Notes under the pieces: generated by a model | Database searches by the model: none | Seen by the model: the letters and a program-made list of their open reading frames with translations, nothing else | Told to the model about the DNA's origin: nothing | Origin: Prolixibacteraceae bacterium | Lineage (GTDB): Bacteria; Bacteroidota; Bacteroidia; Bacteroidales; Prolixibacteraceae | Assembly: GCA_028683385.1 (NCBI GenBank) | Contig: JAQUIJ010000002.1 | Coordinates: 310,001 to 374,000, forward strand | DNA length: 64,000 bases | Reading direction: 5' to 3' | Translations under genes and position numbers: made by a program | Part shown: positions 1 through 64,000 of the stretch, one piece after another | Layout of the letters: the number at the start of each line of letters is the position of its first letter | Numbering within the stretch: the stretch's first letter is position 1

Positions 1-357
1 GATGGAGTTGAGTATTTGGGCGAAATAAACGATGCCTACGATTTTATTAATTCGAAGGCAGTTATGGTTGTTCCGCTTTTCTCCGGAAGCGGTATGCGAA
101 TCAAGATTATTGAAGGTATGGCGCTCGGTAAACCAATCGTAACAACTGATATTGGCACTGAAGGTATTCCTACAGAGAATGGCAAAAATATATTAATTGC
201 GAATGAGGCTGATCGATTTACCGAAGCCATCAATCAATTGATTAACGATCGCTCACTTTCTGATCGGATTGGAACCAATGCAATTGGATTTATTCAGGAA
301 AAATATGATAATTTATCGCAGGCCGAAGCGTTAGTTGAATTTTACAAACAACATTAA
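1..357 (+). CDS. Glycosyltransferase, GT4-like, C-terminal part
   Basis: The reading frame is open from base 1, so the gene begins outside the window; an internal TTG at 16 is not its start. The visible 118 residues hold the nucleotide-sugar binding end of a GT-B glycosyltransferase: VVPLFSGSGMRIKIIEGMALGKPIVTT carries the EGMALGKPIV pattern in which the Glu contacts the donor sugar, and a closing helix ends in YDNLSQAEALVEFY. The family moves a sugar from a nucleotide sugar to a glycan or lipid acceptor in the cytoplasm. The following glycosyltransferase starts only 6 bases after the stop, so the two probably form part of one polysaccharide operon. The acceptor cannot be told. Confidence 0.85.
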   Translation, partial: DGVEYLGEINDAYDFINSKAVMVVPLFSGSGMRIKIIEGMALGKPIVTTDIGTEGIPTENGKNILIANEADRFTEAINQLINDRSLSDRIGTNAIGFIQEKYDNLSQAEALVEFYKQH

Positions 358-362
358 ATCCT

Positions 363-1547
363 TTGGAAATAGTATTCTGGATATTGCTTCTGATCGTGTT
401 TTATACCTTCGCAGGATATGCAGTTTTGCTGGCCATACTTCTATCCTTAAAAAAAACGATATCCAAAAAAAGTATTTATCCTGAAGTCAAATCCACTGAC
501 TTGCCCCGGGTTTGTATGTTTGTTGCTGCATACAACGAAAGTAATTATGTTGATGTTAAAGTTGAGAATTTACTCGAGCTCGATTATCCCCAGGACAAAA
601 TTCAATACCTCTGGATTACTGATGGATCGGATGACGGAACTCCTGAAATATTAAAAAAATATCCACAAATGGAAGTTCATCATCTTCCGGAGCGAAGAGG
701 AAAAATCCATGCCATGAACCGCGGAATCCAATTTGTTGATGCACCAATCGTAATTTTTTCAGATAGCAATACTACGCTTTGTAAGCAAGCCATTCGGGTG
801 ATGGTTGATCATTTTAATGACCCCAACGTTGGATGTATTGCCGGCGAGAAAAGAATAATATCACTGAAAGCTGATGGTGCCGCCGGATCAGGCGAAAACA
901 TGTACTGGAAATTTGAATCCTGGGTCAAACGTATGGACAGTGATCTGAATTCGGCAGTTGGTGCGGTTGGTGAGTTGTTTGCGATCCGCACTTCCCTTTA
1001 TACTGAAGTTGAAAATGATACTATACTTGATGACTTTATTATATCTCTGAGGATTGCTGAAAAAGGTTACCGAATTGCCTATACTCCAGAGGCTTATGCC
1101 ATAGAAACCGCATCGGCGAACGTTTCAGAAGAGATGAAACGTAAAGTACGCATTGCTGCCGGCGGTCTCCAAACCATTGGCCGGTTAAAGGAATTGCTAA
1201 ACCCATTTCGCTATGGGTTGCTTTCGATTCAGTATATTTCACACAAAATTTTGCGATGGACCATAGCGCCAATCGCCCTGTTTAGCCTATTATTTATTAA
1301 TCTTTTCATCGTGTTGAAAAGTGGGGAATGGGGCATTGATAATTTTTATTCGATTTTCTTTTATTTTCAGGGAATCCTGTATCTGTTAGCTCTGTTGGGT
1401 GGGTTGTTGGAACGTCATAAAATTCGCTTTAAATTGCTATTTGTACCATTCTATTTTACTGCCATAAATTATGCCTCCATTCTGGGTTGGATTCGTTTTC
1501 TGAAAGGGAAACAATCGGTCAATTGGGAAAAGTCGAAGCGGGCATAA
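363..1547 (+). CDS. Membrane glycosyltransferase family 2
   Basis: A 394-aa GT-A fold enzyme with a membrane segment at residues 1-22 and two or three near the C-terminus (about 310-370). The catalytic domain shows DGSDDGT (nucleotide binding), DSNTT (metal-binding DxD equivalent) and LDDF (base region), the arrangement seen in processive or lipid-linked GT2 enzymes. It presumably extends or starts a surface polysaccharide at the inner face of the membrane. The start used is a TTG at 363; no closer ATG preserves the first membrane helix. It lies directly after a GT4 gene. The strand, motif set and topology are clear, but the substrate is not. Confidence 0.85.
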   Translation: MEIVFWILLLIVFYTFAGYAVLLAILLSLKKTISKKSIYPEVKSTDLPRVCMFVAAYNESNYVDVKVENLLELDYPQDKIQYLWITDGSDDGTPEILKKYPQMEVHHLPERRGKIHAMNRGIQFVDAPIVIFSDSNTTLCKQAIRVMVDHFNDPNVGCIAGEKRIISLKADGAAGSGENMYWKFESWVKRMDSDLNSAVGAVGELFAIRTSLYTEVENDTILDDFIISLRIAEKGYRIAYTPEAYAIETASANVSEEMKRKVRIAAGGLQTIGRLKELLNPFRYGLLSIQYISHKILRWTIAPIALFSLLFINLFIVLKSGEWGIDNFYSIFFYFQGILYLLALLGGLLERHKIRFKLLFVPFYFTAINYASILGWIRFLKGKQSVNWEKSKRA

Positions 1548-1582
1548 GCTCAATTTCGTACCGTCAAGTCGATAATTTTCAC

Positions 1583-1590
1583 TAATTTTG
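1583..1590 (+). promoter_or_regulatory. Candidate -7 box for ribBA
   Basis: TAATTTTG fits the Bacteroidota TAnnTTTG -7 box and lies 30 bases before the ribBA ATG. A second fit, TATTTTTG, lies at 1597-1604. No clear TTG -33 box is at the usual distance, so the choice between the two is open. No FMN riboswitch is visible in the short leader. Confidence 0.35.
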
Positions 1591-1619
1591 CGGCCATATT
1601 TTTGAAATTAGTTTAAGCG

Positions 1620-2840
1620 ATGAATGAAATAAAACTAAATACAATACCGGAAGCCATTGACGCTATTCGTAAAGGACAGTTAATTATTGTGGTTGACGAT
1701 GAAGATCGTGAAAATGAGGGCGATTTTATTGCTGCTGCCGAAATGGTTACTCCTGAAATGGTTAACTTCATGACTCTGTACGGAAGAGGCCTGGTTTGTG
1801 CTCCAATTACTGAAGAACGATGTGATGAGCTTGAATTGGATTTGATGGTTGGAAAGAATACCTCATCACACGAAACTCCGTTTACAGTTTCTGTTGATTT
1901 ACTTGGTTATGGCTGTACTACTGGTATTTCAGCCAGCGATCGGGCAAAAACATTGAACGCCTTGGCTAATCCCAACATAAAACCCGAAGAACTTGGTCGT
2001 CCAGGGCATATTTTCCCACTCCGGGCAAGGAGCAGGGGAGTTCTTCGTCGTGCAGGCCACACTGAGGCTGCTGTTGATTTAGCCCGAATGGCGGGATTAA
2101 CACCAGCCGGTGTTTTGATTGAAATTATGAACGACGATGGTACGATGTCGCGTATGCCCGAACTGGTGAAACTGGCTGAACGTTTTGATTTAAAGATAAT
2201 ATCAATCAAAGATCTGATCAATTATCGGTTACAAAGTGAGAGTTTGATTGAACGAGGCGAAGAAGTATTTCTTCCTACAAAGCACGGCAACTTCCGGATT
2301 ATTCCTTTTAAGCAGGTTTCTAACGGGGTTGAGCACATTGCCTTAATTAAAGGCGAATGGGCAATTGATGAACCTGTCTTGGTGCGGGTGCATTCGTCGT
2401 GTATGACTGGCGATATTTTTGGTTCGAAACGTTGCGAATGTGGTGAACAGCTTGATCGTGCAATGGATCTGATTGAGAAAGAAGGAAAAGGAGTTGTGGT
2501 TTATATGCAGCAGGAAGGTCGCGGAATTGGCCTGATGAATAAAATTGCAGCCTATAAATTGCAGGATCAGGGAATGGATACCATTGATGCTAATATTCAC
2601 CTCGGTTTTGATGCTGATGAGCGCGATTATGGTGTGGGGGCGCAGATTCTGAGAAGCCTTGGTGTTTCCAAAATGCGTTTGATGACCAACAATCCGATTA
2701 AACGGGTGGGGCTCGAAGGTTTTAATCTTGAAGTCGTTTCGACTGTAAATATCGAGATTGAACCCAATGAATACAATCAAGCATACCTGAAAACCAAACG
2801 CGACCGGATGGGGCATTTTCTACAGAAGTTTAAATACTAG
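1620..2840 (+). CDS. ribBA: Bifunctional RibBA: DHBP synthase / GTP cyclohydrolase II
   Basis: This 406-aa protein supplies both precursors of riboflavin. The N-terminal half (about 1-205) is 3,4-dihydroxy-2-butanone-4-phosphate synthase, with [11 protein letters not shown] for metal and substrate binding and GHTEAAVDL carrying the catalytic His region. The C-terminal half (about 206-406) is GTP cyclohydrolase II, with the zinc ligands in [20 protein letters not shown] and the catalytic QQEGRGIGL. Both active sites look intact and the length is normal for the fused form. The ATG at 1620 begins with the typical short helix of the family. The small cysteine-rich gene downstream starts 6 bases after the stop and is probably cotranscribed. 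Confidence 0.96.
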
Positions 2841-2846
2841 CCAGGA

Positions 2847-3071
2847 ATGGGAATTTTTGACAATATGTTCGATTCCGGCATTGACGATTCGCCGGTTGAA
2901 GGTGTTGATTATGTGATGAGTCCGCAAGGTTACCGGATAATGACTGAATTTTATCTGGTTAAACGGGGATATTGCTGTTCAAACGGATGCAAGAATTGTC
3001 CGTATTCACCTAAAGCAATAAAAGGCAACCGAAAATTAAGACCTGAAATTGAAAATAAATACAATATTTAG
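2847..3071 (+). CDS. Small cysteine-rich protein, DUF5522-like
   Basis: A 74-aa protein with the cluster YCCSNGCKNCPY at about residues 46-57, followed by a basic tail. Four cysteines so close together suggest a bound metal. The CCxxGCxxCPY pattern is that of a small uncharacterised family (DUF5522, similar to the oxidoreductase-like domain); this is from memory of the motif and not a search. It follows ribBA by 6 bases and precedes a strong terminator, so it is likely the last gene of that transcript. A role in flavin or iron-sulfur metabolism would be a guess from position only. Confidence 0.75.
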   Translation: MGIFDNMFDSGIDDSPVEGVDYVMSPQGYRIMTEFYLVKRGYCCSNGCKNCPYSPKAIKGNRKLRPEIENKYNI

Positions 3072-3094
3072 ATCGAATATAAAGTATCAAAACT

Positions 3095-3136
3095 AAAAAG
3101 CCGGAATACAGTAATAACTACTGATTCCGGCTTTTT
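3095..3136. terminator. Bidirectional intrinsic terminator
   Basis: Arms AAAAAGCCGGAAT (3095-3107) and ATTCCGGCTTTTT (3124-3136) pair fully. An inner CAGTA/TACTG extends the stem after one bulged base. Oligo-T on both strands lets it serve the ribBA transcript and the convergent CBM48 gene. Confidence 0.9.
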
Positions 3137-3161
3137 ATACAATTGGCAAACCAATTGTAAA

Positions 3162-3473
3162 CTAAGCGATAGTTGAAACTACACTATTTTCTTCGCCAAA
3201 ACTATTCGCAACATATGAGTCTGCTTGTGAGTCGTTTTTCCATTTAGTTCCATCAATCAAATAGCGAAACTGAAATTCCTTTCCTGCTTCCAATTCGAGT
3301 GTAGCAGTAAAATCGTTCGATTTAAGTGCAGTCATTGGTTCTACAGATTTATCCCAGTTATTAAAGTCGCCTAACAACTGAACTTTTTTTGCTCCTGAAG
3401 CTTCTGCCGCATCTAAACGGAATGAAACCTTACAAACTGGTTTCGATTTAAGAAATTGTTTTTTAAAGCTCAT
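3162..3473 (-). CDS. Glycogen-binding (CBM48/AMPK-type) single-domain protein
   Basis: A 103-aa protein that is essentially one isoamylase-N/AMPK-beta type carbohydrate-binding module. VQLLGDFNNWDKSVEPM at about 31-47 holds the sugar-contacting GDFNNW motif, and FQFRYLIDGTKWKND at about 67-81 is the second signature strand pair. No catalytic domain and no signal peptide are present, so it is a stand-alone cytoplasmic glycan-binding protein. Such short proteins are common in Bacteroidota. Glycogen or starch is the likely ligand by family; its partner enzyme is not in the window. It is transcribed alone, toward the shared terminator. Confidence 0.85.
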   Translation of the reverse strand: MSFKKQFLKSKPVCKVSFRLDAAEASGAKKVQLLGDFNNWDKSVEPMTALKSNDFTATLELEAGKEFQFRYLIDGTKWKNDSQADSYVANSFGEENSVVSTIA

Positions 3474-3729
3474 AACCTAAATATTAAATTTGAAGAATTA
3501 ATTGATAATACAAAAATACCTCAAACCTTCGTACGAAATTCGCTTAAGTTGTTGTGAGCAAATTATTTAGTAATCTGTTGATGATAAGTTAACGTACTAA
3601 AATGTGCAAGTTGTTTATAATCAGTAAATAACGTATTTCGACTCATTGTTAACTCAAGATTAAGGTATTCATTTTCAATAGTGTAATTTTTTACGAGATG
3701 ATTAGCCTATTCTTTTTTGATTTCGTGTT

Positions 3730-3757
3730 TTGAGTTTTGAATCAAGACTTATCTTTG
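3730..3757 (+). promoter_or_regulatory. Bacteroidota promoter of fmt
   Basis: TTG at 3730-3732, a 17-base spacer and TATCTTTG at 3750-3757 match the -33/-7 consensus. The fmt ATG at 3769 follows only 11 bases after the -7 box, so the mRNA leader should be very short or absent. Confidence 0.7.
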
Positions 3758-3768
3758 TAAAAAAAACG

Positions 3769-4746
3769 ATGTCTCCGAAAGAAATCCGAATTGTATTTAT
3801 GGGAACTCCCGACTTTGCTGTCGAGAGTTTGAAAGCTTTGGTTGAAAACGGCTACAATGTTGTAGGAGTAATTACAGCTCCGGATAAACCTGCTGGTCGT
3901 GGTCGTCAGCTAAGCGAATCGGCCGTTAAGCAATATGCTATGCAGCAATCGCTTCATATCCTTCAGCCCGAAAAACTGAAAAATCCGGAATTCATTACTG
4001 AATTGGAAAGTCTGAAAGCTGATTTACAGATCGTGGTTGCTTTTCGCATGTTGCCCGAAATTGTTTGGAGTATGCCGCCAATGGGTACTTTTAACCTTCA
4101 TGGATCGTTGTTGCCGCAATATCGTGGTGCAGCGCCATTAAATTGGGCTGTTATCAATGGAGAAACTGAAACCGGTGTCACTACTTTTTTGCTTTCGCAC
4201 GAAATTGATACCGGACGAATCATGTTTCAGGAAAAAATTGAGATTGACGAAAACGATACGGTAGGCGATTTGCACGATCGGCTGATGATTATTGGCGCTA
4301 ATCTGGTTGTAAAAACAGTTGAAGCGTTGGCAGGTGGAAACGTTGAAGCTATTGATCAGGAAAATTTGATAGCCAATCAGGATCGGATAAAACATGCACC
4401 TAAAATATTTAAAGACGATTGCCGCATCGACTGGACCAGAGATACCGAGTCGGTTCGTAACCTGATACGTGGTTTGTCGCCTTATCCGACGGCTTGGACA
4501 GAATTTGTGCATTCAGGCAAGCAGGAAGTCCTGACTGCCAAAATCTTTGCTGCAACGCGCGATAACGGTAGTTTGCCAGCAGCTCCTGGTACACTTCAAA
4601 CGGATGGTAAGAAATTCCTCAAGATTGCGTGTACTGATGGATGGCTTTCTATAACTGATATTCAGCTTTCAGGAAAGAAACGAATGAAAATTGATGAATT
4701 GCTGCGTGGATTCCACGATTTGGGCGATTGGCGGGTGAAAATGTGA
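3769..4746 (+). CDS. fmt: Methionyl-tRNA formyltransferase
   Basis: This enzyme formylates Met-tRNAi with 10-formyl-tetrahydrofolate at the start of translation. IRIVFMGTPDFAVESL at the N-terminus, the catalytic FNLHGSLLPQYRGAAPLNWAVINGE (Asn-His...) and the C-terminal OB-like domain (from about 215) are complete; length is 325 aa. An upstream frame at 3730 would add 13 residues but overlaps the promoter, and family members begin just before IRIVF, so the ATG at 3769 is chosen. The stop is followed by an inverted repeat that faces a convergent gene. Confidence 0.95.
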   Translation: MSPKEIRIVFMGTPDFAVESLKALVENGYNVVGVITAPDKPAGRGRQLSESAVKQYAMQQSLHILQPEKLKNPEFITELESLKADLQIVVAFRMLPEIVWSMPPMGTFNLHGSLLPQYRGAAPLNWAVINGETETGVTTFLLSHEIDTGRIMFQEKIEIDENDTVGDLHDRLMIIGANLVVKTVEALAGGNVEAIDQENLIANQDRIKHAPKIFKDDCRIDWTRDTESVRNLIRGLSPYPTAWTEFVHSGKQEVLTAKIFAATRDNGSLPAAPGTLQTDGKKFLKIACTDGWLSITDIQLSGKKRMKIDELLRGFHDLGDWRVKM

Positions 4747-4752
4747 AACGCT

Positions 4753-4825
4753 GGAAGTCAGAAGTCCGAAGACGGAAGTTTCTCACTTCGATTTTCGGAC
4801 TTCCGACTTCCCACTTCGGACTTCT
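4753..4825. repeat. GAAGTCCGAAG-type intergenic repeat forming an inverted repeat
   Basis: Degenerate head-to-tail copies of AAGTCCGAAG (4754-4779) face their complement (4795-4825, CGGACTTCCGACTTC). The array fills the whole space between the convergent fmt and the minus-strand membrane gene, and could work as a terminator. Related units lie at 41517-41541 and 62338-62376. Confidence 0.7.
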
Positions 4826-5206
4826 TTATTTTTTCTTCATAAAAGTGACAATCAGGAAATACACAATAAATCCAAGAGAGATAGAAACCAGTTCAATGCC
4901 AAATGGTAGCATGCTATTTTCCATGAAGTTGCGATAGTTGTCTTGGTTGTAAAGACTTGGCCCCATCTGATTGATAATAATAAAGCCAATTCCGGCAAAG
5001 AAAGCAACCAAACCCCATTTCAGCGACGGATATTTATTGGCTTCCTGATTTTCAGTAGCGATTGAAGCCACTTTTTGATCCAGAATACCGGCGTTTTCAA
5101 AATGTCCGGCTTTTATCACTTTTCTTTTCAGCAAAAAATCAGTAAAATTTTTTATGATTTGATAAATCGCAAAAAAGATTACCGCTGCCATTAATACTTG
5201 ATTCAT
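4826..5206 (-). CDS. Small membrane protein, DUF6249-like
   Basis: A 126-aa inner-membrane protein with an N-terminal helix (about 3-22) and two more hydrophobic segments (about 66-85 and 100-121), ending in KKK. The central part (30-60) is polar. The layout and its place beside an ECF sigma factor recall the DUF6249 membrane proteins that neighbour sigma-24 genes in Bacteroidota; the name is from memory and not from a search. It is divergent from the sigma gene across about 140 bases, so the two may share a control region. Function is unknown. Confidence 0.7.
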   Translation of the reverse strand: MNQVLMAAVIFFAIYQIIKNFTDFLLKRKVIKAGHFENAGILDQKVASIATENQEANKYPSLKWGLVAFFAGIGFIIINQMGPSLYNQDNYRNFMENSMLPFGIELVSISLGFIVYFLIVTFMKKK

Positions 5207-5342
5207 AATTTTCAGTTTTAAATGTTTGTAAGATGTGACAGCAAGAGTTTCTGAAATGTTGCAGATGATTCAGTTTTTTTTCTGAATAAAATGTCGGTAC
5301 TTAATGCAACATTTTGTTTGTAGCTGCTGTCAAACTTCAAGT

Positions 5343-5924
5343 ATGAATGATTCTGAATTAATAAGCCAGATTTTAAACGGGAATATGAATGCCTTTACGT
5401 TTTTGGTAAACCGATACCAGAAATTGGTTGTTCATATTACCGGCCGCTTAATTCAGCGACACGATGAGTTGGAAGATGTTTGCCAGGAGGTATTCCTGAA
5501 GGTTTTTCAGAATCTGGGAAAGTACCGCAACGAATGCAAATTGTCAACATGGATTGCCACCATTGCTTACAATACAAGTATTAATTACTTGCGGAAATTC
5601 AAGAAAGGAGATGAAGTAGATTCAGATGACTCAGCGGCATTAAGAAATCTGACGGAATATCGATCGGATGAATTTGAGAAGGCTGATTTGCACCAATACC
5701 TCAGGGCTCAAATTGAACTTTTGCCTGTTCAATACCGAACGGTTTTGACCTTGTTTCATCTGGAAGAATTTTCATATCAGGAAATTGAACAGATTACCGG
5801 CATGCCTGAAGGAACTATAAAAAGTTATCTTTTCAGGGCAAAGTCACTTTTAAAGGAAAAACTTAAATTTGTGGTTGATGAGGATAGCTTAAAATTAGTG
5901 AAGGAGATTAGCAATGAAAAATGA
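5343..5924 (+). CDS. ECF RNA polymerase sigma factor
   Basis: A 193-aa sigma-70 family protein of the extracytoplasmic type. Region 2 (about 20-85) has the core-binding DELEDVCQEVFLKVFQ and the promoter-melting STWIATIAYNTSINYLRK. Region 4 (about 120-175) has the helix-turn-helix FSYQEIEQITGMPEGTIKSYLFRAKSLLKE. The in-frame TTG/ATG run upstream would add a Cys-rich extension not usual for the family, so the ATG at 5343 is preferred. The next gene overlaps it by 11 bases and is a membrane protein, the common place for a regulator of sigma activity. Confidence 0.9.
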   Translation: MNDSELISQILNGNMNAFTFLVNRYQKLVVHITGRLIQRHDELEDVCQEVFLKVFQNLGKYRNECKLSTWIATIAYNTSINYLRKFKKGDEVDSDDSAALRNLTEYRSDEFEKADLHQYLRAQIELLPVQYRTVLTLFHLEEFSYQEIEQITGMPEGTIKSYLFRAKSLLKEKLKFVVDEDSLKLVKEISNEK

Positions 5925-6261
5925 AGAATTAGATCAAATTATAGAAAAATCGTTTCGAACTGAACCTGGATTTCAGTTGTCACCTGATTTTGCTACAAAG
6001 GTTGCGTTTACAGTTGCCCGTAAGGAACAATGGAAGACCGATTTACGCGAATATCTATATTTAACAGGCATTTTGCTGTCGCTGCTAGCCGTGGTTTCAG
6101 GCTTTTATTATTTTGTCGACAAAGCATTTGTTCTTCAGGCTGCTGCTTTTTTATCCAATAATATCGTCCCGGTCATTCTAATTGCTTTTCTTTTGAATTT
6201 TATCTGGTTTGCCGATCGGGTACTTCTTCGGCTCCTTTTTAGCCGGTGGAGCAAAACCTAA
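5914..6261 (+). CDS. Membrane protein paired with the sigma factor, putative anti-sigma
   Basis: A 115-aa protein with a polar N-terminus (1-47) and two transmembrane helices (about 48-70 and 78-103). It overlaps the sigma gene by 11 bases, so the two are translationally coupled. The soluble head (SFRTEPGFQLSPDFATKVAFTV) is of the kind seen in small Bacteroidota sigma-operon proteins that end in membrane helices. It lacks the HxxxCxxC zinc anti-sigma motif, so an anti-sigma role is inferred from position only. Confidence 0.7.
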   Translation: MKNEELDQIIEKSFRTEPGFQLSPDFATKVAFTVARKEQWKTDLREYLYLTGILLSLLAVVSGFYYFVDKAFVLQAAAFLSNNIVPVILIAFLLNFIWFADRVLLRLLFSRWSKT

Positions 6262-6338
6262 AATTCAGAAAAGTGTCATTAGTCAATGGAAAAGATTCAT
6301 TGGATTTTACCAAATGACTATTTACTTTTCCCTCTTTG

Positions 6339-7301
6339 TTACCTTTTTCTTGGACTTTTATGATGAAGGTAAACGACTTGCCCAACAGCAGGTTCTTGTC
6401 CTTCGTCCATGCGGTTTCTGCGAAGCAAAGGCTTTAAACGGATTCCATACCTCTGGGCGATGTAATGCATCGTATCTCCATTTTCGGTTACATGCTGTTT
6501 GTGTTGTTTGCTTGCTTTCCTGTATTTAGCCTCGATGTATAAGATTTCGTTAGGCCTTGGTTGCCTACCTTTGCCGAAATCGTTATAGGTGTATAATTGC
6601 CAGTCTTTTAGTTTTAAAAATTTCGTTAGGCTTTGGTAGGTGTCACCTTCAAGTACCACAACGGTTCGTAAGCCGTTTCTTAGTTCAATTTTATGCGTGG
6701 TATTCTTTTTCGCAGGTGGTGAAGGCCTTAGTGCTTTGGCATGTGTCGTCTTCTCTTCTTCTTGTTTAATTGTGGCTAATTGACGGTTGTCACCATATTC
6801 GTCGTAAACATAGAGCTTGAAATCTTCAATAATTTTAATCAAACGCTCGGCATAAGTCGGATCAGTGGCATAACCAGCTTGTTTCAGGCCACGGGCCCAA
6901 CCAGCATAATCTTTCGGATCGAGTTGAAAAAGAAAGCTGTAACGGCTTCCTGCCATGAGGAAGTTAGAATGATCGACATAAGATGCTTCTGCATGAGCAT
7001 ATTTGCGGAAACACTCACCTTTTGCATCATCATCGTGATATATTTTTTTACCTCTCCATTCACTTTTGCACTTTATACCAAAATGATTATTCCCTTCAGT
7101 TGCAAGAACACTATTCCCGTTTTGCGATTCCCAACAACCTTGAGCCAGTGTAATGCTGGCCGGGATTCCGCTTCGTTCCATTTCCGAAATAGCTAACGGA
7201 TAATATTTTTGAATGTATGCCTCACGGCTCATCTGATTTTTCTGAGCAAAACCAGGTATAAAAATGAAAAATGAAATAACGAGTAGAATATATTTAATCA
7301 T
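6339..7301 (-). CDS. Secreted N-acetylglucosaminidase with two LysM domains
   Basis: A peptidoglycan hydrolase of 320 aa. MIKYILLVISFFIFIPGFAQ is a signal peptide. A glucosaminidase domain (FlgJ/GH73-like) spans about 30-165, with the proposed catalytic Glu in LAQGCWESQNGNSVLA and the fold marker NNHFGIKC. Two LysM segments follow (about 200-262 and 265-316; the second has ENGDTMHYIAQRYGI) and bind glycan in the cell wall. The longer frame to 7367 would place 22 polar residues before the signal peptide, so 7301 is chosen. It probably works in the periplasm or at the surface in cell-wall turnover. It is convergent with the sigma operon. Confidence 0.9.
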   Translation of the reverse strand: MIKYILLVISFFIFIPGFAQKNQMSREAYIQKYYPLAISEMERSGIPASITLAQGCWESQNGNSVLATEGNNHFGIKCKSEWRGKKIYHDDDAKGECFRKYAHAEASYVDHSNFLMAGSRYSFLFQLDPKDYAGWARGLKQAGYATDPTYAERLIKIIEDFKLYVYDEYGDNRQLATIKQEEEKTTHAKALRPSPPAKKNTTHKIELRNGLRTVVVLEGDTYQSLTKFLKLKDWQLYTYNDFGKGRQPRPNEILYIEAKYRKASKQHKQHVTENGDTMHYIAQRYGIRLKPLLRRNRMDEGQEPAVGQVVYLHHKSPRKR

Positions 7302-7353
7302 AACTTCCGTTTGAGTCTTCGCAAAAATAACAAAATGTAGCAAGTAAGGATCA

Positions 7354-7384
7354 TTGTCAAATAACAAGTATTAGTGTACATTTG
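7354..7384 (+). promoter_or_regulatory. Candidate promoter of cdd
   Basis: TTG at 7354-7356, a 20-base spacer and TACATTTG at 7377-7384 fit the Bacteroidota consensus. They stand 17 bases before the cdd ATG. Confidence 0.55.
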
Positions 7385-7401
7385 AACAAAACTGTTCAGG
7401 A

Positions 7402-7881
7402 ATGAAAACGACCGAAATCAAAATTGTAGTACACGAGTTTGCAAATATTGTTGAATTGCCTGTAAATGATCAGAATTTGTTGATGGAAGCCAGACGAATT
7501 ACAGGACAGGCTTATGCGCCTTATTCCGGATTCCATGTTGGGGCGGCTGTGTTGCTTGAAAATGGAATGATCGTTACCGGGAATAATCAGGAAAATTCGG
7601 CTTATCCTTCGGGATTGTGTGCCGAGCGGGTAGCACTATTTTATGCCAACGCAAATTATTCCGATTCAGCAGTTAAAACAATTGCCGTTTCTGCTGCTAA
7701 AAATGGTGTTTTGGTAAACGAAACAGTAAAACCATGTGGTTCGTGTCGGCAGGCGATGGCCGAAACGGAGATGCGGTTTAAAACTCCAATCCGAATTATT
7801 CTTGACGGTCAGGATTCTATTCTGGTATTGAATGGTGTGGAAAGTTTATTGCCTTTAAGCTTTTCGAAGAAAGCTTTATAA
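7402..7881 (+). CDS. cdd: Cytidine deaminase
   Basis: Zinc enzyme that turns cytidine and deoxycytidine into uridine and deoxyuridine in pyrimidine salvage. AYAPYSGFHVGAAVL, then NQENSAYPSGLCAERVALF (catalytic CAE with zinc ligand) and KPCGSCRQAMAE (the paired zinc cysteines) are all present. At 159 aa it is the length of the homotetrameric or Bacteroidota form; the first 20 residues are an extension. It is a single gene with its own promoter box upstream and a hairpin after it. Confidence 0.95.
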   Translation: MKTTEIKIVVHEFANIVELPVNDQNLLMEARRITGQAYAPYSGFHVGAAVLLENGMIVTGNNQENSAYPSGLCAERVALFYANANYSDSAVKTIAVSAAKNGVLVNETVKPCGSCRQAMAETEMRFKTPIRIILDGQDSILVLNGVESLLPLSFSKKAL

Positions 7882-7887
7882 AACAAA

Positions 7888-7917
7888 AAAGGATTGCACC
7901 ATCAAGTACAATCCTTT
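7888..7917. terminator. Hairpin between convergent cdd and hsp20
   Basis: AAAGGATTG (7888-7896) pairs with CAATCCTTT (7909-7917) around a 12-base loop. A run of A on the left end gives a T-tract for minus-strand transcripts. Confidence 0.65.
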
Positions 7918-7940
7918 ACAAATTCTTAGTGAGTCAGAGC

Positions 7941-8372
7941 TTATTGGATGTCAATCTGACGCGACCAATTTTCTTTGTACTCTGCTTTCTTTGGAAGCTC
8001 AATGGTTAATACCCCATTTTTATGATTTGCCTTTATCGATGAAGCATCCACTTCATGAGGCAAGGCAAACGAACGCTGGAACGAAGAATACCTGAATTCA
8101 GAGCGAACTACTTTCCCTTTTTCTTTTTCTTCTTTTTTGTCCTTCTTTTCTGAATAAACAATTAAGTGATCATTCTTGAGGTCAATTTTAAAATCCTCTT
8201 TTTCGAGGCCGGGAGCTGCAACTTCAATTTCAAATTTTTCATTGTTTTCAAAGATGTTTACTGCTGGAGTCGATTTCCAGGCTCCTTCTTCTACATAGTT
8301 TGGAAGTAAATTCGAATTGAAAAATTCATCGAATAAATCAGGTAAATTTCTGCTTCTAAATACTGGTAACAT
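7941..8372 (-). CDS. Hsp20 family small heat-shock protein
   Basis: ATP-independent chaperone of 143 aa that holds unfolding proteins. The alpha-crystallin domain covers about 38-130: VNIFENNEKFEIEVAAPGLEKEDFKIDL at its start and the A-x-x-x-n-GVL signature in KANHKNGVLTIELPKK at its end. The N-terminal LFDEFFNSNLL segment and the short C-terminal tail are typical. The start is supported by GGAGGA about 9 bases upstream of the ATG, a clear Shine-Dalgarno sequence that is rare in this phylum. It is a single gene ending at the hairpin shared with cdd. Confidence 0.93.
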   Translation of the reverse strand: MLPVFRSRNLPDLFDEFFNSNLLPNYVEEGAWKSTPAVNIFENNEKFEIEVAAPGLEKEDFKIDLKNDHLIVYSEKKDKKEEKEKGKVVRSEFRYSSFQRSFALPHEVDASSIKANHKNGVLTIELPKKAEYKENWSRQIDIQ

Positions 8373-8380
8373 GGTTTAAT

Positions 8381-8386
8381 TCCTCC
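8381..8386 (-). promoter_or_regulatory. Shine-Dalgarno site of hsp20
   Basis: GGAGGA on the minus strand lies 8 bases before the hsp20 ATG at 8372. Most genes in the window have A-rich leaders without it, so this gene may be translated unusually well. Confidence 0.6.
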
Positions 8387-8627
8387 ATTTTTTAGTTATA
8401 CATGATTTTATTTCTTGTTTTCGTTAACTATATTTCAAACTAAATGCCATTGGCTATTGTGTTGATTAGTAGTGTCATAAAGTCATTTTTGATGCCAATT
8501 TTTCCATTCTGTTAAAATTCTGAATGACAATATTTCCGGAAAAGCTGAAAGAGAAGTTTTAGTGTGGATTTTCGGGTAAAAGCAACCATTAAGAAAAAGA
8601 CCAAAAACACTTTTTGTCAGGAAAAAT

Positions 8628-8659
8628 TTGGATTACGTTGACTAAAAAACCTACATTTG
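8628..8659 (+). promoter_or_regulatory. Candidate promoter of the TPP-riboswitch transcript
   Basis: TTG at 8628-8630 and TACATTTG at 8652-8659 lie 21 bases apart, just before the riboswitch. Transcription should start near 8665, so the leader holds the entire aptamer. Confidence 0.5.
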
Positions 8660-8671
8660 TCGCATCAATTT

Positions 8672-8772
8672 ACGCAATGGGGTGCCTTCCCGACGAAAGT
8701 CGGGGTAATTACAGGCTGAGATCACACCCACCGAACCTGATACGGGTAATGCCGGCGAAGGGATGGCGAAAG
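8672..8772 (+). promoter_or_regulatory. TPP riboswitch (THI element)
   Basis: The conserved pieces appear in order: GGGGTGCC (8679-8686), a variable stem (CCCGAC / GTCGGG), GGCTGAGA (8714-8721), CACCC, GAACCTGAT-CGGGTAATGCC and CGAAGGGA. These are the pyrimidine- and pyrophosphate-sensing helices of the thiamin pyrophosphate aptamer. It lies 50 bases upstream of a TonB receptor, which it should switch off when TPP is plentiful. The expression platform is not obvious; no terminator hairpin follows, so control of translation start is likely. Confidence 0.95.
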
Positions 8773-8820
8773 GGAATTACTTGCCTCATTGGTTATTTAT
8801 TAACCATTTAAAAAACAAGA

Positions 8821-11265
8821 ATGAAACGGATTTTTTTGACATTGCTTTTGCAATGCGTTGTATTTTGGGGATTTGCCCAATTTACCCTGAAAGGAACAGT
8901 GAAAACAGAAAAAGGAGAACGGCTGGTTGGTGCCAATCTGACGATTTCGAACGGGTTCACAGGAACAACTACCGATGTAAATGGCGCCTATCAGTTTAAA
9001 AACCTGAAGTCAGGCGTGTATCAGTTGACGATATCATTTATCGGATACGAAAAACAGAACAAAGAAGTGAAATTAACCGGAGACCAGACTCTCGATGTTG
9101 TTTTGAAGCAAGACCATATTATGGCTGAAGAAGTGCTGGTATCGGCTACACGAGTGAAAGAAAAGACACCGGTCGCTTTTGCAACTGTCGAAAAATCGGA
9201 AATCAGGGATAACAATATGGGGCAGGATATTCCGTATTTGTTAGGGCTGACCCCTTCTTTTGTGACTACATCGGACGCCGGGACAGGCGTGGGCTACACA
9301 AATTTCAGGATACGTGGAACTGACCTGAATCGCATAAATGTTACGGTGAATGGCATTCCGATGAACGATGCCGAATCGCATGGAACCTGGTGGGTTGATA
9401 TTCCGGATCTGGCCTCTTCAACCGACAACATTCAGGTACAGCGCGGTGTTGGAACTTCAACCAACGGAGCAGCCGCTTTTGGAGCTACCATCAATTTGCA
9501 AACCACCACAATCAACAAAGATGCTTTTGCTGAATATAGCTCGTCAGCAGGTTCCTTCGGAACCCTGAAAAATTCGGTTGGTGTAGGTACTGGCTTGATC
9601 AAAGGAAAATTCACTTTTGATGCCCGTTTGTCGAAAGTCAGTTCCGATGGTTTTATCGACCGTGCTTCTTCCGACTTGAAATCGTTTTTTGTTTCCGGAG
9701 GATATTTTACAGACCAAACAATCCTGAAATTGAATGTATTTTCTGGATTGGAAGATACTTACCAGGCCTGGAATGGCATTCCTTCGGTTCGCTTGAACAA
9801 CGATTTGGCGGGGATGCAGCGCTATGCCGACCATTATTTGTATTCACAAAAGCAGGTGGACGAAATGATCAATTCGAATAGCCGCACCTACAATCTTTAT
9901 ACTTACCCTAATCAAGTCGATTATTACCAGCAAGATCATTATCAAGTGCTTTTTTCTCATCAGTTTAGCCCGGAGTTTAGCCTGAATGCCAGCGGTTTTT
10001 ATACCAGGGGTAAAGGTTATTACGAGGAATATAAAGATGATCAAAAACTGGCTGATTACCTGATAACTCCACCCGTCGTTGGCGGAGAGACTATCAAAAA
10101 ATCGGATTTAATTCGCCGGAAATGGCTCGATAATGATTTCTATGGAATGACATTTTCGGTGAACCGGAAACAGGAAACCAGCGATTTTACCTTTGGCGGA
10201 GGCTATAATGTGTATGATGGTAATCATTTTGGTAATGTGATTTGGGCGCGCAACGCCGGTGATTCAGAAATGAATCACGAATGGTATCGCGGAACTGGGT
10301 TGAAGAAAGATTTCAACGTATTTGCCAAATACAATTACGAGCTGGCTGAAAACCTGAACTTGTTTGCCGATTTTCAGTACCGCAAAATAGATTATTCGAT
10401 CACTGGACTGGACGATGATTTGCGCGACCTCACTCAAAAGCATCATTTCGAGTTTTTTAATCCAAAGGTTGGCCTCTATTATCAGTTAAGCGAAAAACAA
10501 AACCTGTATATCAACTTTGCCAGAGCCAATCGTGAACCCAATCGTGCTAATTATGTCGATGCCGATCCAAAAGGGAAACAGCCAACTTTCGAAACCTTGA
10601 ATGATTTTGAGTTGGGATACAAATACAATACTTCAGGCTTTGCGTTTGGGGCAAATGCTTACTTCATGTCGTACCAGAATCAGTTAATCCTGACTGGCGA
10701 AATCAACGATGTAGGTGCGCCAATCATGACCAATGTTGACAACAGCTACCGTGCCGGATTGGAACTGATGGCCGGAATGAAACTTACTGCAAAGTTGAAG
10801 TGGGACGTAAATTTGACTCTCAGCAAAAACAAGGTCAAGGATTTTACCGATTATGTGGACGATTGGGACAATGGCGGGCAAATTGCAACCAAACTGGGAA
10901 CTACAGATCTGGCATTTTCTCCGGATGTAATTGCAAACAGCCAGTTAAGCTGGATGGCTGCAAGAGGGTTGAATGTCAGTTTACAATCGTATTCGGTGAG
11001 CAAGCAATACATCGATAATACTTCGAGTAACGACCGAAAACTCAACGGCTACTTTCTGAATAATCTGAAATTCACCTATCGTGTTCCCCAGAAATTCGCT
11101 AAAGAATTTAATCTGCACCTGATGGTAAACAACTTGTTCGATACCCAATACGAGAACAATGCGTGGGTTTATTCCTATGTTTACGAAGGGCAGCGATGGG
11201 CAATGGACGGATATTTCCCTCAGGCGGGAATTAATTTTATGGCTGGGCTGGATATTAAATTTTAA
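8821..11265 (+). CDS. TonB-dependent receptor, predicted thiamin transporter of the outer membrane
   Basis: An 814-aa outer-membrane receptor. MKRIFLTLLLQCVVFWGFAQ is the signal peptide. A carboxypeptidase-regulatory-like domain (about 21-105, GTVKTEKGERLVGANLTIS...GVYQLTISFIGYE) is followed by a plug domain (about 115-225, with RIRGTDLNRINVTVNGIPMNDAESH) and a 22-strand barrel ending in the terminal Phe (GLDIKF). The TPP riboswitch just upstream points to thiamin, or a thiamin precursor, as the cargo; riboswitch-controlled receptors of this kind are known in Bacteroidota. No inner-membrane thiamin transporter or biosynthesis gene follows, so the receptor is a lone member of its regulon here. 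Confidence 0.92.
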   Translation: MKRIFLTLLLQCVVFWGFAQFTLKGTVKTEKGERLVGANLTISNGFTGTTTDVNGAYQFKNLKSGVYQLTISFIGYEKQNKEVKLTGDQTLDVVLKQDHIMAEEVLVSATRVKEKTPVAFATVEKSEIRDNNMGQDIPYLLGLTPSFVTTSDAGTGVGYTNFRIRGTDLNRINVTVNGIPMNDAESHGTWWVDIPDLASSTDNIQVQRGVGTSTNGAAAFGATINLQTTTINKDAFAEYSSSAGSFGTLKNSVGVGTGLIKGKFTFDARLSKVSSDGFIDRASSDLKSFFVSGGYFTDQTILKLNVFSGLEDTYQAWNGIPSVRLNNDLAGMQRYADHYLYSQKQVDEMINSNSRTYNLYTYPNQVDYYQQDHYQVLFSHQFSPEFSLNASGFYTRGKGYYEEYKDDQKLADYLITPPVVGGETIKKSDLIRRKWLDNDFYGMTFSVNRKQETSDFTFGGGYNVYDGNHFGNVIWARNAGDSEMNHEWYRGTGLKKDFNVFAKYNYELAENLNLFADFQYRKIDYSITGLDDDLRDLTQKHHFEFFNPKVGLYYQLSEKQNLYINFARANREPNRANYVDADPKGKQPTFETLNDFELGYKYNTSGFAFGANAYFMSYQNQLILTGEINDVGAPIMTNVDNSYRAGLELMAGMKLTAKLKWDVNLTLSKNKVKDFTDYVDDWDNGGQIATKLGTTDLAFSPDVIANSQLSWMAARGLNVSLQSYSVSKQYIDNTSSNDRKLNGYFLNNLKFTYRVPQKFAKEFNLHLMVNNLFDTQYENNAWVYSYVYEGQRWAMDGYFPQAGINFMAGLDIKF

Positions 11266-11286
11266 GGCAAAAGGTAAAATAGTGAT

Positions 11287-11352
11287 CAGTGGTCAGTCGC
11301 AGTTGGCAGATAATATTCCAAATTGTGTTTCTTGAAACTGAGACTGACCACT
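11287..11352. terminator. Inverted repeat terminator made of a dispersed repeat
   Basis: AGTGGTCAGTC (11288-11298) pairs perfectly with GACTGACCACT (11342-11352), followed by ATTTTTT. It lies between the convergent TonB receptor and xseB. The 15-mer CAGTGGTCAGTCGCA at 11287-11301 recurs exactly at 46141-46155. Confidence 0.65.
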
Positions 11353-11357
11353 ATTTT

Positions 11358-11558
11358 TTACTGGTTCATATCCTTCAGAATCTTCTCCACTTCTTCTTCG
11401 GTTTTGTGCAGTTTGTCTTTGCAAATGGTAATTAGCGCCGAAACGCGGGTTACCTGTTCTGCCAATTCATCCACATCCAGTTCTTCACTTTCAATCTTTT
11501 CCAGAATCTCTTCGATTTCGGTAATTGCTTCTTTGTAAGTTACTTTTTTCGTTGCCAT
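11358..11558 (-). CDS. xseB: Exodeoxyribonuclease VII small subunit
   Basis: A 66-aa helical protein with the family pattern: TYKEAITEIEEILEKIESEELDVDELAEQVTRVSALITICKDKLHKTEEEVEKIL. It binds the large subunit XseA to form the single-strand-specific exonuclease VII. xseA lies 92 bases upstream on the same strand, in the usual order xseA-xseB. The short linker holds a TTCAAA-rich repeat remnant and no promoter that I can see. Confidence 0.93.
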   Translation of the reverse strand: MATKKVTYKEAITEIEEILEKIESEELDVDELAEQVTRVSALITICKDKLHKTEEEVEKILKDMNQ

Positions 11559-11650
11559 ATTTTTTTGAGTTTCAAATTCAAAGTTTCAGGTTCTTAGCTT
11601 ATTAACGGCCTCCAATAATTTAATCGTCATGCTGAACTTGTTTCAGCATC

Positions 11651-13108
11651 TCAATTTTCAACATTTCTGATAATTGTTTCTACAGCGCTTTTCACCATTC
11701 CATCGCTCAGTCGCGTTTCGAGCCGGTCGCCTTCTTTTAGCTGCTTCAACGATTTCACGATCTTTCCATTCAGCATTGTCAGCGAATAACCGCGTTTCAG
11801 AATATTTTGTGGATCGACTAGGCGCAGTTTTTCCTGGATTGAACTCAGGTTTTTCTTTTCAGCCCGAATGGTTTCTGTACTCCGGATTTTAATCAGGTAT
11901 TGAAACTGACCCAATTGATTTTTGCTTTTCAGCATTTGTTCCCGAAAAACAAAGTTCAGCTTATTTCCTGATTGATCGAGTAAATGATTCTGTCGGGTAA
12001 CAAAACGATTGGTTTTATTCTTTGCTCCGATGGTAAGTTGTTTCAATTCCGATTGTTGCCCTTTCAGAAATACTTCAGTTCGGTTGGCCAACTGAATTTG
12101 TGCGATCTTCAGGCGGTTTTGCTGAGTCACAATCATTTCATTCACCAGATGGTTTAGTAGATCAGCCGCATCGTTCAGCCTGTTTTTATTCTGCTCCAGT
12201 TGCTCATTTACAAGTTCTATGAAATGGTTTTCCAATTCGGCTATTTGCTGCGAAAACTGCAACGCTCCTGAAATCAGGAATTCAGCCACAGCAGTTGGTG
12301 TTTTCATTCGGGTGTGTGCCACCAGATCAATCACCGTGTCGTCTTTGTCGTGACCAATTCCGGTAATAACCGGAAGCGGGAATTGCGCCACATTGAATGA
12401 CAGTTCATATTGATCGAAACAAGCCAGATCAATTTGTGCCCCGCCACCGCGGATAATGACTACAGCATCAAACATATCTTCGTATTCGAAGATCAGGTCA
12501 AGCGCATTCATGATGCTTCGTGGCGCTTCGTTTCCTTGCATCACCGCCGGAAACAATTTGGTGTAAAAAACAAACTGGTGCGGGTTGTTGTGCAACTGAT
12601 CCAGAAAATCCTGCAATCCTGCAGCAGTGGGAGAGGAGATGATGGCAATCCGTTGAGTTACCAACGGTAATTCAAGTTCCTTATTCATTTCAAAAACCCC
12701 ATCTTCCTGAAGTTTCCGAATGATTTCGCGACGTTGACGGGCTAAATCTCCCAGTGTATAAACCGGATCGATGTCGCGGACATTCAGGCTAAACCCAAAC
12801 ACTTCGTGGTATTCAACTTTGGCCTGAAGCAATACTTTTAATCCTTCAGTAAAAACTTGCCCCGAGGTTGTTTCGAAGTAAGGTTTCAGCATCCGGAAGG
12901 TGTACGACCAAATGGTGGCGCGGCATCGGGCAATTACAGTGTCGGTTCCCGATTCAGTCTCAATCAAATCGAGGTAACAGTGTCCACTTCGGTTAACGGT
13001 CATCTCGCTGATTTCAGCTTTTACCCAGACCGGCATTGAAAAAGTGTCGTCGAGACTACCTTTTACCTGTTGTTGCAATTGATATAATGAGAGTTGCTGA
13101 TCGTTCAT
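11651..13108 (-). CDS. xseA: Exodeoxyribonuclease VII large subunit
   Basis: A 485-aa subunit of the nuclease that trims single-stranded DNA ends in repair. The N-terminal OB fold (about 1-110) includes VWVKAEISEMTVNRSGHCYLDL. The catalytic domain (about 120-310) has ISSPTAAGLQDF, the conserved VVIIRGGGAQIDLACFDQYELS and ITGIGHDKDDTVIDLVAHTRMKTPTAVAEF with the Asp residues of the active site. A long coiled coil (about 310-430) follows and carries the XseB-binding region. The gene is complete and lies in an operon with xseB. Confidence 0.95.
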   Translation of the reverse strand: MNDQQLSLYQLQQQVKGSLDDTFSMPVWVKAEISEMTVNRSGHCYLDLIETESGTDTVIARCRATIWSYTFRMLKPYFETTSGQVFTEGLKVLLQAKVEYHEVFGFSLNVRDIDPVYTLGDLARQRREIIRKLQEDGVFEMNKELELPLVTQRIAIISSPTAAGLQDFLDQLHNNPHQFVFYTKLFPAVMQGNEAPRSIMNALDLIFEYEDMFDAVVIIRGGGAQIDLACFDQYELSFNVAQFPLPVITGIGHDKDDTVIDLVAHTRMKTPTAVAEFLISGALQFSQQIAELENHFIELVNEQLEQNKNRLNDAADLLNHLVNEMIVTQQNRLKIAQIQLANRTEVFLKGQQSELKQLTIGAKNKTNRFVTRQNHLLDQSGNKLNFVFREQMLKSKNQLGQFQYLIKIRSTETIRAEKKNLSSIQEKLRLVDPQNILKRGYSLTMLNGKIVKSLKQLKEGDRLETRLSDGMVKSAVETIIRNVEN

Positions 13109-13117
13109 TTCTTTTGT

Positions 13118-13170
13118 TTCGCGTTACGTGTTTCGAGATGCGAGTTTACATGGAACTCGAAACTCGCAAC
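13118..13170. repeat. TTTCGAG-type intergenic repeat
   Basis: Near-tandem GTTTCG units end in the perfect pair GCGAGTTT (13140-13147) / AAACTCGC (13160-13167). The repeat fills the space between xseA and the subtilase gene. It resembles the degenerate short-unit repeats in other gaps of this window. Confidence 0.5.
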
Positions 13171-13189
13171 ATTTTTCGAACATTAAATT

Positions 13190-14833
13190 TTATCTCGTTT
13201 TTATCAACTTTATCCGTTCTTCTGTTTCTCCGGAACGAATACTCAGGATTAAAAATCCCTGAGGCAAGTTAGCAAGATTCTTCAAAACAATGGTTTCTTC
13301 CGAATTGAAAGTGGACTGCCAAAGGCAAATCCCCTGAAGATTGTAAATGCTTATCAAATAGTTTTTATTATTTACAGTGTTCAGGTTTCGAAGGAAAATA
13401 GATTCTGAAAATGGGTTTGGCGAAACCGTCCAGGAACTTTTATCTTTTAGTTTGATCGTGCTATTTACTTTCAGGTATTTGTCGGCTTTTTCAAAATCAG
13501 GAATTCCAAATCCGATAAGCGAATCGGGATTACTGTATTGACTGGCTGATTGTTCGATGGCTAATTTAGCCAATTTTGCGCCTGCGTATGGATTGGCTTG
13601 CAAAAGGCAGGCTCCCATTCCGGCTAAAACTGGTGATGAAAAAGATGTGCCGCTTGCATAGCCGATTGTGCCATTGCTGAGTGCCAGTGTTGTGCCAGAT
13701 CCCATGGCAGCTAAATTGGGTTTTACCGCTCCGCCAAAAGCTGGGCCAACTGAGCTAAAACTTGCCCGAAGTCCGTCTTTGTCAACAGCTGCTACACCAA
13801 TCACGTTTTCACCATCGGAGGGTGCGATAATTCGTTTCCATGATTTGTTCCCTTCGTTTCCGGCACTGCTAAAAACCAGAATCCCCTTCTGAAAAGCCAT
13901 GTTTGCGCCTTGAGTTACTCGCGTTGTTTTTCCATTTAAGTCTCCATAGGAGTGATTCATCAGTGAATCATTAAATTGAGAGTACCCCAGAGACGAATTA
14001 ATAACATCGACACCCAAACTGTCAGCATATTCGGCAGCAGCAACCCAATTGTCTTCTTCGATCAGGTATTCAGTAGCTACATCTTCGGAGCGAATCAGGT
14101 AAAATGAGGCATCAGGAGCTGTTCCAATTAAACTTCCGGGGATATTGCCGCCCATGCATGAAAGAACACTCATCCCATGGTAGTTTTGGGTATAAATGTC
14201 AGAGGTTGGATCTACAAAATCGCGTGTTCCAAGAATGCGATTCGAATTTCGCAAACTGTCGAAAGCTGTAATTGTATTGGCATTCAGGAAACCTGCGTCC
14301 AGAATTGCAATTTGGATGCCTTTCCCTCGAAAGTCTTGACGGTGCAGATACTGGCCATTTAACTGAGTGAGCTGATCAATCGCATTCCCATAATTCTCCG
14401 GATCATATTCCGTATTCAATACTTCGTCACTAAATTTATTGCTGAACGACTTTAGAACATTGGCAGGCTTGGTGAGCTGAACCATAGTAACAAACGGAAG
14501 AGTGGCAATTTTTTTGATCAGGGTTGTATCGGCAGTTCTGACAGTTGCGCCGTTCAGCCATTTTGAGGTATGCACAATTTCCAATCCGCGATTTTTAAGC
14601 GAATCCAGATAAACGCGTGATACAGGCAAGTCAGTTTCGTCGATTAAAATATGCTGTCTCATGCGTCGGTCAATCGATCGTTGAGACAAAAAAGCTTCAG
14701 GTTGACTAATCTTGTAAGGTGTTCCCTTTTTGTCTTTCAGTTGAACCCAATACGAGTTTGGTGCTGCATCTTGAGCAGTTAAAACCAACGTTGAAAACAG
14801 ATCTAGCAGAACAATTATCAGTAGCCGCCTCAT
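13190..14833 (-). CDS. Subtilisin-like (S8) serine protease with a type IX secretion sorting domain
   Basis: A secreted protease of 547 aa. A signal peptide (about 1-20) leads into a propeptide-like region (20-145) and then the S8 domain (about 160-450). The triad is readable: Asp in IAILDAGF, His in NYHGMSVLSCMGG and Ser in ASGTSFSSPVLAGMGA. The oxyanion Asn region is FSSAGNEGNKSW. The last 80 residues (WTVSPNPFSESIFL...GEVKRI-like end) form a Por-secretion type A sorting domain, so the enzyme should cross the outer membrane through the T9SS and be processed there. It starts 8 bases after the MORN-repeat gene upstream, and the two are likely cotranscribed. Confidence 0.9.
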   Translation of the reverse strand: MRRLLIIVLLDLFSTLVLTAQDAAPNSYWVQLKDKKGTPYKISQPEAFLSQRSIDRRMRQHILIDETDLPVSRVYLDSLKNRGLEIVHTSKWLNGATVRTADTTLIKKIATLPFVTMVQLTKPANVLKSFSNKFSDEVLNTEYDPENYGNAIDQLTQLNGQYLHRQDFRGKGIQIAILDAGFLNANTITAFDSLRNSNRILGTRDFVDPTSDIYTQNYHGMSVLSCMGGNIPGSLIGTAPDASFYLIRSEDVATEYLIEEDNWVAAAEYADSLGVDVINSSLGYSQFNDSLMNHSYGDLNGKTTRVTQGANMAFQKGILVFSSAGNEGNKSWKRIIAPSDGENVIGVAAVDKDGLRASFSSVGPAFGGAVKPNLAAMGSGTTLALSNGTIGYASGTSFSSPVLAGMGACLLQANPYAGAKLAKLAIEQSASQYSNPDSLIGFGIPDFEKADKYLKVNSTIKLKDKSSWTVSPNPFSESIFLRNLNTVNNKNYLISIYNLQGICLWQSTFNSEETIVLKNLANLPQGFLILSIRSGETEERIKLIKTR

Positions 14834-14841
14834 TATGGAAT

Positions 14842-15642
14842 TTAATGAATTTGCATCAATCGCATGTATTCTTCAGGATTTTGCATAAATTTCTCAGGAT
14901 CGGGAACACTATCACCTTTCGATTTAAATGTGCCAGTTCTTTCTTTTTCAATTCTAGCCTGAACTTCAGGATTTAATAATTTTCCAAGCTCATATTTTAA
15001 TGTGTACTGTAATTCTCCACTTTCATTAAAATAGTTCCAATCCTTATCGCGGTTGTCATTGGTATAATTTGCATCCAACTCGAGTGCACCATTGGGAAAC
15101 CACGTCTTGAACGTTCCGTTTCGGTTCCCTTCAGAATACGTGCATTCCATAAAGGTTTTCCCATCCTGAAAATAAGAGCGGTAAATGCCATTTAGTTTGT
15201 CGTTTTGCCAGTTCGATTCTTCCAACAGTTCGCCGGTTTTGTAAAATCGTTTGCTGGTACCATTTTTTTGACCATTCAGATAGGTCTCGGTCGAAACCGT
15301 TTTGGAGTCGACCATATAAGTCCATTCACCAATTTTCTTTTGTCCGGAATATTTTCCCTGAGCAATTTGTTTACCACGCTCATCAAACAATAGAGCTTCT
15401 GATTCGTCGCTGCCTTCCTTAAAATTCATCACCGCTTTTAGTTTTCCATTTGGGTGAAACCGTTTCATTTCACCAACCGGCTTGTCGTCTTTAAAAGTTG
15501 CCTCATATATCAGTTTCCCTTCTGCGTCCTTTTTTGTCCAGAAACCCTGTTTTTTGCCTTGTGCATCAATCTGATTTACTGTATTTTGAGCAATAATATT
15601 TCCTGTCATCAGGAGGAATAAACAAATAATCAATCCGCGCAT
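14842..15642 (-). CDS. Secreted MORN-repeat (YwqK-like) protein
   Basis: A 266-aa protein with signal peptide MRGLIICLFLLMTGNIIAQ and about seven repeats of the pattern G-x-W-x-x-Y/F-x-x-x-G-x-L/K (for example GEWTYMVDSKTVSTETYLNGQKNG and GTFKTWFPNGALELDANYTNDNRD). The fold is an elongated beta sheet. The family is often labelled an antitoxin component after YwqK of Bacillus, but here it carries an export signal and no toxin is next to it, so that label is not supported. It shares a transcript with a T9SS-type protease, and may be an accessory or surface partner; this is inferred from position. Confidence 0.8.
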   Translation of the reverse strand: MRGLIICLFLLMTGNIIAQNTVNQIDAQGKKQGFWTKKDAEGKLIYEATFKDDKPVGEMKRFHPNGKLKAVMNFKEGSDESEALLFDERGKQIAQGKYSGQKKIGEWTYMVDSKTVSTETYLNGQKNGTSKRFYKTGELLEESNWQNDKLNGIYRSYFQDGKTFMECTYSEGNRNGTFKTWFPNGALELDANYTNDNRDKDWNYFNESGELQYTLKYELGKLLNPEVQARIEKERTGTFKSKGDSVPDPEKFMQNPEEYMRLMQIH

Positions 15643-15828
15643 ATCTTGTAATTTTTACGAACCTCTAAGATAAAGATTTATTTGGCGGAATTGATTTGAC
15701 GAATGAACTCTATACCTTTTTTGACTTCCGTTAATTTAATTTAACATACATCATGATTTTGAATTGTTTAATTTTGGTTTACAGAATAGAAACAATGTTT
15801 TCCAAGAATTAATTTAACAATGTTTAGT

Positions 15829-16473
15829 ATGAAACAATTTTCACTCTTAATGGTAGTTCTTTGTTTTTTGTGTAGTTCGGCAATTGCCCAGTCTAAAATC
15901 GAATTCGGAGTAAACACCGAAGGATCTCTTTTGATTTTTGGTGACATTCCTCATTATTCTCAACCTAAAAAAAATACTTTAGGTGCCGGAATCGGAGTTT
16001 ATGCCTCGCGTGACATTGTCGGAAAACTTTCAGCCGATCTAGGTGTCATGTACCGGTTTAAACAAATGAAAGAGTTTTACGATATTGGCTCTACTGGTTA
16101 TGGTGGTTATGAAGGTAGTTCTCTATATTCTCCGGAAATCGTGCAAGGCTGGAAAACTTTTCCTCTGCATTATGTCGTTGTACCGCTTCATTTACAATAT
16201 CTTGCCTATAAAGATCTATTTGTCCGCGGTGGTATAGAGGCCAGTTGGTTGACCAATTATGATACGGGAAATGACAAAACAGAGTGGAACTGGACTCTTG
16301 GGTTTGGAAGTCAGCATCACAAACTAAAATGGTCAGTCAATTATATCCGTGGATTTAAAGATGTGGGTTTTGCAAATAATTTGTTTACAGTAGATGGAAT
16401 ACGTTCAGCAACAATTTACCGGAACAATATGTTGCAATTGAGCCTTTCGTATCCGATTTGGCACAAAAAATAA
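15829..16473 (+). CDS. Small outer-membrane beta-barrel protein
   Basis: A 214-aa protein with signal peptide MKQFSLLMVVLCFLCSSAIAQ. The rest alternates polar and non-polar residues in strands, ending in LQLSLSYPIWHKK, as in eight- or ten-stranded barrel proteins. Turn motifs such as GGYEGSS and DTGNDKTEWN are consistent with surface loops. An ATG nine bases earlier (15820) would add MFS; the later ATG gives the more usual signal-peptide start. I do not recognise a specific family and no function is assigned. The acetyltransferase gene follows by 39 bases. Confidence 0.75.
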   Translation: MKQFSLLMVVLCFLCSSAIAQSKIEFGVNTEGSLLIFGDIPHYSQPKKNTLGAGIGVYASRDIVGKLSADLGVMYRFKQMKEFYDIGSTGYGGYEGSSLYSPEIVQGWKTFPLHYVVVPLHLQYLAYKDLFVRGGIEASWLTNYDTGNDKTEWNWTLGFGSQHHKLKWSVNYIRGFKDVGFANNLFTVDGIRSATIYRNNMLQLSLSYPIWHKK

Positions 16474-16512
16474 TTTAATTTTGAGGCTGAAACCCAAAAT
16501 CATATTGTTGCT

Positions 16513-16965
16513 ATGACCAAATTTATTCGCACAACCAGCGAAAATACCGACTTCAGAAATCTGATTAATGCCTTGGATGAAGATCTTTATCTCCGGAACG
16601 GAGAAGCTCAGTTGCAATATCGTCAGTACAATCAGGTTGATTTGATCGACCATGTTGTCGTAATTTATTTTGAAGGCAAACCCGTTGGTTGCGGCTGCTT
16701 TAAGAAGTTTGACGACACAACTGTTGAAATGAAGCGGATGTTTGTTTTAGCAGAAATGCGAGGTAAACAACTGGCAGCCCAAATGCTTCAGGAGCTTGAA
16801 AAATGGGCCGTTGAAGAAGGCAATACTGCGGCTGTGCTGGAAACCGGTTATCGTCAGGTTGAAGCAATTCGGCTGTACACTGTCGCTGGTTATTCGCTCA
16901 TGGAAAATTACGGTCAATATATCGGAATGGAAGATAGTATTTGTTACCGGAAAGAATTTAAATAG
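16513..16965 (+). CDS. GNAT family N-acetyltransferase
   Basis: A 150-aa single-domain acetyltransferase. The acetyl-CoA pyrophosphate site is MKRMFVLAEMRGKQLAAQMLQELEKWA (about 76-102), which corresponds to the R/Q-x-x-G-x-G/A loop. The C-terminal EAIRLYTVAGYSLMENYGQY is the conserved wedge helix and strand. It transfers an acetyl group to an amine of an unknown small molecule or protein. The gene is complete and ends before a strong bidirectional terminator. It lies at the left border of the integrated element and faces the original dnaK 3' end. Confidence 0.9.
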   Translation: MTKFIRTTSENTDFRNLINALDEDLYLRNGEAQLQYRQYNQVDLIDHVVVIYFEGKPVGCGCFKKFDDTTVEMKRMFVLAEMRGKQLAAQMLQELEKWAVEEGNTAAVLETGYRQVEAIRLYTVAGYSLMENYGQYIGMEDSICYRKEFK

Positions 16966-17019
16966 ACTTAAAATGTGTGGGTAACTCGAAGTCACTCACT
17001 GAATAGAATCACTAAAGAC

Positions 17020-17054
17020 AAAAATCCCTGCCGGAATCTCCGGCAGGGATTTTT
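17020..17054. terminator. Strong bidirectional terminator at the left element border
   Basis: AAAAATCCCTGCCGGA (17020-17035) and its complement (17039-17054) form a 16-bp stem with a 3-base loop and T/A tracts on both sides. It ends the GNAT gene. If the dnaK reading of the border is right, it is also the original dnaK terminator. Confidence 0.92.
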
Positions 17055-17105
17055 AATTTTATTGTATTTTGCAGGGTCATGAGATCTCATGGCCTTACGA
17101 CTGTT

Positions 17106-17123
17106 TTACTTCACTTCTTCAAA
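17106..17123 (-). other. attL: displaced 3' end of dnaK
   Basis: On the minus strand these 18 bases read F-E-E-V-K-stop, the exact C-terminus of DnaK. They match 39435-39452 at 16 of 18 positions, with an unbroken 11-base core, ACTTCTTCAAA (+ strand 17113-17123 and 39442-39452). Upstream codons are unrelated to dnaK and reach a stop after nine codons. The best explanation is target duplication by the element's integrase. Confidence 0.72.
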
Positions 17124-17158
17124 AATAACGACTATTGATTAACAGTAAATTAGGATGT

Positions 17159-17170
17159 TATGGTACAAAT
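17159..17170. repeat. Subterminal direct repeat of the element (left copy)
   Basis: TATGGTACAAAT occurs here and, in the same orientation, at 39306-39317, each a short way inside an att core. Near copies are at 20161-20172 (TATGGTATAAAT) and 36566-36577 (TATGGTGCAAAT). They could be arm sites for the integrase; the right copy also overlaps a -7 box. Confidence 0.4.
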
Positions 17171-17196
17171 AAGATACAGATATTAGTCTTTTGAAG

Positions 17197-17616
17197 TTAC
17201 TTACCAGCTTCAATTACTGCATCTGGATATTTACGGCATCTCAGTAACACCGATTTGCAAAAAGCGACAAAATCTTCATAACTACCCAATCCCTCGGGAG
17301 GATTAAGAGTTTTATACTTCTCAGGATACGCCTCCAACTCTTTAATGCCTTTTTCGAGTGGCAAAATCATTTGATAAGCAAAGGTAATGTCTATTTCCTC
17401 CGGATGCCACAAAACCTCATACAGCCCAACTTTTTGTGCCATTTTATTGAGATTATGAGTGATATTGACTGAGTATAATAATGCATCATCGTAGTCATCT
17501 TCAAGTTGTTTTATTTCATCCTGAATAATTCGTTGCTTCTCATAAAGATCAGAAATATTAGCTCTAATCTCCTTAATATCAATCTCCTTTTTGAAAAAAT
17601 ACAAATCTAAACTCAT
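17197..17616 (-). CDS. Uncharacterised protein of the NITHNL type
   Basis: A soluble 139-aa protein. Residues 12-45 form a probable coiled coil (IKEIRANISDLYEKQRIIQDEIKQLEDD). The core SVNITHNLNKMAQKVGLYEVLWHPEEI and the later GLGSYEDFVAFCKSVLLRCRKYPDAVIEAGK resemble a family of short phage and bacterial proteins of unknown function that I know only by the NITHNL...W.PEE pattern. There is no signal peptide or membrane segment. It is the last cargo gene at the left end of the element, 195 bases after the ATPase gene, and its codon use is AT-rich as there. An immunity, anti-phage or phage-derived role is open. Confidence 0.65.
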   Translation of the reverse strand: MSLDLYFFKKEIDIKEIRANISDLYEKQRIIQDEIKQLEDDYDDALLYSVNITHNLNKMAQKVGLYEVLWHPEEIDITFAYQMILPLEKGIKELEAYPEKYKTLNPPEGLGSYEDFVAFCKSVLLRCRKYPDAVIEAGK

Positions 17617-17683
17617 AGTGTGTTTTTATTTGTAATAAGTAGTCATAAGTCCTAAACTAAACACAGAATACTATTTTTATAGT

Positions 17684-17773
17684 CTATCTCATCATTAAAT
17701 TGGTAAAACCGCATATCCACTTCAGGTAGTCATCATACCAGGAGAATTTGTATCCTATTTTTTTTTCGGGCAT
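17684..17773 (-). pseudogene. Remnant of an AlbA_2-type protein N-terminus
   Basis: A 29-codon frame reads MPEKKIGYKFSWYDDYLKWICGFTNLMMR-stop. The stretch SWYDDYLKWICGF is the start of many AlbA_2 (Schlafen-like) ATP-binding proteins, which continue with AN-x-x-GG and about 400 further residues that are absent. The similarity is recalled from the family and was not searched. The piece lies between the RloC-like gene and the terminal small gene. It suggests that an earlier cargo gene was lost by deletion. Confidence 0.45.
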
Positions 17774-17811
17774 ATATTCTTTGAAATAGCTCAATTTTTA
17801 ATTTCAGACTA

Positions 17812-20145
17812 TTATGCATTATTTAGTCTCGCAATCATTGAATCATAATGCACTTTGTCAATATGTTCTACTAATTTCAACACATCAGGAACTATTTTAT
17901 CTGCTTCACCAAATATATTATCATTAAATCCCGTCATAGAAGCACCATTGTCTGTTTTGTGTGAAAAGTGATTTACAAACTTTCGGATTTTGGACAGATT
18001 TTCAAAATCGTTTATTTCATCAAAGCATTTCTCTAATTTTGTTCTACCGAATTTGAATGTCAGAAAACTTTCCAACAATTGACGACAAATATTTGCAATA
18101 GTATGTGTTGTTATATAATCAGTTTGTGGATTATCGCAAAACTTTTTTACTTCAGAAAACAATAAATGGTATTCTGAGTCAAAGTAATCAAGAATATTAT
18201 CAGCATTTTCAATATTCCCATTTCTCACATCGTTTTTAATTGTTGGTTTAATTTGATAAATGCTGTGCAAATCATATTTTTTCACTTTCCCATTTTCTGT
18301 CTTTTCTTCTTTTTCAAGTTTTATCCATTCTTTTTCTAAGGTAAAAAAATGAAAACTATGTGTAAAGACAAATAGTTGTAAAGCATTTTTACATTCATTT
18401 TTAATGAAAAAATTTGCATGGAATAAATGATTTGAATCGAAACTTGAAATTGGGTCATCAATTACAACAATCGTATCTTCAATTTTATTTCCATTCTCTT
18501 TGAGTTTTGTAATAAAATAGACCAAAGCGATAGCTGTTCTCTCGCCCTCACTCAAACTTCTACTTTTGGCTTCTTCGGTATTGTTTCTTTTTACAAGATA
18601 ACCACCTTCAGTTCGGCGTTCTAAGCTCAAATCATTTCGGCCGAGAAAGTTCCATAGTTTGTCGTTAAATTCACTCAATCCGAGTGTTTCGTTGGACAAC
18701 TTGTCTTTCAGAATCTTAACATCATTTTCAAAGGCTGTTGCTTCTTTGTTGATTTTCGATTGTTCTTCTTGCAATTTGCTTATTTGTTCCAACTTATCGA
18801 AATAACCAAATTTAGCAACTTCTTCCGAGACATAATGCAATTCCAATTTTTGTTTGTTGGCTTTAACGACGTCTTCTAAACCATCAAATTTTTTGTTATG
18901 ACTTTCAATATATTGCATCACTTTATTAAAAGCAATTGTATAAATATCAATTTCTGCTATTGAAATTTCGTTAATTGCATTTTGTGGAATTTCAAATGGA
19001 TTATTCTCTTTAATAGACAATGCGAATTTCCACTCTTCAAGCTTGGTATTCAGTAAATTAATAATCTTATCATAGTTTGAAAGTGATTGTTTATAATCAT
19101 TTTGAAATTCATCGTATAATAAAGTTTCAAACGGAAATTCAGTTCTAATTTTATTGCTTTCGATCCATTCAATCCCTTTTGATAATGCCTCTTTCAACTT
19201 CTCAAACTCATCACTAAAATGCTTATTCAAATCTGCAATCCTATATTCAGGTAGAGGTTGAGCACAAAATTCACAGATTGTAGCATCTTGACCATGTATA
19301 TTTTCTTGCAACCCTTGATACACCCATTGTGCAATAGCTGGATTTTCTTTTAATCGTTCTATCGCTTTTGTTGTAATCTTAGAATTGCACAGTTCCTTCA
19401 CTCTCTCAAAAATTTTCAAAAGTATTTCTGGATCATACTTTTGTATAGAGTTTACATCAATCTTGGTTTTGTCCTGCGGTCTAATACTTTTTGATAACCG
19501 TTCAATTTCAGGAACAGACAAGGTACTTTTCTTTGTCTTAATAGAATCTGCATTTTGAGTAATGAAGTTAGATAACTTTGTTTTATCATAATTCAATAAG
19601 CGTGTATCTTCAATTTCTATTACTTTGAAATTTGCCTTGATACTTTTTGCGGCATCTGATAAAAATTTATCCGTTAAAACAGTAAATCCTTTTGCTTTTT
19701 TATCGTCAGGATTTCCGTTTAATTCAATCTCAATTTCTTTTTTTCTATGAACTTTTTTGTTTAACTCCTTTGTTTTTTCGTCTAATTCTTCTTTGTCTTT
19801 TCCCTGTCCTTCTGATATATAGATAATTCCTTTAATTTTATCATTAGGAGTAAAAACATTCTTTTCAACAAAACTTTTATTGAAAGTCTTGATATTCAAA
19901 TTATTGTCATTGACATTGTTGTGCGTAATTTGTATATTATCCGCTTCAATACTCCATTCAGACAAAAAGTATTCCTGTGATTGTTCTTTCCGTTCTAGGC
20001 ATTCAAATAAAGAGGCAAGAGTGGATTTTCCGCTACCATTCCAACCGTAAAAAAGATTATAGCGGTTGTAATCTTTAAGATTGGCGTTGTGGAAATAGTT
20101 TTGAAAAATTCTAAAATTCTTTATGCTATTGATTTTCGTAATCAT
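17812..20145 (-). CDS. AAA_13 ATPase, RloC/PrrC-like anticodon nuclease candidate
   Basis: A 777-aa SMC-like protein. Walker A is GWNGSGKST (34-42). Coiled-coil stretches flank CEFC at about 291-294, placed like the zinc hook that marks RloC. The ABC signature LSEGERTAIAL and Walker B TIVVIDDPISSFDSNH (about 537-575), with an H-loop in FVFTHSFHFF, complete the ATPase. The C-terminal part (about 680-725) reads CRQLLE...IRKFVNHFSH: an Arg, a Glu four residues later and a His 34-37 residues on, the order of the PrrC/RloC tRNA-cleaving site. RloC enzymes cut tRNA at the wobble base after phage damage to DNA and often stand beside restriction genes, as here. GC is low (16 of 60 bases at 18001-18060). 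The nuclease call is inference. Confidence 0.7.
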   Translation of the reverse strand: MITKINSIKNFRIFQNYFHNANLKDYNRYNLFYGWNGSGKSTLASLFECLERKEQSQEYFLSEWSIEADNIQITHNNVNDNNLNIKTFNKSFVEKNVFTPNDKIKGIIYISEGQGKDKEELDEKTKELNKKVHRKKEIEIELNGNPDDKKAKGFTVLTDKFLSDAAKSIKANFKVIEIEDTRLLNYDKTKLSNFITQNADSIKTKKSTLSVPEIERLSKSIRPQDKTKIDVNSIQKYDPEILLKIFERVKELCNSKITTKAIERLKENPAIAQWVYQGLQENIHGQDATICEFCAQPLPEYRIADLNKHFSDEFEKLKEALSKGIEWIESNKIRTEFPFETLLYDEFQNDYKQSLSNYDKIINLLNTKLEEWKFALSIKENNPFEIPQNAINEISIAEIDIYTIAFNKVMQYIESHNKKFDGLEDVVKANKQKLELHYVSEEVAKFGYFDKLEQISKLQEEQSKINKEATAFENDVKILKDKLSNETLGLSEFNDKLWNFLGRNDLSLERRTEGGYLVKRNNTEEAKSRSLSEGERTAIALVYFITKLKENGNKIEDTIVVIDDPISSFDSNHLFHANFFIKNECKNALQLFVFTHSFHFFTLEKEWIKLEKEEKTENGKVKKYDLHSIYQIKPTIKNDVRNGNIENADNILDYFDSEYHLLFSEVKKFCDNPQTDYITTHTIANICRQLLESFLTFKFGRTKLEKCFDEINDFENLSKIRKFVNHFSHKTDNGASMTGFNDNIFGEADKIVPDVLKLVEHIDKVHYDSMIARLNNA

Positions 20146-20215
20146 ATATTGTTAAATTAATATGGTATAAATGATTGATTTAGCATATCCTCTAATTTGA
20201 AACTCTGACTTTTTA

Positions 20216-21697
20216 TTATTCCGTTTCACCCGCCTCAATAATCCTTCCCAACGAATAAATAACCGTTTGTTCTTCAAAATTATAAACGGCATCGATAATT
20301 TCTACTAAAGCACTTTCACGGTCTTTGTGATAGCCGACAAAGAAACGTATGGCATCGTACTTTTTGAGCCAACGTTTGCCTTCGTCTATATAGGTGTATT
20401 TATTAATCATAGAGGGTTTGAGCAGGCGGTATTCTTCTTTTTTTGTACCAGCTATGATTTCTTTGAAATAAATTTCCTTGATATTGAGGGTCAATATTTT
20501 CCAACCTGTAGTATCAATGGTTTTCTTTTCTATATTTTCGGCTACCGTATGCTCAATGATAATCTGGCTGATGGTATCGTAGCTTATCGGAATTTCTTTA
20601 ATGATACACAGAATGGCTTTTTCAATAGCAGTGTAGGGTACTACAAACCATTCTTCAGGAATTTGATTACCAATGCGAACTTGTAGGCGAACATCTTTGA
20701 ACACTCTATGTATTAATGCCTCAAAGCTTGAAACATTCATATTGTAAGCTTTCCAAGTGGCAATGATCTCAACTTTGGCATTCAGGTAAGTTGGTTCATT
20801 TTCAGCATTGGCAATGCGTTCTGCCACCGTGATGGTACTGAATCCGATCTTATAAAGATTGTCGATAGACTTTATTTCCGGATTCTCGGAAAGTGACTTT
20901 AAAACATAGATATAACCTGTAGGTTTATCATTGTTTGTTGCATTGAAACGAGCTTTGAAATAATCGCTGGTGGTTTCGTTGTTTTCCCTTACGGTGAACC
21001 CGTTTTCATAAAGGGCTTTTCGGAGTGTGTCGAGCATTACGTCAGACATGGTGCCATTCTCAAAAATACAGATACTACGCCCCATTAACCTCCCTTTACG
21101 GTCACGGCTATGGTCAAGTACTTCGGCCAAATAGACCAACATGCCATCGAGAACAAAATAACAGCCCTCATTCTCCAGCTGATTAGATGTAAACTTTACA
21201 AAGCTTCGCTTTCCTGACTTTAGTTCTTCGTGCACACGGATAAATCCATCCCGATAGAGGTAAAAATCTTCACATCTTCGCCGTTGAGCAATGTAATCGG
21301 TAGCATCAATTTTGGGTGTCTTCTGTAAATGCTCCGGTACAGTTAGTATATCCAATTCATCATCTTGCATATCCAGTAGCGGATCATTAAAAAAAGCTTC
21401 AATATCCGTTTCCGTTATGTTTTTTTTAGGGCGTAGCAGTTCAAACCTGTCATACGGTAAGAGATGGTTTAGTTTCTCACTATCGCTCAGGAATCCCTGC
21501 AGGCGACCGAGCATAAGCTTTTCTTTCCTGCCTTTTGTTTCGCTCGGTAATCGGTTATGCTGTTCGTAAAAGGCGTTGATTTCTTCAAATGATTGAACTA
21601 ATCGGTCACTGGAAGTCGTTTTTATTTCCGTTGGTTTGACATCCGAAAACAAAGGGTCGTTGAAAATGTCCTGTAGTTCTTTTTCAATATCCATCAT
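20216..21697 (-). CDS. GIY-YIG (T5orf172) nuclease fused to an ASCH domain
   Basis: A 493-aa protein with an unassigned N-terminal part (1-255, including a DUF-like helical region with two similar pieces, LQDIFNDPLFSD and IEAFFNDPLLDM), a GIY-YIG domain (about 260-355) and an ASCH domain (about 397-487). GIY-YIG marks are GYIYVLKS, NLYKIGFST, the catalytic Arg region AERIANAE and the metal Glu in SSFEALIHRVFKD. ASCH marks are the strand WKILTLNIKEIYF and the signature GTKKEEYRLL (GxKxxExR). ASCH relatives bind modified or flipped nucleotides, so this may be a nuclease guided by base modification. The ATG at 21697 starts just after the helicase stop; a TTG at 21721 is possible. Confidence 0.8.
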   Translation of the reverse strand: MMDIEKELQDIFNDPLFSDVKPTEIKTTSSDRLVQSFEEINAFYEQHNRLPSETKGRKEKLMLGRLQGFLSDSEKLNHLLPYDRFELLRPKKNITETDIEAFFNDPLLDMQDDELDILTVPEHLQKTPKIDATDYIAQRRRCEDFYLYRDGFIRVHEELKSGKRSFVKFTSNQLENEGCYFVLDGMLVYLAEVLDHSRDRKGRLMGRSICIFENGTMSDVMLDTLRKALYENGFTVRENNETTSDYFKARFNATNNDKPTGYIYVLKSLSENPEIKSIDNLYKIGFSTITVAERIANAENEPTYLNAKVEIIATWKAYNMNVSSFEALIHRVFKDVRLQVRIGNQIPEEWFVVPYTAIEKAILCIIKEIPISYDTISQIIIEHTVAENIEKKTIDTTGWKILTLNIKEIYFKEIIAGTKKEEYRLLKPSMINKYTYIDEGKRWLKKYDAIRFFVGYHKDRESALVEIIDAVYNFEEQTVIYSLGRIIEAGETE

Positions 21698-21701
21698 GGC
21701 A

Positions 21702-23639
21702 TCAACGATTTTTATCCACAAATTTTTGTTTCTCTTTTCGAATTACGGCAATAGCCTGTGCCAACCGCTTATTGAACGGATTCGGGTCGGTCAATTCGGG
21801 CAAGGCACCGTTGTGTTCTTCTTTGAACTGAGGAAGATATTTTTTGAAAAGAATAACAGCTTCCTCAATAGGCATATCGATTCTGCTTTCTTCAATCACA
21901 TTCTGAACGACCTTGAGTACGGGAGCAGTAACCGATTTGGAAAGGATTTCATAGCCCCGTTGGAACGGATTTATTGTATCAATAAGGTTAATGCTAAGGT
22001 TGTCGATATTGATAAAACGCCGACCAATAACCATAAAGGTATTGCCTGCACTCTGTTCAACAGTAGCACCTTTGGTTACAGCATCAAGAACTAGATGTTG
22101 GCGGACTTCTTCGACCTCGTCGGGTGAAAGTTCCGGGTATTTTTCCTGAATAATTTTTGGAATTAGCACCTGGTTTATGACTTCGGGCGCAATGCCGCCA
22201 CCCATAGAACGAACAATCATCTCGTCCTGCAAAATAGTGGCCTTGAGGTCGGTTAAATCACCCGTTACAATTTCTTTGGTACGTTCGGACGAAAGCGGTT
22301 TCAGGCCTTCCACAAATATACGAGGCATGTCATCGTCTCCCGACTCTTCGTCTTTCCTGGTTTTGAAATTCCACGAAGGAGCCATTACCTGTTCCATAAG
22401 CAACGAAACGGTAATTGCTTTCAGCATATCGTTAACTGCAGTTTCCACTTTTTGCTGCACGGCATCGGGGCAGGCAATCAGGTTGGTAAACTGTGCGTGC
22501 GATTTTCCTTCACAGTCGCGAGTACAACGCCCGATAATCTGAACTACTTCGGTCAGGCTTCCCCGTACTCCAATGGTGAGACAATGTTCGCACCATTGCC
22601 AGTCAAAACCTTCTTTTGCTGTACCGAGCGCAATAATAATATCAACCGCATCGCGGCTGTGCATCCGTTGCAGGAAGGCCTGCAATTGCAAGCGTTCACG
22701 CGGATTGTCCTCTACCAGATCTGCAATTTTGAGAGTACGGTTATCGGGAGTTTTGACTGTATAGATACGTGTTTCATAGTTGATATTTATGGTTTCACCA
22801 ATCCGGTCAATGATCTGTTTTACTTCGTCGTATTTATCGCCTGTAGAAGCACGTGAATTGACCGAGGGGATATGAATGATTGTTTTCTTATCAGGGTCTA
22901 ACACCTCCATAATGGCCGAAAGATATGACCCTTGATAAAAATGGTAGCCAATTCCAAGGCTTTTCAGGTATTTGTAACCGTTTAGTTGTTCGTAATAGTT
23001 GTAAGTGACCGGATAGAACCGGTTTTCATCGTCGGCGCGGAGTACCGGCACGCCATCGCCCCGGAAGTAAGAGCCAGTCATGGCAACTATGTGGGCTTTG
23101 GTTTGTGTCATCAGGCGGTGAACCAAATCACCTAAACCACTATTGGCATCGGCTGACACGTGGTGAAATTCGTCGATAGCCAACAGGCAATCATTAAAGG
23201 AATTATCACTTAGTTCTTTTGTTGCAAAACGCAAAGTTGCATGTGTACAAACCAAAATGTGAGCTTGCGTATCGGTTGTAAACTCCTTGAATCGTTTGAC
23301 TTTGTTTTGCTCGTTTTCGGCATCGCAAAGATTATAGTATTTGGCAACCCTCCAATCTGTAAAAAAGCCAAACTTTGCCAGATCGGTATTTGAAAATGAA
23401 CGTCCGATTGTTTTTTCGGGAACAGCAATAATCGCTTTTTTGAGACCCTGGTAGTGCAGTTTGTCTAAAGCAAGAAACATCAAAGCACGGCTTTTGCCGG
23501 AAGCGGGAGGAGCTTTCAGCAAAATGTATTGTTTGTTCCGGGCTTCGTAAGCCTTTGCCTGCATTTGCCGCATACCCAATTCGTTAGTATTGGTTGCTTT
23601 GCCTGTTTGGGCGTAGTTTATGTTGACGATATTTTCCAT
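21702..23639 (-). CDS. DEAD/DEAH-type helicase of the restriction-like cassette
   Basis: A 645-aa superfamily 2 helicase. Motif I is APPASGKSRAL (about 43-53), motif II is LLAIDEFHHVS (DEFH), motif III is VAMTGSYFRGD, and motif VI is VVQIIGRCTRDCEG. About 200 C-terminal residues follow without a recognised domain. Such helicases serve as the translocating motor of restriction systems. It lies 4 bases upstream of the GIY-YIG-ASCH gene and 390 bases after the AlbA_2 gene. A perfect 12-bp inverted repeat precedes its ATG. Nothing in it looks like a nuclease, so cleavage must come from a partner, most simply the GIY-YIG protein. Confidence 0.85.
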   Translation of the reverse strand: MENIVNINYAQTGKATNTNELGMRQMQAKAYEARNKQYILLKAPPASGKSRALMFLALDKLHYQGLKKAIIAVPEKTIGRSFSNTDLAKFGFFTDWRVAKYYNLCDAENEQNKVKRFKEFTTDTQAHILVCTHATLRFATKELSDNSFNDCLLAIDEFHHVSADANSGLGDLVHRLMTQTKAHIVAMTGSYFRGDGVPVLRADDENRFYPVTYNYYEQLNGYKYLKSLGIGYHFYQGSYLSAIMEVLDPDKKTIIHIPSVNSRASTGDKYDEVKQIIDRIGETININYETRIYTVKTPDNRTLKIADLVEDNPRERLQLQAFLQRMHSRDAVDIIIALGTAKEGFDWQWCEHCLTIGVRGSLTEVVQIIGRCTRDCEGKSHAQFTNLIACPDAVQQKVETAVNDMLKAITVSLLMEQVMAPSWNFKTRKDEESGDDDMPRIFVEGLKPLSSERTKEIVTGDLTDLKATILQDEMIVRSMGGGIAPEVINQVLIPKIIQEKYPELSPDEVEEVRQHLVLDAVTKGATVEQSAGNTFMVIGRRFINIDNLSINLIDTINPFQRGYEILSKSVTAPVLKVVQNVIEESRIDMPIEEAVILFKKYLPQFKEEHNGALPELTDPNPFNKRLAQAIAVIRKEKQKFVDKNR

Positions 23640-24047
23640 CTGTTTTATTCATTAAACCTAACAGATTTCTAGTATCTGTTAGGTTGTTCATTCTTTATGT
23701 GAGCAGCTCCGTACATTTTTAGTTGTAGCTGGGTACCTGCTTTATATTTCTAGTTCTTATATATTTGACTGTCAATTAGAAATTATTATTACAACTAGGT
23801 ACCAATTTGATATGAACCTAGGTACTAAACCTATTTATCCGGTAATTTCCGGCAACTTAGCTCAGGAATAAAGCACTCATTATCAGCTTGAAACTTATTC
23901 TTTTCCGGCAAATCCGGTAATTACACCCAGATAACGTCTCCCATAATCCGGTAATTTCCGGTAAATAATAGCTATCAAGTGACTTTGTATTGTGTTGCAT
24001 GACAGCAATTTAAAAACGACCGGTTGTTTTTATCCGGTAATTTCCGG
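23640..24047 (-). repeat. CCGG-type palindromic repeats between the AlbA_2 and helicase genes
   Basis: The near-palindrome CCGGTAATTTCCGG occurs exactly at 23839-23852, 23948-23961 and 24034-24047, and as a shortened form at 23905-23917. The first copy met on the minus strand codes the last residues (LPEITG) of the AlbA_2 protein; the other full copies also read LPEITG or ITG in their own frames. Nearer the helicase, GGTACC recurs at 23732-23737 and 23798-23803, with GGTACT at 23821-23826. No gene is supported in this gap. Confidence 0.75.
23655..23685. promoter_or_regulatory. Perfect 12-bp inverted repeat before the helicase gene
   Basis: AACCTAACAGAT (23655-23666) and ATCTGTTAGGTT (23674-23685) pair fully around 7 bases and stand 15 bases before the helicase ATG. 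It lacks a T-tract, so an operator or a translation-blocking hairpin fits better than a terminator. Confidence 0.55.
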
Positions 24048-25430
24048 TAATTCTTTATTCGTTCTAACGTATTTAGTTGAAGGACCATCACCGATGCGAT
24101 TAATCCATTCACCTTCCAATAATTTGCTAATATCGTTTCTTGCTGTTTTTTCTGAAATTTTACCTTCAAAAAACTTTTCAAAGTCTTCTCTGGTAAATTC
24201 ATAACCAATTTTCAAGCTTTTGAGATAATCCAACATTCTTTCATTCACATCAATAGGCTTTGAGATACCATAAAGAGTGAGGGTCGTGTAGCCACTTTGT
24301 GTTGTCCATTCAGGAGCTTTCAGTTTAAGTTCATCAAATCTGGTTTTAATCAAACTAAGCCCTCTACCAAGTTTTTCAATTTTCCCCCGGAGATAAAACA
24401 TGTGTGCAATCGTTGGATTTCGAAGCACAGAATGGTGTTCGTGAATTTTATTTTTTCCGGTAATAATATCGGAAGGTATTTCACCTGAGTTTATTATCTC
24501 AATTTTATCAGAATAAATATTGATAGTGATATCTCCTGAAATATCTGCATAATCACGGTGTATCATTGCATTTAGTACAGCTTCGTCTAAAGCATCAGTG
24601 GGATATTTAGGTCTGTTGGTTCTATCCCATTGATCATGCCTGAATTCGCTAATCATGGGGAGATTGCGTACAAAATATTCCTGAATTCGATTAAATGCTG
24701 CAAACAAGTTATCTTCAATTAACAGCGTATCATCGAATTTGCTTCCGGTTTTACCATATGGCATTACAGTTATACGTATTTGGCATTGAGAAATATACTG
24801 CAGAGGATCTTTCCCAAATAAAATGATACTTCCGTTACGAACCAAATTCATATCTACCAACTGAAAATAGTTCAGGAATCCTGAAACATCAGTTGGAAGA
24901 CTTTTACCCCGACCCCAATTAATGGCTTCTTTAATCGTAGTGTTAATTTCATTTTCTACAAGGTCATCTAAGGTAGCATCGAGTGCTGTTTGTTTTTCCC
25001 ATGTTGAAGTATATTCATTCGAAGTTCTCAACAATAAACTTATTTCATCAGGGGTTGCAGCTAGAGTTTTACTACCACTACGCACATAATATTTCTTTGA
25101 ATAGGAATATGGCTGTCTGGATCCTTTAATCACATTGACAAGCAAAACCTGTTGATTGTTGTACTCTTCAATACGAACATCTACTAAAGGTTGTGGGAAT
25201 ATCTCATCTAAGATTTGTTGTTTAAGTTCAACAAGTTTAGCTACTAAGTTATTAGAAATATCTCTGAACTCTTTCCCATTATAGCCAACCAGTACCCAGC
25301 CTCCCTGCGTATTGAGAAAAGAACATATTGCCTGCAAAATCTGAGGAGAATTAAATTCTGCCACAAATTCAATTTCTATATTTTCTTTGTGCTGAATTAA
25401 TTCAGCTATAAATGAAGTTTCTTTGCTCAT
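24030..25430 (-). CDS. AlbA_2 (Schlafen-like) / HATPase_c_4 ATP-binding protein
   Basis: A 466-aa protein. The AlbA_2 domain (about 12-130) has ENIEIEFVAEF, the glycine-rich SFLNTQGGWVLVGYNG and YYVRSGSKTLAATPDEI. The middle (about 250-375) holds the GHKL-like HATPase_c_4 segment: DALDEAVLNAMIHRDYADISGDITINIYSDKIEIINSGEI. A winged-helix end (about 395-450) has FTREDFEKFFEGKISEKTARNDISKLLEGEWI. These proteins are often miscalled RecG-like helicases; none of the helicase motifs is present. It overlaps the DUF4062 gene by 4 bases (ATGA), so the pair is translationally coupled and probably acts together. A regulatory or sensor role in defence is inferred. Confidence 0.82.
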   Translation of the reverse strand: MSKETSFIAELIQHKENIEIEFVAEFNSPQILQAICSFLNTQGGWVLVGYNGKEFRDISNNLVAKLVELKQQILDEIFPQPLVDVRIEEYNNQQVLLVNVIKGSRQPYSYSKKYYVRSGSKTLAATPDEISLLLRTSNEYTSTWEKQTALDATLDDLVENEINTTIKEAINWGRGKSLPTDVSGFLNYFQLVDMNLVRNGSIILFGKDPLQYISQCQIRITVMPYGKTGSKFDDTLLIEDNLFAAFNRIQEYFVRNLPMISEFRHDQWDRTNRPKYPTDALDEAVLNAMIHRDYADISGDITINIYSDKIEIINSGEIPSDIITGKNKIHEHHSVLRNPTIAHMFYLRGKIEKLGRGLSLIKTRFDELKLKAPEWTTQSGYTTLTLYGISKPIDVNERMLDYLKSLKIGYEFTREDFEKFFEGKISEKTARNDISKLLEGEWINRIGDGPSTKYVRTNKELPEITG

Positions 25431-26044
25431 AATTTGCTGATTTTTTCCATTAATGTTTTAATACGATCCGGATATTTAAACTGGCTCTCTAAATGAAGCC
25501 GAATATCTTCTAATGAAACATATTCCTGTACCCAATTTCCTTTACGTGTGAGTGGCGGAATTTTATCTTGAATCATTTGTTCATACAGTTGAACACACCG
25601 AACATCCATTATTTTGTTGTCGTTGAAATTTATATTTGAAGAATCAACATTGAAATGCACACCTAAAGAAGGAATATCTAAAGTCGATTTTCTTATCAAT
25701 GAGCGAGTAAAGGTTACTCTATGATCTGCCATTATAAATCGTGGAATCTTTCTACCGACTGCGGTTTCAAATTCAATATGTGTTATTGATTTTCCTCCTT
25801 TTTCCAATACACCCGAACCATAATCGGGACGAATAAAACCAACAAACACATCACATTCGGTTACCCCTTCAATACAATTCTGAAGATTAGATTCACTACT
25901 ATCAATGGAGAAAGTTCCTTTGTGTGAATTAAAAACGTCATACCCGAATCCATCTAATAGTTCGTATATTTTATTTAACTCAGTTTGGAAATTATAAACT
26001 GTTGAAGCCAAAAATACTTTTATGTGGTTACGAGGTGCAGGCAT
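25427..26044 (-). CDS. DUF4062 protein
   Basis: A 205-aa soluble protein with the DUF4062 start IKVFLASTVYNFQTELNKIYELLDGFGYDVF and the middle ECDVFVGFIRPDYGSG...SITHIEFETAVG. This is a TIR/nucleoside-deoxyribosyltransferase-like Rossmann layout (strand, SST-like loop, later Glu in HIEFE). TIR-type folds in defence systems often cut NAD or bind nucleotides; whether this one does is unknown. It lies 48 bases after the methyltransferase stop and overlaps the AlbA_2 gene, so all three may share one mRNA. Confidence 0.8.
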   Translation of the reverse strand: MPAPRNHIKVFLASTVYNFQTELNKIYELLDGFGYDVFNSHKGTFSIDSSESNLQNCIEGVTECDVFVGFIRPDYGSGVLEKGGKSITHIEFETAVGRKIPRFIMADHRVTFTRSLIRKSTLDIPSLGVHFNVDSSNINFNDNKIMDVRCVQLYEQMIQDKIPPLTRKGNWVQEYVSLEDIRLHLESQFKYPDRIKTLMEKISKL

Positions 26045-26092
26045 AATTTTCTTGTTTTTTATTGTTCAAGTCTTATATTCGTAATTATCTAT

Positions 26093-28765
26093 TCATTTCT
26101 TCGTCATTTTTTCATACAATGCAAATAAATGCTCCAGGCGTTCTTCGTCGGAATGGAAAGGTGCCGGGCGGTAGCAGCTTTCCACCACGCGATCCAGCTT
26201 GCTGTGTGCCTCGCGTAGGTTGGTAGGCATGTGGTCGGGATCGTACATTTGCGCCAGGGTTTTCTCGGTGTGTTGCTCACGTGCCATCAGCACATTTTCG
26301 GCAGCTTGCTCAATATCAGTTCGTTTGGCTTCGGTGATTTTGGGGAAAGGAAAGGAATTATAACAAAGACTTGTGTATCGATAATCCATTTTTAATTTCC
26401 CCCCAATTGTATTAACCCACAAAATATTCATAACAGAAGTTAGAATTCCAAATAGCCATAATGGTGCATCGGAAACTGTATAAGTTGCATTTGTAACAAC
26501 GGTATCATCATCAGCATAATCCATTGGAATATACTGCCTATTTGAAGAAGAAGTGGAGGGGATAATCAAAGTTTCAGCATTACAAGCATTAAACTCTCTA
26601 AATTGGTGAGGACGTTGCGCTAGATTACGAGCACCTTCATCAGGACTTTTCAAACGCATTTCTGCCGTTTTCTCAATACGCTGCTTTATGATCGGAATTT
26701 TTTCAGCTTCTTCACGCTCCTCATCTGCAATCCACAAACAATATCGAATAAGACCATTGATAAAATCAGCTGAACTAAACAACTTTTTAATAAACATTTG
26801 AGATTGTGGGTACTGAGTAATCAAATCGTTCCTTTCAGTCTGAGACAGCAGTAAGTTGCCTCCATCATAAGGCATACAACCTCTGATTATTGGCGGAAAA
26901 GTTGATAAGCTTTTAGTATGTTTTTTTACAATTAAATTTTCACCAATGACTAAGTAAGGATTTATATTGTGTACTTCTTGTTTTGCGACTCCTTCATAAA
27001 GTAGACTCTTTTTATGTTTTTCTCTATTTACCAAACCTATTATAACACAAAAAACAGCTGCATTTTGTTTCGCATTATTACTCCATCTGAAAGATAAATG
27101 AGCAAAACCTATAAGTACATTCATATTTAGAATAGGAGTCCACAAGGGTTCAACCATTTCTCCCTGACAAATAGAATTTGTACTTACAAAAGCACACCTT
27201 GCACTTGAGCCTTTAATATAGTTTGCACCTTTTATAAACCAAATTCCAATATAATCTATCTTCTTATTGTTTGGATATTTACCTATCGCAAAAGTTCTAT
27301 CGTCTTGTTGAGATTTATCCAACTTTGAACTTCCCAAATACGGTGGATTTCCCATAATATACACTTCATCATTAGTTGTATGAGGGCAAACGGTATTCCA
27401 GTCGGTGCGGCAGGCATTGCCACATACAATATTTCCGCTTCGGCGCAGGGGAAGTGCATCCACATGTGTTTGGAAACGGCTCTCGAATTGCCGGTTCATT
27501 TGGTGCTCGGCCAACCACAACGAAAGTGTGGCGGTTTCGTGTGCAAATTCGTCCAACTCAATTCCGTGAAACTGCGTGAGAGAAATGTTGGAGAAAGGAA
27601 TTTCTTTTAGTCCGTGATTGAGGCTTTCTATCTGTTCCCAAATCAAAAGTTCAAGTTTACGGAGTTCCTTGTAAGTAATAATCAGGAAATTGCCACTACC
27701 GCAAGCCGGATCGAGAAACTTAATGCGCCCCATGCGAGCCAGCAACTGCCGGAGGCGCTTTTCGTTGGTGCGCCCAGCGGCAAACTCAGCATAAAGTTCG
27801 TCTAAGAAAAGCGGTTGAATCAGCTTCATAATGTTGGACACAGATGTGTAGTGCGAGCCGAGTGAGCTGCGCAGCTCAGGCGAGATTACCGCCTGAATCA
27901 TGCTCCCGAAAATGTCGGGGTTTATTTCAGCCCAGTTCAGGTCACCACATTCGAGCAAAAGTCTCCGCGCTTTCCAACTGAGTGCAGGTACATCGTAGTG
28001 TTCGGCAAAAAGCCCGCCATTCACATACGGAAAGCGGCTGATATGAGCCGGTTTTGTAACCCGGAAAGAAGCATTGTTTGTGCTCATTACATCAAATGCT
28101 TCACTAATGATGGTACTTAGGTCGCTGCCATCAGCAAGCGTGAAATCGTTCAGCGTACTTGTAAAAATTTTGTCAGGAAAAATACCTGTGTCTTCGGCAA
28201 AAAAGCAAAAAAGCAGGCGCGACATAAATACGTTGAGCGCATGAATGGCACTGGTATCGCTGTAGTCAATCTCGTTGTAACGGCGTATTTCGTCGAAAAT
28301 ACGCGCCATTTTGTAAGCGGCTTTTACGTCGGCTTCCTTTTCCTCTGGAGCATGGTAGCGTTCCACGCCTGCCAGCGGCATAAAGAACTGGTAGTCGTAA
28401 CGCAGGCGGTCAACGGTGTTTTCGTAGCTCTCTTCCTCCACCGGATCATATCCCAAAAGGGTTTCACCATCCGACACCACCAGCAGGCGTGTGGCTTTGG
28501 TTACTTTTTCGTTTTGCTTCAAGGCTTCCAGATTTTCCACCAAGTTTTCGGTCGTGCAAGAACTGTATGCCAGCAGCTTTTTCACTACAAAGGTGTTTGG
28601 ATCTTTCGACAGGTTATCTTTGCCGTCTTTAATACGATTAATCCGGGTTTCAGACATGCCGTTGAAGATGCGCAACAAGTCATAGCCCAATTCCTGGGCG
28701 GTAGTTGTTTCGGACAGTTCGGGTAACCGGGCTTCTATGGATTGATAGGATATGGTGGTTGACAT
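26093..28765 (-). CDS. DNA adenine methyltransferase, MmeI/YeeA-like
   Basis: An 890-aa class I methyltransferase. The N-terminal region (about 1-170) is that of MmeI/YeeA-type proteins, but I see no clear PD-(D/E)xK nuclease residues. A helical spacer follows. Motif I is FLDPACGSGNFLI (about 349-361) and motif IV is IMGNPPYLGSS (about 471-481), the NPPY form used for N6-adenine. The target recognition domain and a C-terminal helical domain make up the rest. The segment coding the recognition domain is much poorer in GC than both flanks, suggesting exchange. It leads the cargo operon and would mark host DNA for a helicase-nuclease partner encoded downstream. Confidence 0.87.
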   Translation of the reverse strand: MSTTISYQSIEARLPELSETTTAQELGYDLLRIFNGMSETRINRIKDGKDNLSKDPNTFVVKKLLAYSSCTTENLVENLEALKQNEKVTKATRLLVVSDGETLLGYDPVEEESYENTVDRLRYDYQFFMPLAGVERYHAPEEKEADVKAAYKMARIFDEIRRYNEIDYSDTSAIHALNVFMSRLLFCFFAEDTGIFPDKIFTSTLNDFTLADGSDLSTIISEAFDVMSTNNASFRVTKPAHISRFPYVNGGLFAEHYDVPALSWKARRLLLECGDLNWAEINPDIFGSMIQAVISPELRSSLGSHYTSVSNIMKLIQPLFLDELYAEFAAGRTNEKRLRQLLARMGRIKFLDPACGSGNFLIITYKELRKLELLIWEQIESLNHGLKEIPFSNISLTQFHGIELDEFAHETATLSLWLAEHQMNRQFESRFQTHVDALPLRRSGNIVCGNACRTDWNTVCPHTTNDEVYIMGNPPYLGSSKLDKSQQDDRTFAIGKYPNNKKIDYIGIWFIKGANYIKGSSARCAFVSTNSICQGEMVEPLWTPILNMNVLIGFAHLSFRWSNNAKQNAAVFCVIIGLVNREKHKKSLLYEGVAKQEVHNINPYLVIGENLIVKKHTKSLSTFPPIIRGCMPYDGGNLLLSQTERNDLITQYPQSQMFIKKLFSSADFINGLIRYCLWIADEEREEAEKIPIIKQRIEKTAEMRLKSPDEGARNLAQRPHQFREFNACNAETLIIPSTSSSNRQYIPMDYADDDTVVTNATYTVSDAPLWLFGILTSVMNILWVNTIGGKLKMDYRYTSLCYNSFPFPKITEAKRTDIEQAAENVLMAREQHTEKTLAQMYDPDHMPTNLREAHSKLDRVVESCYRPAPFHSDEERLEHLFALYEKMTKK

Positions 28766-29452
28766 CTTATGCTTGAGTGTTGGTGTGAAGTAATTTATGG
28801 TCTTCTCTTAATTTTCTGATTTTATCTGCGAATAGCATAATCACCTTGGTTTAGATTTTTGGCTTTTTTAATTGTCAGAATTTGAACAAATGTAGCCAGT
28901 TTCCGCAAATTTCTGCTAGTAAATGCACTCTTTATTGATAACTATTTCCACGTATTATATATGAGAATCTTAGCGTTGCACAGTATCTCCTTTTTTATTT
29001 TGTAAACACTCTTCCTATGGAAAGAATAAATAAGGCAACACTTCTATGGGAAATACTACCCGCAGCATAGTCGAAGGTGTGGAGATTTTCCTTAGAACCG
29101 CTTGCGGCTTGGTGTTGACGTTTTATTCCTGGAATATATCTTTGTTTACCAAATGAAAGAGTAAGGTAATTTGTATGCGGAACGGTAGAAAAAGCAAGGC
29201 TGTTCTGCCCAAATCAACGCTTTTCGATTTGCCAAAATGGATAACTAATAAAAAAGGCAAGGGTGTTGGCACAATGAAGTGGAGCCAACTCTCTTGCAAC
29301 TTTCCCGAGACTTAAAGCTGGAGAAAACGGAGGCTTTAGGTCGCAGGGATTAAATTATTCAATATGCATTTTCTCAACCTCTGGTGGTGTTTTCGGATAG
29401 CGAACCACCAAACCCCGCAATTCAATATTCACTGTAACTTGCATGCACTTTT
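28766..29452. other. 687-base gap without a supported gene
   Basis: The gap separates the methyltransferase operon from the 484-aa gene. It holds a minus-strand terminator (29250-29297), a TGGTGGT/ACCACCA hairpin near 29382-29410, and a 46-codon plus-strand frame at 29175-29315 (starting MRNGRKSKAVLPKST, basic) that runs over the terminator and is not convincing. The promoter of the methyltransferase operon should lie in 28766-28960, but no clean TTG/TAnnTTTG pair was found. Confidence 0.5.
29250..29297 (-). terminator. Intrinsic terminator for the 484-aa gene
   Basis: On the minus strand GCAAGAGAGTTGGC (29297-29284) and GCCAACACCCTTGC (29270-29257) pair at 12 of 14 positions and are followed by CTTTTTTATT. 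It lies about 155 bases after the stop of the 484-aa gene. Confidence 0.75.
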
Positions 29453-30907
29453 TTATGGATTCATATTTATAAATAAATGATATACTTCTATTTTACTTGT
29501 CTCTCTTAAATGTGTAACCTTAGCTAATTTCAAATTGGCTCTTGTCGGAGAAATTTTTAAATCACGTTCACATTCGATATGCTGATACTTACCAAAATCA
29601 ATTTTTGAAATATAGTCAACATATTTATCCCAAGTGCTGGAAAACTCCTGTGTTTCACAATATGAGATTATAAATAAAGGGCTAAGTCCGATAGGCTCAT
29701 TCCTAAATATCTTCTGTACATGTCTCTGTATGTAGGATTCTTTGTCAACATTTACTGGAACGGATTTTAGTCTTAAGCATTCAATGGCAGAAATATGTTG
29801 TTGTTTTTCGTTTAGTATTATAAAGTCTCGGGATGAGATACCGGCGTTAAATGATTTACTAGGAGAATCAGTTGTTCCTCCTCTTGATTCCTCATTCACA
29901 GACCAATTTTTATGTTCTAACGATTGTTTTAAAAGACTTTTAATTACCAAGTTGTAAGCATTTTCAGAAGGTACCTTTTTGTGAAGAAATACATTGTCAA
30001 GGAAGTTTGATGTAACACTTATGATTGTATCAACTAAATAGTTTTTGTCGTTTTCACTTATTCCACTTCTTTTTTCTTTCAACCATTCTTTGATAATCAA
30101 TTGATAGATTTGATAATCACTGCCGGCATATCCTGAGAGGTTGGGCATAATCCGGTATTCAATGTGATTTAAGAAGTCAATGTTAGCTCCCTTATATCTT
30201 TTAAAATGAAAATCTAGATATTGTTTAATTTCCGCCCTTGGTCTAATATGTATTAATTCCCATTTAAACTCTCCATGATAATTATTGAGATGATATTTAA
30301 TATCTCCAAAACCTTCACCTACGTCGGTCGTGTCTTTTAATGCCAGATATTCATTCCATGAATCATCAAGGTTTTTTAATTGATATTTTTGTTTTTTTAC
30401 TTTTTTGTCTTCTTGAACATCATAATAGCCTGGAATATTGTCTGTATTGATATAAAATTCGTCTAAAGCATCAAGACGGTCAAGGATTGAATAGTGGGCT
30501 TTATTAGTATCGGAAGGCTCAATTGCCGTTAACATTTTTAAGTAACGCTCTGTTTCTTCAAAAATACCTACAAGAAATCCAACTCTTTCGAAGTTTATCT
30601 TTGCAGGGTCTCTTCCCCAACTTACTTCATGTTCAATGAGAATACGGTCTACCTCTTTTTCTGCATCCTTTTTAACTTTATAAAACCATCTAACCAACTC
30701 TTCTTTTGAAAAAATTCTTCTTCTTATATCATCTAGCATCTTATGCAACTCATTAATTCCATTTTCTTTCTCAGAGTAGCATCTTTTCCAATATTCTCTA
30801 TTCTCTAAATGCTTGAATAAATATGAATTAAGTGCAGTAACATATTTTTTCGAATCATCTTTTATAGATGAAAAGAATGATACATCTTTTAAATATATTT
30901 TTTCCAT
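29453..30907 (-). CDS. Uncharacterised 484-aa protein, possible PD-(D/E)xK nuclease end
   Basis: I do not recognise this protein as a whole. The N-terminal 250 residues are rich in charged helices (KYVTALNSYLFKHLENREYWKR, RRIFSKEELVRWFYKVKKDAEKEVDRI). Near the C-terminus the order SRDFIILNEKQQHISAIECLRLKS (about 362-385) recalls a PD-(D/E)xK core: Asp in a strand, then Glu, then Lys; after it comes QRHVQKIFRNEPIGLSPLFIISYCE, like the helix and strand that close such folds. There is no signal or membrane segment. It follows an HNH gene by 126 bases on the same strand, between the relaxase and the methyltransferase. A defence effector is plausible from position; the nuclease reading is weak. 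Confidence 0.6.
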   Translation of the reverse strand: MEKIYLKDVSFFSSIKDDSKKYVTALNSYLFKHLENREYWKRCYSEKENGINELHKMLDDIRRRIFSKEELVRWFYKVKKDAEKEVDRILIEHEVSWGRDPAKINFERVGFLVGIFEETERYLKMLTAIEPSDTNKAHYSILDRLDALDEFYINTDNIPGYYDVQEDKKVKKQKYQLKNLDDSWNEYLALKDTTDVGEGFGDIKYHLNNYHGEFKWELIHIRPRAEIKQYLDFHFKRYKGANIDFLNHIEYRIMPNLSGYAGSDYQIYQLIIKEWLKEKRSGISENDKNYLVDTIISVTSNFLDNVFLHKKVPSENAYNLVIKSLLKQSLEHKNWSVNEESRGGTTDSPSKSFNAGISSRDFIILNEKQQHISAIECLRLKSVPVNVDKESYIQRHVQKIFRNEPIGLSPLFIISYCETQEFSSTWDKYVDYISKIDFGKYQHIECERDLKISPTRANLKLAKVTHLRETSKIEVYHLFINMNP

Positions 30908-31033
30908 ATACTTTTCTTAATTGCGCTAATTCGGCATTGCTGTTAATGGTTGATGGAATTTGCGGAGCAGATTTCGAAGACAACACACAGAAGAAATCCC
31001 GCCATGCAATTTACAATTTGTTAGGCGTAGATT

Positions 31034-31810
31034 TTAATCATTTAATACTTTTGTCATTATTTTATAAGCTTCATTTAAGGCTTCTCTGTCACTATCATGA
31101 CTCTTGCGAAGGAAATAGAAAATAGCAATTTTGAACATTGGAAAACTAATAAATATATACTCATTCGCTAAACTGAAGAAATTAAAGCCTGAGGTTTTCG
31201 GTTCAAATATTAATAATGATTTGATCCTCTCATACTTTCTTTTTACTGTTACTCTATTTTGAGATTGTCTCAGGAAGTTATACGCTTTAAATGGATTCAT
31301 TTCAAAAAAGTGTCGAAGCATTGCGACAGAAAATTCACCCCATCCTTGGATGTATTCAGAGTTACCATATTTGATATATTTTCTACGACACTCGTAAACC
31401 TGTAATTTGTAATCGAGGATTTCGAGCCAACTGATAATATTGCATAAATCGTCTTGAGTGTAATTCTCCTTTGACTCTATTTTTTTTATTATTTTAATGA
31501 TACATTCTTCAATATTTGAGAGTGCTACGTTGTTGCATGTCGAACATGCTGGTATTATAGCTTTATGATATGTTTGTGTTTGTTTATTAACTCTGGAAAT
31601 CATCGAAATATCTATGTTATTTTCGAAAAGCCATTGAGGTAGAACATGTTCTCTTGTTAATCCCGATGTAGATTTACAGAATACACAAATCTCCTCTATA
31701 TTTTTTGGAGATGCCGGATGCACTCTTTTAAATACATCCTCTGCAATTATCTTCCCGTTTTTTCTAAGGTTTACTCTTAAATATTTAAAATCTTGGTTTA
31801 TATCACTCAT
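31034..31810 (-). CDS. HNH-like zinc-finger nuclease candidate
   Basis: A 258-aa protein whose first half holds CVFCKSTSGLTREHVLPQWLF (about 42-62) and IPACSTCNNVALSNIEECI (about 88-106): two CxxC pairs around an EHVLPQW catalytic-type segment and an Asn in the second knuckle, as in the HNH/ββα-metal family. The rest is helical and unassigned. It starts 3 bases after a 38-codon frame and comes just after the mobilization genes. It is paired with the 484-aa gene. DNA nicking or cutting is inferred from the motif; the target is unknown. Confidence 0.72.
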   Translation of the reverse strand: MSDINQDFKYLRVNLRKNGKIIAEDVFKRVHPASPKNIEEICVFCKSTSGLTREHVLPQWLFENNIDISMISRVNKQTQTYHKAIIPACSTCNNVALSNIEECIIKIIKKIESKENYTQDDLCNIISWLEILDYKLQVYECRRKYIKYGNSEYIQGWGEFSVAMLRHFFEMNPFKAYNFLRQSQNRVTVKRKYERIKSLLIFEPKTSGFNFFSLANEYIFISFPMFKIAIFYFLRKSHDSDREALNEAYKIMTKVLND

Positions 31811-31811
31811 A

Positions 31812-31928
31812 TTAAACGATTGCCAGTCTTGCTAGATTTACGTCTAAATTAGTTAAGAAATTTTTAGATTGAACTTCAATTGTTCTATGCAATTCTTCAA
31901 ACAAGGCATAAACTGCCGAAGAATCCAT
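31812..31928 (-). CDS. Possible 38-aa small protein
   Basis: An ATG at 31928 opens the frame MDSSAVYALFEELHRTIEVQ..., ending in NLARLAIV 3 bases before the HNH ATG. It lies 36 bases after the relaxase stop. The predicted peptide is one long amphipathic helix. The tight link with the HNH start suggests a coupled leader or antitoxin-like peptide, but nothing else supports it. Confidence 0.35.
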   Translation of the reverse strand: MDSSAVYALFEELHRTIEVQSKNFLTNLDVNLARLAIV

Positions 31929-31963
31929 TTCTCAGCAGCTCATTAGTATTGATTTTAATTTGG

Positions 31964-32929
31964 TCACAATCTGTGCCGGTATTGGTTATCTTTCTTCTTC
32001 CTTCGCCGTTGGGCTTCAGCTCTTAAAAACTCGGCCTCATTTTCATCGTAATGATTTGGAGTGTTCAGCAAATCAAACAATCCTCCCAATACGGAAGCTG
32101 CACTCTCAAGTCCTGATGCAATATCGATTGTGTTGTCCTGTTGGTTTATTTGATTAGTTTGATCTGATTCTGAATGATGCTGGCTTTCATTTCGGTGTAT
32201 CTTCTCATTCAGATACAACTGGTAACTGATTTTAGAAAAACTGCAAGCCCGGTCAATCTTGGAGCCGTTGAACTCATATCCATTCCTTCCAAATCGAACT
32301 CCCTGGATCTTGTCTGTGTTTCCGTTTTTTCGGAATTCAATAGTAATACCGGACTGGAGTAATTCCGCTTTTAGTTTCTTCCAGTTCCTGCAATTTGGGA
32401 TAACAGATTTCAGAGTGTGATAAATTTCGTACTTAGTTTTATCCGGCTCTTTTAACCGATGTTCTTTTACGTTCTCTTTCCCTGAAGCAATATACAAACC
32501 GTACTTTTTTGTCAGCTCCATACAAACACGGGTATTTCGAAGTTTTTCGTTCTGATCGGAAATACGTTTCCCGTTGTTATCAATCCGGTTGATCACGATA
32601 TGAATATGTGGATGATCTGTGTCGTGGTGTCGGACAATGATATATTGTGTATCCCGGTATCCCATCTTTTTCATGTACTCCAGTGCCATACCAGCCATAA
32701 ACTGATCGCTCAGTCTGTGTTTATCCTGCACCGAAAAGTCCAATGAAATATGCGCAACCGGTTTGGCTATTTTCGGATTTAGCTTTTGCTGGGCAACGAA
32801 ACTTTTGATAATCGATTCCTTGTCTTTTATCCTGACCCCTTCAGCATAAAGCAAATGAGAATGATCTTTATCTAGGACATAGTTTACCACGCCACGGAAT
32901 CCACGTCCCTGTACAATCTTAGCAATCAT
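31964..32929 (-). CDS. Relaxase, MobB-like (MOBP)
   Basis: The 321-aa enzyme should nick oriT and pilot the strand in conjugation. The N-terminus MIAKIVQGRGFRGVVNYVLD is typical of Bacteroides MobB-type relaxases. The metal-binding histidines are in YIIVRHHDTDHPHIHIVINRI (about 96-116, H-x-D-x-x-H-x-H). A basic region and a Gln/His-rich tail follow (HRNESQHHSESDQTNQINQQDN). The gene overlaps mobC by 11 bases. No type IV secretion gene is in the element, so it must use the mating apparatus of another element. Confidence 0.9.
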   Translation of the reverse strand: MIAKIVQGRGFRGVVNYVLDKDHSHLLYAEGVRIKDKESIIKSFVAQQKLNPKIAKPVAHISLDFSVQDKHRLSDQFMAGMALEYMKKMGYRDTQYIIVRHHDTDHPHIHIVINRIDNNGKRISDQNEKLRNTRVCMELTKKYGLYIASGKENVKEHRLKEPDKTKYEIYHTLKSVIPNCRNWKKLKAELLQSGITIEFRKNGNTDKIQGVRFGRNGYEFNGSKIDRACSFSKISYQLYLNEKIHRNESQHHSESDQTNQINQQDNTIDIASGLESAASVLGGLFDLLNTPNHYDENEAEFLRAEAQRRRKKKDNQYRHRL

Positions 32930-33281
32930 CTTCTATTTTGCTAATTACATCATCCAGCTTCCCGATCATAAGTAAGCAGTGTTTGTGTATTGAAGAATAC
33001 CCAGCGGCATTGGCTTTATGGGCAATCTGGTTGATGTTGTTGGCCATTCCGCTGAGTTGCCGTATGTGGTTCATCAACTCCGGTGTTATGCGCTGCTTAA
33101 CTACACTGATCTGGATACATTGGCGGATATATTCGCTTTGATTAATTCCGGCTTCAAGCGCCTTGGTTTTTAAGTATCTGTATTCTTCTACAGCCATTTT
33201 GATCGTTATTTTATGCCCTTTCTTTTCGGCAGGTTCTTTAGCTGGCCTACCACCAGTATTCCTGTTTTTTATTGTTTTCAT
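32919..33281 (-). CDS. MobC-like relaxosome protein
   Basis: A 120-aa DNA-binding accessory protein. After a basic start (NRNTGGRPAKEPAEKKGHKITIKMAVEEYRYLKTKALEAGINQSEYIRQC) that looks like a ribbon-helix-helix fold, the MobC signature HIRQLSGMANNINQIAHKANAAG follows (about 74-96). It helps the relaxase open oriT. The gene lies between the oriT-like repeats and the relaxase, in the order usual for Bacteroidota mobilizable elements. Confidence 0.9.
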   Translation of the reverse strand: MKTIKNRNTGGRPAKEPAEKKGHKITIKMAVEEYRYLKTKALEAGINQSEYIRQCIQISVVKQRITPELMNHIRQLSGMANNINQIAHKANAAGYSSIHKHCLLMIGKLDDVISKIEDDC

Positions 33282-33333
33282 GCTTTTACTTTAATTGTTC
33301 AAATTAGACCGGCGGGATGTTTTAGGCCTCGCA

Positions 33334-33371
33334 GAGCAAGGTTTCGGGCAGTCCGAAACACAAACTTGCTC
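33334..33371. other. Candidate oriT: nested inverted repeats
   Basis: GAGCAAG (33334-33340) pairs with CTTGCTC (33365-33371), and inside it GTTTCGG (33341-33347) pairs with CCGAAAC (33353-33359). The structure stands 53 bases upstream of mobC, the usual place of oriT. The next 110 bases (33425-33530) are rich in TTATT/TTCATT units and twice contain ATGCAGAA, which may be protein-binding sites. The nic site cannot be named. Confidence 0.6.
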
Positions 33372-33526
33372 CCCATACTGACTGCATAATATTGCACGGA
33401 TATAGCTAATAATGAATAAATTACCTGTTTTATGCAGAAATATTTATTTCTATTCATTCCTGTTCATTCTTATTTATTTGTATTCAGAATTATGCAGAAT
33501 TGTTTATTCGGCCCGCCTCAGATAAG

Positions 33527-33856
33527 TTACATTTCAGTAATGTTATCCACAGAAGAGGGCATGGCTCCGGGATCGGAAAAAGTTGACACAGGAACTAAGC
33601 TTTTCAGTTCATTTTTAAGTGCAGGTTGAAAACCATCTGTTTTGCTTTTACGCTTACTTTTCTTTTGCTCCCGTCTTGAGGCGGAATACAGGCTTGTAAG
33701 GTTTATCTTATCTTTATCAATATCCAGTTCCTGGCTTAACCAGTCCCTAAAAAGGCTGCAGCCCATTTCATTGATCCGGTCAATATAGTGGTGAACAATC
33801 AGGGAATAAATCCCTGACTTATTTTCAAGTAGTTTCTGTTTTAGAAATTCTTTCAT
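33527..33856 (-). CDS. Uncharacterised 109-aa element protein
   Basis: The first 60 residues form helices (MKEFLKQKLLENKSGIYSLIVHHYIDRINEMGCSLFRDWLSQELDI) and the second half is polar and basic (RREQKKSKRKSKTDG). There is no signal or membrane segment. It lies between the membrane-anchored gene and the oriT-like site, so a DNA-binding or copy-control role in mobilization is possible. I do not recognise the family. Confidence 0.55.
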   Translation of the reverse strand: MKEFLKQKLLENKSGIYSLIVHHYIDRINEMGCSLFRDWLSQELDIDKDKINLTSLYSASRREQKKSKRKSKTDGFQPALKNELKSLVPVSTFSDPGAMPSSVDNITEM

Positions 33857-33873
33857 TAATTGATCGTTTATAA

Positions 33874-34308
33874 TTATTCAGGGATGGGATTTGTCCTTAA
33901 GTATTCTTTTATGGCTTTAGTTTCCCTGTTTTCAATGTTGGTTTGATAAAAATCTTCATACCACTGGAGTTTGACAGAATTGATTGTTTCCTGGTTCTGA
34001 TTGCTTAGATGGATCATATAAAAGATAGCCAGAAAAGAGATGGCCAATAGTAAAGGCAAACCCAACCGACCCAAACCATAAGAAAATGCCTGCCAACGCG
34101 GGTGTTCCCGGTCTAACGCTAAGGTTCGTTGAGAATCTTCTATTTTATCGATGGCCTGGTTCAACGCATAATTTTGTTTTGCAAAATTCTGTTCCTGCTC
34201 TTTTTTCAAAATAAGTAACATGGCAAGGGCAGTCTCGTCGAAACGGTAATCGTATTTCAGAAAGTACTCGGCCTGCATTCGTTGAAAATCAATCTTGACA
34301 TGCTCCAT
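33874..34308 (-). CDS. Element membrane protein following the ParA-like gene
   Basis: A 144-aa protein with a soluble, helical N-terminus (about 1-78) that includes the coiled-coil-like KKEQEQNFAKQNYALNQAIDKIEDSQRT, one transmembrane helix (about 84-105, LGLPLLLAISFLAIFYMIHL) and a short C-terminal tail. Its start shares one base with the ParA-like stop, so the two are coupled. It probably anchors something to the inner membrane. The family is not recognised. Confidence 0.65.
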   Translation of the reverse strand: MEHVKIDFQRMQAEYFLKYDYRFDETALAMLLILKKEQEQNFAKQNYALNQAIDKIEDSQRTLALDREHPRWQAFSYGLGRLGLPLLLAISFLAIFYMIHLSNQNQETINSVKLQWYEDFYQTNIENRETKAIKEYLRTNPIPE

Positions 34309-35024
34309 TACGGTAATTTCTGAAGTTCTTTTTGAATTTTGATTTTCTCAATAAAGACGTATGCGTTCATTCCCTTTCCTTCGGAAATGTATCTCAGGAT
34401 ATTTTTATGAGGGGCAGCATCCGTATCAAAATCACCAAAATAGTTTACCCCGCGAATATTGCCTGAATTGGCTTTTGCGTAGTTTTCTATTTCTGCAATC
34501 AGGGATTTGTAATTCTGAAATGAAAACTCATTGATATAAATGATTATGCTGAAATTCTGTTGGTTTAGACCGGCAATGTTGTCCAGGTAATTGGTGCAGG
34601 GAAGGTAGGCGCTGCCTCCTGCAACAACAATGTTGAAGATGAATTCAACATTGAGTTCATCAGCAATTTGTTTAAATTCTTCGATGGTATAATCTTTTGA
34701 AAACAAGGACGTAAACTGCTCGCTTTCGGGTGCGCCAAAGTCAAGAAAGAATTCCTCATAAGGTTTTTGTGCGAGGATCTGCAGGTTTTCAAACAGTCGC
34801 TGCCGGTCAATTTTACCGCGTTCATCCAGTAAATTCATTTTTGCAAAGCGTGCAGGAGTACGGCCCTGGAGAAATTTTAGCTGCTGCGTACTTGATTTAA
34901 CAGAGCTGTCAAAATCAATAAAATAGGTTAGGGGATTGTCTTCATTTTTTAATGCCAGTAAATAGGCGAGCATCGATTTGCCGCTGCCACCTTTACTTTG
35001 TAGAATAAAATTCATTTTTTTCAT
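34308..35024 (-). CDS. ParA/MinD-like ATPase
   Basis: A 238-aa protein with the deviant Walker A LQSKGGSGKSMLAYLLA (KGGxGKS, residues 8-24) and the strand YFIDFDSSVKSSTQQLKF, as in ParA and MinD. Walker B is probably EFFLDFGAPES. No ParB partner is visible. In mobilizable elements such proteins can aid maintenance of the excised circle or recruit the relaxosome. It starts 100 bases after the DnaC-like gene and overlaps the membrane gene by one base. Confidence 0.82.
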   Translation of the reverse strand: MKKMNFILQSKGGSGKSMLAYLLALKNEDNPLTYFIDFDSSVKSSTQQLKFLQGRTPARFAKMNLLDERGKIDRQRLFENLQILAQKPYEEFFLDFGAPESEQFTSLFSKDYTIEEFKQIADELNVEFIFNIVVAGGSAYLPCTNYLDNIAGLNQQNFSIIIYINEFSFQNYKSLIAEIENYAKANSGNIRGVNYFGDFDTDAAPHKNILRYISEGKGMNAYVFIEKIKIQKELQKLP

Positions 35025-35124
35025 TGCGAATAATTTAAAAGTTAGAATTTATTTGTTGATTAAAAGAAACTTGCAGTTTCAATAAGTATTTTGGGGTATT
35101 TCCAAGGAATTGGATGTTCAATCA

Positions 35125-35850
35125 TTAAATTCTTCTGCTTTCGCCGTATAAAGTGATGAAGTTGAACATCGTTTTGAGCCGGTCGCCAATCATTCCTCCG
35201 TAAAATTCTTCTGACGAGAGTGTGTTCAAGATAAAATTGGTAGTTCCATGAGTAAGTGCACCAGCATCACTTCTTAAGCTCAATAGTTCGGATATTGGAC
35301 GGGTAATGTTGCCGTAATCCTGAACTGTTTTAGATTCCCGTCCGAATTCGTCAATGATTAACGGTTTTCGCACGAACATATTCACAGATTGTTTTCTGAT
35401 TTGCTCTTGCAATTCCACGGCCTTGATAAATGAAAGCAAAGGAAAATTCAAACTGAATTTTTGCACGACATGATTATGTAGCAATGAGTATGTTTCCAGA
35501 AGTACGGTTTTGCCGCATCCGTACTTCCCTTGTAACAAAATGCCTCTATTCAAATCACCAGCAAAGGATGTATTGTTGGTTGCGAAATAGTAGAGTTGTT
35601 TTATTACCGGCTCGTTGTTGTCATCAATAACAAAGTTCCTGTTCTGATTTCGACGGAGTAGGCAAATGGCACCGAATGTGAAAAACAAACTCTGAAAATC
35701 GGAATATGTTAATGGAAGAGAAAAGCGACGATGCCGCATCTTTTCTTTTTCACCGGCAATAATTTCTTGAGCATCTTCTTGTAGCACCTGATAAAATTTC
35801 TGATTAGTCAAAATCGCTACCGGTATGGACAAATCCTTTCTTTTTTCCAT
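35125..35850 (-). CDS. DnaC-like AAA+ ATPase
   Basis: A 241-aa AAA+ protein. Walker A is LLQGKYGCGKTVLLE (about 107-121), Walker B is KPLIIDEFGRES (DEF, about 159-170), and sensor 1 lies in GTTNFILNT. The C-terminus MIGDRLKTMFNFITLYGESRR matches the arginine-finger end of IstB/DnaC-type helicase loaders. It probably loads the host helicase for replication of the excised element. The start overlaps the upstream gene by 47 bases, so the two are coupled. Confidence 0.85.
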   Translation of the reverse strand: MEKRKDLSIPVAILTNQKFYQVLQEDAQEIIAGEKEKMRHRRFSLPLTYSDFQSLFFTFGAICLLRRNQNRNFVIDDNNEPVIKQLYYFATNNTSFAGDLNRGILLQGKYGCGKTVLLETYSLLHNHVVQKFSLNFPLLSFIKAVELQEQIRKQSVNMFVRKPLIIDEFGRESKTVQDYGNITRPISELLSLRSDAGALTHGTTNFILNTLSSEEFYGGMIGDRLKTMFNFITLYGESRRI

Positions 35851-36196
35851 TTGGATTAATGTTTGAATCTTTGTCTTTATTATTAAAAGGAGCGGGTGAG
35901 AGTTTAAGATTGGACTTAGGTGTTAAAATCCGATACTTAGTTTTAACCCTAAACCCACCTCCTGGAACGAAATCCAATAATTCAGCTTCCTGCAAACGTT
36001 CCCTGGCGGATTTCAATACTTGTAAAGAGATATTGGCATTGGCAACCATTCGTTTGTCTGCAAATTCAATCCATTCCTGCCAAAACGAACGGTTCGCTAA
36101 ATGAATCATGAAGAAATACAGTCGAGTTTCGTTTCCGCTGAAATTCTTCTGTTCATCCATTCTCCAGAAGTTGGCTATCAAGTCATATATATTCAT
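35804..36196 (-). CDS. Winged-helix replication protein, element-encoded
   Basis: A 130-aa protein. FSGNETRLYFFMIHLANRSFWQEWIEFADKRMVANANISLQVLKSARERLQEAELLDF (about 19-76) is a winged-helix domain of the kind found at the N-terminus of phage and plasmid replication-initiation proteins. A polar tail follows (KDKDSNINPNGKKKG). It overlaps the DnaC-like gene by 47 bases, an arrangement that mirrors DnaD-DnaC-type pairs. It overlaps the HTH gene upstream by 4 bases. An initiator role is inferred. Confidence 0.72.
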   Translation of the reverse strand: MNIYDLIANFWRMDEQKNFSGNETRLYFFMIHLANRSFWQEWIEFADKRMVANANISLQVLKSARERLQEAELLDFVPGGGFRVKTKYRILTPKSNLKLSPAPFNNKDKDSNINPNGKKKGFVHTGSDFD

Positions 36197-36546
36197 CTTC
36201 CAGTGCCTCTAAAATCTTTTTTGTAATTTGCCTTCACCTCTGACTCAATTTCCAGTAAAGTCTTCTTCTTGCCTTGGGAAATCCATTCCAGCAGCTCGTC
36301 TTCAAAAAAATAAAGTTTCTTACCGTTTTTGTAACAGGGGAGTAAACGTTTGCGGACGAGTGCGTAGATGGTAGGTTTGGCTTTGCCAATAGTTCTGCTG
36401 GCTTCTTCAATGCCTATTGGAATACGTTTTTGAGGAGCAACTGATGTTTGCCCTTTTTCGATTAATTGTTTGAGTGCAGCTACCTCGCTGACCAGATAGG
36501 CAACTGCTTTGGGTAGGGTTTCAAAAGAAATTTCATTTGTTTCCAT
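36193..36546 (-). CDS. Excisionase-like helix-turn-helix protein
   Basis: A 117-aa protein with a helical N-terminus (about 8-34) and a MerR/excisionase-type HTH (about 43-92): IGIEEASRTIGKAKPTIYALVRKRLLPCYKNGKKLYFFEDELLEWI. This is the layout of small proteins that direct integrases of Bacteroidota elements toward excision or that switch on the replication genes. It overlaps the next gene by 4 bases. A TATGGTGCAAAT motif lies 20 bases before its ATG, inside the likely promoter. Confidence 0.85.
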   Translation of the reverse strand: METNEISFETLPKAVAYLVSEVAALKQLIEKGQTSVAPQKRIPIGIEEASRTIGKAKPTIYALVRKRLLPCYKNGKKLYFFEDELLEWISQGKKKTLLEIESEVKANYKKDFRGTGR

Positions 36547-36656
36547 AACTATCGTTTTTAATTGTTATGGTGCAAATGAAACAGGTGTTTTCGTTGTGTT
36601 TTACGACACTGGAAAAACACAACGAAAACACTGGAGATTTTAATAAACTGCTGTTG

Positions 36657-37367
36657 TTATTGCTCTGTAAGGCTTTTCTGTATTTTAATAATGCCTTTTA
36701 ATTCTTCATCTTTCAGGTGGCTTTTGATACTTTCAACTTCTACATCTTTGAGAATATCGGGAAATACTCTTTTGAGGAAGTGGGCAATATCAATTCGTTT
36801 ACCTACATTGAAATGGTTCCAGATATTCCATCCGAAATGGGAAATGTCAACGGAGGACAAGTCTTTGCTGGTTTTTATGGAACGTAATTTTTCTAAATTC
36901 AATTTGTCGGCGTAAAGTCGCAGATTTCCGCAAAGTATCTCAATCTGTCCATCTGAGATATAAGGTGCAAATGTTTTTCGGGTATAGTTCAGCGCAACAT
37001 TTAGTTTTTCTTCCTGCTCTTTGACTTTGTTTTGTAATTGTTCGTTCCTAATATCCTCTAAAGTGGTTGGTTCAGTTATATGATTAGTTATTTCATCTAT
37101 AGGTGATGTACTTTGTGTTTTATTCCTAAAATAAGGAATGTTCAGTAAAAACCTTGCAATCCAAGGTAACATCAATCCTTGTAAAACAACCTGAATACTT
37201 AAATATGCTGCACCCTCAATGGCCAGTACCACAATAAAAACAATAAATGCAGTAAAACTGTCAGCTCCTAAGGAAAGAGCAGAAATACGTGCTAATGTCG
37301 CAATTATCAACGCAGTAGATGCTACCAGAACATATAAAATAATAAACTCCAGCCGATTGTTTTTCAT
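36657..37367 (-). CDS. Element membrane protein next to the integrase
   Basis: A 236-aa protein with two transmembrane segments (about 8-28 and 38-75, FIILYVLVASTALIIATLA and FTAFIVFIVVLAIEGAAYL), a central acidic coiled coil (about 100-125) and a soluble C-terminal domain (DGQIEILCGNLRLYADKLN...FGWNIWNHFNV). It overlaps the integrase stop by 4 bases, so it is coupled to it. I do not recognise the family. Confidence 0.7.
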   Translation of the reverse strand: MKNNRLEFIILYVLVASTALIIATLARISALSLGADSFTAFIVFIVVLAIEGAAYLSIQVVLQGLMLPWIARFLLNIPYFRNKTQSTSPIDEITNHITEPTTLEDIRNEQLQNKVKEQEEKLNVALNYTRKTFAPYISDGQIEILCGNLRLYADKLNLEKLRSIKTSKDLSSVDISHFGWNIWNHFNVGKRIDIAHFLKRVFPDILKDVEVESIKSHLKDEELKGIIKIQKSLTEQ

Positions 37368-38623
37368 TCCTTAGTTATTTTTATTGTTTCTAACTGTATT
37401 GCTTGTGCTGCTTTATTTTTCTTTTCGTCCACAACTTTGGCGTAAATCTGAGTGGTTTTTACATTGGTATGGCCAAGCATTTTGCTGACTGTGTAAATAT
37501 CGGTGCCGTTTGATAATTGCAAGGTCGCGAATGTGTGACGGAAGCAATGAAAAGTAATTTTCTTTTTAATACCTGCGGCTCCCACCCATTGTTTGAGAGG
37601 ACGGGAAATCCAGGAAGGATCAGGCAAATCTTCAAAAACAAATTGTTCAGGGTTCCCCTGTTCTCCGCAAAGTTGTAAAGCTTGTTCTGAAATGGGCGTA
37701 TATTCAACGCCTTTGGTTTTTTGTTGGGTAAAATGCAGCTTGGCTTGATTACCATCAATGCTGATTTCTTTCCACCGGAGTTTTTGAATATCGCAATGTC
37801 GCAATCCAGTAAGTGCAGAGAAAAGGGCGGCGCGTTTAAGCACATCCCGTTCGCAAGGAGTAGTGGCAAGTGTATTGAGTTCATCAATGGATAGATATTC
37901 GCGACGTGATTCCTGATCCTGAATCCCTTTTATTTTAGCCGATAAATCGACTGTCAAGTAACCATCAACAAAAGCTTGCTTGAGAGCTGCCTTGAAAATG
38001 GAAAAATAAGTTGAAGCAGTATTTTGGGAAAGAGTTCCAGTTTTGTTACCTCCAAGAGGGGCAGATAGCAGAAAAATCTTAAATTCTTCGGCCATTCGGT
38101 TGTTTATTTGGGAAAACATCAGCGTATTTCCGGCAAATTGTTTCAGAAATTCAACAGCGCGTTGCCAGTTGATTAAAATAGATGTTGAACTGTTGGCGTG
38201 TCGTTTTGCTGTTACTTTATCAAAATATTCAATGAAATTTTGCTGCAAACGCTCCTTTTGTTCAACTTGTGCGGTTTCAGCATCGCTGTATAAATCGGCA
38301 TTATCATATTCTCGTTGGCGAAGTTTACGAACTCCGTCTGCATATATCATACTTTCCTGATCTTTTTCTCCTCGACAGATAATTATTCCATTATCATCAC
38401 GTTTGGGTTTATAGGTTTTTGTTCCATCTGCTTCGGTTCGGGCAGTTCTTTTTTTATCCCATTCTATCGTAGTAACACTGCGATTTAAATATTCCCGTAT
38501 GCGTTGTGGGCTTTTCTTGCCGGGAACTATAACCGGATAACTCTCGATATAAACATACCACTCTTTCCGGTCTTCAGCTTTTCGAATCCTCACGGTTACT
38601 TTAGTGTTGGATAACTCTCTCAT
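37364..38623 (-). CDS. Tyrosine recombinase (integrase)
   Basis: A 419-aa integrase. It has an arm-binding-like N-terminus (about 1-110), an SAM-like core-binding domain (about 118-220) and a catalytic domain (about 235-410). The catalytic residues are Arg in ALTGLRHCDIQKLRW, Lys in QQKTKGVEYTPI, His-x-x-Arg in FHCFRHTFATLQL, His in MLGHTNVKTTQ and the nucleophile Tyr in IYAKV. It should cut and join attP to the 3' end of dnaK and produce the repeats found at 17106-17123 and 39435-39452. It is followed by a coupled membrane-protein gene. Confidence 0.95.
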   Translation of the reverse strand: MRELSNTKVTVRIRKAEDRKEWYVYIESYPVIVPGKKSPQRIREYLNRSVTTIEWDKKRTARTEADGTKTYKPKRDDNGIIICRGEKDQESMIYADGVRKLRQREYDNADLYSDAETAQVEQKERLQQNFIEYFDKVTAKRHANSSTSILINWQRAVEFLKQFAGNTLMFSQINNRMAEEFKIFLLSAPLGGNKTGTLSQNTASTYFSIFKAALKQAFVDGYLTVDLSAKIKGIQDQESRREYLSIDELNTLATTPCERDVLKRAALFSALTGLRHCDIQKLRWKEISIDGNQAKLHFTQQKTKGVEYTPISEQALQLCGEQGNPEQFVFEDLPDPSWISRPLKQWVGAAGIKKKITFHCFRHTFATLQLSNGTDIYTVSKMLGHTNVKTTQIYAKVVDEKKNKAAQAIQLETIKITKE

Positions 38624-38634
38624 GTGGTATAGCT

Positions 38635-39204
38635 TTATTTACTAGAAAATATCCTGTCAATTTGGTCTTTGGGAACATATACAAACTTTCCCACTTGCCT
38701 TCTGGGTATACTATTACGGCGAATTGTCTTGTTCACTGTTGAAGGGGATACACCGAATTTCTCGGATATTTCTGCAATGTTATAGCATTCGCTTTCATTG
38801 TAACTAAATTTTGCGGGCAGTTCTTCGGGGGCTTCAGGTAAAACTACCTCTGTAAACATGGCTTCTATGTGTAAACGGCTGACTCTTGTAAGCCGTTGGC
38901 CCAAGTTGACAGCAGGAATTTTTCCTGCTTTTATAAGGCGGCGAATAGTATCCTTGGATATTCCGAAAAGAACGGTTGCCTCCGTAATAGAAATATAAGG
39001 GCGAGTTTGAATGTGAGCTATTTGATTCGTTGACTGTTCCAAAATACTTTGTTTAAGCTCCGCATCCTTTGCTTCTCGTTTTTTCTCTTTGCCTGATTTA
39101 TTCACACAAACTGGGCTACAAAATCGAGTGACAACGGTTTTCGCTTCAAAGGGCTTTCCACATTGCTCACAAATCTTAGGTATTCTCAATTTACTAATTC
39201 CCAT
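38635..39204 (-). CDS. Zinc-finger protein with two excisionase-type HTH domains
   Basis: A 189-aa DNA-binding protein. The N-terminus (about 11-33) has a zinc finger, CEQCGKPFEAKTVVTRFCSPVC. A first HTH_17 domain is SITEATVLFGISKDTIRRLIKAGKIPAVNLGQRLTRVS (about 71-109) and a second is YNIAEISEKFGVSPSTVNKTIRRNSIPRRQVGKFVYVPKDQI (about 140-181). It lies 11 bases upstream of the integrase on the same strand and closest to attR, so it most likely controls integrase expression or the direction of recombination. Confidence 0.87.
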   Translation of the reverse strand: MGISKLRIPKICEQCGKPFEAKTVVTRFCSPVCVNKSGKEKKREAKDAELKQSILEQSTNQIAHIQTRPYISITEATVLFGISKDTIRRLIKAGKIPAVNLGQRLTRVSRLHIEAMFTEVVLPEAPEELPAKFSYNESECYNIAEISEKFGVSPSTVNKTIRRNSIPRRQVGKFVYVPKDQIDRIFSSK

Positions 39205-39305
39205 ATTGTTCTTAATAATCGCTTGCGTTATACCAATTAAATACGGTTAAGATATTATAAGACTTAATAAGGCGCACATTAACATCAATTAACGCGCGGA
39301 ACATA

Positions 39306-39320
39306 TATGGTACAAATGTA
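39306..39320 (-). promoter_or_regulatory. -7 box overlapping the right subterminal repeat
   Basis: TACATTTG on the minus strand (39320-39313) fits the -7 consensus for the integrase operon, giving a leader of about 100 bases. It overlaps TATGGTACAAAT (39306-39317), the right copy of the subterminal repeat. No -33 box is at the normal distance. Confidence 0.4.
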
Positions 39321-39360
39321 TGATAAAAATTGATTGGGAAGTATTAAATTCAATAAATTT

Positions 39361-39403
39361 CTAAAAATAAAAACCGCAGTAAATCAGATGTTTACTGCGG
39401 TTT
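39361..39403 (-). terminator. Terminator after dnaK
   Basis: AAACCGCAGTAAA (39371-39383) pairs perfectly with TTTACTGCGGTTT (39391-39403). The minus strand continues into TTTTTATTTTTAG. It lies inside the element and seems to replace the original dnaK terminator at 17020-17054. Confidence 0.92.
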
Positions 39404-39434
39404 CTCTATTTTTGATTATCGTTTTCTATCGACC

Positions 39435-39452
39435 TTATTTGACTTCTTCAAA
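39435..39452 (-). other. attR: junction in the last codons of dnaK
   Basis: These bases code FEEVK-stop of the present dnaK and match 17106-17123 at 16 of 18 positions. The two differences fall in the V and K codons (GTC AAA here, GTG AAG at attL), so the crossover should lie in the 11-base core at 39442-39452. The protein sequence is unchanged. Confidence 0.72.
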
Positions 39453-41345
39453 GTCAACATCAGTAACTTCGCCGTCTTGTTTGTTGCTACCGCCAGCATT
39501 AGCTTGTTGTCCGGCATTCGGATCAGCCTGGGCGCCACTAGCTGCTTGTGCATTATACATTTCCTGCGATGCAGCCTGGAAAACGGCATTCAGTTCAGCA
39601 GTTGCTGTATCGATAGCTGCAATATCCTGAGCGGCATGTGCAGCTTTCAGTTTGGTCAATGCTTCTTCTATTGGAGCTTTTTTGTCAGCTGGCAATTTGT
39701 CACCAAATTCTTTCATTTGCTTGTCGGTCTGGAAAATCAGACTGTCGGCCTGGTTCAACTTGTCAACTTTTTCGCGTGCAGCTTTGTCAGATGCTTCGTT
39801 GGCAGCCGCTTCGTCGCGCATACGTTTAATTTCGGCATCACTTAAGCCTGAAGATGCTTCGATACGGATCGACTGCGATTTTCCGGTTGCTTTATCCTTG
39901 GCAGTTACGTGCAGAATACCGTTGGCATCGATATCGAAAATTACTTCAATTTGAGGAATACCACGTTGTGCTGGTGGTAGACCGTCGAGATGGAATTTCC
40001 CGATGGTTTTATTTCCTGCAGCCATTGGGCGTTCGCCTTGCAACACATGAATTTCAACCGATGGCTGATTATCGCTGGCTGTTGTGAATGTTTCAGTTTT
40101 CTTGGTTGGAATGGTTGTGTTTGATTCAATCAAACGAGTCATTACACCACCCATGGTTTCGATACCTAAAGAAAGTGGAGTTACGTCGAGTAACAATACA
40201 TCTTTTACTTCTCCGGATAAAACACCTCCCTGAATAGCAGCTCCAATAGCCACAACTTCGTCAGGATTTACACCTTTTGAAGGCGCTTTCCCGAATAATT
40301 CCTGTACTTTATCCTGAACAGCAGGGATACGGGTTGAACCACCAACAAGAATCACTTCGTCGATATCGCTTGCTTTTAAACCTGCGTTTTGCAATGCTTT
40401 GCGGCAAGGTTCTACAGTAGCCTGAATCAATTTATCGGCCAGTTGTTCGAATTTAGAGCGAGTCAAGGTTTTTACCAAATGCTTTGGAATTCCGTTAACC
40501 GGCATAATGTATGGCAGATTGATCTCAGTTTGAGTTGAGCTCGATAATTCGATTTTTGCTTTTTCAGCAGCTTCTTTCAAGCGTTGTAAAGCCATCGGAT
40601 CTTGACGCAGGTCAATGCCTTCGTCTTTTTTGAATTCATCAGCAAGCCAGTCAATAATTACGTGGTCGAAGTCGTCACCACCCAGGTGGGTATCACCATC
40701 GGTTGATTTCACTTCAAATACGCCTTCACCCAATTCAAGAATTGAAATATCGAAAGTACCGCCACCAAGGTCGAATACAGCGATTTTCATTTCGCGGTGC
40801 ATTTTATCTAATCCGTAAGCCAAAGCAGCAGCAGTTGGCTCGTTGATGATACGGCGGACATTCAAACCTGCAATTTCGCCGGCTTCTTTGGTAGCCTGAC
40901 GCTGTGAATCGTTAAAATAAGCAGGAACTGTGATAACCGCTTCGGTTACTTCCTGACCCAAATAATCTTCAGCAGTTTTCTTCATTTTCTGAAGAATCAT
41001 AGCCGAAATTTCCTGAGGTGAATATTTACGGTCTTCAATAACTACGCGTGGAGTGTTGTTATCGCCTTGTGCCACAGCATAAGGAACTCGTTGGATTTCT
41101 TTAGCTAAGTTCGAAAAACTTTCACCCATCAATCGTTTGATGGAATAAACCGTTTTTGCAGGATTAGTGATTGCCTGGCGTTTTGCCGGATCACCTACTT
41201 TACGTTCGCCGTTTTCAACAAACCCGACGATTGACGGTGTAGTACGTTTGCCTTCGCTATTTGGGATAACAACAGGCTCGTTACCTTCCATAACAGATAC
41301 GCACGAGTTGGTGGTACCTAAGTCAATTCCAATAATTTTTCCCAT
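39435..41345 (-). CDS. dnaK: Hsp70 chaperone DnaK
   Basis: A 636-aa Hsp70. The ATPase domain starts with [18 protein letters not shown] and has [13 protein letters not shown] and [31 protein letters not shown] is the third signature. The linker [19 protein letters not shown] leads to the substrate-binding domain, and the tail ends in the Gly/Gln-rich stretch and [11 protein letters not shown]. It refolds proteins with DnaJ and GrpE, which are not in the window. It is transcribed alone. Its last codons form the right border of the integrated element and are probably element-derived, with the amino acids preserved. Confidence 0.98.
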
Positions 41346-41647
41346 TTTATGATATTTTTAAACTTGTTATTTTCAATAAGAATTAATCACGAGCAGTTTC
41401 TATTCAATCGCTATGCCATAAATCTTCCCGACTAAAATTTGGTAATTTTGGCATTCCAAACTTTTTCTTCGCGTTGATCTTGACAGAATGCGTGACAAAA
41501 AGACAGCGAAACCTGTTGAGAGTCCGAAGATGGGAGTCCAACGTCAATTGCTAAAAAATAGAAAGTAGCGATTGTGTCAGAATTTTCAAATTTTTAAATT
41601 GCTGAATTATCAAATTTATTACCTTCAACCTTTCTAAACCATAACTA
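41346..41647. promoter_or_regulatory. Divergent upstream region of dnaK and the acyltransferase
   Basis: The 302 bases hold no gene. On the dnaK side, 41481-41506 reads on the minus strand as three TGTC units (CTGTC-TTTTTGTCA-CGCATTCTGTCA), which could be a stress-control site. At 41517-41541 lies one degenerate unit of the GAAGTCCGAAG repeat family. No confident -33/-7 pair was found for either gene. Confidence 0.4.
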
Positions 41648-42763
41648 ATGAAACACAAACCTGTACAGGCTGTTCCACGCGAACGCCTTCTTTCACTCGA
41701 TGCACTTCGTGGCTTTGATATGCTCTGGATTACTGGTGGCGGTTATCTGGTAACCGTTCTTGCCAAATATACAGGAGCTGGTTGGCTACAAACCCTGGCC
41801 GAACAAATGGAACATGTTCCATGGGCTGGCTTCCATTTCGAAGACCTGATTTTTCCATTATTCATGTTCATTAGTGGGGTCGCAATTCCTTTCGCCCTGA
41901 TTTCAAAACTAGAGAAGAAAGTTCCTAAAAGCGATTTGGCTAAAAAAGCGTTTAAAAGGGCTGTCACTCTGGTTCTAATCGGATTCGTCTATAATGGCGT
42001 TTTTAGCAATGGATTTGAGAACCCCAGATTTGCCAGCGTACTTGGGCAGATCGGACTAGCTTACTTTTTTGCATCCTTGATAGTCATATATACCAAATCG
42101 TTTAAACAGAGTTTGTATTGGTTGGGCGGCATTTTGGTTGGCATTGGAATTATTCAGTTACTAATTCCTGTTCCGGGAATAGGTGCTGGTGTTCTTACTC
42201 CTGAAGGTTGTATCAATGGCTACCTCGACCGTATGTTATTGCCAGGCAGGTTACATGGTAAAATATTCGACCCGGAAGGACTATTGTGTATCGTTTCGGC
42301 AGTGACAGTTACTTTAATGGGGTCGGTTGCTGGACATTTTCTTCGTGATAAAACCACAAACGACAAACAGAAAATCAAAACATTATCGCTGATTGGAGCA
42401 TCATCAATTGTGTTGGCTTTGCTGCTCAGCCCTTTTTATCCTTTAATCAAGGCTTGTTGGACCAGTAGTTTTAATTTGCTTACCGGTGGTATAGGCTTTC
42501 TCCTGATTATGGCATTCTATTGGATGATTGATGTAAAAGGCTGGAAGAAATGGTCGTTCTTTTTCAGGGTAATTGGTATGAATTCAATCTTTATTTATCT
42601 GCTTTATGATATGGCTGATCCTGCCCATATCTCTAAATACATTTTCGGCTGGACCGTTTTGTGGGGAGATTTTGGCCAGATAGTCAGTGTTGTCGGAAGC
42701 ATTATGCTTGTCTGGTCGTTGCTCTATTATATGTATAAAAAGAATATTTTCCTTCGGGTGTAA
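41648..42763 (+). CDS. DUF5009/HGSNAT-like membrane acyltransferase
   Basis: A 371-aa protein with about ten transmembrane segments. The start RLLSLDALRGFDMLWI is the signature of the heparan-alpha-glucosaminide N-acetyltransferase (DUF1624/DUF5009) family, and WAGFHFEDLIFPLFMFISGVAIPFA (about 58-82) holds the conserved His-Phe-x-Asp active region. Members are thought to pass an acetyl group across the membrane to a sugar. In Bacteroidota they often sit near glycan-use genes, but here no such genes are adjacent. Length and topology are normal. Confidence 0.85.
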   Translation: MKHKPVQAVPRERLLSLDALRGFDMLWITGGGYLVTVLAKYTGAGWLQTLAEQMEHVPWAGFHFEDLIFPLFMFISGVAIPFALISKLEKKVPKSDLAKKAFKRAVTLVLIGFVYNGVFSNGFENPRFASVLGQIGLAYFFASLIVIYTKSFKQSLYWLGGILVGIGIIQLLIPVPGIGAGVLTPEGCINGYLDRMLLPGRLHGKIFDPEGLLCIVSAVTVTLMGSVAGHFLRDKTTNDKQKIKTLSLIGASSIVLALLLSPFYPLIKACWTSSFNLLTGGIGFLLIMAFYWMIDVKGWKKWSFFFRVIGMNSIFIYLLYDMADPAHISKYIFGWTVLWGDFGQIVSVVGSIMLVWSLLYYMYKKNIFLRV

Positions 42764-42766
42764 CAA

Positions 42767-42800
42767 CAAAGAAGCCGGTTCAATTGAGCCGGCTTCTTTG
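42767..42800. terminator. Bidirectional terminator
   Basis: CAAAGAAGCCGGTTC (42767-42781) pairs with GAGCCGGCTTCTTTG (42786-42800) with one G-T wobble and a 4-base loop. It stands between the acyltransferase and the convergent 449-aa gene. Confidence 0.85.
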
Positions 42801-42813
42801 CTTCTATGTGAGT

Positions 42814-44163
42814 TTAGAAGATGGCATAACGGAGGCCAAGGTTGAAATTAGTATTATGTCCCTGCGACGAATTATGCTCAGAAAACCAATAATTGCCACT
42901 AAAGTTTCCGGTAATCTGAAGTTGGGGAGAGATGAAATAGTTTGCTTCGAAATTCAAGCTGAAGTTATTGAACCAAGATTTTGAATATGTTGAATTTATA
43001 GATGTTGCTTGTTCTCCTCCTTGATAATTAATCGATCCGAAAAGACGAGTTCTAGAATCGGGAAAAAATCCGTACCCGAATGAAGTATTACTTGCTATTA
43101 GATTACCTGGATAACTATCTGGTACATCTCCATTTTTTGCCAACAATGTTGTGTTTATTAAATCAATATGAACATTTCGTTCCCAATTAAGATTCAATTG
43201 TTTGGAACAATCAAAGTGTATTTTTGAAATAAGATTCGTTTTAATGGGTGATTCCGAATAACTCTCAGAATGGGAATAGCTTCGTGAAACCTCTGGTGAA
43301 AGATTTATTTTTAATTCTCTTCCTGATTTTCGTTCCCAAAAGCTACCATAACTCCAATAATCATTTAATGTGGCAAAATAGGAAATGTCGCTGTGTTCAA
43401 TCAGATTTTGCGAATGTAATATGGAATCCAATGCTTGAAGTTCTTCTATTCTTCGAAGTCGGTAATCAAAAAATCGTTTGTTTTTCAGTTTTGAGATTTG
43501 CCTTGCAAATTCAAAAATATCTTCATCTCTTGATTCTCGACTTAGTGAATTTTGTTGTTTCAATTTTTCAATCATGTAATAGCCTTGGAACAGATCGCCC
43601 ACTTGTTCAATTCTGCCAATTCCGGCTCCAACTCCTGCCGACAATCTTAATGAATTACTTTTCAAGTCATCATTTGCATCCAAATGGGTGTAAGTTATTT
43701 TTCGGGAAGAAGCATCCACGTAAGTTTCATAAATGCCTTCTAAAAAGTATTGGTCTTCGGTTAGATACGTCCTTTTATATCCCACAGCGCTCAAATGTAA
43801 TTGTGGAATAACTTCTTTAATAGTTTCTTCTTGATTCCTGTTTTTTGAATAATTAATATCCCCATTAAAGGATAAAGTATGACTTATAATTTGTTTACGT
43901 GTAAGATATTTGAAATTGTATGACAGTCTTAAATTTGAATTCAAGTCTAACTTTGACTGATCGTAAAGTACAACTGGGTTATTATTTGATTGTGGAAATT
44001 CGGTATAGTAGCTATTGCTATTTCCACTCGAATTAAAATTCAACTCCAGTTCGTGCCGTTTGTAATCCGGAAATTTGTACTTCGATAAATCAAAGCTTTT
44101 GTCCTGGCAGAAGCCTGCTATAGAGACTCCAAGGATGAATAGGGTGGCAGCTGTTTTTTTCAT
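42814..44163 (-). CDS. Uncharacterised secreted protein, probable outer-membrane barrel
   Basis: A 449-aa protein with signal peptide MKKTAATLFILGVSIAGFCQ; the longer frame to 44196 adds 11 polar residues and is not preferred. The mature part alternates aromatic and polar residues in strand-like runs (HELELNFNSSGNSNSYYTEF, LRLSYNFKYLT, KTNLISKIHFD) and ends in FNLGLRYAIF with a terminal Phe, as outer-membrane barrels do. A central helical insert is visible (EDIFEFARQISKLKNKRFFDYRLRRIEELQALDSILHS). I do not recognise the family. It is transcribed alone, convergent with the acyltransferase. Confidence 0.7.
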   Translation of the reverse strand: MKKTAATLFILGVSIAGFCQDKSFDLSKYKFPDYKRHELELNFNSSGNSNSYYTEFPQSNNNPVVLYDQSKLDLNSNLRLSYNFKYLTRKQIISHTLSFNGDINYSKNRNQEETIKEVIPQLHLSAVGYKRTYLTEDQYFLEGIYETYVDASSRKITYTHLDANDDLKSNSLRLSAGVGAGIGRIEQVGDLFQGYYMIEKLKQQNSLSRESRDEDIFEFARQISKLKNKRFFDYRLRRIEELQALDSILHSQNLIEHSDISYFATLNDYWSYGSFWERKSGRELKINLSPEVSRSYSHSESYSESPIKTNLISKIHFDCSKQLNLNWERNVHIDLINTTLLAKNGDVPDSYPGNLIASNTSFGYGFFPDSRTRLFGSINYQGGEQATSINSTYSKSWFNNFSLNFEANYFISPQLQITGNFSGNYWFSEHNSSQGHNTNFNLGLRYAIF

Positions 44164-44319
44164 GTTTTGGCTTTTTTGATTATGCTTAAATAGCAATTAT
44201 CGAGCCATTGGTTTTCATAATTATTGACGTTTTGGCAACTAAAAACTGTTGCTCAACATTGAATTGGTGATGAAATCTAATTGCCTGAAGCAAACCGGAT
44301 ATTCCAATCTATAAATTCT

Positions 44320-44327
44320 TACTTTTG
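44320..44327 (+). promoter_or_regulatory. -7 box of panB
   Basis: TACTTTTG fits TAnnTTTG and lies 23 bases before the panB ATG at 44351. The implied start of transcription (about 44333) makes the in-frame TTG at 44336 an unlikely start codon. Confidence 0.5.
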
Positions 44328-44350
44328 TAGCCAAATTGAACACAAAAGAT

Positions 44351-45166
44351 ATGTCAGTCCATAAAGAAATACGACGTGTTACTACGCATACCCTTTCTGA
44401 AATGAAGCTGAAAGGTGAAAAAATAGCGATGCTTACCTCATACGATTACAGTATGGCTAAACTGGTTGATCAGGCCGGAATTGATATTATTCTGGTTGGC
44501 GACTCGGCTTCAAACGTGATGGCTGGTAATGAAACAACCTTGCCAATTACGCTTGATCAAATGATTTACCATGGTAAATCGGTGGTAAAAGCAGTGAATC
44601 GTGCGTTGGTAGTGGTTGATATGCCATTCGGTACTTATCAGGGAAATTCGCTGGAAGCACTGAATTCGGCCATCAAAATCATGAAAGTGACACACGCGGA
44701 TGCTGTAAAAGTTGAAGGTGGAAAAGAAATCATCGAATCGGTTGAGCGAATTTTGTCGGCAGGAATCCCGGTAATGGGTCATTTGGGACTGATGCCACAG
44801 TCGATTAATAAATACGGAACATATACCGTTCGCGCCAAAGAAGAAGTTGAGGCGCAGAAGTTGATTGAAGATGCCATTTTGCTTGAAGAAGCTGGCTGTT
44901 TTGCTATTGTGCTTGAAAAAATTCCGGCTGAATTGGGTGCCAAAGTGTCGCAGGCATTAAAAATTCCGGTTATTGGTATTGGCGCCGGTGGTGGATGCGA
45001 TGGTCAGGTTTTGGTTCTTCACGATATGCTCGGAATCACTCAAACATTTTCGCCCCGTTTCCTGAGAAGATATCTGAATCTGGCTGAAGAAATTCAAGGC
45101 GCAGTAAATTCCTATGTTCAGGATGTGAAATCACAGGATTTCCCAAACGAAAAGGAACAATATTAA
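44351..45166 (+). CDS. panB: Ketopantoate hydroxymethyltransferase PanB
   Basis: It adds a hydroxymethyl group from 5,10-methylene-THF to 2-oxoisovalerate in pantothenate and CoA synthesis. The 271 residues show [33 protein letters not shown] (metal Asp), [21 protein letters not shown] (catalytic region), GHLGLMPQS and [23 protein letters not shown], all in family order. The length is normal. It is alone: no panC or panD is next to it. A REP-like repeat follows the stop. Confidence 0.96.
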
Positions 45167-45171
45167 GGGTT

Positions 45172-45310
45172 TCAAGTTCCAGGTTTCAAGTTGTGGATGC
45201 TAAGGTTATGTGTTTTAAATACCCTGAAAGGGTTAAATGTCAATAACCCCGGGTAAGGAGGAACGACGCAACCCAGGGAATACAAAATATGGAACCCAAA
45301 GGCGCATCAA
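45172..45310. repeat. REP-like intergenic element
   Basis: ACCCTGAAAGGGTT (45221-45234) is a palindromic unit, followed by CCCCGGGT (45247-45254) facing ACCCAGGG (45271-45278). This CCCTGAAAGGGTTAAAT...CCGGGTAAGG...AACCCAGGG pattern recurs between genes in many Bacteroidota genomes, as I recall. A TTTCAAGTT-type short-unit repeat precedes it at 45170-45193. Confidence 0.6.
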
Positions 45311-45434
45311 CATTGAAATTTGAAAAATGAAAGTTGTATGCGCCGCAACTGAAAGATTGATTAAAAAGAATCAAAAAAATGCAAACAAGCCTCCATCGGC
45401 GAACCCTTTGGAAACAACACAAATACATGAACAA

Positions 45435-46124
45435 ATGGAAATAATTTACGAAGACAATCATATTATCGCAGTCAACAAGGCTTGTGGAGAGATCGTTCAG
45501 GGCGACAAAACCGGTGATGTAACTTTAATTGACAAAGTGAAAGAATACATCAAAGAAAAATATAAAAAACCGGGTGATGTTTACCTCGGTTCACCACACC
45601 GTCTTGACAGGCCGACTTCCGGAGTCATTCTGTTTGCGCGAACCAGCAAAGCACTTCTTCGCCTTAACGAAATGTTTCAGGATAAAGAAGCAATGAAAAA
45701 AACATACTGGGCTGTGGTCGATAAACTTCCGGAGTTGGAAGAAGGAACATTGCACCACTGGCTGTTGAAAGACGAAGCGAAGAACAAATCGCACGCCCAT
45801 AACAAGGAGCGCAAAGGATCGAAAGAAGCCATCCTGGATTATCGTCATGTGGCCACGCTCAACCATTACCATTTGCTCGAAATCGATTTGAAGACTGGTC
45901 GTCATCACCAGATCAGGGCGCAGCTCAATCGAATTGGTCTGCACATTAAAGGTGACCTGAAGTACGGTGCTGCCCGCAGTAACGAGAATGCCGGAATTCA
46001 TTTGCACGCCCGTAAAATCGAGTTTATTCATCCGGTGACCAAAGAGCCGATAAAGATTGTTGCTAAACCGCCAAAAGATCCAATCTGGAACGACTTGGCT
46101 CAGATTGATTATTTGAAAGACTAG
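45435..46124 (+). CDS. RluA-family RNA pseudouridine synthase
   Basis: A 229-aa enzyme that turns uridine into pseudouridine in rRNA or tRNA. The catalytic Asp is in PHRLDRPTSGVILFARTSKAL (about 52-72), followed by DLKTGRHHQIRAQL and GLHIKGDLKYGA, both family marks. There is no N-terminal S4 domain, as in the RluC/TruC-like short forms. The reading frame runs upstream to 45327 but that part has no family residues, so the ATG at 45435 is used. The substrate position cannot be told. Confidence 0.9.
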   Translation: MEIIYEDNHIIAVNKACGEIVQGDKTGDVTLIDKVKEYIKEKYKKPGDVYLGSPHRLDRPTSGVILFARTSKALLRLNEMFQDKEAMKKTYWAVVDKLPELEEGTLHHWLLKDEAKNKSHAHNKERKGSKEAILDYRHVATLNHYHLLEIDLKTGRHHQIRAQLNRIGLHIKGDLKYGAARSNENAGIHLHARKIEFIHPVTKEPIKIVAKPPKDPIWNDLAQIDYLKD

Positions 46125-46128
46125 AAAA

Positions 46129-46155
46129 AGTGATCAGTCGCAGTGGTCAGTCGCA
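46129..46155. repeat. Dispersed repeat CAGTGGTCAGTCGCA, second copy
   Basis: CAGTGGTCAGTCGCA at 46141-46155 is identical to 11287-11301. It follows a shortened unit, GTGATCAGTCG. Both copies lie just after a gene. Confidence 0.7.
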
Positions 46156-46229
46156 ACAAACGAAGGGATTCTATCTTTCTGGTAAGAGATGGAATCCTTT
46201 TCTTTTCATGAAATGTCAAAGGTCCGATT

Positions 46230-47258
46230 TTAGAACTTAATCTCGCTAAATCGTTTTCGTTTTCGGATATAAAATTGAAAGACAATACTTCTTGGAAGTT
46301 TTTCCGGCGGCAGAATATAATGACTGTCTTTCGCGGCTATTTTGCGTTTCTTCCGCAATGCAGGTAAGGATTTATAGAAATGATAATGAGCTTTCAGTAC
46401 ACTTTTTATTCCATTCAGGTTGAATTCTGCAAGTAATTTAAATGCTGCTATTCCGTCCAGAATCATGCGAATGAATAGAATTTGGACGAGCTGACCGGGA
46501 GGCAAATTTTTGTATAGCAACCAAAGGTTATTCCTGAAATTCAAATAAAGTTTACGAGGATTGTCATACGAAAGCGTTCCACCGCCAACATGATAAACGG
46601 TGCTTTCAGGAGTATATAATATTCGGTACCCGCGGTTTTTAAGGCGCCAACATAAATCTATTTCTTCCATGTGTGCCCAGAAATCGGCATCGAAACCGCC
46701 AGCTTCGTGAAATTGGCTGGAGCGCACAAACATGCAGGCGCCGGTTGCCCAAAAAATATCGACCGAATCGTTGTACTGACCGCGATCTTCTTCCACTTCG
46801 TTAAAAATCCGTCCCCGGCAAAACGGGTATCCAAACCGGTCGATGAAACCTCCGGCTGCACCGGCATATTCAAAATGAGTTTTCTGGTTATAACTGAGTA
46901 TTTTGGGTTGAACTGCTGCAATCGACGAATCATTTTCCATCAACCGGATTGGTTCATCTAACCATCCGGCAGTTACTTCTACATCTGAATTCAGGATGAC
47001 GAAATAGTCGGCATTTATCTGTTTCAACGCTTCGTTGTATCCTCGTGCAAAGCCATAGTTTTGCTTCAGATCAAGAATTTTAACTTCCGGAAATTGATTT
47101 TGAAGTATTTGAAGCGAATCATCTGTCGAACCATTATCGGCAACAACAATGTGTGTCAAATCGCCTTTGCTGAATTCAATTACAGAAGGCAGGAATTGTT
47201 GCAACAGTTTGGCTCCGTTCCAGTTGAGGATGACTATGGCAATTTTGGAAGAACTCAT
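46230..47258 (-). CDS. Glycosyltransferase family 2, rhamnosyltransferase-like
   Basis: A 342-aa GT-A enzyme. IAIVILNWNGAKLLQQFLPSV begins the nucleotide-binding domain, VVADNGSTDDSLQIL and FVILNSDVEVTAGWL give the two Asp motifs (the second is the metal-binding DxD equivalent), and GFDADFWAHMEEIDLCWRLKNRGYRI carries the catalytic base and E-x-D-x-x-x-R pattern. The C-terminal 100 residues are basic and may bind the membrane. It most likely adds a sugar to a surface glycan. The ATG at 47258 starts near the first strand; an ATG 9 bases earlier is possible. It is only 9 bases after the next gene upstream. Confidence 0.88.
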   Translation of the reverse strand: MSSSKIAIVILNWNGAKLLQQFLPSVIEFSKGDLTHIVVADNGSTDDSLQILQNQFPEVKILDLKQNYGFARGYNEALKQINADYFVILNSDVEVTAGWLDEPIRLMENDSSIAAVQPKILSYNQKTHFEYAGAAGGFIDRFGYPFCRGRIFNEVEEDRGQYNDSVDIFWATGACMFVRSSQFHEAGGFDADFWAHMEEIDLCWRLKNRGYRILYTPESTVYHVGGGTLSYDNPRKLYLNFRNNLWLLYKNLPPGQLVQILFIRMILDGIAAFKLLAEFNLNGIKSVLKAHYHFYKSLPALRKKRKIAAKDSHYILPPEKLPRSIVFQFYIRKRKRFSEIKF

Positions 47259-47267
47259 GTGAAACAA

Positions 47268-47738
47268 TTACGGAATCAGAAGTTTAGCCAATAAAGTAGC
47301 CATGTTTTCTTTTTCAAGGCTGAATAACATATTGGCGATTTTCTCCATTTTATCGGTATCTTCTGATTGTAAAACCAGTTTGATTTCGCGAATTTGTTTG
47401 CCTGTCAGCTCTTCTTCCAGAAGTGTCCAGATTTTCAGGTTTTCTTCTTCTTGTTTCGGAACACCCAAATGTTCAAGTTCCAGCTTGGTGGCTTCCAAAA
47501 TTTCGCGGGCTTTCAGAATAACCGGATCCGAATCTTTTCCTGTACCGGCGGCATCGCGCAGATTCCAGCTCGAATAATCATATTTTAGCTCCTTAATCAT
47601 CCTGACTTTGGTGCTTTCTTTGCCAAAAATACGTTCCAGGAATATTATGGTGTGGCTTTTCCAGGCTTCCAGATCGAAGTTTTTAGCTGTCAGGCTGTCA
47701 AGCTGTTTGTTGATCAAAGCAATTTCATTTTCGATCAT
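47268..47738 (-). CDS. Uncharacterised helical protein
   Basis: A 156-aa soluble protein, all helical by pattern. It starts with MIENEIALINKQLDSLTAKNFDLEAWKSHTIIFLERIFG and ends with MEKIANMLFSLEKENMATLLAKLLIP. There is no signal or membrane segment. I do not recognise the family. It precedes the glycosyltransferase by 9 bases, and the two are likely cotranscribed, but the link in function is unknown. The reading frame extends 8 codons upstream to 47762. Confidence 0.65.
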   Translation of the reverse strand: MIENEIALINKQLDSLTAKNFDLEAWKSHTIIFLERIFGKESTKVRMIKELKYDYSSWNLRDAAGTGKDSDPVILKAREILEATKLELEHLGVPKQEEENLKIWTLLEEELTGKQIREIKLVLQSEDTDKMEKIANMLFSLEKENMATLLAKLLIP

Positions 47739-47901
47739 TTGGTGAATTTTAGTTCGATGCAAGTTATAAAATAGGAATGAGAAAAAGTCATTAGAAAAAG
47801 GTCATCAGGAAAAAAATAAGATGGAAAATCAGGTCGGCTGGAATAAAGTTCGCCTTGTGAAAATTCATATTTTCTATTGACCAATGACTTTTTTCTGACT
47901 T

Positions 47902-48693
47902 TTACCCCAGATGTTTATTCACAATCGAATAAAATTCGTCGAAATAATTGGCATTGCAGGCAATCATTTCGCCTCCGAACAAGTAATTTTCGCCACCGCT
48001 GAAATCGCAAACTTTTCCCCCGGCTTGTTTCAGGATGATGATTCCGGCAGCAACGTCCCACGAATGCAGAGCATGTTCGTAAAAACCTTCGAAACGTCCG
48101 GCGGCCACGTAGGCCATGTCGGCAGCCGCTGAGCCCAGACGACGCATGCCGTGCGAGTTTCGCATAAAAAAGTTCATTGCTTCCAGATAATTATCCAGTT
48201 TTGAAAAGTCGTAATACGGAAACCCGGTTGCAATTAGCGAATCGGCTGTTGTAGCAGCTTTCGAAACATGAATCTCTTTCCCATTTAAATAGGCTTTACT
48301 TCCTCTCCAGGCATAGAACATTTCGTTGAGGCTGATTTCGTAAACCACGCCCATGATAATTTCCTGATCTTCCATCAGGGCAATGCTTATGCAAAATGGC
48401 GAAATCCCATGAATGTAATTGGTTGTCCCGTCAAGCGGGTCGATTACCCAGCGATATTTTTCGCCGTTGTCCTGGGCAGTTCCTTCTTCGGCAATAAATC
48501 CGGATTCGGGCAACAGTTCGCGCAAGGCGGCAACAATAGTCTTTTCCGCAGTTTTATCTACATAGGTTACCATATCGGCTTTCCCTTTGTGGATAATGTC
48601 TTCAGCCGTAAATTTCAGGCGTTCGTCATAGATAAACCGGCCAACTTCGCGAGCCAGTTCCTGAACTTGTGTGCAAAGTATTTCGAGATTCAT
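47902..48693 (-). CDS. suhB: Inositol monophosphatase family protein (SuhB-like)
   Basis: A 263-aa metal-dependent phosphatase. The signature motifs are EEGTAQDNG (metal Glu), WVIDPLDGTTNYIHGISPF (the metal- and substrate-binding DPxDGT) and HSWDVAAGIIILKQAGGKV (final Asp). It removes phosphate from inositol phosphates or similar sugars, or acts as the SuhB cofactor of rRNA transcription. Which one cannot be told from sequence, and the symbol is by family only. It is transcribed alone. Confidence 0.92.
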   Translation of the reverse strand: MNLEILCTQVQELAREVGRFIYDERLKFTAEDIIHKGKADMVTYVDKTAEKTIVAALRELLPESGFIAEEGTAQDNGEKYRWVIDPLDGTTNYIHGISPFCISIALMEDQEIIMGVVYEISLNEMFYAWRGSKAYLNGKEIHVSKAATTADSLIATGFPYYDFSKLDNYLEAMNFFMRNSHGMRRLGSAAADMAYVAAGRFEGFYEHALHSWDVAAGIIILKQAGGKVCDFSGGENYLFGGEMIACNANYFDEFYSIVNKHLG

Positions 48694-48774
48694 TTGTGTA
48701 AAGTTATAATTGTTGTCGTTGTTGTAATTGTTGTCAAGCTAATGCTTCTATTTCCAAACTCCAGGCACTTTGCC

Positions 48775-50082
48775 CTATGCTTGGAGTATTGTTCCCCAAA
48801 CGTTACCGTTCGGCAATATGTTTTCCAATTTTACTGAAACAATATGATTTTCCAGATTTTCGCGATAGTCTGTTTCAATTTTGATGTAGTTGTCAGTAAA
48901 TCCTGAAATCGATTTTTTGTCTTTTTGTTCTTCAAAGAGTACTTCGAGAATTGAACCTAAGTTCTTGCGGTAGAAATCCTCGGTTTTTCGGTCAGAGAGC
49001 GAAATCAGTCGTTGCGTCCGATGTTTGCGTTCGTCAACCGGAACGACTGGTTTTATTTCAAGGGCTTTGGTCCCTGGGCGCTCGGAATAGGGGAATGCAT
49101 GAAGTTGCGAAACGTCCAAATCAGCAATGAAACGATACGAATCGCGGAAGAAATCGTCGGTTTCGCCATTGGTTCCGGCAATCACATCCACTCCGATAAA
49201 GGCATTCGGAATTTCAGCTTTGATTTTGGTCACGCGGCTTTCAAAAACTTCACGCTTGTATTTTCGCTTCATCAAGCTCAAAACATCGTTCGATCCGGAT
49301 TGAAGTGGCAAATGAAAATGTGGCATAATTCGTTGTGAACGGGCAGCAAATTCGATGATCTCATCCGTTAGTAAATTGGGCTCGACCGATGAAATCCGGA
49401 TTCGTTTCAAGCCTTCAATCTGATCGAGTTCGCGCAACAGATCGATAAACGTTTCGCCGGTTGATTTTCCAAAGTCGCCAATATTTACGCCGGTCAGTAT
49501 AATTTCCAGAGTGCCTTTTGCCACAATTTCACGGGCTTCGGCCACTGTATTTTTAATGCTGTCGTTACGGCTTCGGCCACGGGCAAATGGGATGGTGCAG
49601 TAGGTACAATAATAATCGCATCCATCCTGAACTTTCAGAAAGCTACGGGTTCGGTCGCCAAACGAATAGGCATGGAAGTAATTTTTGATTTCTTTCGGCT
49701 TCTGTATGTGGATTTCGGTTTGGTCTTTTTTATTCAGAGTGCCCAAATATTCGGTAATGTTCTGTTTTTCAGACGAACCGATAATCAGGTCAACTCCTTC
49801 AATTTTTTGAATGGTTTCGGGCTGCAACTGAGCATAGCAACCGGTTACGATAATCAATGCTTCGGGGTTTTTGCGCACCGCCTGACGAATGATGTTTCGT
49901 GTTTTTTTGTCGCCTTCAGCAGTAACCGAACACGAATTTATAACCACCGCATCGGCACGATCTGTAAACTCAACGCGTTCAAATCCAATCTCCTCGAAGC
50001 GGCGTGCAATACTTGATGTTTCCGAAAAATTGAGTTTGCACCCGAGTGTGTAAAATGCAGCTTTTTTGCCTGAATATTCCAT
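48775..50082 (-). CDS. mtaB: tRNA t6A37 methylthiotransferase MtaB
   Basis: A radical-SAM enzyme of 435 aa that adds a methylthio group to t6A at position 37 of tRNAs. The N-terminal UPF0004 domain (about 7-130) starts at AAFYTLGCKLNFSETSSIARRF and binds the second iron-sulfur cluster with Cys residues in GCKLN, INSCSVTAEGDKK and VTGCYAQ. The radical-SAM triad is CDYYCTYCTIPFARGRSRN (C-x3-C-x2-C). The TRAM domain closes the protein. KLN and the absence of a MiaB-type C-terminus support MtaB. Confidence 0.94.
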   Translation of the reverse strand: MEYSGKKAAFYTLGCKLNFSETSSIARRFEEIGFERVEFTDRADAVVINSCSVTAEGDKKTRNIIRQAVRKNPEALIIVTGCYAQLQPETIQKIEGVDLIIGSSEKQNITEYLGTLNKKDQTEIHIQKPKEIKNYFHAYSFGDRTRSFLKVQDGCDYYCTYCTIPFARGRSRNDSIKNTVAEAREIVAKGTLEIILTGVNIGDFGKSTGETFIDLLRELDQIEGLKRIRISSVEPNLLTDEIIEFAARSQRIMPHFHLPLQSGSNDVLSLMKRKYKREVFESRVTKIKAEIPNAFIGVDVIAGTNGETDDFFRDSYRFIADLDVSQLHAFPYSERPGTKALEIKPVVPVDERKHRTQRLISLSDRKTEDFYRKNLGSILEVLFEEQKDKKSISGFTDNYIKIETDYRENLENHIVSVKLENILPNGNVWGTILQA

Positions 50083-50187
50083 TAAAATCCTTTTCTACTT
50101 CTGATATATGGGCAGCAAAAGTACAAAAGAATAAGAAGAAAAAGTAAACTTGCCACAAAGGCACAAAGAATCAAAGTGTTATAAAAA

Positions 50188-50580
50188 TTAAACTCGAAAC
50201 CGCTTTATTCCTTCCCTAATTAAGGAGACATTGAAATTGATAAGATACCCAAGACTCAGGTTGGTCAATTTTAGGTGGCTGATAATCTGTGCTTCCCACA
50301 ATGGATTTATCACTTCGACTGCTTTTAATTCGATAATTACAAGATCATCAATTAGTAAATCCAACCTAAGGCCTTCTTCAAATATTATCCCATCATACTG
50401 TATTGGAATATCAATTTGCCTCAAAGTTTTATGTCCCATCTTGTGCAGTTCATGAGCCAGGCATACTTCATATATCTTCTCAAGTAATCCTGGTCCTAAT
50501 GACTTATGGACTAGATATGCTGCATGGACAATGTCTTTTCCAATTTGCTCTTCTTGAACGGATAAAGATGAATATTCCAT
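50188..50580 (-). CDS. GxxExxY family protein
   Basis: A 130-aa protein with the name-giving motif GPGLLEKIYEVCL (G-x-x-E-x-x-Y, about 28-40). GLRLDLLIDDLVIIELKAVE (about 71-90) has Asp and Glu-x-Lys in PD-(D/E)xK-like spacing, so a nuclease fold is likely; activity has not been shown for the family as far as I know. Such genes are common, often in many copies, in Bacteroidota. It lies between mtaB and the PIN-PhoH gene on the same strand but with its own gaps. Confidence 0.88.
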   Translation of the reverse strand: MEYSSLSVQEEQIGKDIVHAAYLVHKSLGPGLLEKIYEVCLAHELHKMGHKTLRQIDIPIQYDGIIFEEGLRLDLLIDDLVIIELKAVEVINPLWEAQIISHLKLTNLSLGYLINFNVSLIREGIKRFRV

Positions 50581-50633
50581 GTGCTTTTATTTCTCATTCA
50601 ATAAAAATTCTTTGTGTCTTAGTGGCAAAAAGC

Positions 50634-51965
50634 TTAAAGTAAATCGCTGGCCAGTTCGGCTAAATAGCTGCGTTCTCCTTTTAGTAGGTTGACATGGGCA
50701 AAAATTTCATGATTTCGCATTTTTTCGGTCATGTAAGCCAATCCGTTCGATTTCATATCCAGATAAGGCGAATCAATCTGTTGAAGGTCGCCCGTAAAAA
50801 TCAGCTTGGTTCCTTCACCTGCCCGTGTAATAATGGTTTTTATTTCGTGCGGGGTCAGGTTCTGCGCTTCATCGATAATGAAGTATGAGTTTGAAAGGCT
50901 TCTTCCCCGGATATAAGCCAATGGAGTAATTACCAGGCTTTCTTCTTTCAGCAGTTCTTCTATTTTTTGATATTCGGCACTCCGGGCATTAAAATTATGC
51001 TTGATCACAGATAAGTTGTCGAACAAGGGTTGCATGTAAGGACTGATTTTTTCCTGTGCGTCGCCAGGTAAAAATCCAAGATCGCGGTTGCTCAGCGCTA
51101 CGATTGGACGGGCCAGCAGTATTTGTCCGAAGCTTTTGTGCTGTTCGAGCGCTGCGGCCAGGGCCAGCAATGTTTTTCCGGTTCCGGCTTTCCCGGTTAG
51201 CGCAACCAGTTTAATTTCAGGATTAAAAAGGGCATCGAGACTGAACGTTTGTTCTGCATTGCGCGGTTTGATTCCGTATGCAGTTTTTTTCTCAACCCGG
51301 ACCATTTTTTTCAATCCTCCGTCGTAACGTCCCAAAACACTGGCTTTCGGAGATTTCATGATGAAATATTCATTGATGTCGGGAGCTTCTGTCAGTTCCA
51401 TTTGTTCAACCGGAATCGAATTTTCACTGTACAGCTTTTCGATCAGCGTATCGTTAAAGTTCTCTAATTCAGTAACACTTTTATTCAGAATTTGAATGTC
51501 TTTGACCTTGTCGTTGTAATAATCTTCCGCCTGAATTCTCAACGATTTGGCTTTCATTCGAAGGTTGATATCTTTGGTGACCAAAATGGTGGGCCGGTCA
51601 GGAAATTTTTGGCCAATATACATGGCTATAGCCAAAATGCGGTGATCCGGAATGTCTTCGCGAAACGAATGTTTCATTTCTTCAGGAATAGGCTTCCCGG
51701 TTTCTATAATCAATTTTCCCTTGTCTGGACCAAGTTTAATACCGCCATTAAAAAGTTGATCGCCAACAATTTCATCCAATTCGCGCACAAATTCCCTCGC
51801 CTGAAAGTTAATTGGGTCGTTTCCTCGTTTAAATTTGTCCAGTTCTTCCAGAACGGTTATTGGAATGACGATGTCGTTATCCTGAAACTGGTAAATGCTG
51901 GTATGATCGTGCAAAATCACGTTGGTATCGAGCACAAAAATTTTAGTTTGCTTTTTCTTTGCCAT
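50634..51965 (-). CDS. PIN domain-PhoH ATPase fusion
   Basis: A 443-aa protein, a PIN RNase domain joined to a PhoH-type ATPase (PhoH2 or YlaK class). The PIN part (about 6-145) begins KIFVLDTNVILHD and has TVLEELDKFKRG and DIPDHRILAIA, carrying the acidic residues of the active site. The ATPase part (about 230-440) has Walker A LTGKAGTGKTLLALAAA, Walker B YFIIDEAQNLTPHEIKTI and IFTGDLQQIDSPYLD. The family couples RNA unwinding to cleavage. An ATG at 51989 would add 8 residues; 51965 is closer to the family start. Confidence 0.92.
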   Translation of the reverse strand: MAKKKQTKIFVLDTNVILHDHTSIYQFQDNDIVIPITVLEELDKFKRGNDPINFQAREFVRELDEIVGDQLFNGGIKLGPDKGKLIIETGKPIPEEMKHSFREDIPDHRILAIAMYIGQKFPDRPTILVTKDINLRMKAKSLRIQAEDYYNDKVKDIQILNKSVTELENFNDTLIEKLYSENSIPVEQMELTEAPDINEYFIMKSPKASVLGRYDGGLKKMVRVEKKTAYGIKPRNAEQTFSLDALFNPEIKLVALTGKAGTGKTLLALAAALEQHKSFGQILLARPIVALSNRDLGFLPGDAQEKISPYMQPLFDNLSVIKHNFNARSAEYQKIEELLKEESLVITPLAYIRGRSLSNSYFIIDEAQNLTPHEIKTIITRAGEGTKLIFTGDLQQIDSPYLDMKSNGLAYMTEKMRNHEIFAHVNLLKGERSYLAELASDLL

Positions 51966-52087
51966 CTCCGTAATCTTTAAGGTTTCCATAAATTTAGAAA
52001 AATTAGAATGTAAATCTGAGGTAATCGCAGTTAAATTCTCAATTTTACCGTTCTATTTTTAAACTGGTGTTCATAAGTTTTTTACCC

Positions 52088-53386
52088 ATGAGAACCTATC
52101 AGCAAGTACTCGATTTTTTATATAGTCAGTTGCCTATGTTTCAGCGAACTGGAGCTGCAGCCTATAAAGATAACCTCGACAATACGATTCGGCTCGATGA
52201 AATGTTTAGTCATCCTCACCGTTCGTTTAAGACGATTCATGTGGCCGGAACAAACGGTAAAGGATCGGTTTCGCATATGCTTGCCTCCGTTTTGCAGGAA
52301 GCCGGCTACAAAACGGGACTCTATACGTCGCCACATCTGAAAGATTTCAGGGAGCGGATTCGCGTAAATGGTGAAATGATTTCTGAAGATGCCGTGGTTC
52401 AGTTCACCGAAATGTTTCAGGCAAAAAACGAACTTGAAAAGATGGAACCTTCGTTTTTTGAACTGACCGTGTCGATGGCTTTTGACTATTTCCGGAGCAT
52501 GAATGTTGATGTAGCTGTAATTGAAGTTGGCTTGGGTGGAAGGCTTGATTCGACTAATATTATCACTCCGGAAATTTCAGTAATTACCAACATCAGTTTC
52601 GATCACATGGCATTGCTGGGTGATACTTTGCCCAAAATTGCTGCAGAAAAAGCTGGAATCATAAAGAAAGACGTTCCGGTGGTGGTGGGCGAAACCTCTC
52701 CTGAAACCAGTTTTGTCTTTGCACAGTTTGCCGAAAAGGTCCAGACCATACTTGCTTTTGCTGACCAGGAATACCTGGCAGATTATTCGATGCTAACCAT
52801 CGACGGAAAACAAAGCCTGAATATCAGGAAGAACGACCAGTTGATTTATCCTGACTTGAAACTGGATTTGCTTGGGATTTATCAACGGCACAATGTGCCG
52901 ACCGTGTTAAAGGCAATCGATCTTTTAAATGCGAAGGGCTGGAATTTATCAGAAAACATCATCAGGAAAGGGTTACTACATGTGATTAAGAATACCGGGT
53001 TGTTGGGACGTTGGCAGATAATTGGCCATAATCCTTTAGTAGTGTGCGATACCGGACATAATCAGGCAGGTATTAAATTGGTGGTTGAGCAAATCAATCA
53101 AACAGCATGGAAAGCATTGCATGTCGTTATTGGGATGGTCAGCGACAAGGATCAGGACAACGTTTTGGCTTTACTTCCAACAAATGCGAAGTATTATTTC
53201 ACGAAAGCTTCGATCCCGCGTGCTGCCGAACCAGAAGTACTTGCCGCTAAAGCTGAACGGTTCGGCTTAAAGGGCGATTGTTATCCAACTGTTCGTCAGG
53301 CACTTTCTATAGCCCTTGCAAATGCTGGGGAAAACGATTTAATATTTGTGGGTGGCAGTACTTTCGTGGTGGCTGAAATTTTGTAA
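52088..53386 (+). CDS. folC: Folylpolyglutamate / dihydrofolate synthase FolC
   Basis: A 432-aa Mur-ligase-like enzyme that adds glutamate to dihydropteroate and to folates. HVAGTNGKGSVSHMLASVLQEAGYKTGLYTSPHLKDFRERIRVNG is the P-loop and folate-binding segment, and VEVGLGGRLDSTNI and SFDHMALLGDTLPKIAAEKAGIIK complete the central domain. The C-terminal domain has VVCDTGHNQAGIKLVVEQI. A GTG at 52067 would add seven residues; the ATG at 52088 matches the usual start before YQQVLDFLY. Confidence 0.95.
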   Translation: MRTYQQVLDFLYSQLPMFQRTGAAAYKDNLDNTIRLDEMFSHPHRSFKTIHVAGTNGKGSVSHMLASVLQEAGYKTGLYTSPHLKDFRERIRVNGEMISEDAVVQFTEMFQAKNELEKMEPSFFELTVSMAFDYFRSMNVDVAVIEVGLGGRLDSTNIITPEISVITNISFDHMALLGDTLPKIAAEKAGIIKKDVPVVVGETSPETSFVFAQFAEKVQTILAFADQEYLADYSMLTIDGKQSLNIRKNDQLIYPDLKLDLLGIYQRHNVPTVLKAIDLLNAKGWNLSENIIRKGLLHVIKNTGLLGRWQIIGHNPLVVCDTGHNQAGIKLVVEQINQTAWKALHVVIGMVSDKDQDNVLALLPTNAKYYFTKASIPRAAEPEVLAAKAERFGLKGDCYPTVRQALSIALANAGENDLIFVGGSTFVVAEIL

Positions 53387-53405
53387 TATTTTTTAATATT
53401 TTTGT

Positions 53406-53435
53406 TTGCAAGTTTCAAAAATGGGTATATCTTTG
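53406..53435 (+). promoter_or_regulatory. Promoter of tRNA-Val
   Basis: TTG at 53406-53408 (within TTTG), a 19-base spacer and TATCTTTG at 53428-53435 match the Bacteroidota consensus closely. The tRNA begins 43 bases later. Confidence 0.8.
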
Positions 53436-53478
53436 CAACGCTTTTAAAAACAAAGCGCGTTCACAAAAACAACAAAAA

Positions 53479-53553
53479 GGGCGATTAGCTCAGCTGGTTC
53501 AGAGCATCTGGTTTACACCCAGAGGGTCGGGGGTTCGAATCCCTCATCGCCCA
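53479..53553 (+). tRNA. tRNA-Val, anticodon UAC
   Basis: All arms fold: acceptor GGGCGAT/ATCGCCC, D stem GCTC/GAGC, anticodon stem TCTGG/CCAGA with loop TTTACAC (anticodon TAC at 53514-53516), variable GGGTC, and T arm GGGGG-TTCGAAT-CCCTC. The discriminator is A53; CCA is not encoded. It is a single gene with its own promoter and terminator. Confidence 0.97.
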
Positions 53554-53556
53554 CAG

Positions 53557-53588
53557 AAAGTCATTCGTTTATTCGGGTGACTTTTTTT
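53557..53588 (+). terminator. Terminator of tRNA-Val
   Basis: AAAGTCA (53557-53563) pairs with TGACTTT (53578-53584), extended inward with G-T wobbles, and is followed by a T run. Confidence 0.75.
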
Positions 53589-53881
53589 ATTTTATAGGAT
53601 GTTTTATTGCTATATTCTATGTCTCGGGGAGTTGAATAAATCCTAAATTAGTTCCACTTCCAGTCTCCAAGGCTGATTCCAAAGGCCGAATAATCTTCCA
53701 TGATTTAAATTTTTCTCTTCGGAACTGATTCTATTCCAAAATGAATCAGCTTAGAATGTGAAATAGTCTCTGTAATTTGTATGTTTGCGATTAAACCATT
53801 CTACATTGATCTTGTCAAAACAACTTCAATAATTTTATTTTGGCTAAACGAACCTAATAAACAAATCTAATGACATCGCAT
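53589..53881 (+). other. Upstream region of the RND efflux operon
   Basis: No gene is visible. CTGATTC (53725-53731) and GAATCAG (53743-53749) form a 7-bp inverted repeat with an 11-base centre, a plausible operator. No regulator gene (TetR, MarR or similar) is next to the operon in this window. A -7/-33 pair could not be fixed. Confidence 0.4.
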
Positions 53882-55006
53882 ATGAAAAAATCAATCAGAA
53901 CTCCCATTACAATAATTCTGATTGTTGTAGTACTTGGGATTATCATTTACCCCAAGATTAAACCCATGGTTGTATCGGAATCCGGTTCAAAAATAGTTTC
54001 GTCAACAGGAACAAAAGGCGCACGTGGAGGTGGTCAACCATTGTTGGCAAGTGGCTACGTAATTGTCCCAACAGAAATGAATGAGCTTATTTATAGCACG
54101 GGCTCATTAATCCCTGATGAGGAAGTTGAACTCTCATTTGAAGCTTCAGGTAAAGTCGTAGGCATCTTTTTTAAAGAAGGCGCCAGGGTTAAAAAAGGAG
54201 AATTACTTGCTAAAATAAACGATCGGCCATTGCAGGCTCAACTATTAAAACTGCAGGCTCAGCGAAAACTTTCGGAAGAACGTGAATTTCGCCAACGTCA
54301 GTTACTCGATCGCGACGCCATTAGCCGTGAAAGTTACGACCAGGTATCTACAGATCTTCAGTCACTTGATGCCGATATTATGCTGCTGGAAGCACGTATC
54401 TCTGAAACTGAATTAAGAGCCCCTTTTGATGGAGTTGTAGGTTTACGCTTGGTGAGTGAAGGTGCATTTGCCACCACTCAAACCAAAATCGTACAACTTG
54501 TAAAAATCAGCCCGTTAAAAATTGAGTTCTCTATTCCGGAGAGGTATGCTGGTGAAGTTACACCCGGTTACCCCATTACATTTGTTATTGATGGGATTCA
54601 GAAATCATTTACTGCGGAAGTTTACGCAGTTGCTCCCAAAGTGGATATGGATACCCGAACCATTGTTGCCAGAGCCTATTATCCCAATAAAAATGAGGAG
54701 TTAAAACCTGGACGTTTTGCCAGTGTCAGGGCTCTTTTATCAAAAATTGATAATACCATTTCAGTACCAACTGAAGCCATTATTCCTGAAATGGAAGGCG
54801 AAAAGGTTTTCATTCTCAAAAATGGCAAAGCGCAAGAGGTGAAGGTTACTTTAGGCCTTCGGACTGAATCGCATGTCCAGATTCAAAAAGGATTGAGTTT
54901 TGGAGATACATTACTTACAACTGCAATTTTGCAATTACGGCAAGGCATACCTGTTCAGCTTGATACGCTGGTAACCAATAAATCCATCGTAAACAAACAA
55001 CAATGA
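53882..55006 (+). CDS. RND efflux periplasmic adaptor (HlyD family)
   Basis: A 374-aa membrane fusion protein. One N-terminal membrane anchor (about 9-29, ITIILIVVVLGIIIYPKI) leads to the lipoyl half-motifs (VELSFEASGKVVGIFFKEGARVKKGELLAKIND and APFDGVVGLRLVSEGAF), an alpha-hairpin (about 115-170) and beta-barrel domains (IEFSIPERYAGEVTPGYPI, GRFASVRALL). It bridges the pump and TolC across the periplasm. The pump start overlaps its stop by 4 bases (ATGA). A second ATG at 53870 would add MTSH. Confidence 0.93.
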   Translation: MKKSIRTPITIILIVVVLGIIIYPKIKPMVVSESGSKIVSSTGTKGARGGGQPLLASGYVIVPTEMNELIYSTGSLIPDEEVELSFEASGKVVGIFFKEGARVKKGELLAKINDRPLQAQLLKLQAQRKLSEEREFRQRQLLDRDAISRESYDQVSTDLQSLDADIMLLEARISETELRAPFDGVVGLRLVSEGAFATTQTKIVQLVKISPLKIEFSIPERYAGEVTPGYPITFVIDGIQKSFTAEVYAVAPKVDMDTRTIVARAYYPNKNEELKPGRFASVRALLSKIDNTISVPTEAIIPEMEGEKVFILKNGKAQEVKVTLGLRTESHVQIQKGLSFGDTLLTTAILQLRQGIPVQLDTLVTNKSIVNKQQ

Positions 55007-58000
55007 GTCTATCGTCTACAAGTATAAAGAGGCCCGTTCTGGCCACAGTTTTTTCGCTGGTTATCCTTTTGTTTGGAGCAATCGGATTAACCTATTTAGG
55101 CGTACGGGAGTTTCCCAGCGTCGATCCGCCAATTATTTCGGTCGACACCTCTTATCCGGGTGCAAACTCCGATGTAATAGAGACACAAATTACCGAGCCT
55201 CTGGAACAATCCATTAATGGCATTCCCGGTATCCGCACATTGACCAGCCGAAGCAGCCAGGGCCGAAGCAGCATCTCTGTTGAGTTTGAGCTTTCGGTTG
55301 ATATGGAGACAGCTGCCAACGATGTCCGCGATAAAGTATCTCAGGCACAGCGTATGCTTCCTCGGGATTGCGATCCTCCAACGGTTTCGAAAGCCGATGC
55401 TGACGCAAGTCCGATTATGATGATTGCTGTGAAAAGCCCTCAGCGATCACTGCTTGAACTTTCGGAAATTGCTGATCTCACTTTTAAAGAGCAGTTACAG
55501 ACTATTTCGGGAGTTAGCGCGGTATCCATCTGGGGAGAAAAGCGTTATGCAATGCGTATCTGGCTCGATCCTGCAAAACTGGCTGGCTATCAGATGACGC
55601 CTCTTGATGTCAGAAATGCAATACTTCGCGAAAACGTTGAGCTTCCGGCAGGAAGCATCGAAGGTACCACAACCGAACTGACTATACGCACCCTGGGACT
55701 GATGACCACACCCCAGGAATTCAACAGCCTTATTTTACGGCAAACCGGCGATCAGATTGTCAGGGTAAGTGATATTGGTCGTGCCGAACTTGGTCCGCAG
55801 GATTTACGCGGAATCATGAAACTGAACGGCATTCCGATGGTTGCAACGATAATTATTCCGCAACCAGGTGCAAATCATATCGAAATTGTTGATGAGGTTT
55901 ATAAAAGACTCAAATTCATTCAGAAAGATCTTCCGGATGATGTGAAATATGAAGTTGGGTTCGACAATACAACATATATCCGGTCATCTATCGAGGAAGT
56001 GAAAAGTACCATTTACATCGCATTTTTTCTTGTAGTGGTTATCATTTTTACGTTTCTGCGCGACTGGCGCACCACGGTCATCCCAATTTTGGTAATTCCG
56101 GTTTCATTGGTCGGTTCATTTTTCATCATGTACATTTCCGGCTTTACAATCAATGTGCTTACACTTCTGGCCATCGTGCTTTCGATTGGATTGGTGGTTG
56201 ACGATGCGATTGTGATGATGGAGAATATATATGTAAAAATTGAACAGGGAATGACTCCACTCGAGGCAGGGTTCAAGGGATCGAACGAAATATTTTTTGC
56301 CATTGTTTCAACAACCATAACACTTGTAGCAGTATTTATTCCTATTGTTTTTCTTGAAGGGATGACTGGTCGTTTGTTCAGGGAGTTTAGTATTGTTATT
56401 GCCGGATCTGTTATTATCTCCGCTTTTGTGGCGCTTACTTTAACTCCAATGTTATCGACTAAATTGCTAAAAACAAGGCATAACAGAAGTAACGCATACA
56501 ATTACACTGAGAAGTTTTTTATTGCTTTAAACCGAGCCTATCAGAATACACTCGATTCGTATCTTCATAAAAAATTCCTTTCAATTTTCATTCTTGCCTT
56601 GTCGTTTTTACTGATCTTCATCTTATGGAAAACGATTCCTGCAGAAATGGCTCCGCTCGAAGACCGCTCGCAATTGAATATAAATATTACCTCACAGGAG
56701 GGATCAACCTATGAGTACAATCTCAGTTATGTCGAAGATCTTGGTAAAATGATTGAAGATGTTATTCCCGAATCTGATAAAGTAACAACAATGATTCGGG
56801 GCGGCGGAGGTTTTGTGAGAGTCTTGTTGGTTGACCCATCAGAAAGAAAGCGGTCACAACAACAAATCGCAAATCAATTGTCGGCTGAGCTACGGACCAA
56901 AACCCAGGCACGCGCAAGTGTAATTCAGCAATCGACCTTTGGTGGCCGGAGAGCTGGCCTTCCCATTCAGTATGTACTTCAGGCTCCCAACATCGAAAAG
57001 CTGCGTGAAATACTTCCAGCTTTTATGGCACAGGTAAATGACAATCCCAATTTTGTGATGGCTGATGTAAACCTGAAGTTTACCAAGCCTGAACTACAAA
57101 TTGTGATCAACCGGGATAAAGCCAATTTGCTGGGAGTTTCTACCCAGAATATCGGACAAACACTTCAACTTGCGCTTAGCGGCCAACGGTTTGGTTACTT
57201 TATAATGAATGGCAAGCAATACGAGATTTTAGGGGAACTGGCCAGAGACGACCGAAATAAACCGCTCGATTTGAAATCGTTATATGTGAGAAACACTCAG
57301 GGACATATGGTACAGCTTGATAATTTTGTCACGTTGCAGGAATCGACCGCACCGCCTCAATTGTTCCGCTATAACCGCTTTGTTGCCGCAACGATATCTG
57401 CAGGTTTGGCTGATGGTAAAACGATCAGTCAGGGAATTGCAGAGATGGATAAAATTTCGGCCAAAGTTTTGGACGATTCATTTAGAACTGCGCTTACAGG
57501 TGATTCAAAAGACTTTATGGAAAGCTCATCAAGTTTGATGTTTGCCTTTATTCTGGCTATTGTTCTGATATTCCTTGTTCTTTCGGCACAATTCGAAAGC
57601 TTTAAAGACCCGATTATTGTAATGATGACCGTTCCTTTGGCTCTTACAGGTGCACTTTTGTTTATGTGGTATTTCAATATTACGATGAACATTTTTAGTC
57701 AGATTGGTTTAATCATGTTAATTGGGCTTGTAACGAAAAACGGTATCCTGATTGTGGAGTTCGCCAATCAGCGAAAAGAAGCAGGCATGAGCAAACTGGA
57801 CGCAATTCGTTATTCTGCTGCGGCCAGGTTTCGTCCTATTTTGATGACAAGCTTATCAACCATTCTGGGTATTTTACCACTTGCCCTTGGATTGGGCGAT
57901 GGCGCACAAAGTCGCGTCGCAATGGGGATTGCCGTAGTTGGCGGATTAACCATCTCCACAGTCTTAACCTTGTATGTTGTGCCATCTATTTATCTTGTTA

Positions 58001-58074
58001 TTTCAAGTGAAACAAAAAATATTATCAATGAACCAAATATCTCAAATGAGGATAAAACAGCTATCGGGAATTAA
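55003..58074 (+). CDS. RND efflux pump, HAE1 family
   Basis: A 1023-aa proton-driven transporter with 12 membrane helices and two large periplasmic loops. The start SIKRPVLATVFSLVILLFGAIGLTYLGVREFPSVDPPIISVDTSYPGA is typical of HAE1. Helix 4 carries the proton-relay pair in LSIGLVVDDAIVMMENIY, and the second half has LIMLIGLVTKNGILIVEFAN. It exports drugs, bile acids or other hydrophobic compounds through the adaptor and TolC proteins encoded on both sides. The length and motif set are complete. Substrates are unknown. Confidence 0.95.
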   Translation: MSLSSTSIKRPVLATVFSLVILLFGAIGLTYLGVREFPSVDPPIISVDTSYPGANSDVIETQITEPLEQSINGIPGIRTLTSRSSQGRSSISVEFELSVDMETAANDVRDKVSQAQRMLPRDCDPPTVSKADADASPIMMIAVKSPQRSLLELSEIADLTFKEQLQTISGVSAVSIWGEKRYAMRIWLDPAKLAGYQMTPLDVRNAILRENVELPAGSIEGTTTELTIRTLGLMTTPQEFNSLILRQTGDQIVRVSDIGRAELGPQDLRGIMKLNGIPMVATIIIPQPGANHIEIVDEVYKRLKFIQKDLPDDVKYEVGFDNTTYIRSSIEEVKSTIYIAFFLVVVIIFTFLRDWRTTVIPILVIPVSLVGSFFIMYISGFTINVLTLLAIVLSIGLVVDDAIVMMENIYVKIEQGMTPLEAGFKGSNEIFFAIVSTTITLVAVFIPIVFLEGMTGRLFREFSIVIAGSVIISAFVALTLTPMLSTKLLKTRHNRSNAYNYTEKFFIALNRAYQNTLDSYLHKKFLSIFILALSFLLIFILWKTIPAEMAPLEDRSQLNINITSQEGSTYEYNLSYVEDLGKMIEDVIPESDKVTTMIRGGGGFVRVLLVDPSERKRSQQQIANQLSAELRTKTQARASVIQQSTFGGRRAGLPIQYVLQAPNIEKLREILPAFMAQVNDNPNFVMADVNLKFTKPELQIVINRDKANLLGVSTQNIGQTLQLALSGQRFGYFIMNGKQYEILGELARDDRNKPLDLKSLYVRNTQGHMVQLDNFVTLQESTAPPQLFRYNRFVAATISAGLADGKTISQGIAEMDKISAKVLDDSFRTALTGDSKDFMESSSSLMFAFILAIVLIFLVLSAQFESFKDPIIVMMTVPLALTGALLFMWYFNITMNIFSQIGLIMLIGLVTKNGILIVEFANQRKEAGMSKLDAIRYSAAARFRPILMTSLSTILGILPLALGLGDGAQSRVAMGIAVVGGLTISTVLTLYVVPSIYLVISSETKNIINEPNISNEDKTAIGN

Positions 58075-59383
58075 ACATTTTGCTTCACTGGTTTTGTTCT
58101 TGTTTATTGTGAACAATTCCATCGCGCAGGAAGTGTATGACCTGAGCCGGTGCATTAAAACAGGACTTGAACGCAATTTTTCGTTGCTGGTTGCTCGTAA
58201 CGATGAGGAAATTGCAACCAATAATTTCACTCGTGGAAATGCTGGTATGTTGCCAGTCATATCTTCAACCAACCGTTTTGGAGGTACTGTAAATACAACG
58301 AACCAAAATTACAACGATGGAAGTAAAGTTGCCTTAAACGATATTCACAATAATAGTGGTTCTTTAGGTGTAGATCTAGGAATGACTATTTTTAAGGGTT
58401 TTCAGGTGAAAACTACCTATCAGAAGCTAAAGGAACAGAAAGAATTGGAAGGCTTCAATACTCAGATGTCGGTTGAAAATCTGGTCTCAATGATTGTTTC
58501 GCAGTATAATTACTATATCCAGCAACTAATTTTAAACGATAATCTGGCTTATGCTGTTTCTTTGTCTCGCGAGCGTGTCCGGATCGATCAGCAACGTTAT
58601 TTGCTGGGAGGTGCCTCGAAGCTTGAACTGCTGCAATCGATCGTTTATTTGAATGCCGATAGTTCCAGGTTTGCACATCAAAATGAAGTGCTCCGAACTT
58701 CGCAAATCAGGCTTAACGAGCTTATGGCTGCTGACGATTTGGGCGAAAATATTAAATTGAAGGACACGCTGATACAGCTAGACCAGAAATTGCTTTACGA
58801 TGATCTATTGAGTCAGACCTTACAAAACAATACAAGTTTACGAATTGCTGCTAAAAACCAGGTTATTACAGAACTCGATGCTAAAATTATAAAATCACGT
58901 TCCTATCCTTATCTAACCATGTCATCTGGTTACGGGTATTCCTACAACCGCTATGGTTCGGGTGCATTAGGCAATCAAAACGTACATGGTTTAAACTATG
59001 GGTTAACGCTTGGCATTGGCATTTTCGATGGATTTAACCAGAAACGCTTAAAAAGCAATGCTCTTGTTGAGATCCAAAGCAAAAAGATACAATACAAGGA
59101 GGTTGAGCAGGAAGTGAAAGCCGATTTGCTGACCATTTATTTTGCCTACGAGAACAACCTGCGCCTGTTAAAGCTGGAAGAACAAAACCTGTCGGTTGCA
59201 CGTGAGAACCTCGAAATAGCATTGGAAAGGTATAAGCTGGGAAGTTTGGCCGGACTTGAACTTCGTGAAGTGCAAAAGAGCCTTCTTGATGCCGAAGAAC
59301 GGCTCGTTTCGGTACAGTATCAAACTAAGATTGCCGAAATTTCTTTGTTTCAGATTTCTGGCCGGATAATGGAATATATCTAG
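58046..59383 (+). CDS. TolC family outer-membrane channel
   Basis: A 445-aa outer-membrane efflux protein. A signal peptide (MRIKQLSGIKHFASLVLFLFIVNNSIAQ) is followed by two repeats of the TolC helix-strand unit, with YDLSRCIKTGLERNFSLLVARNDEEIA as the opening and LTLGIGIFDGFNQKRLKSNALVEIQSKKIQYKEVEQEV in the second half; the end LSVARENLEIALERYKLGSLAGLELREVQKSLLDAEERLVS is a family mark. It overlaps the pump gene by 29 bases. An ATG at 58028 is also possible; earlier starts run deep into the pump gene. Confidence 0.93.
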   Translation: MRIKQLSGIKHFASLVLFLFIVNNSIAQEVYDLSRCIKTGLERNFSLLVARNDEEIATNNFTRGNAGMLPVISSTNRFGGTVNTTNQNYNDGSKVALNDIHNNSGSLGVDLGMTIFKGFQVKTTYQKLKEQKELEGFNTQMSVENLVSMIVSQYNYYIQQLILNDNLAYAVSLSRERVRIDQQRYLLGGASKLELLQSIVYLNADSSRFAHQNEVLRTSQIRLNELMAADDLGENIKLKDTLIQLDQKLLYDDLLSQTLQNNTSLRIAAKNQVITELDAKIIKSRSYPYLTMSSGYGYSYNRYGSGALGNQNVHGLNYGLTLGIGIFDGFNQKRLKSNALVEIQSKKIQYKEVEQEVKADLLTIYFAYENNLRLLKLEEQNLSVARENLEIALERYKLGSLAGLELREVQKSLLDAEERLVSVQYQTKIAEISLFQISGRIMEYI

Positions 59384-59481
59384 TTTCTATTTATAAATAA
59401 TTGTCATACATAGTGATAGTCTTGCTTTGAGTAGGGTTATTACTAAAATACCTTTTGATAAAATCATGTTATTGTTGCGAA

Positions 59482-59517
59482 AAATCATCTCCCTGATGAT
59501 TTAAAGTCCTACTTTTG
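59482..59517 (+). promoter_or_regulatory. Promoter box and inverted repeat of the cit operon
   Basis: AAATCATC (59482-59489) and GATGATTT (59495-59502) form a perfect 8-bp inverted repeat with a 5-base centre. Eight bases later comes TACTTTTG (59510-59517), a good -7 box, so the repeat covers the -33 to -15 zone and looks like an operator. No TTG is at the right distance, which suits an activator-dependent promoter. Confidence 0.5.
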
Positions 59518-59547
59518 TGGCCTCAAGGTAATAATTAACAATTACAC

Positions 59548-59838
59548 ATGAAGCCAAAAATAGCCGCACAGTCTGGCACCTTCGAATCAAGTGATGTCAT
59601 TTTTTTAATTGAACCACGACCTGACAATTCGGGCCGTAAGCTCGAAATATCGTCTACCGTAATGCAACAGTTTGGAGCCAATTTCAACCGGATTATTGTT
59701 GAAATGCTCGATCAATACGACATGACAGATATCCATTTGATTGCAAAAGATAAAGGAGCATTAGAGCCAACCATTAAAGCCCGTTTCGAAACAGCCATCA
59801 AGCGCTCGCTCGACGAACAGGAAGGAACATTAAAATAA
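59548..59838 (+). CDS. citD: Citrate lyase acyl carrier protein (gamma subunit)
   Basis: The 96-aa carrier holds the 2'-(5''-phosphoribosyl)-3'-dephospho-CoA group on which citrate is cleaved. The N-terminal AQSGTFESSDVIFLIEP contains the Ser that receives the group. The rest (SGRKLEISSTVMQQFGANFNRIIVEMLDQYDMTDIHLIAKDKGALEPTIKARFETAIKRS) fits CitD. It is the first gene of citD-citE-citF-citXG and lies 7 bases before citE. Confidence 0.95.
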   Translation: MKPKIAAQSGTFESSDVIFLIEPRPDNSGRKLEISSTVMQQFGANFNRIIVEMLDQYDMTDIHLIAKDKGALEPTIKARFETAIKRSLDEQEGTLK

Positions 59839-59845
59839 TCCAGCT

Positions 59846-60727
59846 ATGACAAAAATATTTAAAAAGCGTCGGTCAATGCTTTACATTCCGGGAAACAATC
59901 CGGCGATGATTCAGCAAGGTGGAGTTTATGGGGCTGATAGTATTTTGCTCGATCTGGAAGATGCAGTTGCTCTGAATCAAAAAGATGCCGCCCGAACTCT
60001 GGTTCGAAATATGATTAATGTAATCGATTTTTACGACGCAGAAGTTTGTGTTCGGGTGAATCACTTGAGTACGCCTTTTGGCCTGGCCGACCTCGAAGCT
60101 ATTGTTCCATTGCAGCCTTCAGCCATTCGCTATCCGAAAACTGAATCGGGCGAAGAAGTTGCTGAATTGCTGAAAATCATCGAGCAGATTGAAGATCGTC
60201 ACGGACTTCCGCATAATAAAATGACATTGCATGCCATGATAGAGACAGCAATGGGAGTGCAAAATGTATTCGATATTGCCAGTAAATTTGATCGGGTGGA
60301 TGCCATTACCATTGGCGGGCAGGATTTGACTGCCGACATGAATATTGTTTATACTCCTGATGGCGCCGGAATCGATTTTGCCCGGAAGCGGATTGTCATG
60401 GCAGCAAAGGCCAGTCATATCGATGTAATTGATACTGTTTTCCCTGATGTGAACGACGAAGAAGGATTGCGGAGAGAAACTGAATATGCTAAAAGAATAG
60501 GGTTCACCGGTAAGGCCGTGATTAATCCACGACAAATTGAAATCATCCACGACGTTTACACACCAACTGATGAAGAAGTCAGGAAAGCTTATCGCATCGT
60601 TAAAGAATTCAAGATAAACAGTGCCGCTGGTATTGGCGTTTTTGCCATCGACGGAAAGATGATTGATGCACCAATTGTTACCCGTGCCGAATATATCTTG
60701 AGGCTGGCAAACGTGACTGTCGGATAA
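59846..60727 (+). CDS. citE: Citrate lyase beta subunit
   Basis: The 293-aa citryl-ACP lyase splits citryl-ACP into oxaloacetate and acetyl-ACP. RRSMLYIPGNNPAMIQQGGVYGADSILLDLEDAV has the metal-binding Glu-Asp, and VCVRVNH, MIETAMGVQNVFDIA, ITIGGQDLTADM and GFTGKAVINPRQIEIIHDVYTP are the family blocks. The length is normal. It lies between citD and citF; the gap to citF is 48 bases. Confidence 0.96.
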   Translation: MTKIFKKRRSMLYIPGNNPAMIQQGGVYGADSILLDLEDAVALNQKDAARTLVRNMINVIDFYDAEVCVRVNHLSTPFGLADLEAIVPLQPSAIRYPKTESGEEVAELLKIIEQIEDRHGLPHNKMTLHAMIETAMGVQNVFDIASKFDRVDAITIGGQDLTADMNIVYTPDGAGIDFARKRIVMAAKASHIDVIDTVFPDVNDEEGLRRETEYAKRIGFTGKAVINPRQIEIIHDVYTPTDEEVRKAYRIVKEFKINSAAGIGVFAIDGKMIDAPIVTRAEYILRLANVTVG

Positions 60728-60775
60728 TCGCGTCTCTAACAATAATTATAAAACAACAACCTAAAATACAATTCA

Positions 60776-62332
60776 ATGTTAAATAGTTTAGGTAGGGAAA
60801 TTCCAGAATATATTGAAGGAATAGGGAAATTGGAACCTTATCAGGGAGCACTCACAAAACTGAGCAAAGGCTGGATGGACGAACCTACCATTCCTGCACC
60901 AAATAAGGCCTATCTGCCACACCAGAGTAAATTGTGCAACTCGCTCGAAGAAGCTATTCTGCGCAGCAACCCGCACAACGGGATGACTATTTCGTTTCAT
61001 CATCACTTGCGGAACGGCGATATTTTGCTTGTTCAAACGCTTACTATTTTACACAATATGGGAATCCGCTACATTACGCTGGCTTCCTCATCACTCAACG
61101 AGTGCCACGATCCGATTCTTCCTTACCTGGAAGATGGAACGGTTACCCGGATTTATTCGTCGGGTATTCGTAGCCAGTTGGGACGTGCTGTGGCAATGGG
61201 AGTACTCGACATTCCGGTAGTTATTCATTCGCATGGTGGTCGTGTTCGCAGCATTCATACCGGAAAAATTCAGATTGACCTGACTGTTATCGCTGCTTCG
61301 GCAGCCGACTGTGAAGGAAATGCAACCGGTTCTCATGGCAAATCGGCATTTGGATCGATCGGTTATGCTGTTATTGATGCCCGGTATGCCAAACAGGTCA
61401 TTGTGGTTACCGACAATCTGGTGAATTTCCCTTGCATTCCACTCTCGATATCTCAAAACTTTGTTGATCAGGTTGTGGTGGTTGACTCGATTGGCGACGC
61501 CTCGAAAATTGCAACCGGAACAACGCGTATCACCAATTCACCAATGGATCTTCGGATTGCTAAACTGGCTGCTGATGTGATCGAACATTCCGGTTTTTTC
61601 GAACCCGGATTTGCTTTTCAGGTTGGAGCTGGTGGCGCATCGCTTGCCGTGGCGAAATTTATTCGCGAAAAGATGAAAACCAAGGCCATTAAAGGAAGCT
61701 TTATGCTCGGTGGTATTACTTCGTATTGTGTAGATATGTTGAATGACGGGCTTTTCGAGACTATCTTCGATGTACAGTCGTTCGATGCAACCGTTAGTAA
61801 TTCACTCCTGAATAACCGTCGGCACATTGAAATTCCGGCTGCCCTTTATGCCAATCCGTTCAATTGTGGCTGTATCACCAATAAAATTGATGTGGTTGTT
61901 CTCGGTGCGCTTGAAATTGATGTTGATTTTAACGTGAACGTCATCACCGGTTCAGAAGGCAATGTTCGTGGGGCATCGGGCGGACATTCTGATACCGCTT
62001 CAGGAGCAAAGCTGACCGTTGTGGTTTGTCCTTCATTCCGGGGCCGTATCCCGATCATCAAAAAGCGTGTTCATACCATTGTCACTCCGGGAGAGTCGAT
62101 CCATGTGCTGGTTACTGAACGCGGAATATGCGTGAATCCGGCATTTCCTGAACTGGAAGCGAATCTCAAAAAGGCAGGATTGAACATTAAAGACATTCAC
62201 GACCTCGAAATTGAGGTTGACAAAATAACCGGCATTCCGGCACCGCTCGAATATACTGACAAGATTGTTGGAATCGTGGAGTACCGCGATGGAACCATTA
62301 TCGATGTGGTTCATCAGTTGAAGGAAAAGTAG
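60776..62332 (+). CDS. citF: Citrate lyase alpha subunit
   Basis: The 518-aa citrate:acetyl-ACP transferase swaps acetate for citrate on the carrier. KLCNSLEEAILRSNPHNGMTISFHHHLRNGD is the typical opening. VIHSHGGRVRSIHTGKIQIDLTVIAASAADCEGNATG and FQVGAGGASLAVAKFIREKMKTK lie in the middle, and GSEGNVRGASGGHSDTASGAKLTVVVCPSFRGRIPI near the end. The protein is complete. After its stop come two intergenic repeats and then citXG. Confidence 0.96.
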   Translation: MLNSLGREIPEYIEGIGKLEPYQGALTKLSKGWMDEPTIPAPNKAYLPHQSKLCNSLEEAILRSNPHNGMTISFHHHLRNGDILLVQTLTILHNMGIRYITLASSSLNECHDPILPYLEDGTVTRIYSSGIRSQLGRAVAMGVLDIPVVIHSHGGRVRSIHTGKIQIDLTVIAASAADCEGNATGSHGKSAFGSIGYAVIDARYAKQVIVVTDNLVNFPCIPLSISQNFVDQVVVVDSIGDASKIATGTTRITNSPMDLRIAKLAADVIEHSGFFEPGFAFQVGAGGASLAVAKFIREKMKTKAIKGSFMLGGITSYCVDMLNDGLFETIFDVQSFDATVSNSLLNNRRHIEIPAALYANPFNCGCITNKIDVVVLGALEIDVDFNVNVITGSEGNVRGASGGHSDTASGAKLTVVVCPSFRGRIPIIKKRVHTIVTPGESIHVLVTERGICVNPAFPELEANLKKAGLNIKDIHDLEIEVDKITGIPAPLEYTDKIVGIVEYRDGTIIDVVHQLKEK

Positions 62333-62337
62333 GGAAG

Positions 62338-62376
62338 ACCGAAGTCCGGAGTCGGGAGACCGAAGTCTGAAAAGGA
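62338..62376. repeat. GAAGTCCGAAG-type intergenic repeat
   Basis: Imperfect tandem units of GACCGAAGTC and GGAGTCGGGA follow the citF stop. They belong to the same family as the array at 4753-4825. Confidence 0.6.
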
Positions 62377-62480
62377 ACTCCAGAGGAGCGAAATGTTGGT
62401 AGAAAGAGATTGTTAAACAAAGCTTGCCGTCCGCGAGATAACAATGAAAATGGCGTTGTTCTCATTTCGGACGGAACAGA
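62377..62480. repeat. REP-like element between citF and citXG
   Basis: It begins with AACTCCAGAGGAGCGAAATG and ends with a stem whose arms start CCGTCCG (62427-62433) and end CGGACGG (62468-62474); the inner parts (GAGA, AACAA) also pair. The CCAGAGGAGCGAAATGTTGGTAG motif is a recurrent intergenic sequence in Bacteroidota as I recall. It ends 12 bases before the citXG frame opens. Confidence 0.6.
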
Positions 62481-62506
62481 TTGGCTGTTGAAATAAAATA
62501 AAAAAT

Positions 62507-63865
62507 ATCGAACCACTCGAATCCATATTAAAAGCCCGTGATCAGCGGGCTTTTCTGAAAGCACAAATTGCTCAGAAAGGCTTGCCCAGCTTAAGTTTAA
62601 GCCTGAATGTTCCCGGTTTTCCCAAAAGCAATCCAACTGTGGATTCTTTCTTTCGATCTTGTTTGCACGATTTGAAAAATACTTTTGTAGCTCACCGGAT
62701 TGATATTCATGAAAAAGAAGCTATTCAAATATGCGACGCCGCCGGAGATTTTTACCTGGTTCCTTTTTCAATCGCCGATTTCGGCCTGAAAGAGATCAAA
62801 CAAATCTGCGAAGATTTTGAAGAGAACCATCCTTTGGGAAGATTCGTTGATGTGGATTTGAATGATCCACAGGGGAATACGGTTTCGTCAGGAAAGGCGA
62901 AATTGTGCTTTTTTTGTTGTGAAAAACCAGCCATCGAATGTCGGCGCGAAAATGTACACCATGTTGAAGAACTCCGGTTGTTCATGTTTTCGGAAATGGC
63001 TGTGTTTCTTGGAGTCCAGCGAAAAGAACAGATTATTAAGAAACTCGCTTCGTTGGCGCAGCAGGCCATTCTTGCTGAGATTTCGCTCACTCCAAAGCCC
63101 GGATTGGTCGATCGGCATAGCTCCGGAAGCCATTCGGACATGAATTATCAGATGTTTGTTGATTCCACTGAAGCTATTTCTTTCGGATTTGATGAGTTGG
63201 TGCACGAAGGTTTTGCTTTTCAGGATCACGATTTAACAAAGGCCTTGCCACGACTTCGCAACATCGGTTTGCAAATGGAATCGGCGATGTTTAAGGCCAC
63301 CGGAAATGTCAACACACAAAAAGGGATCATCTTTTTAATGGGACTATCTCTGTTCGCCTGCGGAAAGTTATTCAGCCAAAGCGATCGGTTTCAGGTGGAA
63401 GAATTCAGAAATATCATTAGAGGAGTTTGTAAAGATATGGTCAGGAACGAAATGGGTAATCCTTCAGGAAAAAGCCATGGGGAAAAAATATTCCTGAAAT
63501 ATGGATTCAGTGGAGCACGGGGAGAGGCTGAAAGCGGATTGGCAACGGTTTTTGATTTTGGTTTGCCTGAAATCATTCACCGAAAAGAGCTTGACGATGA
63601 ATCGATGATTAAATGTTTGCTGGCAATTGCGGCAAATAACAACGATACGAATATTCTTTTCCGGAGTAATCCCGAAGTTTTGAATAGGTTTAAAACCCTT
63701 TGCCGAATTGCTTTGGATGATTTCAGCCCGGCAAATTATGATGTTCTGACTGATGTTTGCAAACAGGAAAATATTTCGCCCGGAGGCTCGGCTGATTTAC
63801 TGGCAGTGACTACTTTTGTCTGGTCTGTTATTCAGGCCGACAAGCAAAAGCATTTTACCTTTTAG
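62507..63865 (+). CDS. citXG: CitX-CitG fusion, no ATG start
   Basis: A fused maturation protein for citrate lyase. The CitX half (about 1-170) transfers the prosthetic group to CitD. The CitG half (about 175-450; LAQQAILAEISLTPKPGLVDRHSSGSHSDMNYQMF, then NVNTQKGIIFLMGLSLFACG and GARGEAESGLATVFDFGLP) makes that group from dephospho-CoA and ATP. The frame opens after a TGA at 62489-62491 and already codes the conserved CitX helix (ESILKARDQRAFLKAQIAQKGLP) before any ATG, GTG or TTG. The first such codon is a TTG at 62582, which would drop that helix. I place the start at an ATC at 62507 as a working choice. The gene may use a rare start codon or may have lost its ATG. Confidence 0.85.
   Translation: MEPLESILKARDQRAFLKAQIAQKGLPSLSLSLNVPGFPKSNPTVDSFFRSCLHDLKNTFVAHRIDIHEKEAIQICDAAGDFYLVPFSIADFGLKEIKQICEDFEENHPLGRFVDVDLNDPQGNTVSSGKAKLCFFCCEKPAIECRRENVHHVEELRLFMFSEMAVFLGVQRKEQIIKKLASLAQQAILAEISLTPKPGLVDRHSSGSHSDMNYQMFVDSTEAISFGFDELVHEGFAFQDHDLTKALPRLRNIGLQMESAMFKATGNVNTQKGIIFLMGLSLFACGKLFSQSDRFQVEEFRNIIRGVCKDMVRNEMGNPSGKSHGEKIFLKYGFSGARGEAESGLATVFDFGLPEIIHRKELDDESMIKCLLAIAANNNDTNILFRSNPEVLNRFKTLCRIALDDFSPANYDVLTDVCKQENISPGGSADLLAVTTFVWSVIQADKQKHFTF
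62530..62554 (+). terminator. Terminator-like hairpin inside the start of citXG
   Basis: AAAAGCCCG (62530-62538) and CGGGCTTTT (62546-62554) pair perfectly around TGATCAG. It has the form of an intrinsic terminator, yet the frame runs through it and codes conserved CitX residues. It may attenuate the operon before citXG. Confidence 0.6.
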
Positions 63866-63874
63866 ACAGAATAA

Positions 63875-64000
63875 ATGACATTTGAAGATACCGATTTTCG
63901 TCAGGAGACACTTGATCTGGATAATCCTTTTGATCTTAAGCTGGTTAAGGATTTTCTTGCCGGACTAGGATTTGAGTTTGATCCGACGGAGGTGGAATGC
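63875..64000 (+). CDS. Start of the next gene, possibly citrate lyase ligase CitC
   Basis: An ATG 7 bases after the citXG stop opens MTFEDTDFRQETLDLDNPFDLKLVKDFLAGLGFEFDPTEVEC and runs off the window. CitC is the missing member of the operon (it acetylates the carrier's thiol), and a FL-x-x-x-L-x-x-D-x-x-VE pattern is compatible with its N-terminus, but 42 residues are too few to decide. Position is the main support. Confidence 0.5.
   Translation, partial: MTFEDTDFRQETLDLDNPFDLKLVKDFLAGLGFEFDPTEVEC

Follow-up and report, generated by a model that had tools for sequence, protein, structure and literature searches.

Six consecutive genes that each resemble a known defence family may form one antiphage system, or they may be a known operon carrying defence genes that can be separated from it. 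The question is raised by six successive open reading frames (ORFs), all on the minus strand, that span positions 17812-28765 of a 64-kb stretch of a Prolixibacteraceae contig (hereafter the window). A sequence-only reading had treated them as one composite cassette in an arrangement that it could not match to any named system. The extent and strand that it gave agree exactly with the ORF list of the window, and all six ORFs receive strong Pfam scores. The component parts are of known kinds, as that reading had proposed, and a six-gene system is unsupported.

By domains and gene order, the methylase, helicase and nuclease genes belong to the DnmA-YeeB-YeeC type, so the arrangement is not an unknown one. 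In B. subtilis, DnmA is an MmeI homologue lacking a nuclease motif and is followed by the helicase YeeB and the T5orf172 protein YeeC, a cluster conserved across many bacteria (PMC9973331). The corresponding methylase gene of the window (26093..28765, minus strand) encodes a predicted DnmA-like, MmeI-family adenine methylase with the Pfam domains MmeI_N, hel, Mtase, TRD and C and the motifs DPACGSGNF (352) and NPPY (473). It aligns with MmeI (5hr4) from residue 93 onward, with homology over 797 residues, and PADLOC calls it type IIG-like (968 bits). We rejected assignment to the type IIG/IIL enzymes, which join nuclease and methylase in one protein, because a motif scan of residues 50-140 found no nuclease-type acidic-x-K motif, in keeping with the original description of a methyltransferase without visible nuclease motifs. 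A helicase and a T5orf172 protein follow on the same strand and in the same order as in DnmA-YeeB-YeeC, with an insertion 3' of the methylase. On plasmids of Providencia, E. coli and Rhodococcus we found the same trio with its genes directly adjacent, the Providencia nuclease being divided into two ORFs.

The helicase (21702..23639, minus strand) is a YeeB-like DEAD/DEAH superfamily II protein by its alignment and by Pfam (DEAD, ResIII), as had been called. The YeeC-like nuclease gene (20216..21721, minus strand) is annotated from a TTG start that may lie too far upstream, with internal ATG codons downstream of it. Its GIY-YIG domain (Pfam T5orf172/MUG113) occupies residues 269-373 and carries the motifs GYIY and KIG. 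A predicted model of the protein (mean pLDDT 80.6, high in the C-terminal domain at about residues 405-498) points to an ASCH/PUA-like fold at the C-terminus: this domain superposes best on the ASCH structure 3iuw (Z 8.7, rmsd 2.8 over 76 residues) and matches many ASCH and YTH chains at Z 5-6.6 in a fold search. Pfam gave no ASCH match in the window nuclease and weak ones in three of seven relatives (E 0.0085-0.035), so the GIY-YIG-ASCH label of the sequence-only reading is borne out by superposition of the predicted structure, with weak sequence support. A one-protein PDB search with the GIY protein returned no match. In L027-L044 and L013, the GIY-YIG gene consists of a short ORF (about 70-95 aa) and a longer one, and in the window it is a single ORF.

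Comparison across loci showed that the junction between methylase and helicase is a recurrent slot with exchangeable cargo, present in several phyla. We scanned one-genome-per-species contigs with a helicase alignment and kept 80 loci out of several hundred matching stretches, a sample picked by likeness to the window helicase and rich in Bacteroidota; to these we added eight genomes of the same phylum (one repeating a locus) and three plasmids. The methylase-helicase junction was closed (-65 to +42 bp) in 31 of the 79 loci with an upstream methylase, window counted, and open (471-4357 bp) in the other 48, where the filling nearly always consisted of same-strand genes. In contrast, the helicase-nuclease junction was closed in 90/91 loci, a difference with a Fisher p of 5e-20 that is inflated because kinship is ignored. 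Slot families by Pfam include AlbA_2/HATPase_c_4, RhuM, Bro-N, Fic, YhcG, AbiJ_NTD4 and Abi_C, along with AAA_15, DUF4435, AIPR, KAP, SecB-like, PolyVal kinase and M78+HTH proteins. Abi and toxin-like families are common among them and AlbA_2 is one of the most frequent occupants; the slot proteins of L074 and L082 are HTH-bearing Fic proteins by Pfam and not AlbA_2. Other slot genes match no Pfam family and may fall outside defence. Beyond Bacteroidota, occupied slots occur in Sulfurovum, Sulfurimonas, Thiotrichaceae, Lentisphaerae, Pontiellaceae, Leptospiraceae and Pirellulaceae. Slot content requires at least 35 changes on the helicase tree, and the open or closed state alone requires 20. 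Turnover extends to the sister locus of the window, L026, which has a helicase 94% identical to that of the window, RhuM in place of the DUF4062-AlbA_2 genes, and no RloC. The new points here are the slot, the NADase-AlbA_2 pair that fills it in the window, and the repeats at the 3' ends of AlbA_2 genes, though the slot may have been described before.

In the window, the slot holds two genes on the minus strand. One (25427..26044) encodes a DUF4062 protein (Pfam E 3e-17), and the next (24030..25430) encodes an SLFN_AlbA_2 protein with a RecG-C-terminal-like HATPase_c_4 domain and weak helix-turn-helix (HTH) matches at its C-terminus. We found DUF4062 relatives in 19/395 genomes of the same phylum, and AlbA_2 directly followed DUF4062 in 17 of 18 loci, mostly with an overlap of 4 bases; the window pair, too, overlaps by this length, at the DUF4062 stop and the AlbA_2 start. 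Five such pairs lie inside type I restriction-modification (R-M) loci (L139, L141, L147, L148, L149) and others elsewhere, and a fused DUF4062-HATPase_c_4 gene occurs in L149 and in L089, where it sits in the slot and adjoins the DnmA-type helicase. The pair is thus a two-gene module in its own right and separable cargo. No paper naming it was found in literature open without subscription, and a scan of viral contigs found no DUF4062 or AlbA_2 relatives.

The DUF4062 protein is a predicted NADase. KpSwz (Swarozyc) is a DUF4062 NADase that is switched on by the phage portal and has the catalytic glutamate E97 (PMC13174449), and this solved family member backs the TIR-like label that the protein had been given. 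The window profile matches the KpSwz structure (10wc) over chain residues 4-101 only. E91 of the window protein is invariant in an alignment of 12 homologues and falls opposite an alanine at chain position 84 of 10wc, which from the numbering we take to be the E97A mutation; the window protein thus appears to keep the catalytic glutamate position. We did not file it as Swarozyc because the C-terminal portal-binding auxiliary domain is absent (205 aa, against a chain of 326 residues). A one-protein PDB search gave no match, and single-sequence structure prediction reached a pLDDT of 37.6. In PADLOC, the HATPase region of the AlbA_2 protein scores against models for Argonaute-associated proteins that contain SIR2, which hints that this domain partners NADases elsewhere.

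Between AlbA_2 and the helicase lies a 390-bp gap (23640-24029) that the sequence-only reading overlooked. Three copies of TTRCCGGAAATTACCGGA, each a pair of half-sites with a period of 10, stand on the minus strand at or past the AlbA_2 stop (24033-24050, 23947-23964 and 23838-23855), where 0.07 would be expected in the window. The first begins inside the last AlbA_2 codons: the gene ends in TTACCGGAAATTACCGGA, and the two further copies follow within 210 bp. Just 5' of the helicase start is a perfect 12-bp hairpin, AACCTAACAGAT-N7-ATCTGTTAGGTT (23655..23685, minus strand; z -3.7), possibly an attenuator or a terminator of the upstream part. Using a pair test for 7-mers recurring 8-13 bp apart, scored against shuffles, we detected 3'-end repeats in 16/30 AlbA_2 genes and in 9/169 neighbouring other genes. 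In a separate HATPase_c_4 sample, repeats were present at 8/28 3' ends, 0/27 5' ends and 1/28 mid-gene positions. The half-sites are lineage-specific and common to close relatives, and they form paired direct repeats with a period of 9-12 bp. Besides the window (23838-24050), paired repeats at or just past the AlbA_2/HATPase_c_4 stop were observed in L137, L138, L139, L150, L143, L064, L018, L057, L033, L089, L162, L171, L176 and L185. We infer that they are putative binding sites of the AlbA_2 protein itself.

Downstream of the nuclease, the last gene (17812..20145, minus strand) encodes a 777-aa AAA_13 protein (Pfam E 1e-122), which PADLOC labels PDC-S06. RloC is defined as a protein of 658-897 aa whose ABC ATPase motifs are split by an insert with a CxxC zinc hook, and which carries an R-X3-E-X36-52-H triad, often with Ser before the His (PMC2610378). 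The window protein has Walker A at 34, CxxC at 291-294, LSEGE at 531, IDDP, and the triad R688-X3-E692-X36-H729 with Ser before His (FSH). On these published sequence features it is an RloC, as its motifs had suggested, and is predicted to cut tRNA. Its relatives L153-L155 keep the CxxC and the triad and lie in type I R-M loci (hsdM-hsdS-RloC-hsdR). We tried RloC as a regular partner of the trio and dropped it: the gene directly follows the DnmA-type nuclease in the window only, one of 82 loci, and the association may be due to chance. A one-protein PDB search with RloC also gave no match.

The cassette lies in a probable integrated mobile element of about 22 kb with approximate bounds (17113..39452). 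An 11-bp match, ACTTCTTCAAA, occurs at 17113 and at 39442, and both ends read FEEVK-stop, the DnaK C-terminus, on the minus strand. The 11-bp match alone could be chance, but because both ends share this reading frame the two sites are likely the attachment sites of an element integrated at the dnaK 3' end. Reading of the sequence also places a tyrosine-recombinase-like integrase (37364..38623, minus strand) and relaxase/mobilisation genes (31964..33281, minus strand) within it. Between the cassette and the relaxase, at 29453-31810, are a gene for 484 aa without a Pfam match and a weakly HNH_5-like gene for 258 aa, which could be further cargo. The genome of the window has six HsdM_N (type I methylase) matches and several HATPase_c_4 matches, so other R-M loci in it could carry embedded genes.

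We therefore favour, with a probability of roughly 0.65, a DnmA-YeeB-YeeC R-M-like operon in which exchangeable second-line defence genes are embedded, the whole being cargo of a mobile element at dnaK. The activities that had been predicted for the single genes (self-modification, a helicase with a GIY-YIG nuclease, a TIR-like partner and a tRNA nuclease) are probably right. The DnmA-like methylase would tag host DNA with m6A, which in the DnmA-YeeB-YeeC type falls on a non-palindromic site, and the YeeB-like helicase with the YeeC-like GIY-YIG/ASCH nuclease would attack invading DNA that is unmarked or differently marked. The slot pair would deplete NAD, with DUF4062 destroying NAD+ once its AlbA_2/HATPase/HTH partner, a putative sensor or regulator, lets go. 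RloC may excise the tRNA wobble base upon restriction failure or DNA breakage. What the analysis shows is the identity, order and motifs of the genes, the slot statistics, the recurrence of the module and the mobile-element setting; we infer all of the activities, the sensor role and any cross-talk between the layers.

That all six genes are one co-evolved system, as first proposed, has in its favour their succession on one strand, but we consider it very improbable. Free-standing DUF4062 and RloC were found with the trio only in the window and in 0/90 other distinct loci examined, so the combination is unrepeated there, and the closest relative (L026) has RhuM instead and lacks RloC. A more serious rival is that the slot is merely a tolerated insertion point: DUF4062-AlbA_2 and RloC would then be addictive or selfish genes in their own right, using the promoter of the operon without any interaction with the trio. 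Unrelated families do turn over fast in the slot, and the same modules occur in type I R-M loci and elsewhere (e.g., L137, L150, L152). However, insertion is limited to one junction, strand is nearly always kept, the helicase-nuclease junction is spared, and many slot genes are of defence-like families. None of these points demands cross-talk, and independent cargo is quite possible, though we do not favour it. As a tentative extension of the favoured reading, DUF4062 with AlbA_2/HATPase_c_4 might be a distinct NADase defence module whose AlbA_2 sensor or regulator reads the 3' paired repeats, with half-sites spaced 10-12 bp. This and other guard modules could then dock interchangeably in type I R-M and DnmA-YeeB-YeeC operons.

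The repeats and hairpin between AlbA_2 and the helicase, and the excess of 3' repeats in AlbA_2-family genes over their neighbours, would also fit an AlbA_2 protein that is mainly a transcription controller, binding past its own gene to time helicase and nuclease expression in the manner of a C protein. We think this rather unlikely: some loci with AlbA_2 have no restriction genes downstream, the pair test detects no such repeats in about half of the AlbA_2 genes, and DNA binding is putative. More doubtful still is that the methylase is a relic or orphan regulator with a dead restriction arm, as was concluded for B. subtilis. Since the dnmA-yeeB-yeeC genes of that species did not protect it from any of three phages (PMC9973331), the window trio may be inactive too. 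Against this, all three trio genes are intact with catalytic motifs, and the dnmA and yeeB homologues of V. crassostreae were reported to protect against some phages (PMC9973331).

On the favoured reading, DnmA-YeeB-YeeC operons join type I R-M and Hma as known hosts of embedded suicide-type defence genes, at one fixed junction, with rapid exchange and in several phyla. The methylase-helicase junction is thus a practical spot for finding untested defence genes, and it offers a way to ask whether the operon is guarded by the genes embedded in it. For the DUF4062 NADases, recognised only recently, the analysis also supplies a defined partner and candidate cis-acting sites.

Compared with known systems, the trio of the window resembles DnmA-YeeB-YeeC of B. 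subtilis and V. crassostreae in its gene order and in all three components: an MmeI-like methylase lacking the nuclease motif, a helicase of superfamily II and a protein of the T5orf172/GIY-YIG kind. It differs in the two genes between methylase and helicase, in the RloC gene that trails it and in the ASCH-fold C-terminus predicted for its nuclease. Its methylase is homologous to MmeI (type IIL/IIG), which it departs from in lacking the nuclease motif and in having a separate helicase and nuclease downstream. With Swarozyc, the window DUF4062 protein shares its domain and, by alignment, the catalytic glutamate position, whereas it stands alone, has no portal-binding domain and is partnered by a separate AlbA_2/HATPase_c_4 protein. 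The RloC gene agrees with those of G. kaustophilus and A. baylyi in size, ABC motifs, zinc-hook CxxC and R-X3-E-X36-H triad, but is linked to a DnmA-type operon and not to type I or III R-M. Genes embedded in defence operons include PrrC in EcoprrI, TgvAB in type I R-M, Hma-embedded genes and the Campylobacter rlo genes (PMC12707154, PMC11411939, PMC2610378). The window likewise places secondary defence genes within an R-M-like operon, but here the host operon is DnmA-YeeB-YeeC, the insertion is confined to a single junction, and the cargo is exchanged fast.
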